DNA of 41,197 bases from a virus. The stretch lies in IMG/VR virus record IMGVR_UViG_3300042356_001663, positions 1 to 41,197 of that record. The stretch is one strand, 5' to 3'. Shown here one piece after another: positions 1 through 41,197 of the stretch; the first letter of the stretch is position 1, and every line of letters starts with the position of its first letter. Position numbers and translations under genes: made by a program. Under the pieces are notes generated by a model that saw nothing but the letters and a program-made list of their open reading frames with translations, did not search any database and was not told where the DNA came from.

Positions 1-221
1 ATTGTTTTTTGGTTTTTGACTATTTCATTAGTTAATGAATCTATTTTAAGTTCTGTTTTTTTAACAGTTTCTTCTGCTTGTAACTGTATAGTAGATTTTA
101 AAATATTTTTTTCTACCTCTAGTAATTTATTTTTATGGTAAAAATAACCTAGTATACAAACAAAAAAAGTTGTTGTTATTAACAACAACCCTAATAAATA
201 AATTATTCTATTGTTAACCAT
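1..221 (-). CDS. Spanin-like membrane protein (partial, C-terminus outside window)
   Basis: An open frame starts at the ATG at 221 and runs off the left edge, giving 73 codons. Residues about 5-24 form one hydrophobic membrane segment, followed by a Lys/Glu-rich stretch likely to be a coiled coil. A short N-terminal anchor followed by a coiled coil is the layout of phage inner-membrane spanins (Rz-like). It overlaps the end of the DUF5675 gene by 19 bases, and a holin-like gene lies just before that, which supports a lysis role. The function is inferred from topology and position only. The protein is truncated by the window edge. Confidence 0.55.
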   Translation of the reverse strand, partial: MVNNRIIYLLGLLLITTTFFVCILGYFYHKNKLLEVEKNILKSTIQLQAEETVKKTELKIDSLTNEIVKNQKT

Positions 222-640
222 ACTTTTTCTTTCTTTAAAGCTAGTTCAATATCTTTTTCTAATTTAGTTGCTGCTTTAGCACTATCACCAGCAAATCCAT
301 CAGAAGAATCTTCATAAGCTACACCAATACAACCTTCTACGTTTTTAGCTGTATTTGCAACATGAATACGAACACCTTCAAAACCTTTTACATTTACGAT
401 ATAAGTCATAAATCTTTTAAATCTATTACTATAAGTCATAGTAATTTCATACCTACCTTTAGGTATAGCTGTTTTTCCATGTACTTTAATTTTAGCAATT
501 TCATTAAGTTGCATTGTTTGGTCTAACCCTCTATCAAAATCTTCAATAGAAAATGCAAAAAATTTACCGTTAACAAACCATTTACCGCCACAATAAAGTT
601 TTTTTTCATTATTCCAAATACGTTTTACATTTAATTCCAT
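203..640 (-). CDS. DUF5675 family protein, probable lysis-associated (copy 1)
   Basis: 145 aa with the DUF5675 pattern: FSIED near residue 30, GKTAIPKGRYEI at about 55-66, and RIHVANT...EGCIGV at 91-107. The conserved His93 and Cys104 sit in a context reminiscent of the His...GC active site of YkuD L,D-transpeptidases; that resemblance is my inference. The family is common in Bacteroidota phages and usually sits beside holins, which suggests a cell-wall role, although its biochemistry is not settled as far as I know. Here it lies between a holin-like gene and a spanin-like gene. A paralogue is at 17909-18433 in an equivalent setting. Confidence 0.8.
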   Translation of the reverse strand: MELNVKRIWNNEKKLYCGGKWFVNGKFFAFSIEDFDRGLDQTMQLNEIAKIKVHGKTAIPKGRYEITMTYSNRFKRFMTYIVNVKGFEGVRIHVANTAKNVEGCIGVAYEDSSDGFAGDSAKAATKLEKDIELALKKEKVWLTIE

Positions 641-644
641 ATTA

Positions 645-953
645 TTATTCTTTAATTTCTTTATAATTTAAATCGTTATTACCAATTTCTGTTGTAGTTG
701 TTTTAGTAGTATTTTCTATTGTAGACCTTCCAAATAAATAAGTTAAAACAATAGGCATCTGAACACCTACAAATAATAAAATATTATTAATAGAATTTTT
801 ATCAATCCATTTAATAAAGTAAGTTATACCAGAAATAACAGTTAAAAATATTAAAGATGCAGCATACCAAAAACAAATAAATAATCCTACTGAAGATTTA
901 CCGTTTTTGTTTGAAGTAGCTTCTTTCCAATTAAATTTTGAAAAATCAAACAT
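645..953 (-). CDS. Holin-like two-segment membrane protein
   Basis: 102 aa with two hydrophobic segments at about residues 22-46 and 56-75, a short polar N-terminus and a polar Thr/Asn/Glu-rich tail. This size and topology match phage holins, which form membrane lesions that let the lysis enzyme reach the wall. The start overlaps the stop of the upstream gene in a TAATG junction, and the DUF5675 gene follows after 4 bases, so the genes are probably co-translated. No holin family was identified from sequence; the call rests on topology and location. Confidence 0.6.
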   Translation of the reverse strand: MFDFSKFNWKEATSNKNGKSSVGLFICFWYAASLIFLTVISGITYFIKWIDKNSINNILLFVGVQMPIVLTYLFGRSTIENTTKTTTTEIGNNDLNYKEIKE

Positions 954-1345
954 TATTTAGTATTTTTTAAAAAATTAACAATTTGCATTATAAAGTATAA
1001 TGCACCTATTACAATACCTACAATTGTAGTAATGCCAGCCCAAGAACCTATAATAAAAGCTTTTTTTTCTTTAATAATATTTAAAAATGATTCAACTCGT
1101 TTAAATCTTGCAAAAAGAGAATTTTCGTTGTCTAAATCATTACCTACTAAAGTAAATAATAAATTATCTAGTTTTTTATCTAATTTACTATAATTTGTTT
1201 TAGCATCTACAGAATTATTTATTAATTCTGAATAAATACTTTTAATTTGTGTTGAAACATTGTTTTTAAAATTTTCTAGTTCAGGCTGAAGTTTTTTATA
1301 AACTTCATCAACTATTTCTTGTTTTTCATGTTTAGTTAATGGCAT
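953..1345 (-). CDS. Coiled-coil protein with C-terminal membrane anchor
   Basis: 130 aa. The first 85 residues are highly charged and probably helical or coiled coil (HEKQEIVDEVYKKL; LDKKLDNLL). Residues about 97-122 (FIIGSWAGITTIVGIVIGAL) form one membrane segment near the C-terminus. This resembles small phage membrane proteins such as XhlA-like lysis accessory proteins, but no specific family was recognised. It shares a TAATG overlap with the following holin-like gene, which places it in the left lysis-like cassette. Confidence 0.5.
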   Translation of the reverse strand: MPLTKHEKQEIVDEVYKKLQPELENFKNNVSTQIKSIYSELINNSVDAKTNYSKLDKKLDNLLFTLVGNDLDNENSLFARFKRVESFLNIIKEKKAFIIGSWAGITTIVGIVIGALYFIMQIVNFLKNTK

Positions 1346-1365
1346 TATAACAATTGTTTTAATGA

Positions 1366-1848
1366 TTAAAATAAATACCCTTTTAATTCTTCTTTTGTAA
1401 ATTCGTCAATAGTATTAAGTATTTTTTCTTCTTTACAAATAACAGGTTCAAACCATACTTTTTTACTTTCTAGTGAAGTGTTAGATTTTTCAACAAGTTC
1501 ATGAAGTTTACGTGAACGTATTTTACCTTGTTCTTTATTTGTATTTGGAATATTATCTGTGTAAGTTAATAATCCATCTTTATTTTCAACAGCAGTTTCA
1601 AAAAAAAGTTCTTCTTTTTCTTTTTCAAAATTACTTGAATTGTCTTTAATTTCTTTTTCTGTAGCTAAATTATATTGTTGTAAAAACTTTTTAACAAAAT
1701 AAGTTTTTTTATCTTTTATTTCGTTTTCAATTTTATCTGTACCTATAATAGAGATAACTAATTGTTTTTTACTAGCTAAGGTTTTAATATCTATTTCAAA
1801 ACCATTTTTACTTTTTGTGTTTTCTTGTTTTTGTGAGTTACTTGACAT
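1366..1848 (-). CDS. Hypothetical hydrophilic protein
   Basis: 160 aa, very rich in Lys, Glu, Asn and Ser, with a low-complexity N-terminus (NSQKQENTKSKNG). The middle contains ISIIGTDKIENEIKDKK. No signal peptide or membrane segment is visible and I do not recognise a family. It begins the short left-end gene run, directly downstream of a terminator-like hairpin at 1871-1903, and precedes the lysis-like membrane genes by 20 bases, so it may be transcribed with them. Confidence 0.55.
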   Translation of the reverse strand: MSSNSQKQENTKSKNGFEIDIKTLASKKQLVISIIGTDKIENEIKDKKTYFVKKFLQQYNLATEKEIKDNSSNFEKEKEELFFETAVENKDGLLTYTDNIPNTNKEQGKIRSRKLHELVEKSNTSLESKKVWFEPVICKEEKILNTIDEFTKEELKGYLF

Positions 1849-1870
1849 AAAATTTTAATTAAGGTTAAAT

Positions 1871-1903
1871 TTAAAAAAATGCTAATTTACAAAAAAAAAT
1901 TAG
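1871..1903 (-). terminator. Rho-independent terminator after the tail-gene run
   Basis: On the minus strand a 7-bp stem (CTAATTT with AAATTAG, arms 1897-1903 and 1882-1888) is followed by CATTTTTTTAAA. It lies 15 bases past the stop of the 86-aa gene and before the 160-aa gene, so it could end the tail-fibre transcript. The stem is AT-only, so strength is uncertain. Confidence 0.5.
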
Positions 1904-1918
1904 TAAAAACCAAATTTT

Positions 1919-2179
1919 TTATGAATTTTCAATTAATTTTCTTTCTAAGTTTAAAAAATTTAATACTAAATTTTCTACATACACATTATTAGCACCCCAT
2001 GCTTCAAATTCATCTTTTGTTAGGTAATAAGTACCTTCTGCTATTTGTTTACCTTCGGCTGTTTTTAACACCCAATAAGTACCAGTAGTTGTTGCATCTG
2101 TTGTAAATCCATGGACTGTTACTTGTAACTGTTCGGCTGTACCTAGTACACCTAAACTTGTTGGTTTGATTGTTATCAT
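1919..2179 (-). CDS. Small tail-associated hypothetical protein
   Basis: 86 aa, Thr-rich and probably beta-stranded (LQVTVHGFTTDATTTGTYW), ending in a short amphipathic helix (NFLNLERKLIEN). It lies downstream of the lectin-like and tail-fibre genes with 11 bases between it and the lectin gene, so it is probably the last gene of the tail-fibre transcript, possibly a fibre accessory or chaperone protein. That role is suggested by position only; I do not recognise a named family. Confidence 0.5.
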   Translation of the reverse strand: MITIKPTSLGVLGTAEQLQVTVHGFTTDATTTGTYWVLKTAEGKQIAEGTYYLTKDEFEAWGANNVYVENLVLNFLNLERKLIENS

Positions 2180-2190
2180 GTTTTATTGTT

Positions 2191-3072
2191 TTAAATTATT
2201 GTGATTCCATAAAATTGCCCTTGGTTACGTTCAATTGTTTGTCGGTTGGTGGTGGAGAGGACGGAGGGGAACGAAATCAATTCTGATACAGTGCCTTCAA
2301 ATGTGAGCAATGATGCAGTTCCATTCAACGAACCTATAGCACTATTAACCCCCGTATAGAGGCTCGTAATTGTTGCGCTATCCCATTGCGCGCCGTTCTT
2401 AAACAATTTCCACTGCTCACTTCCGGTGGTTGATATAGATGTGATTAAAGTGGGTGTATTTGAAATAGCAACATCTGCGGCTAAACCGTTGGTTCCATTG
2501 CCTCCCAAAGCTGTAGTGTTGGCTACGTTTAAGCGCCCAACCGAAATAGGCCCAGCCGATTCTTGGTTTGCAATAATGTAAAAACGGCCAGTTTGCCCAG
2601 AAGACCACTGCCCAAAAACAGTCCCGAATTCATTTTCAATCTTCGGTGTGAACAGAATAAACAAACTGTGCGTTGTGTTAATAAGCGGAGAAGGGGCAGC
2701 TAAATAATCATCTATGCCGTCAAAGCGCAGCGTGGGCCGTCCGTTTTCCGTCTGTATCGCACCATTGCTAACAATTTGCGGCTGCGATCCTGCCGTGGCT
2801 TGAGTTGCATTGCGACCATTGCCCGACTGGTCGTACCACGTTCTAATAAAACCATTATTACCAACACCCACAAATGCTAGCAAAGTTACAGTATCTAAAT
2901 CACCACTTGCTGTAAAGCCAATATCCTGAGTAGCACCGTCACTACTTCTTCTTACATTAACAGCTGCACCTAAGTATGCAGTACGAAGTTTACGTAAGCT
3001 ATACGCAGCTGAACTATTTAAGCCGTCAAGTATTAATCTCGATGATGAAAAAAAGAAAGCGTTTCCGAACAT
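2191..3072 (-). CDS. Concanavalin A/arabinofuranosidase-B-like lectin protein (tail-associated)
   Basis: 293 aa. Residues 22-124 match the pattern of the alpha-L-arabinofuranosidase B type jelly-roll found in many phage and Bacteroidota proteins: AYSLRKLRTAYLGAAVNVRR, then DIGF.A.GDLD, TWYDQSGNGRNATQ and RPTLRFDGIDDYL. The rest looks like a LamG/concanavalin-type beta sandwich. It follows the tail fibre gene after 3 bases and is probably a receptor- or glycan-binding tail component. Base composition is odd: roughly 2200-2845 is about half GC by hand counts of sample lines, while the 5' end (2881-3072) is near 35-42 percent, like its neighbours. That suggests a recently swapped C-terminal module. 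Confidence 0.75.
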   Translation of the reverse strand: MFGNAFFFSSSRLILDGLNSSAAYSLRKLRTAYLGAAVNVRRSSDGATQDIGFTASGDLDTVTLLAFVGVGNNGFIRTWYDQSGNGRNATQATAGSQPQIVSNGAIQTENGRPTLRFDGIDDYLAAPSPLINTTHSLFILFTPKIENEFGTVFGQWSSGQTGRFYIIANQESAGPISVGRLNVANTTALGGNGTNGLAADVAISNTPTLITSISTTGSEQWKLFKNGAQWDSATITSLYTGVNSAIGSLNGTASLLTFEGTVSELISFPSVLSTTNRQTIERNQGQFYGITII

Positions 3073-3075
3073 ATT

Positions 3076-4374
3076 TTATGAATAATTTTTTGAAATTGAT
3101 ATTAGATATTGAGTCCCATCCCATAATACCGCAATAACGTCTTTTTGATTTGCAGTTCCAACGTAAACATTACCACCTCCATTAGATTGAAGTGTTCCTG
3201 TTGGAAAAATTAAATTTCTCGGAGTTGCACCATTAGTTACTTCTATTAAAGGGCAAATAGCGTTTTGCGCATTCAATAATGTGAGAGTTACGTTTCCAGT
3301 TGCCGAACTTAATAAAAGGTCAACTATGCTCCCGTTATTCCAATCAATTGTTTGCGTTGTTCCAGTAGGTGTTAGTGTTTGTTTTGTTGTGCTTATTTGT
3401 GCAGCTCTAAGAGTTCCACTAATTCTAGCACTACCATTTACCTGTAATCTATCTACTCCGTTATTTGTTGTAGTACCTAACAATAAATTACCACCTAACC
3501 ATGTAGATGTAGTAGAGCCATTACCAATCCATGTTCTATTTGATTCAGTAGCAGATACACCTACGGAGTTATAACCTATAAAGATGTTGTTATCTCCTGT
3601 AGTGTTACTATCACCTGCTGAATGTCCTATTGCAGTAAGTTGTGAACCTTGGGTATTATTAATAAGTACTCCTGCTCCTAATGCTGTATTAAAAGAACCG
3701 TCGGTATTATTATTAAGTGCAAATAATCCTATTGCGGTACTACTAAAACTATTACCAGAACCTCTACCAACTCTTACTCCATTTATTGTTGCATCTGCTC
3801 CAGTTGTTATTGTGTTTGTTCCTAAATTTACATTTGCAGTTGCTCCTGTATATGGAACGTAACCGCTTAGGGCTGCACTTGTAATAAATCCGCTTGGGTT
3901 AGTTAAAGGGTAATAAGTACTTGCTGCCGTTGATGAAAGTAAGTAAGGGTTTAACGCTGCATTTGTTATGAATCCGCTTGGGTTGCTGTTAGGGTAGTAA
4001 ACTGTTGAATCAATACTTCCATCTGCTTTTAAAAACTGACTTGCAGTGCCGCCTGATTTTATTAGTTGGTTTGCTGTTATTGTGTTTGTTCCTAAATTTA
4101 CATTTGCAGTTGCACCTGTATATGGTACTAAACCTGCTATACTTGGAATACTTGGGAATGTTGCTAAGCTACCATCACCACGTACAAATTGACTTGATGT
4201 TCCACTAAACAATAAATAAGGCAACGAATTAAAAGCCGTAGTCCCATTGCCTAATTTCATCTTTCCTGTATCTCGCTCAATCACTAACTGTTTATCCAAT
4301 AATATTGGATTTTCAGTAGCTAACTGCGCAGCAGTACGTGCGTATTGCTGCAGTGGTATAGTTAATTCGCTCAT
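3076..4374 (-). CDS. Tail fibre protein with Mtd-type N-terminal domain
   Basis: 432 aa. Residues about 20-53 (PILLDKQLVIERDTGKMKLG then NGTTAFNSLPY) match the N-terminal domain of phage tail fibres, as in the major tropism determinant. Then come repeats of VPYTGATANVNLGTNTIT (two copies), NPSGFIT.AAL (two copies) and SQF(V/L)(R/K).DGS, and a long beta-rich shaft with FNTALGAGVL-like repeats. The C-terminus (DVIAVLWDGTQYLISIS) resembles other fibre tips. The start overlaps the stop of the preceding structural gene (ATGA). It probably binds host surface receptors. No reverse transcriptase or template repeat for a diversity-generating element was seen. Confidence 0.8.
   Translation of the reverse strand: MSELTIPLQQYARTAAQLATENPILLDKQLVIERDTGKMKLGNGTTAFNSLPYLLFSGTSSQFVRGDGSLATFPSIPSIAGLVPYTGATANVNLGTNTITANQLIKSGGTASQFLKADGSIDSTVYYPNSNPSGFITNAALNPYLLSSTAASTYYPLTNPSGFITSAALSGYVPYTGATANVNLGTNTITTGADATINGVRVGRGSGNSFSSTAIGLFALNNNTDGSFNTALGAGVLINNTQGSQLTAIGHSAGDSNTTGDNNIFIGYNSVGVSATESNRTWIGNGSTTSTWLGGNLLLGTTTNNGVDRLQVNGSARISGTLRAAQISTTKQTLTPTGTTQTIDWNNGSIVDLLLSSATGNVTLTLLNAQNAICPLIEVTNGATPRNLIFPTGTLQSNGGGNVYVGTANQKDVIAVLWDGTQYLISISKNYS
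3806..4125. repeat. Pair of 50-bp near-identical direct repeats in the fibre gene
   Basis: Positions 3806-3855 and 4076-4125 are identical at 49 of 50 bases. They encode the two VPYTGATANVNLGTNTIT repeats of the fibre shaft. A second shorter pair (AATCCGCTTGGGTT near 3886 and 3970) lies between them. Recombination between the copies would remove 270 bp in frame (90 codons). Confidence 0.85.
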
Positions 4375-5663
4375 GTTGTTTCTCCGTTTAAAATTCCGTA
4401 AATACTATTTGGTGTTATCGTTCCTGTATCTATTGATGTGAATAGATAACGCTCTACTTTTATTGTGTTACCAACTAAACTTAATGGTGTTATCTCAACA
4501 TTATCCTGATTGACTAACTCAATATTGGTTTCTTTTCCACTTGTTGCTTCTGTGAATGTTTCATTGTTTAATGTTAATGAAGCATCTGGAGCGATCAATA
4601 CTTTATTTTCTTGAGGTTTAACACTTGTTACCAATAACTCCTCAGCTGAGGTATTTATTAATCCAATAGTGGAGTCTTTAATGTAGATATTTGATTCATC
4701 AATCGAATCTGGTGTTATGAATTCATCGTGATTATTTAACAATCCTATATTGACTTCCTGACCACTTGTAACCGAAATAAATGGATTATTGTTTAATGTC
4801 AATTCAGTATCTTTCAATAGAATCTTCTTTGTATCAAAATCAAAGACAAATTCATTAACTTCTTCACTGCCTTCTTGGTTTGTTAAGTAAAAGTTTACTA
4901 TCCTCTCACCTTCTGTTGTAAACAACAATTCATTATTCAAGTTTATCCTAACAGATTCTACAGTTGAAGGATAAGGTATTGTTTGATTCTCTTCATTGAA
5001 TTCTTCAACTGAAAAACCTTTTACAAATAACTTACTGAACCTTTTTATTTCATTTGAGTTGAATCTAGGCACATTCATCTCATAATCAAAACTAACACTG
5101 AAATTTCTATGAAAAATGTTTGGTGATATGTTTCCTGATTGTAATGTTACGTCTGCACCGCTGAAATTCAAATTCATCATTCCATGGTGTTCAAACTGCT
5201 CAAACAGAGATAAAAACATCGCTTTCATTGTGTGATAAATACACAACACCTCATTCATTGAGTTTGAGGAAATAAGTAAACTGTAATTCGCCCCAAAAAC
5301 ATTGTTCAACATCTCTGTTTCTTCACCTTCAGAGTAGATATTTTCATTAAATCCCTCACCTTCACCTATCGTGTGGTGTTTTACTCTGTCTTGTGGTAAG
5401 AGAATGTGGATTGTGGGTTGCGCTGACCTTTCTTGATTGTAGCCTAAACAAATTTGTATTTTGTTTGGCTCCTTAACATCTCTTTTAAACAAATCAACAC
5501 AATTTTTGTAGAAATCACTGTTTTCTATCGTTGTTGGTGAAGATTCCGATTTGTATAGTTTATACAAAAATCTCGTCTTCTCATTGGTCTTAATAGAATC
5601 CTGTCTCAATAATTCCAAGAATATATTGAGAGTTTTATATAGTATTGCTTCTGGAGTTATCAT
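4371..5663 (-). CDS. Tail terminator/tail-completion-like structural protein with duplicated C-terminal module
   Basis: 430 aa. The N-terminal 210 residues (PTIHILLPQDR, SNSMNEVLCIYHTMKAMFL, SVSFDYEMNVPRF) have the character of tail-terminator or neck proteins in Bacteroidota phages; this is recognition of style, not a formal match. The C-terminal part is beta-rich and holds an internal duplication: LTLNNNPFISVTSGQEVNIG and LTLNNETFTEATSGKETNIE, each followed by ITP.S. It overlaps the fibre gene by 4 bases and abuts the preceding neck gene by 1 base, so it lies at the junction of head-completion and tail genes. Confidence 0.5.
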   Translation of the reverse strand: MITPEAILYKTLNIFLELLRQDSIKTNEKTRFLYKLYKSESSPTTIENSDFYKNCVDLFKRDVKEPNKIQICLGYNQERSAQPTIHILLPQDRVKHHTIGEGEGFNENIYSEGEETEMLNNVFGANYSLLISSNSMNEVLCIYHTMKAMFLSLFEQFEHHGMMNLNFSGADVTLQSGNISPNIFHRNFSVSFDYEMNVPRFNSNEIKRFSKLFVKGFSVEEFNEENQTIPYPSTVESVRINLNNELLFTTEGERIVNFYLTNQEGSEEVNEFVFDFDTKKILLKDTELTLNNNPFISVTSGQEVNIGLLNNHDEFITPDSIDESNIYIKDSTIGLINTSAEELLVTSVKPQENKVLIAPDASLTLNNETFTEATSGKETNIELVNQDNVEITPLSLVGNTIKVERYLFTSIDTGTITPNSIYGILNGETT

Positions 5664-6409
5664 TAGAATCCTAAATTGATTAATTGCTCATTGACTATGT
5701 TGTTTGTTATTTCTTGAATATCCAAAGAGTCTAAGGTTTTTTGAGCAAGATTTCTTTGAGATAATCCTGGATGTATCCAGCTGTTAGGGTCACTCATTTC
5801 ACCAACTCTCCTGAAAGATGAATATGTTGACTGAGTAGATTTCTCATAAACAGCAGTATCTTTTTGAATACCCATATAGATACTTGTCTTGTGTTTATAA
5901 GTCTCAAAAACCTTATTTAGTTCATTATTTATCAACTTGACTCTTTCTTGAGTCTTATACCCTTTAGGTATGTTTTTTTCTGTTATCGAACCATCTCTTT
6001 TGACAGTTTTATAAATGTCTGAAGGCATCTTATTTGAACCTTCAGTATTGGGAGTACTCCACTTAAAAGGAATTGTTAAATACCAATTTCCATTAGCACT
6101 CAACTCTCTCTTTGAGCTTTTTGAAAAACCTTCTTTCATGTCGAATGGTCCAACTCCAAACTCTATCATGTTGTTGAATTGTCCAGTCAATATTATATCA
6201 TTTATGAATCTACCCTCATCTACAACTATCAATCCATTGGAATAAGATTCAGCTGTTGAACCTAACTCTTCAAAAGCGTTTTCTCTCCAAGCGTCATAAA
6301 CAACGGATGTTAATTCTGTAACAACAGCTTTTTTGACAACATTGATTTCTTCTTCCTTCAAAGAGAAGGAATCAATTATATCAGTTATGTCAAAACTTAT
6401 AGGTATCAT
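5663..6409 (-). CDS. Neck/tail-completion-like structural protein
   Basis: 248 aa. The middle has IEFGVGPFDMKEGF and later a C-terminal WIHPGLSQRNLA, features shared with the HK97 gp10-like tail-completion group, where a G-rich segment and a HPG motif frame the core. No membrane segment is present. Overlaps of 1 base with the next gene and 4 bases with the previous one (ATGA) place it inside a tightly coupled head-completion operon between the Cys-cluster neck protein and the tail-terminator-like protein. Function is inferred from motif and order. Confidence 0.5.
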   Translation of the reverse strand: MIPISFDITDIIDSFSLKEEEINVVKKAVVTELTSVVYDAWRENAFEELGSTAESYSNGLIVVDEGRFINDIILTGQFNNMIEFGVGPFDMKEGFSKSSKRELSANGNWYLTIPFKWSTPNTEGSNKMPSDIYKTVKRDGSITEKNIPKGYKTQERVKLINNELNKVFETYKHKTSIYMGIQKDTAVYEKSTQSTYSSFRRVGEMSDPNSWIHPGLSQRNLAQKTLDSLDIQEITNNIVNEQLINLGF

Positions 6410-7191
6410 TGTTTTGTGTTTTCTATGAGTCTATTTTTTGTAAGATTTTCTGAATCCAATATCATATGTGCTTTTATACACATGAATGATTTTGGTAATC
6501 TTGCTTTAGTTGTAGAATCATTTTCAATGAATTTGCTTTTGGTGAATTCTCTTTTTATATCTATGATGTGATAAACTGGCTTATGGGTATATCTTATTGA
6601 TACAGAAAAATTACCTTGTTGAATTCTTGTTTGATAGTCTTCTTTAAAAATAATTAAATTGTTTTCGATATTGAAGTCAATACCTTGAACTAGATGCTTC
6701 AATTCCTTATCTAAACCATCGAAACAATAACAATACAAAACTTCTAATGGGTTATAAATTGCAAATGCAAAATTCTTGCCATTCGCATTAAACGGTTTTA
6801 AGATTTGATTGTAACATTCTTCCAATTCATCATTCAGTGTGAATCTATCCATAAAAGATAGATTCTTATCATAAGAAGTAGATATAGATGACTTACCCAT
6901 ATTTGTCTCTGACCAATTCTCAATCTTTTTTGAAGAGTTCATCCCCAATGCTAAAGTGTATGTTTCTTGTCTGTCTACAAAAAACCATCCACACCCACCA
7001 CAATTCAAACATCCAGTTTGACTCAAACCTGTATTTCTATCTGAACAAGGGCATTTTAATGCCTTATCTATATAAGCATTATATCCATGGTCTTTTATCA
7101 ATTCATCAAATTGTGATGAATCTTGAAATCCAACTTGTATATAAGATTGTTGGTTAGCATTATTTGATTTGCTAATTATAGGCTTGCTCAT
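6406..7191 (-). CDS. Neck/virion structural protein with Cys cluster
   Basis: 261 aa. Residues about 47-70 hold a four- to five-cysteine cluster (LKCPCSDRN...GCLNCGGCGWFF) that looks like a zinc ribbon. It is followed by beta-rich sequence including TLALGMNSSKKIENW and NFSVSIRYTHKPVYHI. A similar Cys-cluster protein recurs between connector and tail-completion genes in Bacteroidota phages, so it is probably a head-closure or adaptor protein. It lies 3 bases after the connector-like gene and overlaps the next gene by 4 bases. The metal-binding role is an inference. Confidence 0.5.
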   Translation of the reverse strand: MSKPIISKSNNANQQSYIQVGFQDSSQFDELIKDHGYNAYIDKALKCPCSDRNTGLSQTGCLNCGGCGWFFVDRQETYTLALGMNSSKKIENWSETNMGKSSISTSYDKNLSFMDRFTLNDELEECYNQILKPFNANGKNFAFAIYNPLEVLYCYCFDGLDKELKHLVQGIDFNIENNLIIFKEDYQTRIQQGNFSVSIRYTHKPVYHIIDIKREFTKSKFIENDSTTKARLPKSFMCIKAHMILDSENLTKNRLIENTKQ

Positions 7192-7194
7192 GAT

Positions 7195-7989
7195 TTAAAC
7201 TGCTTGAAAAGTTATTCCTTTGTATATTTTCTCAGTTCTCGTAAACTGTTCTTTCATTTCAGTCAAATATTGACTTATTCTTCCAGAAAACACACCACCT
7301 TGATTGCTTTTAGCAATTCCTATAGATTGACTTAACCCATCCATAGACAAACTTTGGCTTGATACACCAACTCCCAATATTATATCTCCAATCATGGATA
7401 ATACTGGTATTGAAGCCATTTTACCAACATAGTCAATCACATCTGATACTCTGTTCAAATCAGTGTATCCAGTCAAGTAAGTCATGTTCCAATAGTTTGG
7501 AATGGTCATTTTTCCAAACCACCCTAAATTGGGTGAAATTCCTGTGAATGCGAAATTGTTTGATAGTGTACCAACTGCTCCGTTGGGTACTAAATATATA
7601 TTTCTGAAGTAAGAAATACTGTCTGTTGTTGGTCTTTCAGATAACCACTGCTTTGGATATTCTGCTTGTTTGACTTTGTTTAAGTAACCTATGATTGAGA
7701 TTGCCTTACGCACAGGATAAGTCATTCTAACATATCCCCACTCTTCCCATTCTCTTCTTTTGAAATCAAATCTCTCTGTTATGATTTCTGGACAAAGTCT
7801 TATATTTAACCAATTCTCAATTTTGGATTGAGATGTTATCAAGTGTTGTTTGATAACGCTGTTCGGCAAAGTTGAGCCATCTTTTTTGGTTAATGGTATG
7901 CCGTACAAATATCTTTCGACAAGTTCAGAAGGACTCATGATGAGTCCTTCGTTCTTGCCATATGTGATGTTTAAAACTATTTCTCCCAT
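7195..7989 (-). CDS. Head-tail connector-like protein
   Basis: 264 aa. The N-terminal half has an adaptor-like pattern: a short helix (SPSELVERYLYG), a segment with Arg-rich FDFKRREWEEWGY and MTYPVRKAISI, then YLTGYTDLNRVSDVIDYVGK. The C-terminal ILGVGVSSQSLSMDGLSQSI repeat is characteristic of connector or neck proteins encoded right after the capsid gene in many tailed phages. It follows the capsid accessory gene after 18 bases. The role (joining portal to tail) comes from pattern and gene order. Confidence 0.55.
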   Translation of the reverse strand: MGEIVLNITYGKNEGLIMSPSELVERYLYGIPLTKKDGSTLPNSVIKQHLITSQSKIENWLNIRLCPEIITERFDFKRREWEEWGYVRMTYPVRKAISIIGYLNKVKQAEYPKQWLSERPTTDSISYFRNIYLVPNGAVGTLSNNFAFTGISPNLGWFGKMTIPNYWNMTYLTGYTDLNRVSDVIDYVGKMASIPVLSMIGDIILGVGVSSQSLSMDGLSQSIGIAKSNQGGVFSGRISQYLTEMKEQFTRTEKIYKGITFQAV

Positions 7990-8007
7990 TGTTACTTATA
8001 TTATTAA

Positions 8008-8424
8008 TCAGCCTTGCAGCTTTTTAATAATATAGTTGGTTAGCAACAATTTGTTACTTTTATACTTAATCCACTCTGTCTCTGGATGGTTTGACTTTTT
8101 AACTAAGTCAATAAGTTCTGGCAACTTCATAGACTTTAACTCTTCTATCACGCCATCCATATTAGAAGTTTCTGAACCTTCAACTCTCTCTGAGTTCTCA
8201 TCAGCTGGATTTTCTTCTGACTCTTCTACAACTTTCTTTTTGATTGGTGTTGTTTTAGATTTTGATTCGACAATTTCCCAAGATTCTGGGGATTGTTCAA
8301 CCATAAGATTTCCACAATCTTCAGAAACTTCAACAATACCATTGTTGTCAATTTCAACCACACCGTCAATTGGTAATTTGATTTTAATACCAAAATTACT
8401 CTCTTTGTTTGTCTTGATTTGCAT
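8008..8424 (-). CDS. Capsid accessory protein with C-terminal HeH/Rho_N-like domain
   Basis: 138 aa. A short beta-rich N-terminus (GIKIKLPIDGVVEIDNNGIV) is followed by an acidic Ser/Glu-rich linker and a C-terminal helix-extended-loop-helix segment (IEELKSMKLPELIDLVKKSN...LLLTNYIIKKLQG, residues about 92-138) like the Rho_N/HeH or SAP-type domains found next to capsid genes. It may be a head fibre or decoration protein. It lies directly downstream of the capsid gene but after its terminator, with an A-rich AAACAAAACAAA leader before its ATG. Confidence 0.5.
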   Translation of the reverse strand: MQIKTNKESNFGIKIKLPIDGVVEIDNNGIVEVSEDCGNLMVEQSPESWEIVESKSKTTPIKKKVVEESEENPADENSERVEGSETSNMDGVIEELKSMKLPELIDLVKKSNHPETEWIKYKSNKLLLTNYIIKKLQG

Positions 8425-8451
8425 TTTGTTTTGTTTATTTGTTTTGTTTAA

Positions 8452-8481
8452 TAAAAAAAGCTGACACTTTCGTGTCAGCTT
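8452..8481 (-). terminator. Strong Rho-independent terminator after the capsid gene
   Basis: On the minus strand a perfect 10-bp stem (AAGCTGACAC with GTGTCAGCTT, arms 8472-8481 and 8458-8467) with a GAAA loop is followed by TTTTTTATT. It begins 22 bases past the capsid stop and would make the capsid transcript largely monocistronic. Confidence 0.9.
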
Positions 8482-8503
8482 CTATAACTTTGAATTTAAG
8501 TTG

Positions 8504-9997
8504 TTATGAGTAAGACTTACCAATGTTGATGATACGTACCATTTTCTTTGGTGCGTACAAGAACGGTGTACCGTACATCATAATCAAGAAGCGGTAAGCA
8601 GGTGAAGTGATAGCCAAATCAAGTTTCATCAATGGAGCAAGTTGTCCAAATTCTAAAACTTCATTGTCTTCTTGAATCAACATTGCTTGGTCGCAATCAT
8701 TCAAGAAACGATTTCTATCACGTACTGAACCGTTTGTTGCTCCATCGTATCCTGAAGCAAGTTCAGCAGCAGAAACCATGAACAATGGATGGAAGGTACC
8801 AGTTGAAGCAGCAACGTCTTTTTCACTACGGTAAACCATATATGCGTTTGTTGCATATGGTCCAGCAGTAGCTGTAAAAGTTAAATCAACAGCACCTCCA
8901 GCTACTACAGCTGAGGTAGTAGCTTCAACTAACTTCAATGCGCTTTCACCATATCTGTTCCAAGCTGAAACAGCGTAGAAGTAGTTACCAGCGTCAGCAG
9001 ATGTCCATTTACCTAGAGCATCAGAACCAACTGGAACAACTCCCCCTGAAGCTGTTGGGGTAGCTGGCGCTTTATTTGAAGTAGCACCGTTAGACAACTT
9101 CTTTGAAGGGTATTTGTTGAAGAAAATATCTTTTTGCAACCCAACTTCACCGAATTGAGATTCAAAAGATTTTACTCTTTGACCCATAATACCAGACTGC
9201 AACGAAGGAGTGTTTGGCTGGATGAATTTGTTTCCATAGAAACGTTGTACAAATCCGCTCAATACTTTTGGTGCACCATACATTTGGTCAATCAAACCAA
9301 AGTTCTCTACAACTGTATTACAAGCATCTTCGATAGCGTTTTCAGTTAAAGCCTTACCACGTAAGTCGATAACTTGGTCACTTGTCATATATGCGTTGTA
9401 GTCTGAATAAATATCAGAACGTTGTTGTTGAGCTAACAATCCATTGAACTCTTCAGGAATCAAAGTCTCATCACCGAAATACAATGATTTGTTTGCTTTA
9501 CGCAATAACCATTGTGTACCATTTTTGATTTCAAACTCAGTAGCTGAACCAGCTGCTTGTTGGATACGAACCATCGCCATTGGCAATGTTACAGAACGTG
9601 TAGTACCCATAAACTTCACCAACTGAGCACGTCTGATTGTTTCAGATGTTTCTTCTTCTGGTAATTCACCTTCTCTTTGGAATCCTCCACGGTCAACACC
9701 ATAAGAAACTAATTGGTTGTATTCTTCAACAGTGTTGAAGGCAGGTTTTTTAGGAATACGTTTCCAGAAAACAATATCGTTTTCTTTAAAAGTTAACACT
9801 TTTAAAGTCTTCTCAAGACTTTCAAGTTTCAAAGGAGCACCAGACTGTCCAGTCAAGTTGGTCGTATCACGACCAGTTACTTCTTTAGCCTCCAATGCTT
9901 TCAAGAGATTTCCCAAATCTTCTTGAGAGGTTGCACCAAAAGCACCGCCATTCTGGCCATGTTCTTGATTTGCGTAATGTTCAATGGAAATGTTCAT
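8504..9997 (-). CDS. Major capsid protein with Ig/FnIII-like insertion
   Basis: 497 aa. Gene order (protease immediately upstream, accessory and connector genes downstream, own promoter motif and terminator) and sequence both fit an HK97-fold capsid protein. Residues 1-300 include an N-terminal arm, a TLKVLTFKENDIVFWKRIPK region and DQMYGAPKVLSGFVQRFYG. Residues about 309-412 (from PATPTASGG through YFYAVSAWNRYGES to AYMVYRSEKD) look like an inserted fibronectin/Ig-like beta domain, and residues 415-497 return to the capsid fold. Inserted Ig-like domains are usually displayed on the capsid surface and may bind glycans. The start is the ATG after an A-rich leader. Confidence 0.85.
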   Translation of the reverse strand: MNISIEHYANQEHGQNGGAFGATSQEDLGNLLKALEAKEVTGRDTTNLTGQSGAPLKLESLEKTLKVLTFKENDIVFWKRIPKKPAFNTVEEYNQLVSYGVDRGGFQREGELPEEETSETIRRAQLVKFMGTTRSVTLPMAMVRIQQAAGSATEFEIKNGTQWLLRKANKSLYFGDETLIPEEFNGLLAQQQRSDIYSDYNAYMTSDQVIDLRGKALTENAIEDACNTVVENFGLIDQMYGAPKVLSGFVQRFYGNKFIQPNTPSLQSGIMGQRVKSFESQFGEVGLQKDIFFNKYPSKKLSNGATSNKAPATPTASGGVVPVGSDALGKWTSADAGNYFYAVSAWNRYGESALKLVEATTSAVVAGGAVDLTFTATAGPYATNAYMVYRSEKDVAASTGTFHPLFMVSAAELASGYDGATNGSVRDRNRFLNDCDQAMLIQEDNEVLEFGQLAPLMKLDLAITSPAYRFLIMMYGTPFLYAPKKMVRIINIGKSYS

Positions 9998-10027
9998 TGT
10001 TTTTATTATGATTTAGTTGATTTTAAG

Positions 10028-10034
10028 ATAACTG
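10028..10034 (-). promoter_or_regulatory. CAGTTAT late-promoter-like motif (capsid gene)
   Basis: CAGTTAT on the minus strand, in context AAATCAGTTATCTT, 30 bases before the capsid ATG. The same motif occurs 28-32 bases before the 480-aa gene and the portal gene, which suggests a phage late promoter element. No transcript data are available. Confidence 0.5.
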
Positions 10035-10050
10035 ATTTGTGATTTTTTGA

Positions 10051-11391
10051 TTAGTCAATGATTTTAACTCCAAATTTTGTCTCTATCTTAGAGATAACAG
10101 AATCAGAGATTCCAGCACCTGCCTCAAAAGCAGTCATAGCTTTACCGAATTCTGGGTCATAACCTTTCTCAAAGGCTGCTCTATCTAACAATTCTAAAAC
10201 AGCTTTTCTGTTTGAAGAACAAGAAATTGATTTTGAATCATCATCCTCAGATTTTGCCTTTTTGAATCCTTCTTTCTCTGAGAAAGATTTTGTGATTGTT
10301 TTACGTTGAACTGGAGTTTGTTCAACTAAATCTCTCAAGTAAGACAACTCTTGGTCTTGTCTTTTCAAGATTTTACCCAATGCCTTGAACATTGTAGTTG
10401 TTTCTACTGATTGAAACTCAATCGCTTTCAATATATCTTCACTGTCGATGGAGTGAGATTTTTTGATTGTTTTTGATTTCTTCATAGTTGTCTCTTCTTC
10501 CTCTTCTTCATCCTCATCTTCTTCTTCATCTTCTGATGACTCTTCTTGTTCTTCTTCTGAAGACTCTTCATCGATATCTTCTTCATCTTCAATATCCTCA
10601 TCCTCTTCATCTTCGCCTTTTTGAAGGTCTTCTTGATGTTCAAAAAGTCCTAATGAATCGTAGGCTTTTTCAACATCTTTGCTTGAAATTTCAGCAGGTT
10701 TTTTGCTATTTTTTTTCATACTTTTTATGATTTTATTGTAAAGTTCTTTTGCTTCATCGGTTGATATACCTGAAAAATCAGAATATATTTTTTCAAAAAC
10801 TTCTGACTTGCTTAATGATTCAGATTCTTCTGTGTTGTCAAACACATATTCTGGGCAAGCATCTTCATACTCACCCTTCACTATTTCCATGAAAGTGTTT
10901 GAATTTTTTGGCATGTGAGTGATAGCACATCCCGTAATCTTTGCTTTTTTGATAATCTTGGGATTGAGAGAGTCTCTCTCAATCACCTTGCCTTCGATTG
11001 AGAATCCTAATCTTCTTGTTTTTGAATTCTTTTCAAGTGTTTGAGCCAATTTATATATTGCTTTAGCCATTGGGCTATCTTCATACAATATACCTTCAAT
11101 TTCTAATCCTTTCTTTGTGATTTTAGCATCGGTTGGCTCTCCTACAATTGCTGAAGGGTCATTACCAGATTTATGATGCCAATTCAATGTAGCGCTTTTC
11201 TTGAAATAATTCAAATCAAAGCCCTTTGGGTCTAAAAATTCACCGTCAGAATCTTCATCCATTGTTGAAGCAACCCCTTTGATTCTCATTTCCTCAACAC
11301 CTTCGTTGTTCTTGGCTTTCTCTAAGCTCAATGGCATCCAAAATGTTGCCTTGTCTTCTTTATTGTTGATGTTAATTTTATTGAAACTCAT
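10051..11391 (-). CDS. HK97-type prohead protease fused to acidic scaffold-like region
   Basis: 446 aa. Residues 35-175 carry the S78-type prohead protease pattern: RIKGVAST, the His pair in LNWHHKSG (72-73), the Ser in RLGFSIEG (131) and AITHMP (His159), a plausible catalytic set. Residues about 255-300 form an extremely acidic Glu/Asp/Ser tract, and the C-terminal 140 residues are helical (SVETTTMFKALGKILKRQ...). The fusion of protease with a scaffold-like tail occurs in other phages; the protease would mature the head by cleaving itself and internal proteins. It lies 53 bases before the capsid gene. Confidence 0.8.
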   Translation of the reverse strand: MSFNKININNKEDKATFWMPLSLEKAKNNEGVEEMRIKGVASTMDEDSDGEFLDPKGFDLNYFKKSATLNWHHKSGNDPSAIVGEPTDAKITKKGLEIEGILYEDSPMAKAIYKLAQTLEKNSKTRRLGFSIEGKVIERDSLNPKIIKKAKITGCAITHMPKNSNTFMEIVKGEYEDACPEYVFDNTEESESLSKSEVFEKIYSDFSGISTDEAKELYNKIIKSMKKNSKKPAEISSKDVEKAYDSLGLFEHQEDLQKGEDEEDEDIEDEEDIDEESSEEEQEESSEDEEEDEDEEEEEETTMKKSKTIKKSHSIDSEDILKAIEFQSVETTTMFKALGKILKRQDQELSYLRDLVEQTPVQRKTITKSFSEKEGFKKAKSEDDDSKSISCSSNRKAVLELLDRAAFEKGYDPEFGKAMTAFEAGAGISDSVISKIETKFGVKIID

Positions 11392-11402
11392 TGAATCAAT
11401 AA

Positions 11403-11510
11403 ATAACTGAATTGGTAATTACTGATTCGAACAAAACAAAAAAAAACCAATCTTTTTAGGGATTGGCTTAATTGTTAAATTTAAAAAACAAACAATTGTT
11501 TGAATAACTG
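11403..11510 (-). promoter_or_regulatory. Two CAGTTAT motifs flanking the protease-gene terminator
   Basis: CAGTTAT occurs at 11504-11510 (in AAATCAGTTATTC) and at 11403-11409 (in AATTCAGTTATTT), on either side of the hairpin at 11441-11466. The second copy is only 11 bases from the annotated protease ATG, so either the first one drives the gene or a later ATG (Met19 of the protease) is used. Confidence 0.4.
11441..11466 (-). terminator. Rho-independent terminator after the topoisomerase gene
   Basis: On the minus strand the stem CCAATC/GATTGG (arms 11461-11466 and 11447-11452) with an 8-base loop is followed by TTTTTTTTTGTTTTG. It is located 48 bases beyond the topoisomerase stop and separates that transcript from the protease gene. 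Confidence 0.75.
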
Positions 11511-11513
11511 ATT

Positions 11514-12785
11514 TTATTCACTCCACCACTTTGGAAGATTGAAATAATCAACACCTTCTTCATCGAATTCAGAAATTTGAATTTCTTCATCATTAATCAT
11601 ACTTTTTGTAGATGATATAATTTCATCCAAAGACATTTCAAAATTATCTTCTTCAATAGATTTTTGAAGAATTGTTTTATCAACACCCAATTTTGTCAGA
11701 TAAGCGTCAATAACCATTGGGTGGATATATGAGTTTTTTGCCATGGTTGGCGTATTATTGAGTCTTTGAGAAACGATTTCAAAACAATTTGTAAGTTTTG
11801 ATTGAATCATTTTCTTGATTTTTGATTTTTCTTCTGGTAATGGTGGTGGAGAAGATTTATCTTCAAACAAAATTTGTCTTGCTAAATCAGTAGCAACATA
11901 AGTTCTCATGTCTTTTAACTTGAGATTTTTGAACCCAAGTTTCAATCTGAAAGTTACTATGGTATCTGCTCTGTCTGCTTCAAAAACAAAGTCTTTCGGT
12001 TGTTTATCACTGATTCTTTCTTTGAGATAATCTGCAAGAACTTTGTTTGTGATTTGAGCATTGTTTTCCTTATGACTCTTTCCAGTGAAATTAAAAGACA
12101 CTTTATTGCCAGTTATTTTGATATTTTCAACCGCTAAAGTGGCTACACCCCTGTTTCCTGTGGACTTAAAGTGTTGTTTATCTCCTGGTCTCAAGCCAGT
12201 GCTCGCTATGATGTTTATTATAGCAGCCGCATCTCTTTCCTTCAAAGACAAATCTTCATTTTTCAAATAAGACAAAGATTTACCCCTTATTTGTTCAATC
12301 GTGTTGTTATCAACATTCTGGATTCTTTGCCACTTGAATTGCGCATTTCTGTTTAAAAATTCCTTAGTGTAAGACAACTCTGTCTTATTGGTTTTTGTAT
12401 TTTTCCATTTCAAAACCCAATGAGAGTTGATATCACCCTCAATATTCAATTCTACAGACTCTTTGTCTATACCAACTGGATATTTTGTTAAATTATACTG
12501 TTTTAACTCACTCCACCAAGGCTTTTCTTCTTTCTTAACTCCTACCTTTTGAGTCCTGATAAATGTTTTACCCTTTTTGTTTGTAACCGCAACAGCGGCA
12601 AGTTTTTTTCCTTCACCGTATTTTGGTTCAGCCTTGAATATTTCAACTTCTTCTGCCTTTTTAACATACAAAGCACCATCTTCTCCTCTTATCGCAAATC
12701 CTCCAGCGTTGTTTTTCATCTTAATGAATCCAGTCAACAACTTGTCGTTTTGTTTGAATTGAATCTTCTGTCCTATATAGTTCAT
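11514..12785 (-). CDS. Type IB DNA topoisomerase with virion-associated N-terminal extension
   Basis: 423 aa from the ATG at 12785 (MNYIGQK); an in-frame ATG at 12824 would overlap the upstream gene. Residues 1-50 resemble the C-terminus of the 461-aa gene product (IRGEDG.LY). Residues 53-84 carry KYGEGKK and NKKGKTFIRTQKVGV, a motif shared with that protein. Residues about 140-362 form a poxvirus/bacterial-type TopIB catalytic domain: Arg199 (TGLRPGD), Lys236 (FTGKSHK), Arg294 (LKDMRTY), Asn344 (LNNTPT) and nucleophile Tyr353 (NSYIHP). Bacterial TopIB also uses Asn where vaccinia has His. All five catalytic positions are present, so it should relax supercoils through a 3'-phosphotyrosine. 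Its place inside the head-gene block is unusual. Confidence 0.85.
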   Translation of the reverse strand: MNYIGQKIQFKQNDKLLTGFIKMKNNAGGFAIRGEDGALYVKKAEEVEIFKAEPKYGEGKKLAAVAVTNKKGKTFIRTQKVGVKKEEKPWWSELKQYNLTKYPVGIDKESVELNIEGDINSHWVLKWKNTKTNKTELSYTKEFLNRNAQFKWQRIQNVDNNTIEQIRGKSLSYLKNEDLSLKERDAAAIINIIASTGLRPGDKQHFKSTGNRGVATLAVENIKITGNKVSFNFTGKSHKENNAQITNKVLADYLKERISDKQPKDFVFEADRADTIVTFRLKLGFKNLKLKDMRTYVATDLARQILFEDKSSPPPLPEEKSKIKKMIQSKLTNCFEIVSQRLNNTPTMAKNSYIHPMVIDAYLTKLGVDKTILQKSIEEDNFEMSLDEIISSTKSMINDEEIQISEFDEEGVDYFNLPKWWSE

Positions 12786-12789
12786 AATT

Positions 12790-13467
12790 TTATGATTTAA
12801 ATCTACCTTTAGTTTTTGCGTCATTATAAAAATCAACAAGTTTGCTTATTTGATTTTTTGACAAATCTTTTATCGTCTTCTTATAATTCATCATCAAATA
12901 GTTGTGAATATATGTTTTTAAAACATCCTCACTTATTACCATTTCCTTATTACCCCAATCTGAAACAACACTCATTAGTTTTTTGAAGATTGCTGATTGT
13001 ACATTTTCTTGAAATGATTTTGGCTCAACTTCATTATTGATATCTGATTTGACTCTATGAATGAATTTATTGATTTTAGCGGTATCTTTTTTGAAATTGG
13101 GGTTGTCTTCTAAAAAATCAGATAATTCATATGGGTAGCTTGACCTACTCATATCAACCTCACTTCTCGAAGGAAACATTGGAATTTGTAATTTCAACCT
13201 CTTAATGAAATCTTCAGTATAATTAGCAGCTATTGCTCTCAATCTCTGTTCACTAAATTTCTTACCATCTTTATCTGTATTTTTTATGATACCTCTTTTG
13301 AGTTCATTTAAAGAATGTTCAAACTTGAGTTTCTTTAATTGCAACACTTCCTTATCACTAAAATCATTCAAATTAAAATTGCGCCATTTGTTGGGCGCAA
13401 TCTTAATCTTTCCAGTAATCAGGTGAATGTCACCAATACTGTATTTGGCTTTACTTTTCTTCGTCAT
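12790..13467 (-). CDS. Hypothetical basic, helical protein of the virion block
   Basis: 225 aa, Lys-rich and mostly helical, with no membrane segment. It contains KIKIAPNKWRNFNLNDFSDKE near the N-terminus and a C-terminal helix pair (LLMMNYKKTIKDLSKNQ then KLVDFYNDAKTKGRFKS in shortened form). No family recognised. It sits between the 461-aa protein (1-base overlap) and the topoisomerase gene (4-base gap), so the three are probably translated together and may be injected or internal head proteins. That is a positional inference. Confidence 0.6.
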   Translation of the reverse strand: MTKKSKAKYSIGDIHLITGKIKIAPNKWRNFNLNDFSDKEVLQLKKLKFEHSLNELKRGIIKNTDKDGKKFSEQRLRAIAANYTEDFIKRLKLQIPMFPSRSEVDMSRSSYPYELSDFLEDNPNFKKDTAKINKFIHRVKSDINNEVEPKSFQENVQSAIFKKLMSVVSDWGNKEMVISEDVLKTYIHNYLMMNYKKTIKDLSKNQISKLVDFYNDAKTKGRFKS

Positions 13468-14852
13468 TACTTTTTGGTAACTGTGTTGGGATTTCTCTCG
13501 TAAAGTTTTCCATCTTCTCCACGTATAACATAATATCCATTAGGAGAGTGAACATTAACATTCATATGTTTGAATGTTCCTCTGACTTGCTCACCCTTGA
13601 CATTAAACATTATCTTATCTCCAGTTTTGAATCCATTGTGCTCTGTTGTTTTAACACCACTCTTAGCATATTTACCACCTTCTTTCTTAACAACTTTTAA
13701 CGAAACAGTTTCCTTTGAAACTGACATAGGTGACTTAGACAATGGAACTTCAACTGTTGTTGTTTCTGATTCTTTCGCTTCGTTTCTGTCTATTTTTTTA
13801 CGTATAGTTCTATTGATTTCGTAACTCTTATCACCGAACCTGTTGGATAACTTTTGAAACACGGTTTTCTCCTCATCTTTACTGGATAGAAGAACTTTTG
13901 TATGAAATTTGAATGATATATCACTCAATTTTCCTTGAAGTTTTTGTAGACTTTTCAAATCAACGTCTTCAATGTTTTCTGGAATTTCTGGCTCATCTAT
14001 CTTAAGTCTATCAATCAATTCTCTTTCAAAAACTCTCATTCTAGATAAATCTGCTCCAGTTGCCTCACCTTTTTTCTTTGAATAGATAGATGATAATTCA
14101 TCTACAAGTTTGTTATCATCGTACTTTGCGGCTGTCTTTTCAACAGCTTCAGAAAACTTGCTTTGTAATGGATTAGGTTTTTTAACCTCTTCTTTTACAC
14201 TTGATTCTTTAGAAGACTTGTCAGCATTCATATTCTCACCAATCCATTTTTTGATTTTAACATCTTGCATCAAGAACAACGATTTTTGTTTTGGTGATTC
14301 AGGAGTTGGGGTGATCAATCTGCCTTTATCATTCAACAAGTCCTTCAACCCAATTTGTAATTGATTCATCACCCCATCAGGTAATGGATTACCATCTGAA
14401 TCCAATCTTGTAACCATAACAGAATCAGGTGCAACACCTTTTTTAGTTATCCTGACTTTTTGACCTTTTATACTACTCCAACCTATGGCATCAACAAATG
14501 GATTGACTACAAAGTCTTTTCCAATCACATTTTCACCATTAATAACTAATTTTGAATCGAGAGTCTTTCTGCGTTTGTCTAATGAAATATTAGCTTTTGT
14601 TTCTTTAGCTTTTCTTTCAGCTAATTTTTTTCTCATTTCATCCAAATCATAAGTTTTAGGCTTAGATTTTACTCCAACCTCTTGGATTCTTGTGAATGTT
14701 TTGCCAGATTTATTCTTGACAGTCACGACTTGTTTCTTCTTACCTTCACCGTATTTGGATTGCGATTTTTCGATTGTTTCATAACCTTCGTCAGAAGATA
14801 TCTTTGCCAAATCAACTGGCTTCAAAGATTTTAAAATTTCAGATTTTTTCAT
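13467..14852 (-). CDS. Putative internal virion protein sharing motifs with the topoisomerase
   Basis: 461 aa, Lys/Glu-rich. Residues about 30-62 carry SKYGEGKKKQVVTVKNKSGK followed by TFTRIQEVGVK, nearly repeated in the TopIB protein. The C-terminus (about 408-458) has GDKIMFNVKGEQVRGTF and YYVIRGEDGKLYE, matching the N-terminal domain of TopIB. The centre is helical and unrecognised. The two related genes are separated by one gene, which suggests duplication and shuffling of head-targeted modules. Preceded by a CAGTTAT motif at 14916-14922. Probably an internal or ejected head protein; not demonstrated. Confidence 0.55.
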   Translation of the reverse strand: MKKSEILKSLKPVDLAKISSDEGYETIEKSQSKYGEGKKKQVVTVKNKSGKTFTRIQEVGVKSKPKTYDLDEMRKKLAERKAKETKANISLDKRRKTLDSKLVINGENVIGKDFVVNPFVDAIGWSSIKGQKVRITKKGVAPDSVMVTRLDSDGNPLPDGVMNQLQIGLKDLLNDKGRLITPTPESPKQKSLFLMQDVKIKKWIGENMNADKSSKESSVKEEVKKPNPLQSKFSEAVEKTAAKYDDNKLVDELSSIYSKKKGEATGADLSRMRVFERELIDRLKIDEPEIPENIEDVDLKSLQKLQGKLSDISFKFHTKVLLSSKDEEKTVFQKLSNRFGDKSYEINRTIRKKIDRNEAKESETTTVEVPLSKSPMSVSKETVSLKVVKKEGGKYAKSGVKTTEHNGFKTGDKIMFNVKGEQVRGTFKHMNVNVHSPNGYYVIRGEDGKLYERNPNTVTKK

Positions 14853-14915
14853 AATATAAGGTTTTTATTTGTTTACAACTATTAACTTTGTTTCTTAAAT
14901 TTGTTTGCAACTTTT

Positions 14916-14922
14916 ATAACTG
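14916..14922 (-). promoter_or_regulatory. CAGTTAT motif upstream of the 461-aa gene
   Basis: CAGTTAT in context AAAACAGTTATAAAAG, 63 bases before the ATG at 14852, in the 89-base gap after the 171-aa gene. The distance is greater than for the capsid and portal copies, so it is weaker evidence for a late promoter. Confidence 0.35.
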
Positions 14923-14941
14923 TTTTGTTTTCTCAAACAAC

Positions 14942-15457
14942 TTAGTTTGATTTCTTTATTCGAGTGTTGTACATCTTGTCTTCAAAGTAGTTGTTGATGA
15001 ATGTCTTTGCTTGCATTATTGCTCTTTCAAGGTGCTTGAATCCATCACCCTCAAATCCATTGTATCCATTTTGAGATGTGATGTAAAACTTGCCATTTTC
15101 GCCAGTTTCTATGTAATAGGTATCATCACAATCAGGATTCGATACTATCAATCTTTTGTTGGTTGATATTTCAACCTTAGTACCTTTGTTGTTAATCTCT
15201 TTAGGCTTTTCAGGCTCAGGTATGTCGACAATGACCTTGCTCTTAGATTCTTTTTTGATTTTAAGATAAGACGGATAAAGAAAACCTTTGATTCTGTAAC
15301 TACCATCTTCTTGCTTCACCGCTTCTGGATAGGCTTTATTGATGTATTCAGTTGCCTCATCAAAGGTCAAGTCTTCTTTCTCTTTGATATTTTGAGGGTG
15401 AGCACCTTTCTTCTTCGAGTACACCGACACAGTTTTGATAATTTTGAACTTTTCCAT
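14942..15457 (-). CDS. Hypothetical protein led by the 93-bp promoter-like module
   Basis: 171 aa. The N-terminal part has TFDEATEYINKAYPEAVKQE, a Pro/Glu-rich linker in the middle (PEPEKPKEI) and a C-terminal segment with TYYIETGENGKFYITSQNG and FKHLERAIMQAKTFIN. No known domain was recognised. It is the first gene after one copy of the 93-bp repeated element (15482-15574), so it may be expressed separately from the surrounding late genes. Confidence 0.55.
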   Translation of the reverse strand: MEKFKIIKTVSVYSKKKGAHPQNIKEKEDLTFDEATEYINKAYPEAVKQEDGSYRIKGFLYPSYLKIKKESKSKVIVDIPEPEKPKEINNKGTKVEISTNKRLIVSNPDCDDTYYIETGENGKFYITSQNGYNGFEGDGFKHLERAIMQAKTFINNYFEDKMYNTRIKKSN

Positions 15458-15481
15458 AATATTGTTGTTTTGTTTAACACC

Positions 15482-15574
15482 AGCGAAGTAAACAAAAATT
15501 CCTTGTATAAAAAAGTTAATTTATACAAGGAATCGTAAACAACTGATTTTCAATAAGATTATTTTTGTTTTACA
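15482..15574 (-). promoter_or_regulatory. 93-bp repeated promoter/operator module, copy 1
   Basis: Contains a 14-bp inverted repeat (ATTCCTTGTATAAA / TTTATACAAGGAAT, arms 15498-15511 and 15520-15533, 8-base loop), an AGCGAAGTAAA border and a TTTTGTTTTACA border. Read on the minus strand it offers TTG...TATACA with 16 bases between and ends 24 bases before the ATG at 15457. Copies 2 and 3 are at 33705-33798 and 41087-41179. No U-tract follows the stem, so I prefer promoter/operator over terminator. Confidence 0.6.
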
Positions 15575-15584
15575 GGAAATTAAT

Positions 15585-16487
15585 TTAACCTATCTTGACC
15601 TTAACACTAACACCTCTTTCTCTCAATACATTTCTCTTGGTTTTCTTCTGAGTTGATTCTGGTTGTTTTGCGGTGATTGTTCTGTGTTGGAAGATTTCGC
15701 AACGACAATTTGGGTGAACTGGAGAGGCAGTTGCTTTCCAATCTTTAACTTTTAATCCAATGTTGTTGCCATTAGACAATATCTGAGATAAATCAAAAAT
15801 CTTAGCAGAACCATCAGAATTTAAATATAATGTTTTACAATTTATACAAGCATTCTTATGTACTTTGAAGAAAACTTTCACGTCCTCTCCTTCAGATTTT
15901 CTGAACATAGAAGCAATTCTACCTCTGTTGTATGCTTCGTGTAAAACATAATTAGCTATCCTTTCAAAATTCCTTAGATAATCTTTTGTAGCATTAGCTA
16001 GTTCTGAAGCCAACCATTTTTTGTCTCTCCTGAATAAGATTGCTTCTTGAGTCTTATCATTTATGATTTTCTGAATTCTTTCTCTTTTCTTTTGGTCAAC
16101 TTCTATTTGAACACCACCTAACCTTTGAGACATCTTATTGCCCAAACCTTTTATATCATTATAAACTCTACTTTTGACGAAATTTAAAGCCTCTTTTTCA
16201 GTGTTGTTTAAAGGAATAAAGTTTCTGTCTGCTATAAACTTTTTGAATTGTTTTAAGGTTAAATCTTTTGTTCTAGAATCAGATAATGATTCTGCTAAAA
16301 TACCGAATTTGAATATATTGTCAACAACAAAGTCTTTTGGAAGATTGTTCAAATCAATCCCATTGTCTTTGAGAATCTTCTTGTCTTTCTTTGTTAAGAA
16401 ATCACTACCAACTTGTTTAGCCAAAAACTCAATGTTGTTTTTCTCTATAACATCAAAAATATCTTGTATTTTGTCTGATAGATTCAT
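15585..16487 (-). CDS. MuF-like minor head protein
   Basis: 300 aa. The C-terminal third has the MuF/SPP1 gp7-type pattern: NYVLHEAYNRGRIASMF at about 179-195, a CINC pair (Cys214, Cys217), WKATASPVHPNCRCEI with His258-Pro-Asn-Cys261-Arg-Cys263. The N-terminal half is helical. Such proteins enter the head with portal and can be ejected or guide assembly. The start overlaps the stop of the small CxxC gene (ATGA). It is separated from the portal gene by the lysis cassette, which is an uncommon order. Confidence 0.75.
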   Translation of the reverse strand: MNLSDKIQDIFDVIEKNNIEFLAKQVGSDFLTKKDKKILKDNGIDLNNLPKDFVVDNIFKFGILAESLSDSRTKDLTLKQFKKFIADRNFIPLNNTEKEALNFVKSRVYNDIKGLGNKMSQRLGGVQIEVDQKKRERIQKIINDKTQEAILFRRDKKWLASELANATKDYLRNFERIANYVLHEAYNRGRIASMFRKSEGEDVKVFFKVHKNACINCKTLYLNSDGSAKIFDLSQILSNGNNIGLKVKDWKATASPVHPNCRCEIFQHRTITAKQPESTQKKTKRNVLRERGVSVKVKIG

Positions 16488-16663
16488 ATTTGAATTTTGA
16501 TTTCTGAAAGTGATTTTGTCATGTTTTTAACAAAGTCGGTTTTGAATTGAGATTCTAACAATGATATTACTTTGAATCTAGGCTTTTCTTTCAATCCACT
16601 ATTGATTGCTTTTTGAATCAATGTGTTATCGTAATGTTCTAAATCTCCACACTTTATACACAT
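16484..16663 (-). CDS. Small CxxC protein, 59 aa
   Basis: 59 aa from the ATG at 16663, stopping in an ATGA overlap with the MuF-like gene. The N-terminus MCIKCGDLEHYD has one CxxC pair, which may be half of a metal site; the rest is helical and basic (KEKPRFKVISLLESQFK). The 2-base gap to the preceding spanin-like gene and the 4-base overlap downstream favour a real translated gene. No family recognised. Confidence 0.55.
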   Translation of the reverse strand: MCIKCGDLEHYDNTLIQKAINSGLKEKPRFKVISLLESQFKTDFVKNMTKSLSEIKIQI

Positions 16664-16665
16664 AA

Positions 16666-17313
16666 TTATTGACTTATAACTTTCACATTCAAGTTATCAA
16701 CTTTCACCTTGTTGTTACCAAAGTCAGCTTGTGCTTTGTATCTCTTACCTTTAAACAAATTCCAATCCCAAGGCTTATACCAAGTTGGTGTATACTCAAA
16801 TACTATTATTTTACCATTCTTTAATGATATCTCGAAATCAATATTACTCTTACAATTAATAAGATTTGTATCGCAAATCAATTCTCCAGTGATTGATAAC
16901 AATGAATCTGGTGTCTGAAATGAGAAGTTCCTAACATATTCATCTTTTATCTTCAACAAAACCGTATCGTAAACTATAACACCACTGTCTTTGTATTCAA
17001 CCGAAAATTCAGCAACTGATTGGACTTTGTCTGGCTTGATACCTCTTTCTTTAAGATTCTTTTTTTCTTGTTTCGTCAAAGACTCCTTGTAAGTTTTAGA
17101 TGACAAAATCAATGCGTCTCTTTCAGTTACAACTTTTTTATTGAAAGTCTTATATACTTCACTTTGTTCTTTCTCGTACTTCACCAAATTTATTGCTTGC
17201 TTGTATAAAGTTTTGTATTGATTGTATAATTTGTATGTTACGAAATTTGTCAGTAACAATAAAATTATCAATACATATGGCCAAATTCTTTTTAAAATGT
17301 CTGTTAAATTCAT
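16666..17313 (-). CDS. Spanin-like (Rz-like) single-pass membrane protein
   Basis: 215 aa. One N-terminal membrane segment (IWPYVLIILLLLTNFVTY, residues about 10-27) is followed by a coiled-coil-like region (KQAINLVKYEKEQSEVYK to KQEKKNLKERG) and a beta-rich C-terminal domain ending in KVKVDNLNVKVISQ. This matches the layout of Rz-like periplasmic proteins in Bacteroidota phages, which would link inner and outer membranes at lysis. It follows the DUF5672 gene with 1 base between the extended reading frames and is the last gene of the right-hand lysis cassette. No signal cleavage site is apparent. Confidence 0.55.
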   Translation of the reverse strand: MNLTDILKRIWPYVLIILLLLTNFVTYKLYNQYKTLYKQAINLVKYEKEQSEVYKTFNKKVVTERDALILSSKTYKESLTKQEKKNLKERGIKPDKVQSVAEFSVEYKDSGVIVYDTVLLKIKDEYVRNFSFQTPDSLLSITGELICDTNLINCKSNIDFEISLKNGKIIVFEYTPTWYKPWDWNLFKGKRYKAQADFGNNKVKVDNLNVKVISQ

Positions 17314-17376
17314 GTTATAGTTTGTTTAAATTGTTTGCGTGAATAAAATTACCACTATGAAAGCCGAATGTTTCGT

Positions 17377-17928
17377 TCAAGTTATATCCAACTTCAGTAG
17401 AAAAGTTTTTTTTGCTACCTCTAAAGGTGCAAATTTTATACCATCGTTTATCAAATCTCTCCTGCTTGTATAACTTATAACACCATCTTCTGGATGAGTG
17501 TTTCTTATGTTTAACCTGTTTAAAGATTCAAATAATTTTTTACTTCTTAAAGAGAAACCACCGTTTCCAACAACATCCAAATTATTACCAAAGGGTGCAC
17601 CTATGTAATCGTAATTCGTGAATTCATCTATCCGCTTGTTCGGATTCAATATCCAACCGTCGTGTTGGATTATCAAAATATGAGTTGATTCAATCAAATC
17701 TAAATATTTAACAAATTCTTTTATCATGAAATGTGAATATTCAGAGTTGTTTTTAATCTTATCAATCTTTACAGTTTGATAGCTGTCATTCTCAATGTCA
17801 ATATCTGTAAATAAGTAACACCCTTCATTTTCGCAAAGGGTGTTACAATGTAGCAATGTTCTGGATGCTCTTTCTTGGTCTAATGTGTCAATTATGACTA
17901 TCGATACATTACACAACAATGTTTTCAT
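17377..17928 (-). CDS. DUF5672 family protein, frameshifted near its C-terminus
   Basis: 183 aa in the open frame. It carries DUF5672 hallmarks: ILIIQHDGWILNP (about 104-116), YDYIGAPFGN, VGNGGFSLRSKKL (about 141-153) and HPEDGVIS. The family resembles glycosyltransferases that modify surface glycans. The frame stops early: after an A8 run (17406-17413 on the plus strand as T8) another frame continues as FSTEVGYNLNETFGFH... to a stop at 17315, matching the expected family C-terminus and ending 1 base before the next gene. One missing A or slippage at A8 would restore about 204 aa. It overlaps the DUF5675 gene by 20 bases. Confidence 0.75.
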   Translation of the reverse strand: MKTLLCNVSIVIIDTLDQERASRTLLHCNTLCENEGCYLFTDIDIENDSYQTVKIDKIKNNSEYSHFMIKEFVKYLDLIESTHILIIQHDGWILNPNKRIDEFTNYDYIGAPFGNNLDVVGNGGFSLRSKKLFESLNRLNIRNTHPEDGVISYTSRRDLINDGIKFAPLEVAKKTFLLKLDIT

Positions 17929-18433
17929 TAAAATACAAAATCTTTTGATTTCCTGCTTTTACCGCTTCATATATCTTAGGATAATGTTTTTTATAGAAGT
18001 TTCTTGAACCAGCCACCCCCTCTTGACCAGCAAAAACTCCAAGACCACCACCTGTTATAAGACAACCTTCTGTATCATCGTCATCGTTTCCCCAATGCCA
18101 TAATATTAACTCAAAATTGGGCACATTTTTTACCCAAACCAAATCATGATTTCTCCAATCTGTTATTGTTTTGTATTTTGACCTCTCTCTAGCTTCAATC
18201 AATAACTTGTTTGAATCTGAATAAAGAAATTGAGCACTGAATTTGGGTGATTGTCTGAATCCCAAATCATATGAACCGAAAGGGATTGCTGTCTCACCTT
18301 TCACCTTCACTTGCCTCATTTCATCCTCAACTGAGAATCCAGTTAATTTTGAATTAATGTAAAAACGCCCTATAGTCCAATCTTTTTTGAAATTGTATCT
18401 ACCTACAGATATTAAGTGTTTGTTGTCTATCAT
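17909..18433 (-). CDS. DUF5675 family protein, probable lysis-associated (copy 2)
   Basis: 174 aa with the DUF5675 signature: GFSVEDEMRQVKVKGETAIP (about 32-51), FELILWHWGNDDDDTEGCLI (107-126). The conserved His113 and Cys124 are spaced as in copy 1 (His93/Cys104). It starts in an ATGA overlap with the holin-like gene upstream and is followed by DUF5672 and spanin-like genes, so it probably acts in host wall degradation or remodelling. It has a longer loop than copy 1 (TITDWRNHDLVWVKNVP) and a GVAGSRNFYKKHYPKIYEAV tail typical of the family. Confidence 0.8.
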   Translation of the reverse strand: MIDNKHLISVGRYNFKKDWTIGRFYINSKLTGFSVEDEMRQVKVKGETAIPFGSYDLGFRQSPKFSAQFLYSDSNKLLIEARERSKYKTITDWRNHDLVWVKNVPNFELILWHWGNDDDDTEGCLITGGGLGVFAGQEGVAGSRNFYKKHYPKIYEAVKAGNQKILYFNENIVV

Positions 18434-18669
18434 ACATTTATCTCCTCTTGATTAGATAATTCATTTAAAGGTTTACCCATATAAACAATACTGATAATTC
18501 CAAATATTAAAGAAACTGCAGCCATAAGGAATTGACCCCATTGTGGGTCAAGATTAGGTATAACGCTGATTAATGTTGGTAATCCAGAACTCAACAACAA
18601 AAACAGTAATGCTTTTTTCTTGTTTTTTGGTGATGTTCTTTCAACATATTCTTTCATTGGATTTTTCAT
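18430..18669 (-). CDS. Holin-like small membrane protein
   Basis: 79 aa with a basic N-terminus (ERTSPKNKKKA), two hydrophobic segments (about 20-38 LLFLLLSSGLPTLISVIP and 45-65 FLMAAVSLIFGIISIVYMG) and a short polar tail. Size and topology fit a class II-type holin. ATGA overlap with DUF5675 and a 4-base gap to the GAF-like membrane protein place it at the centre of the lysis cassette. Identified by topology, not by a named family. Confidence 0.6.
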   Translation of the reverse strand: MKNPMKEYVERTSPKNKKKALLFLLLSSGLPTLISVIPNLDPQWGQFLMAAVSLIFGIISIVYMGKPLNELSNQEEINV

Positions 18670-18673
18670 ATTC

Positions 18674-19381
18674 TTATTTTAAGAGTTCTTGCCTGATTTT
18701 TTCTGAAATCAATTCAAAACCCACTTTTGCTTTAACTGTTCTGATTTCAGAATGATGTAAGTGATTATAAGGTTTATTTAAACAAACGTGAATGGATGAA
18801 ATCAAAACTCTCTCACGTCTGAATGGAAGAAATATATATCTCCAACTCTCCCAAGTGAAATCTATCTTCCAAACTTTCTTAAAAACTGGCACAGCGTAGT
18901 GTGATTGAGCATTCAACGCCAACATCATTGACCTGTATCTATTATCTTTTAAATCTTCAACTTTATTTGAAGTTAAAATCTCATCTTGATCAATATTACC
19001 TTTATTATAAAGATAATATACCATATCACCCCAATGAGCTATAGGAATACCTGTATAACGACTTGAGTCTACTTGTATCTTCTCACTATCTCTAAGATAA
19101 AACATGGTCATTTTCTCCATTGGTTTACCATCATAAGTTATACCACCGTTGTGGTATTTGAATATAAACACAAGAGAAGCATCTGTTTGATGTTTTAACT
19201 CAGCCAAGAAATGATTTATTATATTATCTTGATTTATTGTTTGTCTTTGTGTCTTTTTATGACTTGATAAAAATTGCCCCAATGTTTTTATTACAATAGG
19301 AGTCAACACAGTGAGGGTTGAAATCCAAAAACCTTTGGAATTTAATAACTCAAAAATCGCTTCTAAAAATGGTACTAACAT
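18674..19381 (-). CDS. Membrane-anchored GAF-like protein
   Basis: 235 aa from the ATG at 19381; an in-frame GTG at 19402 would add 7 residues and overlap the upstream gene. An N-terminal hydrophobic stretch (FWISTLTVLTPIVIKTLGQ) is followed by a GAF-like domain with LVFIFKYHNGGITYDGKP and later HYAVPVFK. Phage proteins with a (F/Y)HNG motif behind a membrane anchor are common beside holins, but their function is unknown to me. It precedes the holin-like gene by 4 bases. A ligand-sensing role in lysis timing would be speculation. Confidence 0.55.
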   Translation of the reverse strand: MLVPFLEAIFELLNSKGFWISTLTVLTPIVIKTLGQFLSSHKKTQRQTINQDNIINHFLAELKHQTDASLVFIFKYHNGGITYDGKPMEKMTMFYLRDSEKIQVDSSRYTGIPIAHWGDMVYYLYNKGNIDQDEILTSNKVEDLKDNRYRSMMLALNAQSHYAVPVFKKVWKIDFTWESWRYIFLPFRRERVLISSIHVCLNKPYNHLHHSEIRTVKAKVGFELISEKIRQELLK

Positions 19382-19395
19382 TGAGATTATATTAA

Positions 19396-19734
19396 TTACC
19401 ACTCTGTTCTGTATCTAACAGTGTAAGTGCTTGAATCAGATGTCGCTACGTATAATTCTGAAGCATCCACTAAGCCAGAAAATTTACAAACAGTGTTTGC
19501 CTTCACTACAACATAGTTTGTATTAGTATCATCTACAGTATTATCGTCTGCAGTTAGTTTTTTTCTGCGTTGAACAATGTTCAAATCTTTAGCTTCAGCG
19601 AAAAATGTCACAGAAGCACAAGATAATTCTTTCAACGGTGTGTATGTACCACTAGCTGTAATCGAATCTTGTTTCGCATTAGTAGCCACTAACACTTTGG
19701 TTAGTGGGGCAACTCTTCTTTTACTATCGTTCAT
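19396..19734 (-). CDS. Small beta-rich virion protein
   Basis: 112 aa, Thr/Ser/Val-rich with alternating hydrophobic residues (YTPLKELSCASVTFFAEAK; YVVVKANTVCKFSGL; SSTYTVRYRTEW) that suggest a compact beta fold, like small head decoration or head-tail joining proteins. It begins in a TAATG overlap with the portal stop, so its translation is coupled to portal. No family was recognised. Confidence 0.5.
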   Translation of the reverse strand: MNDSKRRVAPLTKVLVATNAKQDSITASGTYTPLKELSCASVTFFAEAKDLNIVQRRKKLTADDNTVDDTNTNYVVVKANTVCKFSGLVDASELYVATSDSSTYTVRYRTEW

Positions 19735-21374
19735 TATTTTAAACCGTTTAAATATTCGATTGTTGATTTTATAAATGGATTTTCATCCTCTTCTTGATTT
19801 TCTTCTTCATTGCTAATACCTGATTCTTGTTGACTCATCATATCAGCTTGTTGCTTTAATGTTTGATTTTGAAGATAAGTACCAGAACCAATATAATCAC
19901 CTTTACCATCTTTCATTGGTTTGTCTCCTCTCCTCTCTCTTACCTCATCTATAGTGTTGAGGTTGTTCGCTAACTTGATATCCATCTCCAACTCTTCATT
20001 CTTAGTCAAAGCATCCATACCTACAAACACGAATTCAAATTCCGGGTCAATTCTCTTAACCCAATACTTATCTAACCTTCTTTGAAGATGTCTAAGCATT
20101 GGATACAATCCTTTCTCTTTAGAGAATTTCAATCTGTTTTCATTACTCCCTCCAAACAAAGGGTTTGAGTCATTACTTCCACCACCTAATGGAAAATTAA
20201 CTTCTGCTGGGTCAATAGACATTACAGCACAACTAATTTTAATCAAGTATTCTTGCCATTTCCCATACTCCATATCAGAATTTGACTTGTGTAAGTCAAT
20301 CCAATCAACATCACCGTCTAATACTGGAGTCTTCCAAGAGTTTTGGACTCCAGCCATCATAGCTGCCCAACTTTGCTTGAATTCTTGTAATACTGGTTCT
20401 GATACACCACCTTTTATCTTCAACAAGCCTTTTGGACTTGAACCTTGACTGAAGAAACGTCTGTTGTATTCATCACCCCAAAGTATTGAAGTGATTACTA
20501 CCATCAATTCTTCTAATTCTGATACACCATAACCATTTGAATAGATTGAAGATGTTGGATTCCTAACACCAAAACACAACTCCCAAGGGTAATATTCTGT
20601 TTGAATCACATTATCGATGACTTGAACATAAGATGGGTAGTAACCGAATTTCTTAACCCCCATCAAGTCACCTTTGGTTGTTATCATTCTACGTCTTCTC
20701 TCTATCTCTTCTTGAAACGCTTCATCATCATATGATTCTGATATCCTTACTGTAGCAGCATCTACCGCTATCATTTCTTGAGGAAAGCCACGTCTGTCTT
20801 CAATCACCTCGAAGCAGTATTGATCAAATGAATAAGAATCTTGAACCAACTTTCTAATCATTGCATCAAAGTCATCAGCACCCCACTTGTTGCTCCAACC
20901 GCAATTTAATATTGATTCTGTGATTTTGTCTGCTCTCTTGTGTTCTGATAAAGACATCTTAGCATCATTCCCAGTTCTATTTCTCTTTCTAACAACGAAA
21001 CCAGTGGTGTATTTGTCTGATTGAGACTCACAGAATGCTGCCACTTGATTCTTTCTAGTCTTAATGATTGCATTGATAATTGGAGTCTTGCTCATTGCTG
21101 ACAAAGTACCATAGGTCAATGCATATGGTTTATCTTTGTATCCAAAATTAGAAGTGAAGGTAAGTGGGTCAACTAAGGTTGTTTTCTTATTTATAGCACT
21201 CTTCGTTTGTATGCTTTGAACAATTTCTGATGCTTTTAGGATGTCTGATGGGTTACTAGACTCCAACCCACTCTTTATCAATAATTGCTTTTCAATAGAC
21301 AATTCTTTCTCTTGTCTCTGAAGGTCGCTTAATCTTTCTGCTAGTGATTTATTTTGTTCGGATATCTCAGTCAT
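19734..21374 (-). CDS. Portal protein
   Basis: 546 aa from the ATG at 21374 (MTEISEQNK); an upstream TTG could add 8 residues but is unlikely here. After a coiled N-terminus come the features of phage portals: MSKTPIINAIIKTRKNQVAA, DSYSFDQYCFEVIEDRRGFP (stem and wing region), PWELCFGVRNPTSSIYSNGY, ILWGDEYNRRFFSQGSSPKG and DKYWVKRIDPEFEFVF. It forms the dodecameric ring for DNA packaging and ejection. A CAGTTAT motif (21407-21413) 32 bases upstream and a terminator just before it indicate its own late transcript start. Confidence 0.85.
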   Translation of the reverse strand: MTEISEQNKSLAERLSDLQRQEKELSIEKQLLIKSGLESSNPSDILKASEIVQSIQTKSAINKKTTLVDPLTFTSNFGYKDKPYALTYGTLSAMSKTPIINAIIKTRKNQVAAFCESQSDKYTTGFVVRKRNRTGNDAKMSLSEHKRADKITESILNCGWSNKWGADDFDAMIRKLVQDSYSFDQYCFEVIEDRRGFPQEMIAVDAATVRISESYDDEAFQEEIERRRRMITTKGDLMGVKKFGYYPSYVQVIDNVIQTEYYPWELCFGVRNPTSSIYSNGYGVSELEELMVVITSILWGDEYNRRFFSQGSSPKGLLKIKGGVSEPVLQEFKQSWAAMMAGVQNSWKTPVLDGDVDWIDLHKSNSDMEYGKWQEYLIKISCAVMSIDPAEVNFPLGGGSNDSNPLFGGSNENRLKFSKEKGLYPMLRHLQRRLDKYWVKRIDPEFEFVFVGMDALTKNEELEMDIKLANNLNTIDEVRERRGDKPMKDGKGDYIGSGTYLQNQTLKQQADMMSQQESGISNEEENQEEDENPFIKSTIEYLNGLK

Positions 21375-21406
21375 CGTTTGATTGTATTTTACAGACAAAA
21401 CGATTT

Positions 21407-21413
21407 ATAACTG
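21407..21413 (-). promoter_or_regulatory. CAGTTAT late-promoter-like motif (portal gene)
   Basis: CAGTTAT in context TTTTCAGTTATAAATC, 32 bases before the portal ATG and 20 bases after the terminator that ends the previous gene. The terminator-promoter order repeats at the 480-aa gene. Confidence 0.5.
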
Positions 21414-21423
21414 AAAATTGTGT

Positions 21424-21455
21424 AAAATAAAAAAGCCTGTCCAAAAGACAGGCTT
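21424..21455 (-). terminator. Rho-independent terminator after the 480-aa gene
   Basis: On the minus strand a perfect 9-bp stem (AAGCCTGTC with GACAGGCTT, arms 21447-21455 and 21433-21441) with a 5-base loop is followed by TTTTTATTTTAC. It lies 37 bases past the gene stop. Confidence 0.9.
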
Positions 21456-21491
21456 GATTAATTAAGTTAATCTCTCAATATATTGACAATT

Positions 21492-22934
21492 TTATTCATA
21501 ACCTCTAACTCTCTTATCATTACTTTTCAATTCTTTATGAAATTTATCAGTATCTGAATCAGTCATTATATAATAGTTGGCACTCCCATAAGAAGTTGCT
21601 GATTTTGTTTTTGAATGACCACTCTCGATATCATATACCCTCGTATCATCTAGAGATATCGACTTTTTAGATACTCTTTGCACTGTTTTCTTTTCAAAGA
21701 CAAAATAAGTACCTAATTGCGGGTTATATCTTTCCATTATCCTCCAAATCTTATCCCCTTTCTTATAATCAGACAACTTTCTTGGCTGCTGGTTGTTCTT
21801 TTCAGTTTCTTTGCCAACAACGCTTTCCAATTCTTTCTTCTGGTCTTTCGCTTCTTTCTTATCATCTTTGCGAGATGGAGAGTTGAGAACCTTGTCTAAC
21901 TTCTTGTGTTCTTTGATGAACTCTTTTTTCGGAATCACAACTTTATCACCTTCGACTTTTGTTCCTTCATCAGAGCCTCTCCTCTCAGCTGGATTACCAG
22001 CCATCATTTGCTTGATTTGTGATGTTGTAGCTGTTTTAGCATACTCTTCTAAGTCTTTGTCACCTTTCTTTTTAGCTTCAGCAGCTAATTTCTCTCTGAA
22101 AGCAGCAATTCTTGTTTCAGGCTTATCAACTCTCAAAACATCACCAGTCTTACTCTTCTCATTATTCATTTTACCTCTCGCAATCTTTTCTGCTTCTACT
22201 TCTGAATAACCATCGTCCATCGCTTGCTTATGTTTTGCCATCTGCTCTTTGCGCTTTGCTTCAACCTTATCATTCAAGCGGTCATTTGCGTCTTTCTTTT
22301 TAGATTCCTTTGTATCTTCACCATACTTTGTAGACTTCTTGTAGTCTTCACCAGTCTTAGCTTTGTATTCACGCTCAAAACGAATCTTGTTGATGTGACT
22401 CAACTTGTCGTAGTGTTTCTCAACAGCCATCAATCCTTCTTCACTGATTCCTTGTCTAACTGCAGAAAGAAAATATCCATTAACTTTATCAGCATCCAAT
22501 CCTTTATCATCTGAACCCTTACCACCTTTCGATTCAGGTTTTTCTTCACCTTTCTTTTCTTTTTTAGCAGTTGCAACTTCGTTTGGTTTCACATACATGG
22601 TCTGCTCGAATGTTTTACCATTCTTGGTCACCATTTTCTTAATCTTAACCAATTTTGTCAAATCTTTTTTTGCTTTCTGAATATCGTCTTTAGATAACAC
22701 ATTCTTTTGAATTGCCTTATTCAAATCACTCAAATAATTTGTGAGTTGATTTTCATCGAGGATTGTTGTTTCACCTTTTTCTACAACTTCATTGTACTCG
22801 TCTTCTGATAAAGTCAAGAAAAACTCCTCTTGTTCTGGTAATTTTGCTTTGAATAAGTCATTCGTCAAATAACCAAACCAATTTGATTGATTTTCACGTA
22901 TTCCTTTGAATATTTCGTGTTGTTCGATTTTCAT
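21492..22934 (-). CDS. Lys/Glu-rich putative internal virion protein
   Basis: 480 aa, strongly charged and mostly helical, with a long Lys/Asp/Glu-rich middle (residues about 130-390). Near residue 95-112 it has VKIKKMVTKNGKTFEQTMYV, a looser copy of the K-GKTF motif in the 461-aa and TopIB proteins. The C-terminal 90 residues look folded (GDKIWRIMERYNPQLGTYFV, then SYGSANYYIMTDSDTDKF). It is apparently monocistronic, with a CAGTTAT motif before it and a strong terminator after it, and it precedes portal. A scaffold-associated or packaged head protein is plausible but unproven. Confidence 0.55.
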   Translation of the reverse strand: MKIEQHEIFKGIRENQSNWFGYLTNDLFKAKLPEQEEFFLTLSEDEYNEVVEKGETTILDENQLTNYLSDLNKAIQKNVLSKDDIQKAKKDLTKLVKIKKMVTKNGKTFEQTMYVKPNEVATAKKEKKGEEKPESKGGKGSDDKGLDADKVNGYFLSAVRQGISEEGLMAVEKHYDKLSHINKIRFEREYKAKTGEDYKKSTKYGEDTKESKKKDANDRLNDKVEAKRKEQMAKHKQAMDDGYSEVEAEKIARGKMNNEKSKTGDVLRVDKPETRIAAFREKLAAEAKKKGDKDLEEYAKTATTSQIKQMMAGNPAERRGSDEGTKVEGDKVVIPKKEFIKEHKKLDKVLNSPSRKDDKKEAKDQKKELESVVGKETEKNNQQPRKLSDYKKGDKIWRIMERYNPQLGTYFVFEKKTVQRVSKKSISLDDTRVYDIESGHSKTKSATSYGSANYYIMTDSDTDKFHKELKSNDKRVRGYE

Positions 22935-22962
22935 GTTTTTATTGTTAATTATTGTTTGAAAT

Positions 22963-22969
22963 ATAACTG
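22963..22969 (-). promoter_or_regulatory. CAGTTAT late-promoter-like motif (480-aa gene)
   Basis: CAGTTAT in context TATTCAGTTATATTTC, 28 bases before the ATG at 22934 and directly after the terminator-like hairpin at 22977-23008. Confidence 0.5.
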
Positions 22970-22976
22970 AATAAGT

Positions 22977-23008
22977 AATCCCAACAATCTTTTCAGACGG
23001 TTGGGATT
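22977..23008 (-). terminator. Terminator-like hairpin after the flotillin gene
   Basis: A perfect 9-bp stem (AATCCCAAC with GTTGGGATT, arms 22977-22985 and 23000-23008) with a 14-base loop lies 25 bases past the flotillin stop. The downstream tract (ACTTATTCA) is only weakly T-rich, so efficiency is uncertain. Confidence 0.6.
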
Positions 23009-23033
23009 ACAAACAATAAATGATTAAAAATTG

Positions 23034-24464
23034 TTACTTATTTCCACCAGTGAACTTGTCTAAGATAGACAGTATACCAACTCCTTCTGCAGTTTGTTTC
23101 AAACTCTCAATCAAACCATTGACTTGAGAACCACCTTTGGATGTAAAAAGGTCTGAGAATTTACCCATGCCAGATTGTACATCACCAGCATTAACAAGCA
23201 ACTTCAACTCTGCTTTTGATAATGCTTCTGCTATTGATTTGGCTTGAGCAACTCCAACAACCTCACTTACTTCAACCTCTCTTACTTTAATCAGGTAGTT
23301 TTGGTAAGATTGATTTTCACCAATCTCTTTAGCCAACTCTGTTTGAGCTGTAACGTTTGCCAATTCCATCAACTTCTTAGATTCTGCTTCTGCACTACCT
23401 TTTGATTTGATTACATCTGCTTCTGCAGTACCAATCACTCTAACACCCTCTGCTTCCTTCTGATTTGCTTCTAATTCAGCTGTTGCTTGCGTCACGGTAG
23501 TGATTTTCTCTGCTTCTGCTCTCAACTCTGCTTTGCGTTTTTGTTTTTCTGATTCAATAATCTCTTTCTCTTTTTGAATTTCAGCTGTTTTGATTTCGCT
23601 GATTTTTAAAACTTCCATTTCTTGCTCTGTGGTAGATTTTTTGGCTCTCGCAATTTCTGACAAAGACTCTTGTTCAGCAATACCTGAATTCTTCAATGAA
23701 TCTGCTTGGGCAATCCCAATGGCTTGTTTTGACCTCGCTTGCGCTTCTCCTGATTCTCTTTCGGTTTCAGCCTTAGTAAGTGAAATTTCCTTCAATGCTT
23801 CAAGTTCAGCTTGTTGAGCTACTTTCTTATTCTTAGCAACTTCAATTCTTGATTCAGCATCGATTTCTGATATTCGTTTCGCCATAATGTTCTCAATAAC
23901 TTTTGAGCCTTCAGCGTCACGAACATCCATTAATTCAAGATTCTTAACAGCTATAACACCCCAATTAGCTAAATCGCCATTGACACTGTCGGTGAATCTT
24001 TGACCAAAGATGCTTCTGTCTTCCATAATCGAATCAAGTTTGTATTGAGCCAAGATTGACCTGATTGAACCTCTGACAACATCTGTAAGTTGTGATTTGA
24101 GTTCTTCAAATGAATTAACCTTTTCAGCTGCTTTGTTTGTATCAGATATTTGAAAGAATGCTTTGACTGATACAATGAATGGTACACGGTCTTTGTCGTA
24201 TGCTTCGTACTTCTCTAATGTGATGTCGAAGTTGGATACTGGCAAACTCCTTACAGCTACACCAATTTTCGGCAACCAAAATGGGAATTCATAGTAAACG
24301 TTTGATGTTTTACCAACCCCATAGGAAACAGTCTTGCTTCCTCTCTGGACGATGTGAACCAGATTTGTTGGTACGATTCGTCTCAAAGAGAAGACATAAA
24401 ATACTAAAGCCAATACAATCAAGATTGGTAGGACGATGATTAGAATTTGAACTAAATTTTGCAT
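23034..24464 (-). CDS. Flotillin/SPFH (band 7) domain protein
   Basis: 476 aa. One N-terminal membrane segment (about 5-27, ILIIVLPILIVLALVFYVF) is followed by an SPFH domain (about 30-195, including YYEFPFWLPKIGVAVRSLPV and LKSQLTDVVRGSIRSILAQY) and a long Ala/Glu/Lys coiled coil (about 195-420) with the flotillin-type EAEGVRVIGTAEADVI, then a Gly-rich tail. Flotillins form membrane microdomain scaffolds. In a phage it could organise the host membrane during infection or protect it. It lies between the modification genes and virion genes, with its own terminator-like hairpin downstream. Confidence 0.85.
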   Translation of the reverse strand: MQNLVQILIIVLPILIVLALVFYVFSLRRIVPTNLVHIVQRGSKTVSYGVGKTSNVYYEFPFWLPKIGVAVRSLPVSNFDITLEKYEAYDKDRVPFIVSVKAFFQISDTNKAAEKVNSFEELKSQLTDVVRGSIRSILAQYKLDSIMEDRSIFGQRFTDSVNGDLANWGVIAVKNLELMDVRDAEGSKVIENIMAKRISEIDAESRIEVAKNKKVAQQAELEALKEISLTKAETERESGEAQARSKQAIGIAQADSLKNSGIAEQESLSEIARAKKSTTEQEMEVLKISEIKTAEIQKEKEIIESEKQKRKAELRAEAEKITTVTQATAELEANQKEAEGVRVIGTAEADVIKSKGSAEAESKKLMELANVTAQTELAKEIGENQSYQNYLIKVREVEVSEVVGVAQAKSIAEALSKAELKLLVNAGDVQSGMGKFSDLFTSKGGSQVNGLIESLKQTAEGVGILSILDKFTGGNK

Positions 24465-24532
24465 GTTTGTTTGTGTTTTAAATTAAAGATTAAATTTTGT
24501 TTTGTTTGTTGAATTACGTTAACTTTGATTTG

Positions 24533-25492
24533 CTAAGATTTTTGTACATACTTCTGTCTTTTTTTACCAACACCATTTAACATCTTCCAATACTTGCCCA
24601 GTTCACAGTTCCACATCTCTACTGTGTGTAAATTCACATTAGAATTAGATTTTCCCATCTTAACTTCGTATCTACCTCTGCTGATATTCCAGCTAACGTA
24701 TTTAAAGTCTTCTGGTAAATATTCTGGAGCAATGTCTCTCAAGAGACTTAAACCTTCTTCTTGATTCTTCATTGAAGGGAATATGAGTCTTAACCCAAAG
24801 CTACATCCTGGACCAACATTAGTCCAACTGTTTCGGTTAAAATGCATCATTGGTTGTCCAGTGTATATCTCAACATCGCAAAAGTCTTGATAGTATTCAT
24901 GTATCAGAAATGAACCTACACCGAATATCTTCAATGTTGATAATACATTCTTCACATCACCCCTCGTGTTCTTGATTATATCGAACATAATATCAAGCCT
25001 CTTGTGATACACTCCTATTATGTTTTCAGCATAAGCAAGATATCTAGGTATGCCACCCCAAACATATGTGTTGATTTTGTAAGCATCATCATTCAAGGTT
25101 TTGAACCCAGATTGTTCGAGTTTGTGTAGTTTCGATACAAACTTGTTCAAGTTGAAATCTGAATAATCTGGATATCCACCTAATTCTTCAATAGTTTCAG
25201 GTTTGTTTATGACTCTGTGTATGAGTATCGAAAACAGTATTTGTTTCAACCTGTCTTCTTTCAAGTAGCAATTTTTGATTAAGAATTGACTACTTCTATC
25301 TAATTCACGATAAACGTTTGTGAATTTGTAATCTCTGAATAACTTATTGGTTGTCCAAGGTGCTGGTTTCTTGAGAAAGGTTTTATTGAACCAAACTTCT
25401 TGTCTATCATGCATTGTTGAGAAAAACAACTTCAGATTTTCTTCGTTTACGTCTTGTGACGTGTCTGGTAAAAGATGGTCGTAATTTGCCAT
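24533..25492 (-). CDS. 5-hmdU DNA kinase helical-domain / thymine-pyrophosphorylase family protein
   Basis: 319 aa. Residues 45-66 carry PWTTNKLFRDYKFTNVYREL followed by DR, the hallmark of the helical domain of 5-hydroxymethyl-dU DNA kinases (earlier described as an alpha-glutamyl/putrescinyl-thymine pyrophosphorylase clade). Further family features follow: LIHRVINKPETIEELGG, a KIFGVGSFLIHEYYQDF segment near 190 and WTNVGPGCSFGLRLIF near 225. The family acts on 5-hmdU in phage DNA on the way to hypermodified thymidines. A separate P-loop kinase is at 30393-31007, and the two may act together. The FkbM-like gene ends one base upstream, so they are co-transcribed. Confidence 0.8.
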   Translation of the reverse strand: MANYDHLLPDTSQDVNEENLKLFFSTMHDRQEVWFNKTFLKKPAPWTTNKLFRDYKFTNVYRELDRSSQFLIKNCYLKEDRLKQILFSILIHRVINKPETIEELGGYPDYSDFNLNKFVSKLHKLEQSGFKTLNDDAYKINTYVWGGIPRYLAYAENIIGVYHKRLDIMFDIIKNTRGDVKNVLSTLKIFGVGSFLIHEYYQDFCDVEIYTGQPMMHFNRNSWTNVGPGCSFGLRLIFPSMKNQEEGLSLLRDIAPEYLPEDFKYVSWNISRGRYEVKMGKSNSNVNLHTVEMWNCELGKYWKMLNGVGKKRQKYVQKS

Positions 25493-25493
25493 A

Positions 25494-26204
25494 TTATTTC
25501 AGATTTTTTGCTAAAACAAAACGGTCGAATGTGAAAGGATAGGTGTCATTATCAAAATTCCTATCAAGTCCTTTGATATAATGAACATCGTGATATTTAC
25601 TTCTTAACCAAGCCATTCTTCTTCTGAAGTTAGCCATGTTTCTGTCTTTCAACAAGTGATATTCCATAACCATCTTATTTGGTAGGGGTAAAATCTTCTT
25701 GTCGAACATTTCTAATTCACTGCCTTCTATGTCGATTTTAACACCATCGTACTTAGATGCATCTATATCTCCGACAAAGATGTTATCAAAATAGTTGTCT
25801 GATGGTTTAGTGTTCTTGAGAAGTGTGAAGCGGTATCTATCTGTTTGTTTTGAACCTGTGAAAAATGGTAATTTCTTTTCTTTAGAACAAGAAACTGCTG
25901 ATTGATGGTAAGTTAATTCTGGACAATTCAATTTTATCATTTCGTAGTTCTCCAAGAATGGTTCATAACCCTCTGCTGTTGCGCCATTCAACAAACAATA
26001 AACTCCAAATGCACCTATATTACCACCTAAATCCAACCAGTGTTCACCTTCTTCAACATCCATTCCAAACGTTTTGTGTCTGTAACAGTGATTTGTCACC
26101 ACTTCTTTTAAACAATTGTAATCAGTTGTTCCTTTACGGAAATAAATTTCTCTCTCAGTGTTCAAGTCGAACAACTCCAGTGAATCAACCACTTCTTTTT
26201 TCAT
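25494..26204 (-). CDS. FkbM-like SAM-dependent methyltransferase
   Basis: 236 aa. A class I methyltransferase core: motif I HWLDLGGNIGAFGVYCL (56-71), the acidic residue at the end of strand 2 (EGYEP, Glu81), and DGVKIDIEGSELEMFD (about 157-173), which is the FkbM signature. It ends one base before the kinase-family gene, within the hypermodification genes. It could methylate a modified base or an amino-acid adduct, or a small molecule or glycan as classic FkbM enzymes do. The substrate is unknown. It starts at an ATG after the terminator of the 84-aa gene. Confidence 0.75.
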   Translation of the reverse strand: MKKEVVDSLELFDLNTEREIYFRKGTTDYNCLKEVVTNHCYRHKTFGMDVEEGEHWLDLGGNIGAFGVYCLLNGATAEGYEPFLENYEMIKLNCPELTYHQSAVSCSKEKKLPFFTGSKQTDRYRFTLLKNTKPSDNYFDNIFVGDIDASKYDGVKIDIEGSELEMFDKKILPLPNKMVMEYHLLKDRNMANFRRRMAWLRSKYHDVHYIKGLDRNFDNDTYPFTFDRFVLAKNLK

Positions 26205-26237
26205 GATTTTGGTATTTGAATTTTAATTAAATAATTA

Positions 26238-26260
26238 AGGCAGGACTTAATGCCCTGCCT
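26238..26260 (-). terminator. Rho-independent terminator after the 84-aa gene
   Basis: On the minus strand AGGCAGG (26254-26260) pairs with CCTGCCT (26238-26244), 9-base loop, followed by TAATTATTTAATTAAAA. It ends the 84-aa transcript 31 bases beyond the stop. Confidence 0.7.
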
Positions 26261-26291
26261 CAATAAACTTTGATTTGTCGAACTACCCCTA

Positions 26292-26546
26292 TTAGGCTTT
26301 CTTAGCACGTTTTGCTTTCACGTGAGCAAGTGCGGTATCTTTTGACATGATAACAGAAATGTTGTTACCTTCAAAATCTTGACCTTTTGCAATCCAAGAA
26401 CCTTTCGGTGTTTCAGAAACAGTTGCGTTGAACATTTCAACTTTCTGTTTGTGTTTCATGCTGTAAGCCTCGATTGCTCCACTTGTAATAGCTGGTAATT
26501 TTGTTGTTGCTACTTTTTTAGTAGCTGGTTTTGCGGTTGTTGCCAT
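26292..26546 (-). CDS. Small basic protein, probably highly expressed
   Basis: 84 aa. The N-terminus TTAKPATKKVATTKLPA is Lys/Ala/Thr/Pro-rich like histone-H1-type tails, followed by a short folded part (KVEMFNATVSETPKGSW) and a basic C-terminus (HVKAKRAKKA). It is a single-gene unit with a CAGTTAT motif (26594-26600), a leader of six AAAAC repeats and a strong terminator, which suggests high expression. It may be a DNA-binding or virion-associated protein; no family was recognised. Confidence 0.6.
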   Translation of the reverse strand: MATTAKPATKKVATTKLPAITSGAIEAYSMKHKQKVEMFNATVSETPKGSWIAKGQDFEGNNISVIMSKDTALAHVKAKRAKKA

Positions 26547-26580
26547 GTTTTGTTTTGTTTTGTTTTGTTTTGTTTTGTTT
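26547..26580 (-). repeat. (AAAAC)6 pentanucleotide leader repeat
   Basis: Six perfect AAAAC units plus a partial one, read on the minus strand, end immediately before the ATG at 26546. Bacteroidota ribosomes favour A-rich leaders over Shine-Dalgarno sites, so it probably boosts translation. A 5-base repeat of this length could also vary in copy number. Confidence 0.8.
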
Positions 26581-26593
26581 AACAGTAACCTAG

Positions 26594-26600
26594 ATAACTG
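26594..26600 (-). promoter_or_regulatory. CAGTTAT motif upstream of the 84-aa gene
   Basis: CAGTTAT in context ACACAGTTATCTAGG, 47 bases before the ATG and upstream of the AAAAC repeat. It is the same motif seen before the portal and capsid genes. Confidence 0.4.
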
Positions 26601-26667
26601 TGTTAAAAAATATATTATGCTGAAAAATTATAATTTGCTGATATAGACAACAATAAAATTTATACAC

Positions 26668-27627
26668 TTACAGAGAGAGCATTATCTCTACAACATCACA
26701 TTTTGGTATCTTGCTATGATAATGGCTATTGTAGATGACTCCTGTGTCTTTGTATAATGATTTTTTATCCTTCTCTACCCCCTTTTTGTTCAAAAAAATA
26801 TTTTGGTCAAAATCAATAACACATTGTTCAAATAATTCTTTCCCTAGAGTGTGTTTCAATTCTATTAACTCGTCTATATCGTGATTTATGTAATACTTAC
26901 CAGATTTAAATTTGTACCACTTACAGAAGCATGTTTCAACCTCTCCTATATCAGCTTTCCAAGCATCAGCTAACTTGAATCCAAATTCGTTCCATATTTT
27001 GAAATAACTCTTGTCGTATTGTTCTTCAGTCCCAAATAGTGTTCTTAATCCACCTACTGGACCATCTGTGCTGTTTGGGTCTCTACCGTCTAATCCTAAA
27101 TCTGGTATTGCGAATTGATTATATCCAAGACTTTTTTCAAATATCTCTGCTAACTTAAAAGCAGCCCAAACACTGTGCTGTGGTATGTTTTGTACTGCCT
27201 GCTTGAAAGAATTGTTGTCTTGAAAATAAGTTTTACCTTCTACAAGTCTGATTGGATTCTTTCTAGTGTCAATACATTCAACAAACTCAGAAATATAATC
27301 GAACATTTTGATTTGCTCGTTGACGTTGCGTGCAGTTCCTCTCCTTTCGTGACCAAATCTTGTTAGATTTGAATTACTACCGTTTCCTTTTCTAAGATAT
27401 TCAAACAACTTAGAGTCCCAGTGTTTGGGAGTTGGCATATGTTCACACATCTTATAAGCTGTCTCAAGACTATAAAAAGCAACATAGCAAAAAGCAAACC
27501 ACTCAGGCTTAATCTCATTTTTTTCTCTTAGGAGATTTTTGATGAAAATGTAAGTTGGGTCGACATCACGTGAACCTATTAATGCTCTTGAGAAAATGTC
27601 AAAGTCTCTGTATATCCTATTGCTCAT
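26668..27627 (-). CDS. Amino acid:DNA transferase-like protein (thymidine hypermodification)
   Basis: 319 aa. Features shared with phage amino acid:DNA transferases: DFDIFSRALIGSRDVDPTYI at the N-terminus, PEWFAFCYVAFYSLETAYKM (41-60), GHERRGTARN (92-101), a middle VWAAFKLAEIF (153-163) and PDLGLDGRD. These enzymes displace pyrophosphate from activated 5-hydroxymethyl-dU in DNA and attach a free amino acid, often glycine. The start overlaps the previous gene by 11 bases. Other hypermodification genes lie within 4 kb on each side. The exact amino acid cannot be read from sequence. Confidence 0.7.
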   Translation of the reverse strand: MSNRIYRDFDIFSRALIGSRDVDPTYIFIKNLLREKNEIKPEWFAFCYVAFYSLETAYKMCEHMPTPKHWDSKLFEYLRKGNGSNSNLTRFGHERRGTARNVNEQIKMFDYISEFVECIDTRKNPIRLVEGKTYFQDNNSFKQAVQNIPQHSVWAAFKLAEIFEKSLGYNQFAIPDLGLDGRDPNSTDGPVGGLRTLFGTEEQYDKSYFKIWNEFGFKLADAWKADIGEVETCFCKWYKFKSGKYYINHDIDELIELKHTLGKELFEQCVIDFDQNIFLNKKGVEKDKKSLYKDTGVIYNSHYHSKIPKCDVVEIMLSL

Positions 27628-28126
27628 CGAAAAATAATTGATTGTTTTTCTTGCTCCAAAGTTCCAAAACTATTGGTGCGTAGTCTGAATCCCAGAATCT
27701 ACAAATCATTTTTTCTGTTGATTTGGATGAATACTTACCTTTCTTATCTTTCATTAGTTGTTTAAACCACACACTCTGGTCAGCGCCGTTGTAAAGGTCT
27801 GCTTCACAATTAACTCTGGAATTGGTTGTGGAGTAAATCTTGTATTCAACTCTTGTTTTACCACCATTTGTTTTCTTTACAACTTCATTGTCTCGCAGTT
27901 TTCTGTGATTCCCCAGCCACTCTGATGTGAATAAGTTGTCTTTTTCATTCAAAATTACTAGAATCTTGTTGGCCATTTCTTCTGTTTCACAACATAAAGT
28001 CAAGCAATCTCTGTATTTCTTAGGATTAACTACGTCCTCATAATAAACTGTCCTGAATCTTTGGATAATGTGATAAGGTGATTTAACATCAATTGGGTCG
28101 TGTACTAATTCAAAATGCGTTTTCAT
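27617..28126 (-). CDS. Hypothetical protein co-transcribed with the DNA transferase
   Basis: 169 aa from the ATG at 28126 (MKTHFELVHDP). A longer frame back to 28174 would need a TTG start lying inside a stable hairpin, so it is less likely. It contains YHIIQRFRTVYYEDVVNPKK, KTRVEYKIYSTTNSRVNCEA and a Trp/Lys-rich C-terminus. No family recognised. It overlaps the transferase gene by 11 bases, which suggests a joint role, perhaps as a partner in DNA modification. Confidence 0.6.
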   Translation of the reverse strand: MKTHFELVHDPIDVKSPYHIIQRFRTVYYEDVVNPKKYRDCLTLCCETEEMANKILVILNEKDNLFTSEWLGNHRKLRDNEVVKKTNGGKTRVEYKIYSTTNSRVNCEADLYNGADQSVWFKQLMKDKKGKYSSKSTEKMICRFWDSDYAPIVLELWSKKNNQLFFDEQ

Positions 28127-28159
28127 TGAATGCTGCAGATTAATTGTATGATTGAATAT

Positions 28160-28200
28160 GACAAGGCTATCCAAAATAGAATCTTGGACATTACCTTGTC
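28160..28200 (-). promoter_or_regulatory. Long hairpin upstream of the 169-aa gene
   Basis: A 7-bp outer stem (GACAAGG/CCTTGTC, 28160-28166 with 28194-28200) and a 5-bp inner stem (TCCAA/TTGGA) form an interrupted hairpin in the gap between two genes. It has no U-tract after it. It could be a weak terminator, an RNA processing site or a 5'-end stabiliser. Confidence 0.4.
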
Positions 28201-28216
28201 ACTTGAACTTTGATTA

Positions 28217-28678
28217 TTATTTAACATTTCTATCAACAGAATTTTTTATATAAGAGTATAGATACTCGCTTGACACTCTTATCGTCAGTTGATGAATTGC
28301 ATCCTTTAAAGTGGTGTTTTCTGAAGCAACCAAATCAGCATTTATGTAGAAATTCAATATTGAACCAGTGTCTGGACAGTGAATTAGAAATGAAAAATTT
28401 CCACCTTCAATTTTATAGAATTTACTTTTGAAAAATTTTCTTTTGAAGATATCATTCAAACAACTAATAACAGAATCAACAATGTATTCTTCGAGTAATA
28501 CAAGGTGTTTTAACACTCTCTTTTTGTAAGAATCATAATTCTCATTAATAGATGATGATTCTAGAATCTTAGAGTCATTGGTTAATTGATTTTTAACTGT
28601 ACAGTTGTAAAAACCATCTTGATGTTGTAGGAAAGACAATCTCTTTATGTTTGTTGTAAATTCTTCAATACTTTTCAT
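28217..28678 (-). CDS. Hypothetical protein
   Basis: 153 aa, soluble. The sequence contains LVLLEEYIVDSVISCLNDIF in the first half and a beta-rich middle (FYKIEGGNFSFLIHCPDTGS), ending SEYLYSYIKNSVDRNVK. No domain recognised. It lies between the modification genes (169-aa gene downstream, 75-aa gene upstream) with a 73-base gap before it. Its position suggests a middle-phase gene. Confidence 0.55.
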   Translation of the reverse strand: MKSIEEFTTNIKRLSFLQHQDGFYNCTVKNQLTNDSKILESSSINENYDSYKKRVLKHLVLLEEYIVDSVISCLNDIFKRKFFKSKFYKIEGGNFSFLIHCPDTGSILNFYINADLVASENTTLKDAIHQLTIRVSSEYLYSYIKNSVDRNVK

Positions 28679-28751
28679 TGTTATATAATTAATGTTTATA
28701 TTCTGAATGAGTTTTTACCGTAAAATGTATTATTTTTACCTGATATAGAGA

Positions 28752-28979
28752 TTAATATCTTTTACTATTGCCAAAATTCAACATCCCTTGATTTTCTTTA
28801 TACTCTCTTCTCAATTTAGCAAGTGATTCAAGAATCACTTTTTTAGAAGAACTACCCCACATTTTGGGGTTGCCTCTTGTTATACAATCTTCTTTTGCAG
28901 TTGTACCTTTGTGAATAATTCTACCATCTGCTGGTCTGTGTCTTTCTGTGATGATTCCATCACTAATTACTGTTGCCAT
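28752..28979 (-). CDS. Small basic hypothetical protein
   Basis: 75 aa from the ATG at 28979 (MATVISDGIITERHR). The frame stays open further upstream, but that would read through the terminator at 29034-29064, so the inner ATG is preferred. The sequence has ADGRIIHKGTTAKEDCITRG and KKVILESLAKLRREYKEN, a helical basic C-terminal half. No family recognised. It is the first gene after that terminator. Confidence 0.55.
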   Translation of the reverse strand: MATVISDGIITERHRPADGRIIHKGTTAKEDCITRGNPKMWGSSSKKVILESLAKLRREYKENQGMLNFGNSKRY

Positions 28980-29033
28980 ATTTTTGATTTGTTTAATACT
29001 AATAACCATGTAGATGAATTCCTTACTCATAAA

Positions 29034-29064
29034 ATTAAAAAAAGCCGTGTTTTTACACACGGCT
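29034..29064 (-). terminator. Rho-independent terminator after the FAD enzyme gene
   Basis: On the minus strand AGCCGTGT (29057-29064) pairs with ACACGGCT (29043-29050), 6-base loop, followed by TTTTTTTAATTTT. It ends the kinase/141-aa/FAD transcript 41 bases after the stop. Confidence 0.9.
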
Positions 29065-29104
29065 AATTCAGTAACAATCTCAATAAAAACTATGAACAAT
29101 AATG

Positions 29105-29974
29105 TTAACTTTGTTTGATAAAATTGTACAATTCTTGAGCTACATATCCACTCAATATGGTTGAGTTCTTAGCACCACCTGTGGCTGTATAGAGATTTCT
29201 GTCTCTTTTAACAACAAAATCATGATTTCCTTTCGGCAAATATGGTCTCATGCCTTCTTTGACACTTGTGATATGTTCCATCGCTGAAGACAATCCTATG
29301 AGGTCAATTGCGTGTTGAACAAGTCTATCCCCAGCCATCTTAACTCTCTTATCATTTGGCTTTGGATTTTTGACTGTAGAACCATCGCCGAATATGAATT
29401 TGTTTTCATCCAACTTCAACAAAACACTTTGTTTGTAAGGACTCCATGTTTTATACCTTGAAATGTCAATATTCATCTTGAAGTCCAAAGTTGCTCCCCA
29501 ATAAGAATCAATATCTATAGGTTTGTAGCCTGATTTCTCTAATAATATATCAGTATAAACACCAGCAGCTATGACAACTGCTTTGGTTGCTGTAATTTTG
29601 GTGCCATCTTGTAATGTCACAACATTGTTAGAAACTGAATCAACTTTGGCGTTCAAGAAATACTCTTTGTTTCTCTCATCAAGAATCTTAGAACAGTCAA
29701 TCTTGAACATCTTATCTTCAATATTTTTATCTTGATTGAAATAATCAATTGTTGTTATTCCGATCATCTTATCCAAGATAGGCAAACTAATGTTGACTTT
29801 ATCTGAAATTGATTTATTTATCCACCCTTCTTTCCAAACTCCAAACGAACATTTTGATGCTGCAAACACTTCATCAGAATCAATAAGCAAAACATCAGTG
29901 TTTTTACTTCTGAGAAATTTGCTGGTCATTGACCCAAACAATCCAGCACCTATGATTATTGCTTCTACTTTCAT
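29105..29974 (-). CDS. FAD-dependent amine oxidase/lyase-like enzyme (DAO fold)
   Basis: 289 aa. A classical dinucleotide-binding start, AIIIGAGLFGSMTSKFL (Gly9, Gly11, Gly14), the acidic LLIDSD at about 29-34, AVVIAAGVYTDILLE near 160 and a C-terminal YTATGGAKNSTILSG. The fold is that of D-amino-acid/glycine oxidases (usually about 370 aa), here shortened. Flavin-dependent lyases of this type convert amino-acid adducts on thymidine in phages with hypermodified DNA, and the neighbours here encode a kinase and an amino acid:DNA transferase, so that role is likely. The start overlaps the 141-aa gene (ATGA). Confidence 0.75.
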   Translation of the reverse strand: MKVEAIIIGAGLFGSMTSKFLRSKNTDVLLIDSDEVFAASKCSFGVWKEGWINKSISDKVNISLPILDKMIGITTIDYFNQDKNIEDKMFKIDCSKILDERNKEYFLNAKVDSVSNNVVTLQDGTKITATKAVVIAAGVYTDILLEKSGYKPIDIDSYWGATLDFKMNIDISRYKTWSPYKQSVLLKLDENKFIFGDGSTVKNPKPNDKRVKMAGDRLVQHAIDLIGLSSAMEHITSVKEGMRPYLPKGNHDFVVKRDRNLYTATGGAKNSTILSGYVAQELYNFIKQS

Positions 29975-30396
29975 TTGCTATTATTAATTTTTGTTTGTAA
30001 TTCTTCTAATTTCTTTAACATTGTTTTGTAAGACTTCAACCCACTCACCCCATCAAAAGGTTTGATAATTTGAAACGTTATAAAATCTTCAAATTCAAGT
30101 GGTTGTTCGTGTAATAAAACACCAGATGAATTTTCAATATCAACCCATTGTTTAATCAATTCTTGTTTTTGCTCCAAGGTTAATGTGTCTTTTATCTTCA
30201 AAACACTTGGCATCCCTTGAATTAAAACTGGTTCTGATGTTATGAACAACTTGTACTTACAATCTTTGGTATCAAAACTTCTCTTGATATAAAATACTAT
30301 TCTATCAAAATCTTGTTCATTGATTTTGTTATGGAGAGTTATGATGATAATAATTGGATAGCTTTTAAGCATCTTGTTTAATGTTCGTAATTTCAT
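29971..30396 (-). CDS. Hypothetical protein between kinase and FAD enzyme
   Basis: 141 aa. The N-terminal half is hydrophobic-strand rich (YPIIIIITLHNKINEQDFDR, FITSEPVLIQGMPSVLKIK), then a helical C-terminus (YKTMLKKLEELQTKINNSK). It has ATGA overlaps at both ends, with the P-loop kinase and with the FAD enzyme, so the three proteins are probably made in a fixed ratio. No known domain recognised. An accessory factor of the modification pathway is plausible. Confidence 0.6.
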   Translation of the reverse strand: MKLRTLNKMLKSYPIIIIITLHNKINEQDFDRIVFYIKRSFDTKDCKYKLFITSEPVLIQGMPSVLKIKDTLTLEQKQELIKQWVDIENSSGVLLHEQPLEFEDFITFQIIKPFDGVSGLKSYKTMLKKLEELQTKINNSK

Positions 30397-31007
30397 TCTA
30401 AAAGTTGTATTATGGTATTTGATATTTTACTGGACAAATCTGGGTCATTAAATTCTAACTTGAGAACAGCATCTGAATATGGGATAACTTTGTTATACAA
30501 ACTCCTGAAACCTTTGATTTTACCCTCCAAGTTAGCCATTGTCTTCTCAGTTATTGATTCGATTATCTTCAACTCATCCTTGGGTTTTTTCTTGATTCTG
30601 CGTTGAATTACACGCTCAAGATTATCTTCCACTGTTGGAAAATCTAACAATACAACCATTAGCTTACTCTTATCATTCTTCAAGAAATCGAGCCAAGTTG
30701 TTGTAGCCATGATTCCGTCAATGATAATCAACTTAACGCCTTTGTTAAGCAACAATTCATAACCTTCTCTTATCATCTCTTTCTTAGAAATTGTATCAGT
30801 ACCAGTGCATTGATTATTACCCATCGCTCCAACGTGTCCTGTGATTTGATATTCTGTCGCTATCGTTGTCTTGTTGTCTATATTAGACTTGTGAAACTTT
30901 GGATTGTTGATATCATCATTAAACAAACTGTGAATGAGTTTTGATTGAGTTGTCTTTCCACTTGCGTTGCTCCCCAAAAAGAATATAGTTAGACTATTTT
31001 TTGACAT
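30393..31007 (-). CDS. P-loop kinase, probable 5-hydroxymethyl-dU DNA kinase
   Basis: 204 aa. Walker A FFLGSNASGKTTQSKLI (Gly12...Lys18-Thr19), a Walker B-like KLIIIDGIM (Asp97), and a lid with RRIKKKPKDE near 136-145. The NQCTGTDTISKKEM segment near 65-78 resembles P-loop kinases of DNA hypermodification clusters. It would transfer phosphate to the 5-hydroxymethyl group of dU in DNA. It overlaps the 141-aa gene by 4 bases. A small nucleotide kinase is an alternative, but gene context favours base modification. Confidence 0.65.
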   Translation of the reverse strand: MSKNSLTIFFLGSNASGKTTQSKLIHSLFNDDINNPKFHKSNIDNKTTIATEYQITGHVGAMGNNQCTGTDTISKKEMIREGYELLLNKGVKLIIIDGIMATTTWLDFLKNDKSKLMVVLLDFPTVEDNLERVIQRRIKKKPKDELKIIESITEKTMANLEGKIKGFRSLYNKVIPYSDAVLKLEFNDPDLSSKISNTIIQLLE

Positions 31008-31170
31008 TTTTGCTAGTTAATTTCAACGTTAAAATCAAGTTAATCCAGAGTGAGGATAGTAATATATAGTAAGCAGGACAGTGAATAATATTTAAATCAG
31101 TCAATTCTAATAGGTGATTAGATATAATCAAATGATTATGTAAAGCCAAAAGTATGAAGAATATTTTCAT
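30994..31170 (-). CDS. Small hydrophobic hypothetical protein
   Basis: 58 aa from the ATG at 31170, which makes an ATGA overlap with the preceding gene; the GTG further upstream is rejected. It is largely hydrophobic (FFILLALHNHLIISNHLL; AYYILLSSLWINLILTL), consistent with two membrane segments. Its end overlaps the kinase start by 14 bases. It is probably a small membrane protein of unknown role. Confidence 0.5.
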   Translation of the reverse strand: MKIFFILLALHNHLIISNHLLELTDLNIIHCPAYYILLSSLWINLILTLKLTSKNVKK

Positions 31171-31472
31171 AAATCTTTGAAAAACGATTGGTTGATTTTG
31201 TGGTCTGTTTCCCACAAATTCCTTTTTATAGTCAATAAATTCTCTCTTTTGTTTTGTATGAGTTTTAATTGCTCTCTCAAATCCTCTTCCAAATCAAACT
31301 TCAAGTTCAAAAGTGAATCGTATCTCTCTTGAAGGTCTTTAAATCTGTTTTGTTTGAATTGTAAGGATAATTCATCTAAATCAACACTACTTTCTTTTAT
31401 CAAGAATTCACCAGAAGTTCTTTGACTCTTGATAGAGTCAAGTATTTTTGACATTTCGCTCGTATCAACCAT
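31167..31472 (-). CDS. Hypothetical coiled-coil protein
   Basis: 101 aa, almost entirely helical and heptad-like (SLQFKQNRFKDLQERYDSL, LEEDLREQLKLIQNKRENLL). No membrane segment and no family recognised. It overlaps the preceding gene by 8 bases and the following membrane-protein gene by 4, within a run of small overlapping genes leading into the modification operon. Confidence 0.6.
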   Translation of the reverse strand: MVDTSEMSKILDSIKSQRTSGEFLIKESSVDLDELSLQFKQNRFKDLQERYDSLLNLKFDLEEDLREQLKLIQNKRENLLTIKRNLWETDHKINQSFFKDL

Positions 31473-31827
31473 TGTTTTTATTGTTTGAATATCTTTGTTT
31501 TAAAGCCTTTCTAACCAATTTGTCTTTGAACTTATCCTCATCTCTTTTGACTTTCGGCACATTAACCAAATTATGTATCCTTTTATAAAGCATTGTATCT
31601 ACCATTGATAACGTTGGTAAGCCTTTATCAGAATTATCGAGAATATTAATCTGTTGTTGGAGAAACATTTTTGCTTCTTGCATATCGCTCTTATAAATGG
31701 TGAGAGCAGCGTATCTCTCACTGGAAGGTGATTGTTTGCGCTGCTCCTTATCTGCTTTCTTTACCTTGTCTGTAAAGTAAACCATCATCATATCTATGAT
31801 GTCTCTTTCTTTAGACTTTTCTGACAT
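31465..31827 (-). CDS. Hypothetical helical protein
   Basis: 120 aa from the ATG at 31827 (MSEKSKERD). An upstream ATG at 31866 would lengthen it by 13 residues and enlarge the overlap with the previous gene to 56 bases, so I prefer the inner start, but either is possible. The protein is charged and helical (KADKEQRKQSPSSERYAAL, MLYKRIHNLVNVPKVK). No domain recognised. Confidence 0.5.
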   Translation of the reverse strand: MSEKSKERDIIDMMMVYFTDKVKKADKEQRKQSPSSERYAALTIYKSDMQEAKMFLQQQINILDNSDKGLPTLSMVDTMLYKRIHNLVNVPKVKRDEDKFKDKLVRKALKQRYSNNKNNG

Positions 31828-32014
31828 CGCTGAATGATAATCTTGACTTGTGTCTTTCTGCTTCATCTATTGACTTCATCAAACTTCTCTTTTTTGTCAT
31901 GAGATTTTGTATTTTATCTTCAACCCCTTTGAGTAATCTCTTTTCAGTTTCAATGTATCTGCTGATAAACTCTAATTCATTTGGCTCTTGAAGTGGTTGG
32001 GGTTTGTTATTCAT
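31811..32014 (-). CDS. Small coiled-coil protein
   Basis: 67 aa, highly charged, predicted helix over most of its length (NELEFISRYIETEKRLLKG, KIQNLMTKKRSLMKSIDEAE). The start overlaps the previous gene by 8 bases. No family recognised. It may pair with the neighbouring helical proteins. Confidence 0.55.
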   Translation of the reverse strand: MNNKPQPLQEPNELEFISRYIETEKRLLKGVEDKIQNLMTKKRSLMKSIDEAERHKSRLSFSDVRKV

Positions 32015-32387
32015 GCAAAGTAGTTATTGTATTAGGTCTGATACCTGAAAATAGGTTGTTGCGAATTGCTAGTGATATAGCGAAATCATTCGATTCAATC
32101 CTCATGTCAATTATGAATTGTTCGATACGCATCCACTCTTTAGGATAGTCTTGATAAGCATTACGTGTTATACCGTTGGACAAAACAAACGCAATTTTGG
32201 TCTCCTCATTACAAATTTCAACACCATCGATGTTTTGAACATGTAGCACCCCAATCTTGTAGTTAGAACTATCAAGCACACTCCAATTTTGTACTATCTT
32301 TTGAGTGTGATTTTCTCCTGTTACTTCGTTGTATGAAATCAATTCCAAGTTGAACCCATATACTGATGACTTAATCTTGTGTTTCAT
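32007..32387 (-). CDS. Hypothetical protein
   Basis: 126 aa, a mixed alpha/beta soluble protein: SVYGFNLELISYNEVTGE, SNYKIGVLHVQNIDGVEI, then a helical segment WMRIEQFIIDMRIESNDF. No domain or catalytic motif recognised. It follows the 110-aa gene with a 2-base gap and is part of the same middle-gene run. Confidence 0.55.
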   Translation of the reverse strand: MKHKIKSSVYGFNLELISYNEVTGENHTQKIVQNWSVLDSSNYKIGVLHVQNIDGVEICNEETKIAFVLSNGITRNAYQDYPKEWMRIEQFIIDMRIESNDFAISLAIRNNLFSGIRPNTITTLHE

Positions 32388-32389
32388 GA

Positions 32390-32722
32390 TTATTTTACTT
32401 TACGGCTTAAACCTTTATAGAATGGTAACTCTGACTTGAACTTGATGTCTTCAAAAGGTATTGCAAACACATCATCTGTTATTATTGTGAAGTGAGTAAC
32501 ATTCTTCAACTTAGTACCATTGCAGAATGTTGTTTTGATGCTTTCAAAGTACTTCACTTTTCTCTTACCTTTTTTCTCGATATCAACCCTAGCTTCAGTG
32601 AATCTCCTTATCAAAGATTTACCATCAAATGGGCTTTTAAACTGTTGTACAACTAGACATATTGTACCTTCGCTTGGAATCAAATCTTGAGTTGATTTGG
32701 TGAATGTGAATTGTTTGTTCAT
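32390..32722 (-). CDS. Hypothetical protein
   Basis: 110 aa, basic and beta-rich (TICLVVQQFKSPFDGKSLIR, KVKYFESIKTTFCNGTKLKN), ending YKGLSRKVK. No family recognised. It is preceded by a 170-base stretch with a tRNA-like fragment, so it may start its own transcript, but no clear promoter was identified. Confidence 0.55.
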   Translation of the reverse strand: MNKQFTFTKSTQDLIPSEGTICLVVQQFKSPFDGKSLIRRFTEARVDIEKKGKRKVKYFESIKTTFCNGTKLKNVTHFTIITDDVFAIPFEDIKFKSELPFYKGLSRKVK

Positions 32723-32862
32723 GATTTTATAGATTTAAGATTTATTACGATATTCTGTTACGTTTGGATAAACGATGTTGTTGATGAATGTAGAAAATTG
32801 TTTGTTGTTTTACGTTACGTTCTACCTTTTGCAAAGTAGACCATTGACAATTCTTATATTCA

Positions 32863-32887
32863 GTGTCTACCATTCCGCCACCTGACT
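32863..32887 (-). other. tRNA-Leu-like 5' fragment (probably degenerate)
   Basis: On the minus strand AGTCAGGTGGCGGAATGG then TAGACAC reproduces the acceptor/D-arm region of tRNA-Leu. The expected anticodon arm is unclear, and no T-arm (GTTCRANNC) follows within the next 130 bases, so no complete tRNA can be folded. I regard it as a remnant. Confidence 0.4.
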
Positions 32888-32891
32888 ATAA

Positions 32892-33029
32892 TTAGGACAT
32901 ATGAATAGTTTGGTTATTTTTGAAATCTTTTTGTTTTTGGTTACGTAATAACTCAACAAACGTTTTATACCAAGGATATCTATATTTTGCCTTTCTAATT
33001 TCTTTCTTTTTACTAACAATAGGTTTCAT
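32892..33029 (-). CDS. Very small basic protein, 45 aa
   Basis: 45 aa from the ATG at 33029, basic (11 Lys and 4 Arg): KPIVSKKKEIRKAKYRYPWY and a middle KTFVELLRNQKQKDF. It fills part of a 346-base gap between the 71-aa and 110-aa genes and has the strand and composition of its neighbours. It ends 4 bases before the tRNA-like fragment. Short length makes it uncertain. Confidence 0.4.
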   Translation of the reverse strand: MKPIVSKKKEIRKAKYRYPWYKTFVELLRNQKQKDFKNNQTIHMS

Positions 33030-33068
33030 ATTATTACATTTTAGTAGTCGTTATGTGAGATTGTTACA

Positions 33069-33284
33069 TTATCGTTTATAATAATGTTTTCTTACTCCTA
33101 ATCCTTCTGTCTTTAAATGATTAAATTTTAATCTTTCTTTTAATCTATCAAATTGCATAGCAGTAACGCTATGTTTTTTAACATCATTTGAACTTCTTAA
33201 TTCATAAACAGTCCTTTTATTATATTGTATCTCTACTAAAAGGTCATTATCTTGTACTAATGTCTCTAATTCTTTAATTGTCAT
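33069..33284 (-). CDS. Hypothetical protein
   Basis: 71 aa, charged: an N-terminal helix (TIKELETLVQDNDLLVEIQY), then KRTVYELRSSNDVKKH and a basic end (VRKHYYKR). No family recognised. It lies downstream of the 111-aa gene, probably in its transcript. Confidence 0.5.
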   Translation of the reverse strand: MTIKELETLVQDNDLLVEIQYNKRTVYELRSSNDVKKHSVTAMQFDRLKERLKFNHLKTEGLGVRKHYYKR

Positions 33285-33344
33285 TACGGTTGTTTTTATA
33301 TTTAGTTGTTAATTCCTACTCATTTTAACAGGTGCTGACATACG

Positions 33345-33680
33345 CTATACAAGATTAAGTTTGAAAAATCCACATTTCCCTTCTTCAACTTCTCCGTTAC
33401 CGAAGTATTTGTGTTTATATTCGTAGAAAATCGAACCACCACATTCATCATGTTTAATATTTATTGTTTCCATAATGACACTTTGTCCAATTTCAGACAT
33501 TTCCTCTATTAATATCTTCTTCAATCCCTCATCGTCCATCGCACAATGTTGAAGATTTACACTATCTCTATGTCCATCTTTTGCCAATAGATAAACTGAA
33601 CGTTGTATAAAATCAGATTTATTCATGTTTACTTGATGTTCGGTTTGTGTCATTTGTTCTTGTGTCATTTGATTTTTCAT
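33345..33680 (-). CDS. Hypothetical protein, first gene behind promoter module copy 2
   Basis: 111 aa. A polar Gln/Thr/Met-rich N-terminus (MTQEQMTQTEHQVNMNK) is followed by a folded part with SDFIQRSVYLLAKDGHRDSV, EEMSEIGQSVIMETINIKHD and a Cys/Gly pair (DECGGSIFYEY...GKCGFF). No family recognised. The 93-bp repeated module lies 24 bases before its ATG, the same distance as in copy 1, so it is probably the first gene of the middle operon that leads to the modification genes. Confidence 0.55.
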   Translation of the reverse strand: MKNQMTQEQMTQTEHQVNMNKSDFIQRSVYLLAKDGHRDSVNLQHCAMDDEGLKKILIEEMSEIGQSVIMETINIKHDECGGSIFYEYKHKYFGNGEVEEGKCGFFKLNLV

Positions 33681-33704
33681 TTTGTTTGTTTTTAAATTTG
33701 AATA

Positions 33705-33798
33705 AGCGAAGTAAATAAAAATTCCTTGTATAAAAAATTATTTTATACAAGGAAAAAGTTAAAACGTTGATTTACAGCAACATTAATTTTGTTTTACA
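33705..33798 (-). promoter_or_regulatory. 93-bp repeated promoter/operator module, copy 2
   Basis: Carries the 14-bp inverted repeat TTCCTTGTATAAAA / TTTTATACAAGGAA (33722-33735 and 33741-33754, 5-base loop), the AGCGAAGTAAA border 24 bases before the ATG, and a further ACAAGGAATC half-site at the other end (33796-33805). Read on the minus strand it has TTG, 15 bases, TATACA. Confidence 0.6.
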
Positions 33799-33803
33799 AG
33801 GAA

Positions 33804-34116
33804 TCAAATTTTTGTATCAAACAATCTGTCAATCTCGTCAAACAATTCATCTTGTTCAGTTTCACAAAACCTGTTATCTACTCTATAAATGAATTTGAAA
33901 TTTATCGTTTGTTGCACTTCTGTTAGCTGCAAAATGATAAACATATGATGTAACATACCCTTCATCGTCTCTTTTAATACACAAACTCCAATAATCGTGA
34001 TTACACCTGTTTTTATCAGCAGTGTAAAACTTGCAATTTTGACAATTTTTAACAGTATCACTACTTCCTACAACAGCACCCTTGCTCAATGCGGTGTTTT
34101 CGTTTTCTATTGACAT
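33804..34116 (-). CDS. Cys-rich small protein, possibly frameshifted
   Basis: From the ATG at 34116 a 77-aa frame (stop at 33883) has a zinc-finger-like CQNCKFYTADKNRCNHDYW and then CIKRDDEGYVTSYVYHF. A second minus-strand frame overlaps it and continues to 33804 with a plausible acidic end (FCETEQDELFDEIDRLFD). The two may be one frameshifted gene, two overlapping genes, or an old fusion at the GCTAAC near the join. The N-terminal Cys part is the most convincing coding segment. Confidence 0.45.
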
Positions 34117-34199
34117 ATTGTGCTAAATTTTAAGTTTTGTTTTTCAATTAAACATTAGTGGTTTAATACCCACCCATCGGAAATACTTTTACGTTATGC
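34117..34199 (-). repeat. Cassette-type intergenic repeat, unit 1
   Basis: Directly after the 73-aa gene stop: GCATAACG core, CCGATGGGTGGGT stem region, then ACCACTAATGTTTAATTGAA and an A-rich leader before the next ATG. It shares these blocks with units 4 and 5. Confidence 0.65.
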
Positions 34200-34421
34200 T
34201 CAATTCTTTTTTCTTTTCTGCTTCCAAGCGTTTATCTTGTCTTGAACACACTCAATAAGAACTAGTATTGAAACCACAACTATTATCAGTCCTAAAAGAC
34301 TTAACCCTATTATATCTTTCATATTCCAGACAACTATACACCCCGAACAAGAAGAAAAAAGAACTAAGCATAGCAGCACATAAGCAAAGTACCTGTGGTA
34401 AATTGTTGTTCTCGTTTTCAT
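34200..34421 (-). CDS. Small lipoprotein- or membrane-like protein
   Basis: 73 aa with a hydrophobic N-terminus containing a cysteine-rich stretch (YVLLCLVLFSSCSGCIVVW) and a second hydrophobic stretch (IIGLSLLGLIIVVVSILVLI), then a basic tail. It may have two membrane segments. One of several cassette-like genes; its stop is 6 bases before the TAACG core of unit 1. No family recognised. Confidence 0.5.
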   Translation of the reverse strand: MKTRTTIYHRYFAYVLLCLVLFSSCSGCIVVWNMKDIIGLSLLGLIIVVVSILVLIECVQDKINAWKQKRKKN

Positions 34422-34457
34422 AATTATTTTTGTTTTAGACTTTCGTATGTTTTTGCG
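34422..34457 (-). repeat. Cassette-type intergenic repeat, unit 2 (short)
   Basis: Only the GCTAACGCAAAAACATACG part and the A-rich leader are present; the C-rich stem and ATTAGT block are missing. The TAACG core contains the stop codon of the 66-aa gene. Confidence 0.5.
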
Positions 34458-34658
34458 TTAGCTATTTTTAAGATACCAACTATGTACTTTTAATAAGAAA
34501 ATTGATCCTATTGCGTAACTACCTAAAATATATGGATATTTATACCACATACCATCCATAAATATCCCAGCTATTGGAATTATATGAACTAAAACAGCTA
34601 CTAACAAGCAATATAAAAAATGCCTGTTTTTGTGCATATTTGAAAGTATTTGTTTCAT
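34458..34658 (-). CDS. Small membrane protein
   Basis: 66 aa with two or three hydrophobic segments (FLYCLLVAVLVHIIPIAGIF; YPYILGSYAIGSIFLLKV). Its stop codon is embedded in the TAACG core of repeat unit 2, and the next unit lies before its start. No family recognised; gene-cassette arrays often carry small membrane proteins like this. Confidence 0.5.
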   Translation of the reverse strand: MKQILSNMHKNRHFLYCLLVAVLVHIIPIAGIFMDGMWYKYPYILGSYAIGSIFLLKVHSWYLKNS

Positions 34659-34724
34659 ATTAAGTTAATTAAAGTTTGATAAATTTGTGATTCTAAGTCC
34701 CCACCATCGGCAATCTGCAAAACG
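34659..34724 (-). repeat. Cassette-type intergenic repeat, unit 3
   Basis: GGTAACGTTTTGCAGATTGC, then CGATGGTGGGGAC and a diverged AATTAA leader. The TAACG core overlaps the stop of the 70-aa gene. Confidence 0.6.
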
Positions 34725-34937
34725 TTACCCCCCATTTTGACTAGTGTTGTTAAGAAAGTTTGTATACTCCTTTGCATAGGTTTCTAAGCCTTTGGGGAAT
34801 ATTACGACTTCAAACCCTCTTGCATCTAATACTGCTCGCATCTGCTTTTTTCCAACTCTAAATGGGGGAAGAAAAACCGGTGCTAACACATTATTTGTGT
34901 CAGTGGGGGTTTCGTTTTTCAAATTAACATTTTCCAT
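34725..34937 (-). CDS. Small hypothetical protein
   Basis: 70 aa, soluble: LAPVFLPPFRVGKKQMRAVL and a C-terminal VVIFPKGLETYAKEYTNFL. No family recognised. Base composition is a little richer in GC than the adjacent membrane-protein genes. It is bounded by repeat units 3 and 4 on the same strand, like its neighbours. Confidence 0.5.
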   Translation of the reverse strand: MENVNLKNETPTDTNNVLAPVFLPPFRVGKKQMRAVLDARGFEVVIFPKGLETYAKEYTNFLNNTSQNGG

Positions 34938-35019
34938 ATTATCAAGTTTTGTTTTTCAATTAAATATTAGTAATATAATGCCCCCACCTTCGGCAAGGTG
35001 CAAACCATTAGTGGCAAGG
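34938..35019 (-). repeat. Cassette-type intergenic repeat, unit 4
   Basis: CCTTGCCGAAGGTGGGGGCA with a short hairpin (CCTTGCCGAAGG), then TTACTAATATTTAATTGAAA and an A-rich leader. The TAACG core is diverged here (TTAGCC). Confidence 0.6.
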
Positions 35020-35322
35020 CTAATATAGCGTTTCCATATTAGGAGAATTGCAACTAATATAGCTGTCAATGTGTTCAAAATTAACCATGTCTTTAAATGG
35101 ATTTGTTTCATCAAACTCAATTTTAGCATTAGCTAATTGAAGTTGTTGAACATGGATAACGTGGACAAGTAATCTAATTGCTTCATGTTTGTCTAATTTA
35201 TCAACTGCTAAAATTGCTTGATGTTTTTCTTCACATTTATGTATATCATCGCATTGAACACCTACATGGTCAATGGACATAATCTTATTTGCAATTTTTT
35301 GATACTCTTCTTTCTTTGCCAT
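35020..35322 (-). CDS. Small hypothetical protein
   Basis: 100 aa. A His/Cys-containing middle (VGVQCDDIHKCEEKHQAIL) and helical LDKHEAIRLLVHVIHVQQLQ. It lies between repeat units 4 and 5. No recognised family; the Cys/His residues could bind a metal but are too few to say. Confidence 0.5.
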   Translation of the reverse strand: MAKKEEYQKIANKIMSIDHVGVQCDDIHKCEEKHQAILAVDKLDKHEAIRLLVHVIHVQQLQLANAKIEFDETNPFKDMVNFEHIDSYISCNSPNMETLY

Positions 35323-35423
35323 TTCGTTTTAAGTTTTGTATTTTCAATTAAACATTAGTGGTACAATGCCCCACCTTTCGGCAATATTGGGTTCGGAGTA
35401 CCGAACCATCGGCAGTTTTTGCG
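35323..35423 (-). repeat. Cassette-type intergenic repeat, unit 5
   Basis: The longest clear unit: ATATAACGCAAAAACTGCCG, a 7-bp hairpin GGTTCGG/CCGAACC (35390-35407), GCCGAAAGGTGGGGCA, then ACCACTAATGTTTAATTGAA. The TAACG core overlaps the stop of the next gene's upstream neighbour at 35424. Confidence 0.7.
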
Positions 35424-35690
35424 TTATATGCAATACTTTTCACTAAGTTCTTTGCATACATCATATAGTTCTTCAGCACCTTCACCAGTCAAATAATGGC
35501 TGTGTGCTACTTTTAGTTTCCACCATTCATCATCAGGTAGTAGTTTTTTTAATTTTATCAGTAATCGGTCAGCCATCATTTGACTTTGCCAAGCACCTCC
35601 TTTGTTTCTAAAATCGTTCAAAGTACTGTATATAACAGCTTGTATATTCAATTGCTGATTCTGTGCTTCTATTTTAGTCATTTGTTCCAT
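35424..35690 (-). CDS. Small hypothetical protein
   Basis: 88 aa from the ATG at 35690 (MEQMTKIEAQN). The frame extends to an ATG at 35732, but those 14 codons lie within the repeat-like GCTAACGGTTTGCAAG stretch, so the inner start is preferred. The protein is helical: MADRLLIKLKKLLPDDEWWK and a C-terminal EGAEELYDVCKELSEKYC. No family recognised. Confidence 0.5.
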   Translation of the reverse strand: MEQMTKIEAQNQQLNIQAVIYSTLNDFRNKGGAWQSQMMADRLLIKLKKLLPDDEWWKLKVAHSHYLTGEGAEELYDVCKELSEKYCI

Positions 35691-35737
35691 AATTTTTAAT
35701 ACTAAATATACTTGCAAACCGTTAGCAAACATAAAAA

Positions 35738-35921
35738 TTATTCTATACTCGCTTTTAAAAAATCAATTAAATTTTGAACTTCTTTTTTTGTCAGTACTAT
35801 TTCATTTTCTTCTCTTGTCCATTTATCAGGGGTTGTTAGCATATAAAATTTAATTGATTTTTTACCAACACTATCAACTTTTAAACAAGTGTGTTTTTTT
35901 TGCTATAAATATATTGTACAT
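35738..35921 (-). pseudogene. Frameshifted small gene inside an inverted-repeat-bounded unit
   Basis: From the ATG at 35921 the frame reads MYNIFIAKK and then breaks in an A8 run; removing one A gives a continuous 60-aa protein ending KKEVQNLIDFLKASIE. The unit is bounded by imperfect inverted repeats (GTTAGCAAA...AAAAATTAT, 35721-35742 and 35920-35941), about 221 bp in all. A sequencing error, slippage or a real mutation could explain the break. Confidence 0.5.
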
Positions 35922-36047
35922 AATTTTTACGCTTTGCTAACAGTGTATATGTGAAATACACCATTAAGGTTTGTATTTAATTTTAAAGTTTATCATTCTA
36001 ATTAAGTTATCGTTACGGCTTCTTCGCCTATCCGCAAAACGTTATGT
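35922..36047 (-). repeat. Cassette-type intergenic repeat, unit 7
   Basis: ACATAACGTTTTGCGGATAG then GCGAAGAAGCC, followed by a diverged AACTTAATTAGA part and TATACACTGTTAGCAAAGCG. It begins right after the stop of the 77-aa gene. Unit 6 is the short GCTAACGGTTTGCAAG stretch at 35691-35725. Confidence 0.5.
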
Positions 36048-36281
36048 TTAATTAAAAAATTGTTTTGAGTTTGTTGATATTTCATCACTCGAAAACACAC
36101 CTTCAATGTTATTATCTTTTAATTCAATAAGTCTCTGTTTTAAATTATCAATATGTTCAGTTGGTTGTAACATTTGTTGAAATAACTTCCCTTCTGTTTT
36201 TGTATGGTATAATGAAAAATAAATCTCCTTATTTAACATTATCGCATCCTGTAATTCTTCTATACTATTTAATCTTTTCAT
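36048..36281 (-). CDS. Small hypothetical protein
   Basis: 77 aa, helical and polar (LNSIEELQDAIMLNKEIYFS; MLQPTEHIDNLKQRLIELK), ending SSDEISTNSKQFFN. No domain recognised. Its stop is directly followed by a TAACG-containing repeat, so it is the upstream end of the cassette-like array. Confidence 0.5.
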   Translation of the reverse strand: MKRLNSIEELQDAIMLNKEIYFSLYHTKTEGKLFQQMLQPTEHIDNLKQRLIELKDNNIEGVFSSDEISTNSKQFFN

Positions 36282-36343
36282 TTTTATAAATTTTTATAAG
36301 GTAAAACAATTTTTAACTAAAACATAACAACAAATAAAACATA

Positions 36344-36724
36344 TTAAAACGATGGTTTATCATCGTTCGTTAGTGGGCTATGTTGCAAACTCTCGGTTAA
36401 AGAGCCATCAATATCTAATCTACCACTATTCCAATATCTACCTAATCCAAACCAACCGCCATTTTTTGTTCTTGCAAATACTCCTTTTGGCTCATCTTTA
36501 AATTCAGTACTTGTGAATTTAATAAAATAATCAGTTTTGTCAAATAACCAATCACTGGGTAATCCTTCTCTTTCCCATAATTTTAACAATTCATTATTAG
36601 CTTTTTCAAATGGTATAATCTCGTCAATTGTAACTTGATACATTCTACTTTCTCTAATTTTTCCATCGTCAAAGCAATTATAAGTTTTTCCAATTTCGGG
36701 TAATCCTGTTGTTAATGTACTCAT
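36344..36724 (-). CDS. Conserved-looking hypothetical protein
   Basis: 126 aa. The sequence has a distinct pattern: GKTYNCFDDGKIRESRMYQV, WLFDKTDYFIKFTST and ARTKNGGWFGLGRYWNSGRL with DIDG. I have seen this style in small proteins of phages and mobile DNA but know no function. No membrane segment. The gap to the next gene (36282-36343) shows no TAACG core, so it may not belong to the cassette array. Confidence 0.55.
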   Translation of the reverse strand: MSTLTTGLPEIGKTYNCFDDGKIRESRMYQVTIDEIIPFEKANNELLKLWEREGLPSDWLFDKTDYFIKFTSTEFKDEPKGVFARTKNGGWFGLGRYWNSGRLDIDGSLTESLQHSPLTNDDKPSF

Positions 36725-36767
36725 TGTTACGCTGGTTTAAGTTGTGATTAAAAATCTATCTCTTTTT

Positions 36768-37088
36768 TCATACTAAGTAGTTTTTGCCAAATTTGAATCT
36801 TTGAGTAATTGAATCTTGTTTGCTGTTGTCTATCAGACGTTGATAATCAATACCAATCTCTTCGCAAATTCTCTTCATTCCACTGATACAATCTTTCAAT
36901 TTTAACTTCTTGAAATCTTTAACTGTATTGTTGAATTTGACCTTCTCATCGTTGTTGAATAATTTTGAACAATTACTCATTAATGCTTGAGCAAAATCAA
37001 TATGCAAATCCAACTCTTGGACATCTCTAGGCATCATAAAAAATCTCATTTCGATGTACATTGGCTCTTCTTTCATTTGAAACTCCAT
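36768..37088 (-). CDS. Hypothetical protein
   Basis: 106 aa from the ATG at 37088 (MEFQMKEEPMY); the frame is open to a TTG at 37127, which I do not use. Helical, with DVQELDLHIDFAQALMSNCS and LKLKDCISGMKRICEEIGID. No family recognised. It follows the 257-aa gene by 43 bases. Confidence 0.5.
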   Translation of the reverse strand: MEFQMKEEPMYIEMRFFMMPRDVQELDLHIDFAQALMSNCSKLFNNDEKVKFNNTVKDFKKLKLKDCISGMKRICEEIGIDYQRLIDNSKQDSITQRFKFGKNYLV

Positions 37089-37131
37089 CTCTGTTATCGA
37101 ATTATATGAATTGCTTTTGAGCAACAAAAAT

Positions 37132-37905
37132 TCACCTTTTTTTTGATGAATCTCTCACGACCTTAGAAGATACATTATCAAAAGGCGACAAGAAATACCA
37201 AGCTATAAATGGATTGTTATAAAGATATGAATTTAACAGTTTGAAGAATTTGTATCTATTCTCTTTCAAAATTCTCAAATTTGATTTGTTATAAAAAGCT
37301 AGTTTTTGACTAGGTGAAGTCATTTCATAGGTTATTATTTCTGACTTTAACAATTCTTCATCTGATTTAGATATCCTTTGATATTGCGGCAAATTTATGT
37401 TTATATGACAACCACCTTCATCTTCCATAGAAACAATGCTGGATGGTGCTAAGTCCATCTTGTCTGATAAAAATTCATTCAATTTAACAAACTTACTCAA
37501 AGCAGTTTTCTTATCTTTGAAAACAATTGTTTGATATTCTATTGAGTTCTCGTCTGTATCTGAACTAGCAACACCTAATTTTGATTTGATTGGCTTCATT
37601 AAATCTCTTGTGTTGTCTTCTATCTTCTCAATAAGTTCTTGATAAATTACTTCATCGAAGTTTGTCTTGATACCGTTTTTTATATAAGATTTCTTGTTAT
37701 ATAAAAACTTAGGATACAAATTCAACCCATATGTATGTTCGAATCCAACGTCCAAGAACTTGTTTTCTTCAAATTTTAAGTTATTCAGAAGTTTTTTTCG
37801 ATTTTGTTCCACTATTTGATTATTTTTAATATCAGAATTGGAGTGATTAATAAATAATTCTGATATACTTCTTTCATAAAAGAATTCATCTCTCCATATT
37901 TTCAT
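37132..37905 (-). CDS. Possible amidoligase-like (COOH-NH2 ligase) protein
   Basis: 257 aa. DVGFEHTYGLNLYPKFLY near residue 52, MEDEGGCHININLPQYQ near 160-176 and a C-terminal YKFFKLLNSYLYNNPFIAW recall the layout of phage amidoligase-family proteins, where a Glu-rich strand and a G-(x)-H-h-(H/N) strand form the ATP/metal site. The match is partial, so this is a guess. ATGA overlap with the HTH gene upstream. Confidence 0.35.
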   Translation of the reverse strand: MKIWRDEFFYERSISELFINHSNSDIKNNQIVEQNRKKLLNNLKFEENKFLDVGFEHTYGLNLYPKFLYNKKSYIKNGIKTNFDEVIYQELIEKIEDNTRDLMKPIKSKLGVASSDTDENSIEYQTIVFKDKKTALSKFVKLNEFLSDKMDLAPSSIVSMEDEGGCHININLPQYQRISKSDEELLKSEIITYEMTSPSQKLAFYNKSNLRILKENRYKFFKLLNSYLYNNPFIAWYFLSPFDNVSSKVVRDSSKKR

Positions 37906-38213
37906 AATTCTCTTGCTTTTGTTCTGTAAATTGTTCTTGGCGATACATTGATTAACTTTGATGCTTCAATACCAGTTGTTGATAAAGCTATAGCCATCTT
38001 AACTCTGGCTGCTTCATCACCTATCAATCTTAAAATTGATTTTGATACATTCATCGCAAGTGTTTTCTTAAGTGCTTTGAACTCTTCAGTGAACAAACAA
38101 TATCCCAAATAACAATCAACTGTTTCAACACTTACAACTATGAAATGATTTTGGTCAAAAACAATCTTTTTTGCGTTATTGTTTTTTAAATAAGCTTCTT
38201 TTCTCTTGGTCAT
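37902..38213 (-). CDS. Fis-like helix-turn-helix protein
   Basis: 103 aa. The C-terminal 25 residues (ALSTTGIEASKLINVSPRTI then YRTK) match the Fis-type helix-turn-helix, in which a short helix precedes the recognition helix. The N-terminal part is a mixed domain (YLKNNNAKKIVFDQNHFIVV). It is probably a small phage transcription regulator. It overlaps the following gene (ATGA) and starts 1 base after the previous gene's stop, so it is translated in a tight operon. Confidence 0.6.
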   Translation of the reverse strand: MTKRKEAYLKNNNAKKIVFDQNHFIVVSVETVDCYLGYCLFTEEFKALKKTLAMNVSKSILRLIGDEAARVKMAIALSTTGIEASKLINVSPRTIYRTKAREL

Positions 38214-38214
38214 A

Positions 38215-38463
38215 TCAAGTCTTTCTTATGGTGAAAGAAGTGTTGTGCAACTTCTTATTGAATGTTAGAATGATTTTGTCTGGTTGGCTTGATATCTTCA
38301 TCAGATTAAAACACAAAACAACTTGAGGTTTTTGCTTTATGAAAGACTTGAGCAATATGAAACTCGCTGAGTTGACCTTCATATCTATTTTGTCTGTCTT
38401 GTTATTCAAGACAACAGCAGTCTTAATCAAATTTATTACCTTCAATTTCGCTTCTCTTCTCAT
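38215..38463 (-). CDS. Hypothetical protein
   Basis: 82 aa, basic, with VINLIKTAVVLNNKTDKIDM, a middle FILLKSFIKQKPQVVLCFNL and a basic end. No recognised domain. Its 5' end overlaps the previous gene by 41 bases, a large overlap for this phage, and it is followed at once by the HTH gene. Confidence 0.5.
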   Translation of the reverse strand: MRREAKLKVINLIKTAVVLNNKTDKIDMKVNSASFILLKSFIKQKPQVVLCFNLMKISSQPDKIILTFNKKLHNTSFTIRKT

Positions 38464-39184
38464 TTTCGTAATTGATTTTCCATTGTTTGAAACTAGGTGT
38501 TGTTTTGTTCGCTTCTATTAAATCTTGAACATCGAACAAACACATTTCCACTTCCTTTCTTCTTTCACCTGCCTTGAAAGCATTATACAAATCACTATCA
38601 GTCCATTTTTTGAAATTGGATTTGACAATAACTCCATAAACAACACCATCTCTCTCTTGAACATAAAAATTCACTGGTCTTGGTCTTGGATTTGATTCAA
38701 GATTCTTTTCAACTTGATTCTCAATCATCTCATACTCATTTCCTTTGATATCAATCAAAACAAATCTACCGTCTTGTGAACTTTGAATAACATAACCATC
38801 GTATACAAAATTCTTCTCTTTCTTCAAGAAAGCAATCTGAACATCATCCAAATTCATTCTTGGGATGAGTCTGACAACAACTTCGATTGTGTTGTTGATT
38901 TTATGAATAACACTTTCCCAGACTTTCTTGTCCAATTCGATAATATCACCTTCTTGTGTTTTGACTGATATTGTCCTTAGAAATTGAATTTGAGTTACCA
39001 ATTCTTTGCCTGTAAATTGGTCTTTGATTACTACATGGTCATCAACCTTATTATGGTGAATTATTCTGTATGTCCTTTTGGAAGTTATGTTGTAGACTTT
39101 TTGTTTTAATTCTACGTACTTTAATTTGGTTAGTACAACTTCAACTGTTATGAAGTCTGGGTGCTTGAAGATTTGTTTGTTCAT
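38423..39184 (-). CDS. Hypothetical protein
   Basis: 253 aa, beta-rich N-terminal half (VEVVLTKLKYVELKQKVYNI; FTGKELVTQIQFLRTISVKT), then VVVRLIPRMNLDDVQIAFL and YVQERDGVVYGVIVKSNFKK, with a helical C-terminus. No family recognised. It follows the NUMOD1-like gene by 14 bases and overlaps the next gene by 41 bases. Confidence 0.55.
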   Translation of the reverse strand: MNKQIFKHPDFITVEVVLTKLKYVELKQKVYNITSKRTYRIIHHNKVDDHVVIKDQFTGKELVTQIQFLRTISVKTQEGDIIELDKKVWESVIHKINNTIEVVVRLIPRMNLDDVQIAFLKKEKNFVYDGYVIQSSQDGRFVLIDIKGNEYEMIENQVEKNLESNPRPRPVNFYVQERDGVVYGVIVKSNFKKWTDSDLYNAFKAGERRKEVEMCLFDVQDLIEANKTTPSFKQWKINYENEKRSEIEGNKFD

Positions 39185-39198
39185 TTAGAATTTATCAA

Positions 39199-39432
39199 TT
39201 ATTTGTATTTGAAGTAAACTTTGATTTTGAGTTTTTTGTTTATAGTGCCACTCTTTGGTTTCTTTTTGGTTAAACCAATTGTTTTACAAGAATATGATAC
39301 TGAGTTGACTTGCAATCCATTTCTTGCAGCTGCTTTGTTGAGACTTTCATATTCCTCGATTGGCTCATCTGTTTCGTGATTGTACATTACAACTGCTCTC
39401 TTTTCGTACAAATGTTCATTATTTGAATCCAT
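39199..39432 (-). CDS. NUMOD1-like DNA-binding protein
   Basis: 77 aa. EPIEEYESLNKAAARNGLQV followed by NSVSYSCK resembles the NUMOD1 helix-turn-helix found at the C-terminus of HNH and GIY-YIG homing endonucleases, where a small domain binds the DNA target. Here no nuclease domain is attached, so it may be a domain remnant or a stand-alone regulator. The C-terminus is basic (TKKKPKSGTINKKLKIKVYF). Confidence 0.55.
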   Translation of the reverse strand: MDSNNEHLYEKRAVVMYNHETDEPIEEYESLNKAAARNGLQVNSVSYSCKTIGLTKKKPKSGTINKKLKIKVYFKYK

Positions 39433-39490
39433 TTCTAATTATATCAATTTAACACCCTCTTGTCTTATTCTGTTGTTTCTACAGTATTGG

Positions 39491-39817
39491 TTAAATCTGT
39501 TCTGGTAATTTGTCTTTATAAACTGTAATTTCAACCTTTCCTAATCCTAAGCCAAAATCAACGTTGTTTAATATTAATTCTTTCTTTATCCAATCATCTT
39601 CTGTTAGTACGACTTCAAAACAATTATCTTTGTTTTTAGGCAATAACAAAACTTCATTCATGTCTTTCATTGAAGACAAGATTGGTGTTCTATTCCAATT
39701 GCTAATATCTCTCAGAACAAACAACTTATCGTTTCCATTCTTTATCCTTAAAGCTATTGTTAGCAATATATCTGGAGTGAATCTTAAACCATTGTACTTG
39801 TTGACTGTGTAAATCAT
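39491..39817 (-). CDS. Hypothetical protein
   Basis: 108 aa, beta-rich: NKYNGLRFTPDILLTIALRI, LFVLRDISNWNRTPILSSMK and VEITVYKDKLPEQI. No family recognised. It overlaps the MazG-like gene by one base (TAATG), so it may be translated with it. Confidence 0.55.
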   Translation of the reverse strand: MIYTVNKYNGLRFTPDILLTIALRIKNGNDKLFVLRDISNWNRTPILSSMKDMNEVLLLPKNKDNCFEVVLTEDDWIKKELILNNVDFGLGLGKVEITVYKDKLPEQI

Positions 39818-40218
39818 TATCCTTGTCCTTGTAATGGGGAATTTGATGGTTTGCTTAGGAATTTTGCTCTTATTTTTGATTCTACATCAAAATGATGTAT
39901 CCTCTGAAGTTCAGTCTCTGCTGAATCTTCCATATTAACATCAAGAGCGTTACATAATCCTGCTAAAGCAACCATTGTTCCACCTGCCTCTTGGTCCAAT
40001 TCTCCCATTGGTCTAGAGTAGACGTATTCAACTATTTGGATTACTTCTTGTTTTGACATTCCACAAGCCTGAACAAGTTCAACAGCCTCTTCTGCGAATC
40101 TGTTTCTTCTCTCTTGTGGAGATTTGAATAATGCCTTATTAACATTTTTTGAGAATACAAGATCAATCCAATTTTGAACTCTTGCTTGAAATGTTGTTTT
40201 TTCTAGTGTCTTTACCAT
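39817..40218 (-). CDS. MazG-like nucleotide pyrophosphohydrolase
   Basis: 133 aa. The all-alpha NTP-PPase pattern: RFAEEAVELVQACGMSKQEV (about 42-61), with the metal-binding EExxE, then the second helix with YSRPMGELDQEAGGTMVALA. This subfamily is frequent in phages and is thought to cleave NTPs or house-clean nucleotides; it may alter the host nucleotide pool or alarmone level. The start codon lies inside the possible extended reading frame of the upstream Cys-rich gene (ATGGTAA). Confidence 0.75.
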   Translation of the reverse strand: MVKTLEKTTFQARVQNWIDLVFSKNVNKALFKSPQERRNRFAEEAVELVQACGMSKQEVIQIVEYVYSRPMGELDQEAGGTMVALAGLCNALDVNMEDSAETELQRIHHFDVESKIRAKFLSKPSNSPLQGQG

Positions 40219-40284
40219 GTTTTTATATCTTTCTTTTTAAATTGTTCAAACCATTGTTTAACTGATAGAATAGTTTTTGAAGGG

Positions 40285-41052
40285 TCAAAATTTTCTTGAA
40301 TGTTGATAAAGAAGTTCTAATACTTCTTCCTCACTATACTTATTTTTATCTTGTTCTTGAAACTTATTAAACCAATATTCTTTAGCTGCATTTGATTTAG
40401 CACCTGCTATAAATCCTAATTCAGCTTTTTTATTTTCACTAAAATACATTTTTGAATAATCAATAGCAGCATCTTCAAGTGTTTCTTGGTTAGGTTCTTC
40501 TTGTTTAACACAAGTAAGGCAACTTCCGTGAACTTGACAACAATATGGGTCGTGTTCTTTACAAGTACATTTAGGTTCTTCTTGTGGAATGATGATTTTG
40601 TAATAAGGCTTTGCGCCATGTACTAATTCTGTAACTTCATTTGTTTGAATAATCTCAACACTCTCACAACTTGGATTCTTTACAAACCATTCTAAAAACT
40701 CTTCGTCAATAGCTTGTACACCATCGGCAATTAAGTCTTGGTCTGTTGTTAGAGTGACTTTTTTATCACCTTCTTTAAAGTATAAAAATGCGATACCATC
40801 TATAGTTTGAAACCCTAAGATTCCTTCTCGTAATTCTGCTTTAGTTAATCTACCACTTTTAAGTATAACGTTATCTCCTTCTTTAATTTCTTCATCAGAA
40901 GTGATGGAAATGTTTTGGAATTTAGCTTTTAAATAATCTAAATCTGACTGTGTAAATTCATCTGTAACTAATGCATAACCACGATTGTCTTTTATTAACG
41001 TACTTGGTTTGTCTGTAGGTAATACGTGTATTGTTTTTGTTGAAGTTTTCAT
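40285..41052 (-). CDS. Composite Cys-rich protein, probably frameshifted at the C-terminus
   Basis: 255 aa. The first 110 residues are beta-rich with KEGDNVILKSGRLTKAELRE. Then VQAIDEEFLEWFVKNPSCES, a Cys-rich CTCKEHDPYCCQVHGSCLTC (zinc-finger-like), and a helical end (FIAGAKSNAAKEYWFNKF). Such composite proteins occur in Bacteroidota phages; function is unknown. Another frame continues after the stop as FDPSKTILSVKQWFEQFKKK and ends at 40212 inside the MazG start. Removing one T near 40287-40290 would join them, so a frameshift is likely. Confidence 0.55.
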   Translation of the reverse strand: MKTSTKTIHVLPTDKPSTLIKDNRGYALVTDEFTQSDLDYLKAKFQNISITSDEEIKEGDNVILKSGRLTKAELREGILGFQTIDGIAFLYFKEGDKKVTLTTDQDLIADGVQAIDEEFLEWFVKNPSCESVEIIQTNEVTELVHGAKPYYKIIIPQEEPKCTCKEHDPYCCQVHGSCLTCVKQEEPNQETLEDAAIDYSKMYFSENKKAELGFIAGAKSNAAKEYWFNKFQEQDKNKYSEEEVLELLYQHSRKF

Positions 41053-41086
41053 AATTTCTCAGATTTTGTTAGTGTTTTATTTCAAT

Positions 41087-41179
41087 AGCGAATTAAGAGT
41101 ATAACTTTGTATAAAAAAAATCATTTACAACATAAATTTTTAATACGCTGATTTACAACAACTTTATTTTTGTTTTACA
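41087..41179 (-). promoter_or_regulatory. 93-bp repeated promoter/operator module, copy 3
   Basis: The most diverged copy: AGCGAATTAAGAGTATAACT, then TTGTATAAA, a TTACAACATAAA arm, CTGATTTACAACAA and TTTTTGTTTTACA. On the minus strand it gives TTG, 14 bases, TATACA and lies 34 bases before the ATG at 41052. It probably starts the right-hand operon. Confidence 0.5.
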
Positions 41180-41197
41180 GCATAAAAAAAAATTCCC

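Follow-up and report, generated by a model that had tools for sequence, protein, structure and literature searches.

What base would a phage make if it carried a glycine-type thymidine modification cassette and, among its genes, a methyltransferase? Phages escape restriction and CRISPR through altered bases, of which few are known. One route to them, proven in Pseudomonas phages, runs from phosphorylation through the attachment of glycine to trimming by a flavin enzyme. The window considered here is the whole stretch of DNA that we analysed, 41,197 nt corresponding to positions 1-41,197 of IMGVR_UViG_3300042356_001663. It is a fragment of an incomplete viral genome whose relatives measure 86-118 kb.

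The cassette and its enzymes

A sequence-only reading had placed four hypermodification enzymes and an FkbM-like methyltransferase on one strand of this fragment, and had regarded the mix as unusual. All five proved to be open genes; they lie on the minus strand and match the stated coordinates, and open reading frames, Pfam, phrog_800 and PDB matches support the four enzyme families. The cassette genes are all intact and some overlap. They are, by descending position:

30393..31007, minus strand, P-loop half of the 5-hmdU DNA kinase (Walker A motif GSNASGKT; phrog_800 match)
29971..30396, minus strand, 141-aa ORF of unassigned function (4-base overlaps with the kinase gene and with the flavin gene)
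29105..29974, minus strand, predicted flavin-dependent lyase (sequence match to PDB 8z2o/8z79; DAO PF01266)
28217..28678, minus strand, 153-aa ORF within the cassette, function unassigned by Pfam and PHROG searches
27617..28174, minus strand, 185-aa ORF of unassigned function (11-base overlap with the transferase gene)
26668..27627, minus strand, amino acid:DNA transferase, predicted to be a glycine transferase (PF18724; PDB glycinyltransferase matches by profile)
25494..26204, minus strand, FkbM-type SAM methyltransferase (PF05050; AlphaFold2 fold; neighbourhood counts and tree)
24533..25492, minus strand, HMUDK_hel helical protein (PF18723; AlphaFold2 model with a DNA-glycosylase-like fold)

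The 141-aa ORF gave no convincing family match in Pfam or PHROG, and neither it nor the 185-aa ORF has a relative among the portal-linked loci. We read the 4-base overlaps of the former as translational coupling, an inference from sequence alone. The flavin enzyme had been taken as the only trimming enzyme, and this holds for the ORFs examined in the 41 kb fragment, none of which was recognised as encoding a radical SAM, PLP or acetyltransferase protein.

Profile searches, proposed as a check on the kinase helical domain, the transferase and the DAO protein, assigned each to the family named. HMUDK_hel was found in 24533-25492 (Pfam PF18723, E 3.5e-35). No Pfam family reaches its cut-off with the P-loop protein, which aligns to positions 33-170 of phrog_800 (E 1.9e-9); the helical protein aligns to positions 287-472 of that family, which has 511 positions. 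As the two cover different parts of phrog_800, they correspond to two halves of what is a single protein in other phages. Profile A6 detects the P-loop gene and its homologues in ADDT-bearing genomes; homologues are present in L006 and L014. A tblastn search of annotated phages gave no match. Separate P-loop and helical genes are ordinary in the Mesyanzhinovviridae, for example in PaMx11 and Sonora, and only the 5 kb between them in this fragment is unusual.

The transferase exceeds the Pfam cut-off for ADDT (PF18724, E 5.8e-9). The ADDT profile A1 finds the PDB glycinyltransferase 8z2m/8z2n (E 7.6e-14) and also 25qc (E 1.4e-19); DxDP-Y, ERR and ETxLC motifs are common to the transferase and the PDB glycinyltransferases, and its identity to L006 is 44-48%. 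Two of the features that define the amino-acid-type pathway of M6, ViI and PaMx11, a 5-hmdU DNA kinase (P-loop plus HMUDK_hel) and an amino acid:DNA transferase, are present here. The flavin enzyme carries a DAO domain (PF01266, E 1.9e-15) and matches the flavin-dependent lyase 8z2o/8z79 over its full length (residues 1-287, E 7e-24), with PYxQ, GDGS, RPY and C-terminal TGGAKN motifs in common; its homologues include PaMx11 gp47 and Epa5. It thus satisfies the sequence criterion for a gp47-type lyase, namely full-length similarity together with TGGAKN. Because the transferase and the flavin enzyme match the solved PaMx11-type enzymes (5-PmdU glycinyltransferase and flavin-dependent lyase), 5-aminomethyl-dU is predicted as a product. 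By homology, and without an enzyme assay, the lyase would cut the attached glycine and leave the aminomethyl group.

What HMUDK_hel contributes is less certain, and its presence in viruses without a detected kinase puts its function in question. Its AlphaFold2 model (pLDDT 87) has among its closest solved folds the PaMx11 glycinyltransferase and 8-oxoG DNA glycosylases. The match is moderate (Foldseek probability 0.80 but E 0.25), and helical folds can reach Z values such as those obtained (9.2 to MjOgg, 8.8 to PUGT) without kinship. An hhalign comparison of HMUDK_hel with ADDT gave a probability of 78.5 and E 1.7e-5. A PDB sequence search returned only chance-level matches (RGS2 proteins, E about 0.01), which were rejected. 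It is possible that HMUDK_hel is a glycosylase-like protein that binds DNA and presents 5-hydroxymethyl-dU to various tailoring enzymes; the fold is predicted by the model, and DNA binding and the role are inferred.

The methyltransferase and its gene neighbourhoods

The product of 25494-26204 scores only marginally as Methyltransf_21 (FkbM, PF05050; E 4.6e-5, 24.1 bits against a Pfam cut-off of 22.7), and falls under the stricter NCBIfam cut-off. It has a SAM motif and a KxDIEGxE motif, with residues conserved in 34 relatives, and these motifs together with the Pfam score satisfy our criterion for FkbM membership. The AlphaFold2 model (pLDDT 93) shows a class I fold whose nearest solved structures are generic class I enzymes. 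An MnmC- or MnmM-like identity was rejected on these generic matches and on FkbM being the sole curated profile that fits. The (N/D)PP(Y/F) motif of base N-methyltransferases is absent from the alignment. Known FkbM enzymes are mostly O-methyltransferases, and they take varied substrates.

To place this protein we gathered 80 viral loci through the methyltransferase and compared them with 14 loci harbouring distant FkbM homologues. Pathway genes that make or use hydroxymethyl-uracil lay beside the methyltransferase in 76/80 viral loci versus 0/14 distant loci (p 1.8e-13). The methyltransferase was at most 200 bp from a TET/JBP dioxygenase gene in 56 of the 80, and had an HMUDK_hel or thymidylate-synthase (TS)-family gene in its flank in 20; none of the 80 had TET/JBP together with an HMUDK_hel or TS-family gene nearby, and none of the 14 distant loci had any of the three. 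Of the exceptions, L035 and L058 have the methyltransferase near one end of a contig shorter than 5 kb, and the 104 kb record of L048 contains HEL, TS and PLK away from this flank; for L050 no explanation was found. Rhodococcus phage Trina likewise has a methyltransferase homologue without pathway genes nearby. In the fragment itself the methyltransferase gene lies one base from that of HMUDK_hel. The suggestion that the methyltransferase is a pathway member finds strong support in these gene neighbourhoods. The claim of an unusual enzyme mix held only in part, since L021, L026 and L031 have ADDT, flavin enzyme, kinase, methyltransferase and helical protein all together.

Ten viral records with HMUDK_hel, the methyltransferase and a TS-family gene showed neither ADDT nor P-loop kinase, an absence that depends on our profiles and possibly on incomplete contigs. 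In the tree, contexts with and without ADDT are interspersed within one 17-row methyltransferase clade (support 100/99), which argues for a single common methyl acceptor. HMUDK_hel was not found in the TET viruses tested. No cytosine-C5 methylase was found in 20 records tested, so that TET probably acts on T; action on 5-methylcytosine is disfavoured, although a host enzyme is not excluded. The only stage common to the TET and HEL/TS contexts, as inferred from gene linkage, is 5-hydroxymethyl-uracil.

Source of 5-hmdU and related systems

No TET/JBP gene was found in the 41 kb fragment, and a search for the dUMP hydroxymethylase, which the sequence-only reading had called for, found no TS-family gene there. 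A 5-hmdU source of either kind is a further feature that defines the amino-acid-type pathway, as is hypermodified thymidine in virion DNA. Scanning viral contigs with either the transferase or the helical protein as the single query gave no matches, and relatives were reached through the flavin enzyme and through alignments. A 110 kb relative has the same order, PLK-FAD-ADDT-(PLK-PLK)-HEL, upstream of the portal, and L014/L121 have the order PLK-GIY-GATase-ADDT-MT-HEL-portal. A TS-family gene is present in all seven portal relatives that carry HEL and reach 86 kb or more; among the five that reach 70 kb or more and lack HEL near the portal, none has it (Fisher p 0.0013). The gene is distant from the cassette in these near-full-length relatives, and in the L006 genome its product shows 35-42% identity to M6-/PaMx11-type phages versus about 23-26% to T4-type Td. 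Its presence in all seven suggests that it is the missing hydroxymethylase, which we infer is likely to be situated in the portion of the genome that the fragment does not cover.

Among known systems, PaMx11 has homologous transferase (gp46), flavin lyase (gp47) and separate P-loop and helical kinase genes. It differs in having an acetyltransferase that adjoins the lyase and a TS-family gene within the cassette; the fragment has neither, and has the FkbM methyltransferase instead. The nearest named phages to the fragment's transferase are the actinophages Phelemich, Wooper, Tonitrus and Kozie, whose cassettes also unite transferase, small P-loop kinase and FAD-type enzyme; in these TET/JBP is the 5-hmU source, and no HMUDK_hel or FkbM methyltransferase was found in the loci. 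Neighbours of about 290 aa in the actinophages were considered as HMUDK_hel and rejected, as the alignment showed FAD-type proteins. In the ParB-TET/JBP-FkbM cassettes of Pelagibacter phage HTVC112P and Prochlorococcus phage MED4-184, a homologous methyltransferase adjoins an enzyme making hydroxymethyl-pyrimidine in DNA, whereas kinase, transferase, flavin enzyme and HMUDK_hel were not found. The wobble uridine modifications made by MnmEG and MnmC (cmnm5U, nm5U, mnm5U) follow a similar logic, in which glycine is placed on the 5-methyl of uracil, an FAD enzyme removes the carboxymethyl and a SAM enzyme may methylate, but they act on RNA rather than DNA, without kinase or transferase and with a methyltransferase from another family.

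A proposed pathway and its rivals

That the cassette encodes a glycine-type thymidine hypermodification pathway which includes the methyltransferase is very likely, as inferred from protein families, homology to solved enzymes and gene linkage, all of which are shown. The individual reactions in this phage are inferred throughout, as are the identity of the methyl acceptor and what HMUDK_hel does. In the pathway that we propose, the phage would replace some of the thymine of its DNA. A TS-family hydroxymethylase, presumed to lie outside the sequenced fragment, would supply 5-hydroxymethyl-dU; HMUDK_hel would present this base to the P-loop kinase for phosphorylation; the transferase would swap the phosphate for glycine; and the flavin lyase would cut the glycine to give 5-aminomethyl-dU. 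The methyltransferase, taken as an enzyme specific to such pathways, would work with HMUDK_hel to O-methylate 5-hydroxymethyl-dU that the kinase branch has not consumed, yielding 5-methoxymethyl-dU alongside 5-aminomethyl-dU. In favour of O-methylation are the 5-hydroxymethyl-uracil stage common to the TET and HEL/TS contexts, the known FkbM enzymes, which mostly act on oxygen, and the missing (N/D)PP(Y/F) motif. In the absence of chemical data we give this whole reading a probability of roughly 0.45, and the lack of a 5-hmdU source in the fragment itself counts against it.

A linear pathway remains possible, in which the methyltransferase N-methylates the lyase product to 5-(methylaminomethyl)-dU, which corresponds in DNA to the mnm5U of tRNA. 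The methyltransferase is paired with the flavin lyase in the fragment, L021, L026 and L031, which could equally mean that the aminomethyl product is the acceptor and so weighs against our preferred reading. There is also a tRNA precedent for a glycine adduct followed by FAD cleavage and methylation, the last two by the FAD domain and SAM methyltransferase of MnmC in that order; in our searches an MnmC model gave only a weak match, to the L006 flavin homologue. Against it, the same methyltransferase clade occurs in the ten records without transferase or kinase, the wider subfamily occurs in the 56 TET loci, none of which has an enzyme that would install nitrogen, and the domain is FkbM-type rather than MnmC-type. 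It is unlikely that the methyltransferase acts otherwise, on the glycine carboxylate, the phosphate or another base, leaving 5-aminomethyl-dU as the main product. Our evidence does show linkage and not the acceptor, and FkbM substrates are varied, but such an acceptor would not be the one stage that the TET and HEL/TS contexts have in common.

Two further explanations appear very improbable. The methyltransferase could be a passenger, acting for instance on surface glycans, with the pathway ending at 5-aminomethyl-dU; its marginal FkbM score and the homologues in L050 and Trina speak for this, but the adjoining pathway genes in nearly all viral loci and in no distant one, and the single base separating it from HMUDK_hel, speak against it. 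Alternatively, the cassette could be decayed or idle for want of 5-hmdU, as neither source gene is found in the 41 kb; however, its genes are intact and partly overlapping, and the near-full-length HEL-bearing relatives all have their TS-family gene far from the cassette.

Returning to O-methylation, a bolder reading, against which we lean slightly, is that this widespread viral FkbM-type family consists of DNA 5-hydroxymethyl-uracil O-methyltransferases making 5-methoxymethyl-dU. Their substrate would come either from TET/JBP acting on thymine or from a dUMP hydroxymethylase, two sources with no relation to each other, and in the second case would reach them via HMUDK_hel as a common base-presenting subunit with a glycosylase fold and not as part of a kinase as such. 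In the literature searched, no paper connects FkbM with base modification in phages or describes methoxymethyl-dU, though earlier mention (Lee 2018, Lee 2022, Iyer 2013, Wen 2024) is not excluded. That the product is not yet described, as first proposed, stays an inference; the capping of DNA with such a methylated base is nevertheless the probable outcome of the cassette, its chemistry being inferred. The methyltransferase family also occurs in the cultured marine phages HTVC112P and MED4-184, whose DNA is open to direct analysis, and the cassette offers candidate enzymes for DNA labelling. The co-occurrence described here points to a new step in the tailoring of hydroxymethyl-uracil, carried out by this methyltransferase family.

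The cassette and its predicted base

The virus record is 41,197 bases long and is classed as linear, without end repeats. It contains a head and tail module (portal at 19734-21398, a protease and the major head protein), and the modification cassette lies directly upstream of this module, with both on the minus strand:

30393-31007, minus strand, P-loop protein (PHROGs)
29105-29974, minus strand, flavin enzyme (Pfam/PHROGs)
26668-27627, minus strand, amino acid:DNA transferase, ADDT (Pfam/PHROGs)
25494-26204, minus strand, FkbM-type methyltransferase (Pfam/PHROGs)
24533-25492, minus strand, helical protein HMUDK_hel (Pfam/PHROGs)

Pfam and PHROGs searches upheld every family assignment of the sequence-only reading: kinase, flavin enzyme, transferase, helical protein and FkbM-like methyltransferase. 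The P-loop and helical proteins match opposite ends of a single family, phrog_800 (511 positions), and the 5-hmdU kinase is therefore split, its genes 5 kb apart. Overlaps of 4, 4 and 11 bases between cassette genes, and a 1-base gap between the methyltransferase and helical genes, suggest that the genes are likely expressed jointly, an inference from sequence alone. An SPFH/Band_7 (flotillin-like) protein (PF01145, E 2.7e-19) is encoded at 23034-24464, where its gene separates the cassette from the head genes; such a protein is unusual for a phage and was not found in the scanned relatives. Two window genes (17909-18433 and 203-640) belong to the unknown family phrog_1501.

According to PMC6449724, the pathways share a scheme in which a 5hmdU DNA kinase phosphorylates the 5hmdU that has been incorporated, and further modification follows. 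Over its full length the flavin enzyme aligned with 8z2o/8z79 (E 7e-24), which are flavin-dependent lyases of solved structure, and the transferase profile retrieved the solved glycinyltransferase 8z2m/8z2n and 25qc, named in the structure entry as 5-phosphomethyl-dU glycinyltransferase gp46 of phage PaMx11; these structures are described by Wen et al. By homology to these enzymes the window would probably produce 5-aminomethyl-dU, the reaction itself being inferred. PaMx11 has an acetyltransferase, whereas none was seen among the window ORFs examined, nor was a radical SAM or PLP enzyme; within that scope, the claim that the flavin enzyme stands alone held.

Neighbourhoods of the methyltransferase

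Initially, only four annotated phages were found with a methyltransferase homologue: Pelagibacter HTVC112P and Prochlorococcus MED4-117, MED4-184 and P-HS2. Of these, the HTVC112P and MED4-184 loci were retrieved; in both, the gene abuts that of a TET/JBP dioxygenase, and a ParB-like gene lies alongside. A viral scan seeded with the annotated-phage sequences gave 80 loci, in which pathway genes were located with local profiles. TET/JBP lay within 200 bp of the methyltransferase in 56; 14 had a helical or thymidylate-synthase (TS)-family gene without ADDT, six held ADDT cassettes, and four had no pathway gene in the flank. In two of these four the contig is very short and the gene sits near one end of it, and L048, also among the four, had helical, TS and P-loop kinase genes elsewhere in the record. 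TET occurred together with kinase-type genes in none of the 80. TET, helical, TS and ADDT genes were likewise absent from all 14 control loci of distant FkbM homologues, 13 of them from bacterial genomes and the other from phage Trina (Fisher p 1.8e-13).

The window's methyltransferase falls in a 17-row clade (support 100/99) drawn entirely from helical, TS or ADDT genomes (L048 at record level only), with ADDT and non-ADDT members intermixed. Three other phages (L021, L026 and L031) carry the window's complete set, flavin enzyme and methyltransferase included. The ParB-TET/JBP-FkbM triplet recurs in most of loci L032-L092, with no further known tailoring enzyme in the flank. Locus L015 has HMUDK_hel genes on either side of the methyltransferase (6689-7792 and 8754-10214), with a phosphoribosyl-ATP pyrophosphohydrolase-like gene alongside.

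Portal-linked relatives and the helical protein

A portal-based scan gave 29 loci; the near relatives among them carry the helical gene close upstream of the portal. The 110 kb record L006 matches the window's order: P-loop kinase, flavin enzyme, transferase, two more P-loop kinases, helical protein, portal. Its three kinase copies (8428-9051, 12339-13013 and 13010-13633) are divergent. The closest relative carrying the methyltransferase (L014/L121, 46.9 kb) has P-loop kinase, GIY-YIG, class II glutamine amidotransferase, ADDT (6.4e-18), methyltransferase, helical protein and portal. Here the amidotransferase domain (GATase_6; L014 6244-7020, L121 6456-7232) replaces the flavin lyase, possibly hinting at different nitrogen chemistry. 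In L109, HMUDK_hel (7131-8132) is broken in two by a stop or frameshift.

The sequence-only reading had called for a dUMP hydroxymethylase search; the window has none. Each of the seven records of 86-110 kb with the helical gene also has a TS-family gene, far from the cassette, and a TS-family gene is absent from all five portal relatives of 70-118 kb that lack a helical gene near the portal (p 0.0013). That of L006 scores best against M6- and PaMx11-kind phages, and is therefore likely a dUMP hydroxymethylase; the window's lack of the gene is thus best read as truncation. All functional statements rest on homology and gene neighbourhood, absence calls are limited by possibly incomplete contigs, and the profile seed alignments were drawn from few phages.

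The AlphaFold2 model of HMUDK_hel (pLDDT 87) gave one plausible solved fold in Foldseek, the PaMx11 glycinyltransferase (probability 0.80, E 0.25). With a second aligner, this glycinyltransferase ranked alongside queuine salvage enzymes and 8-oxoguanine DNA glycosylases (Z 8-9); profile comparison also linked HMUDK_hel to ADDT. These scores are all moderate. Together with the 88-99 kb records that carry HMUDK_hel without a detected P-loop kinase, and its position within 200 bp of the methyltransferase in 16 of 19 loci, they suggest that HMUDK_hel could be a base-presenting DNA-binding protein and not merely a kinase domain, a tentative view in which both binding and presentation are inferred. 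In the 97 kb record L100, in which no kinase was found, an ORF that is glycosyltransferase-like by eye (5732-6559) lies directly upstream of HMUDK_hel.

The methyl acceptor

At record level, ADDT and P-loop kinase co-occurred in the same five of 18 methyltransferase genomes tested, with the kinase alone in one (G017), and both were undetected in ten records with helical, methyltransferase and TS genes. The helical gene was not found in the TET viruses tested. TET was not found in helical viruses by a search that gave no signal even in controls; a separate search did pick up the TET family itself, in L011 and L012. No record tested had a cytosine-C5 methylase. The stage common to all methyltransferase contexts is inferred to be 5-hydroxymethyl-uracil in DNA.

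The main rival holds that the methyltransferase N-methylates 5-aminomethyl-dU, since the flavin lyase and methyltransferase would then act in consecutive steps; we find this the less persuasive account. Because of the shared 5-hydroxymethyl-uracil stage, the FkbM type and the lack of an N-methyltransferase motif, our first choice is that the enzyme would O-methylate 5-hydroxymethyl-dU, a near-balanced call in which the acceptor chemistry is untested and the whole reading is given a probability of roughly 0.45.
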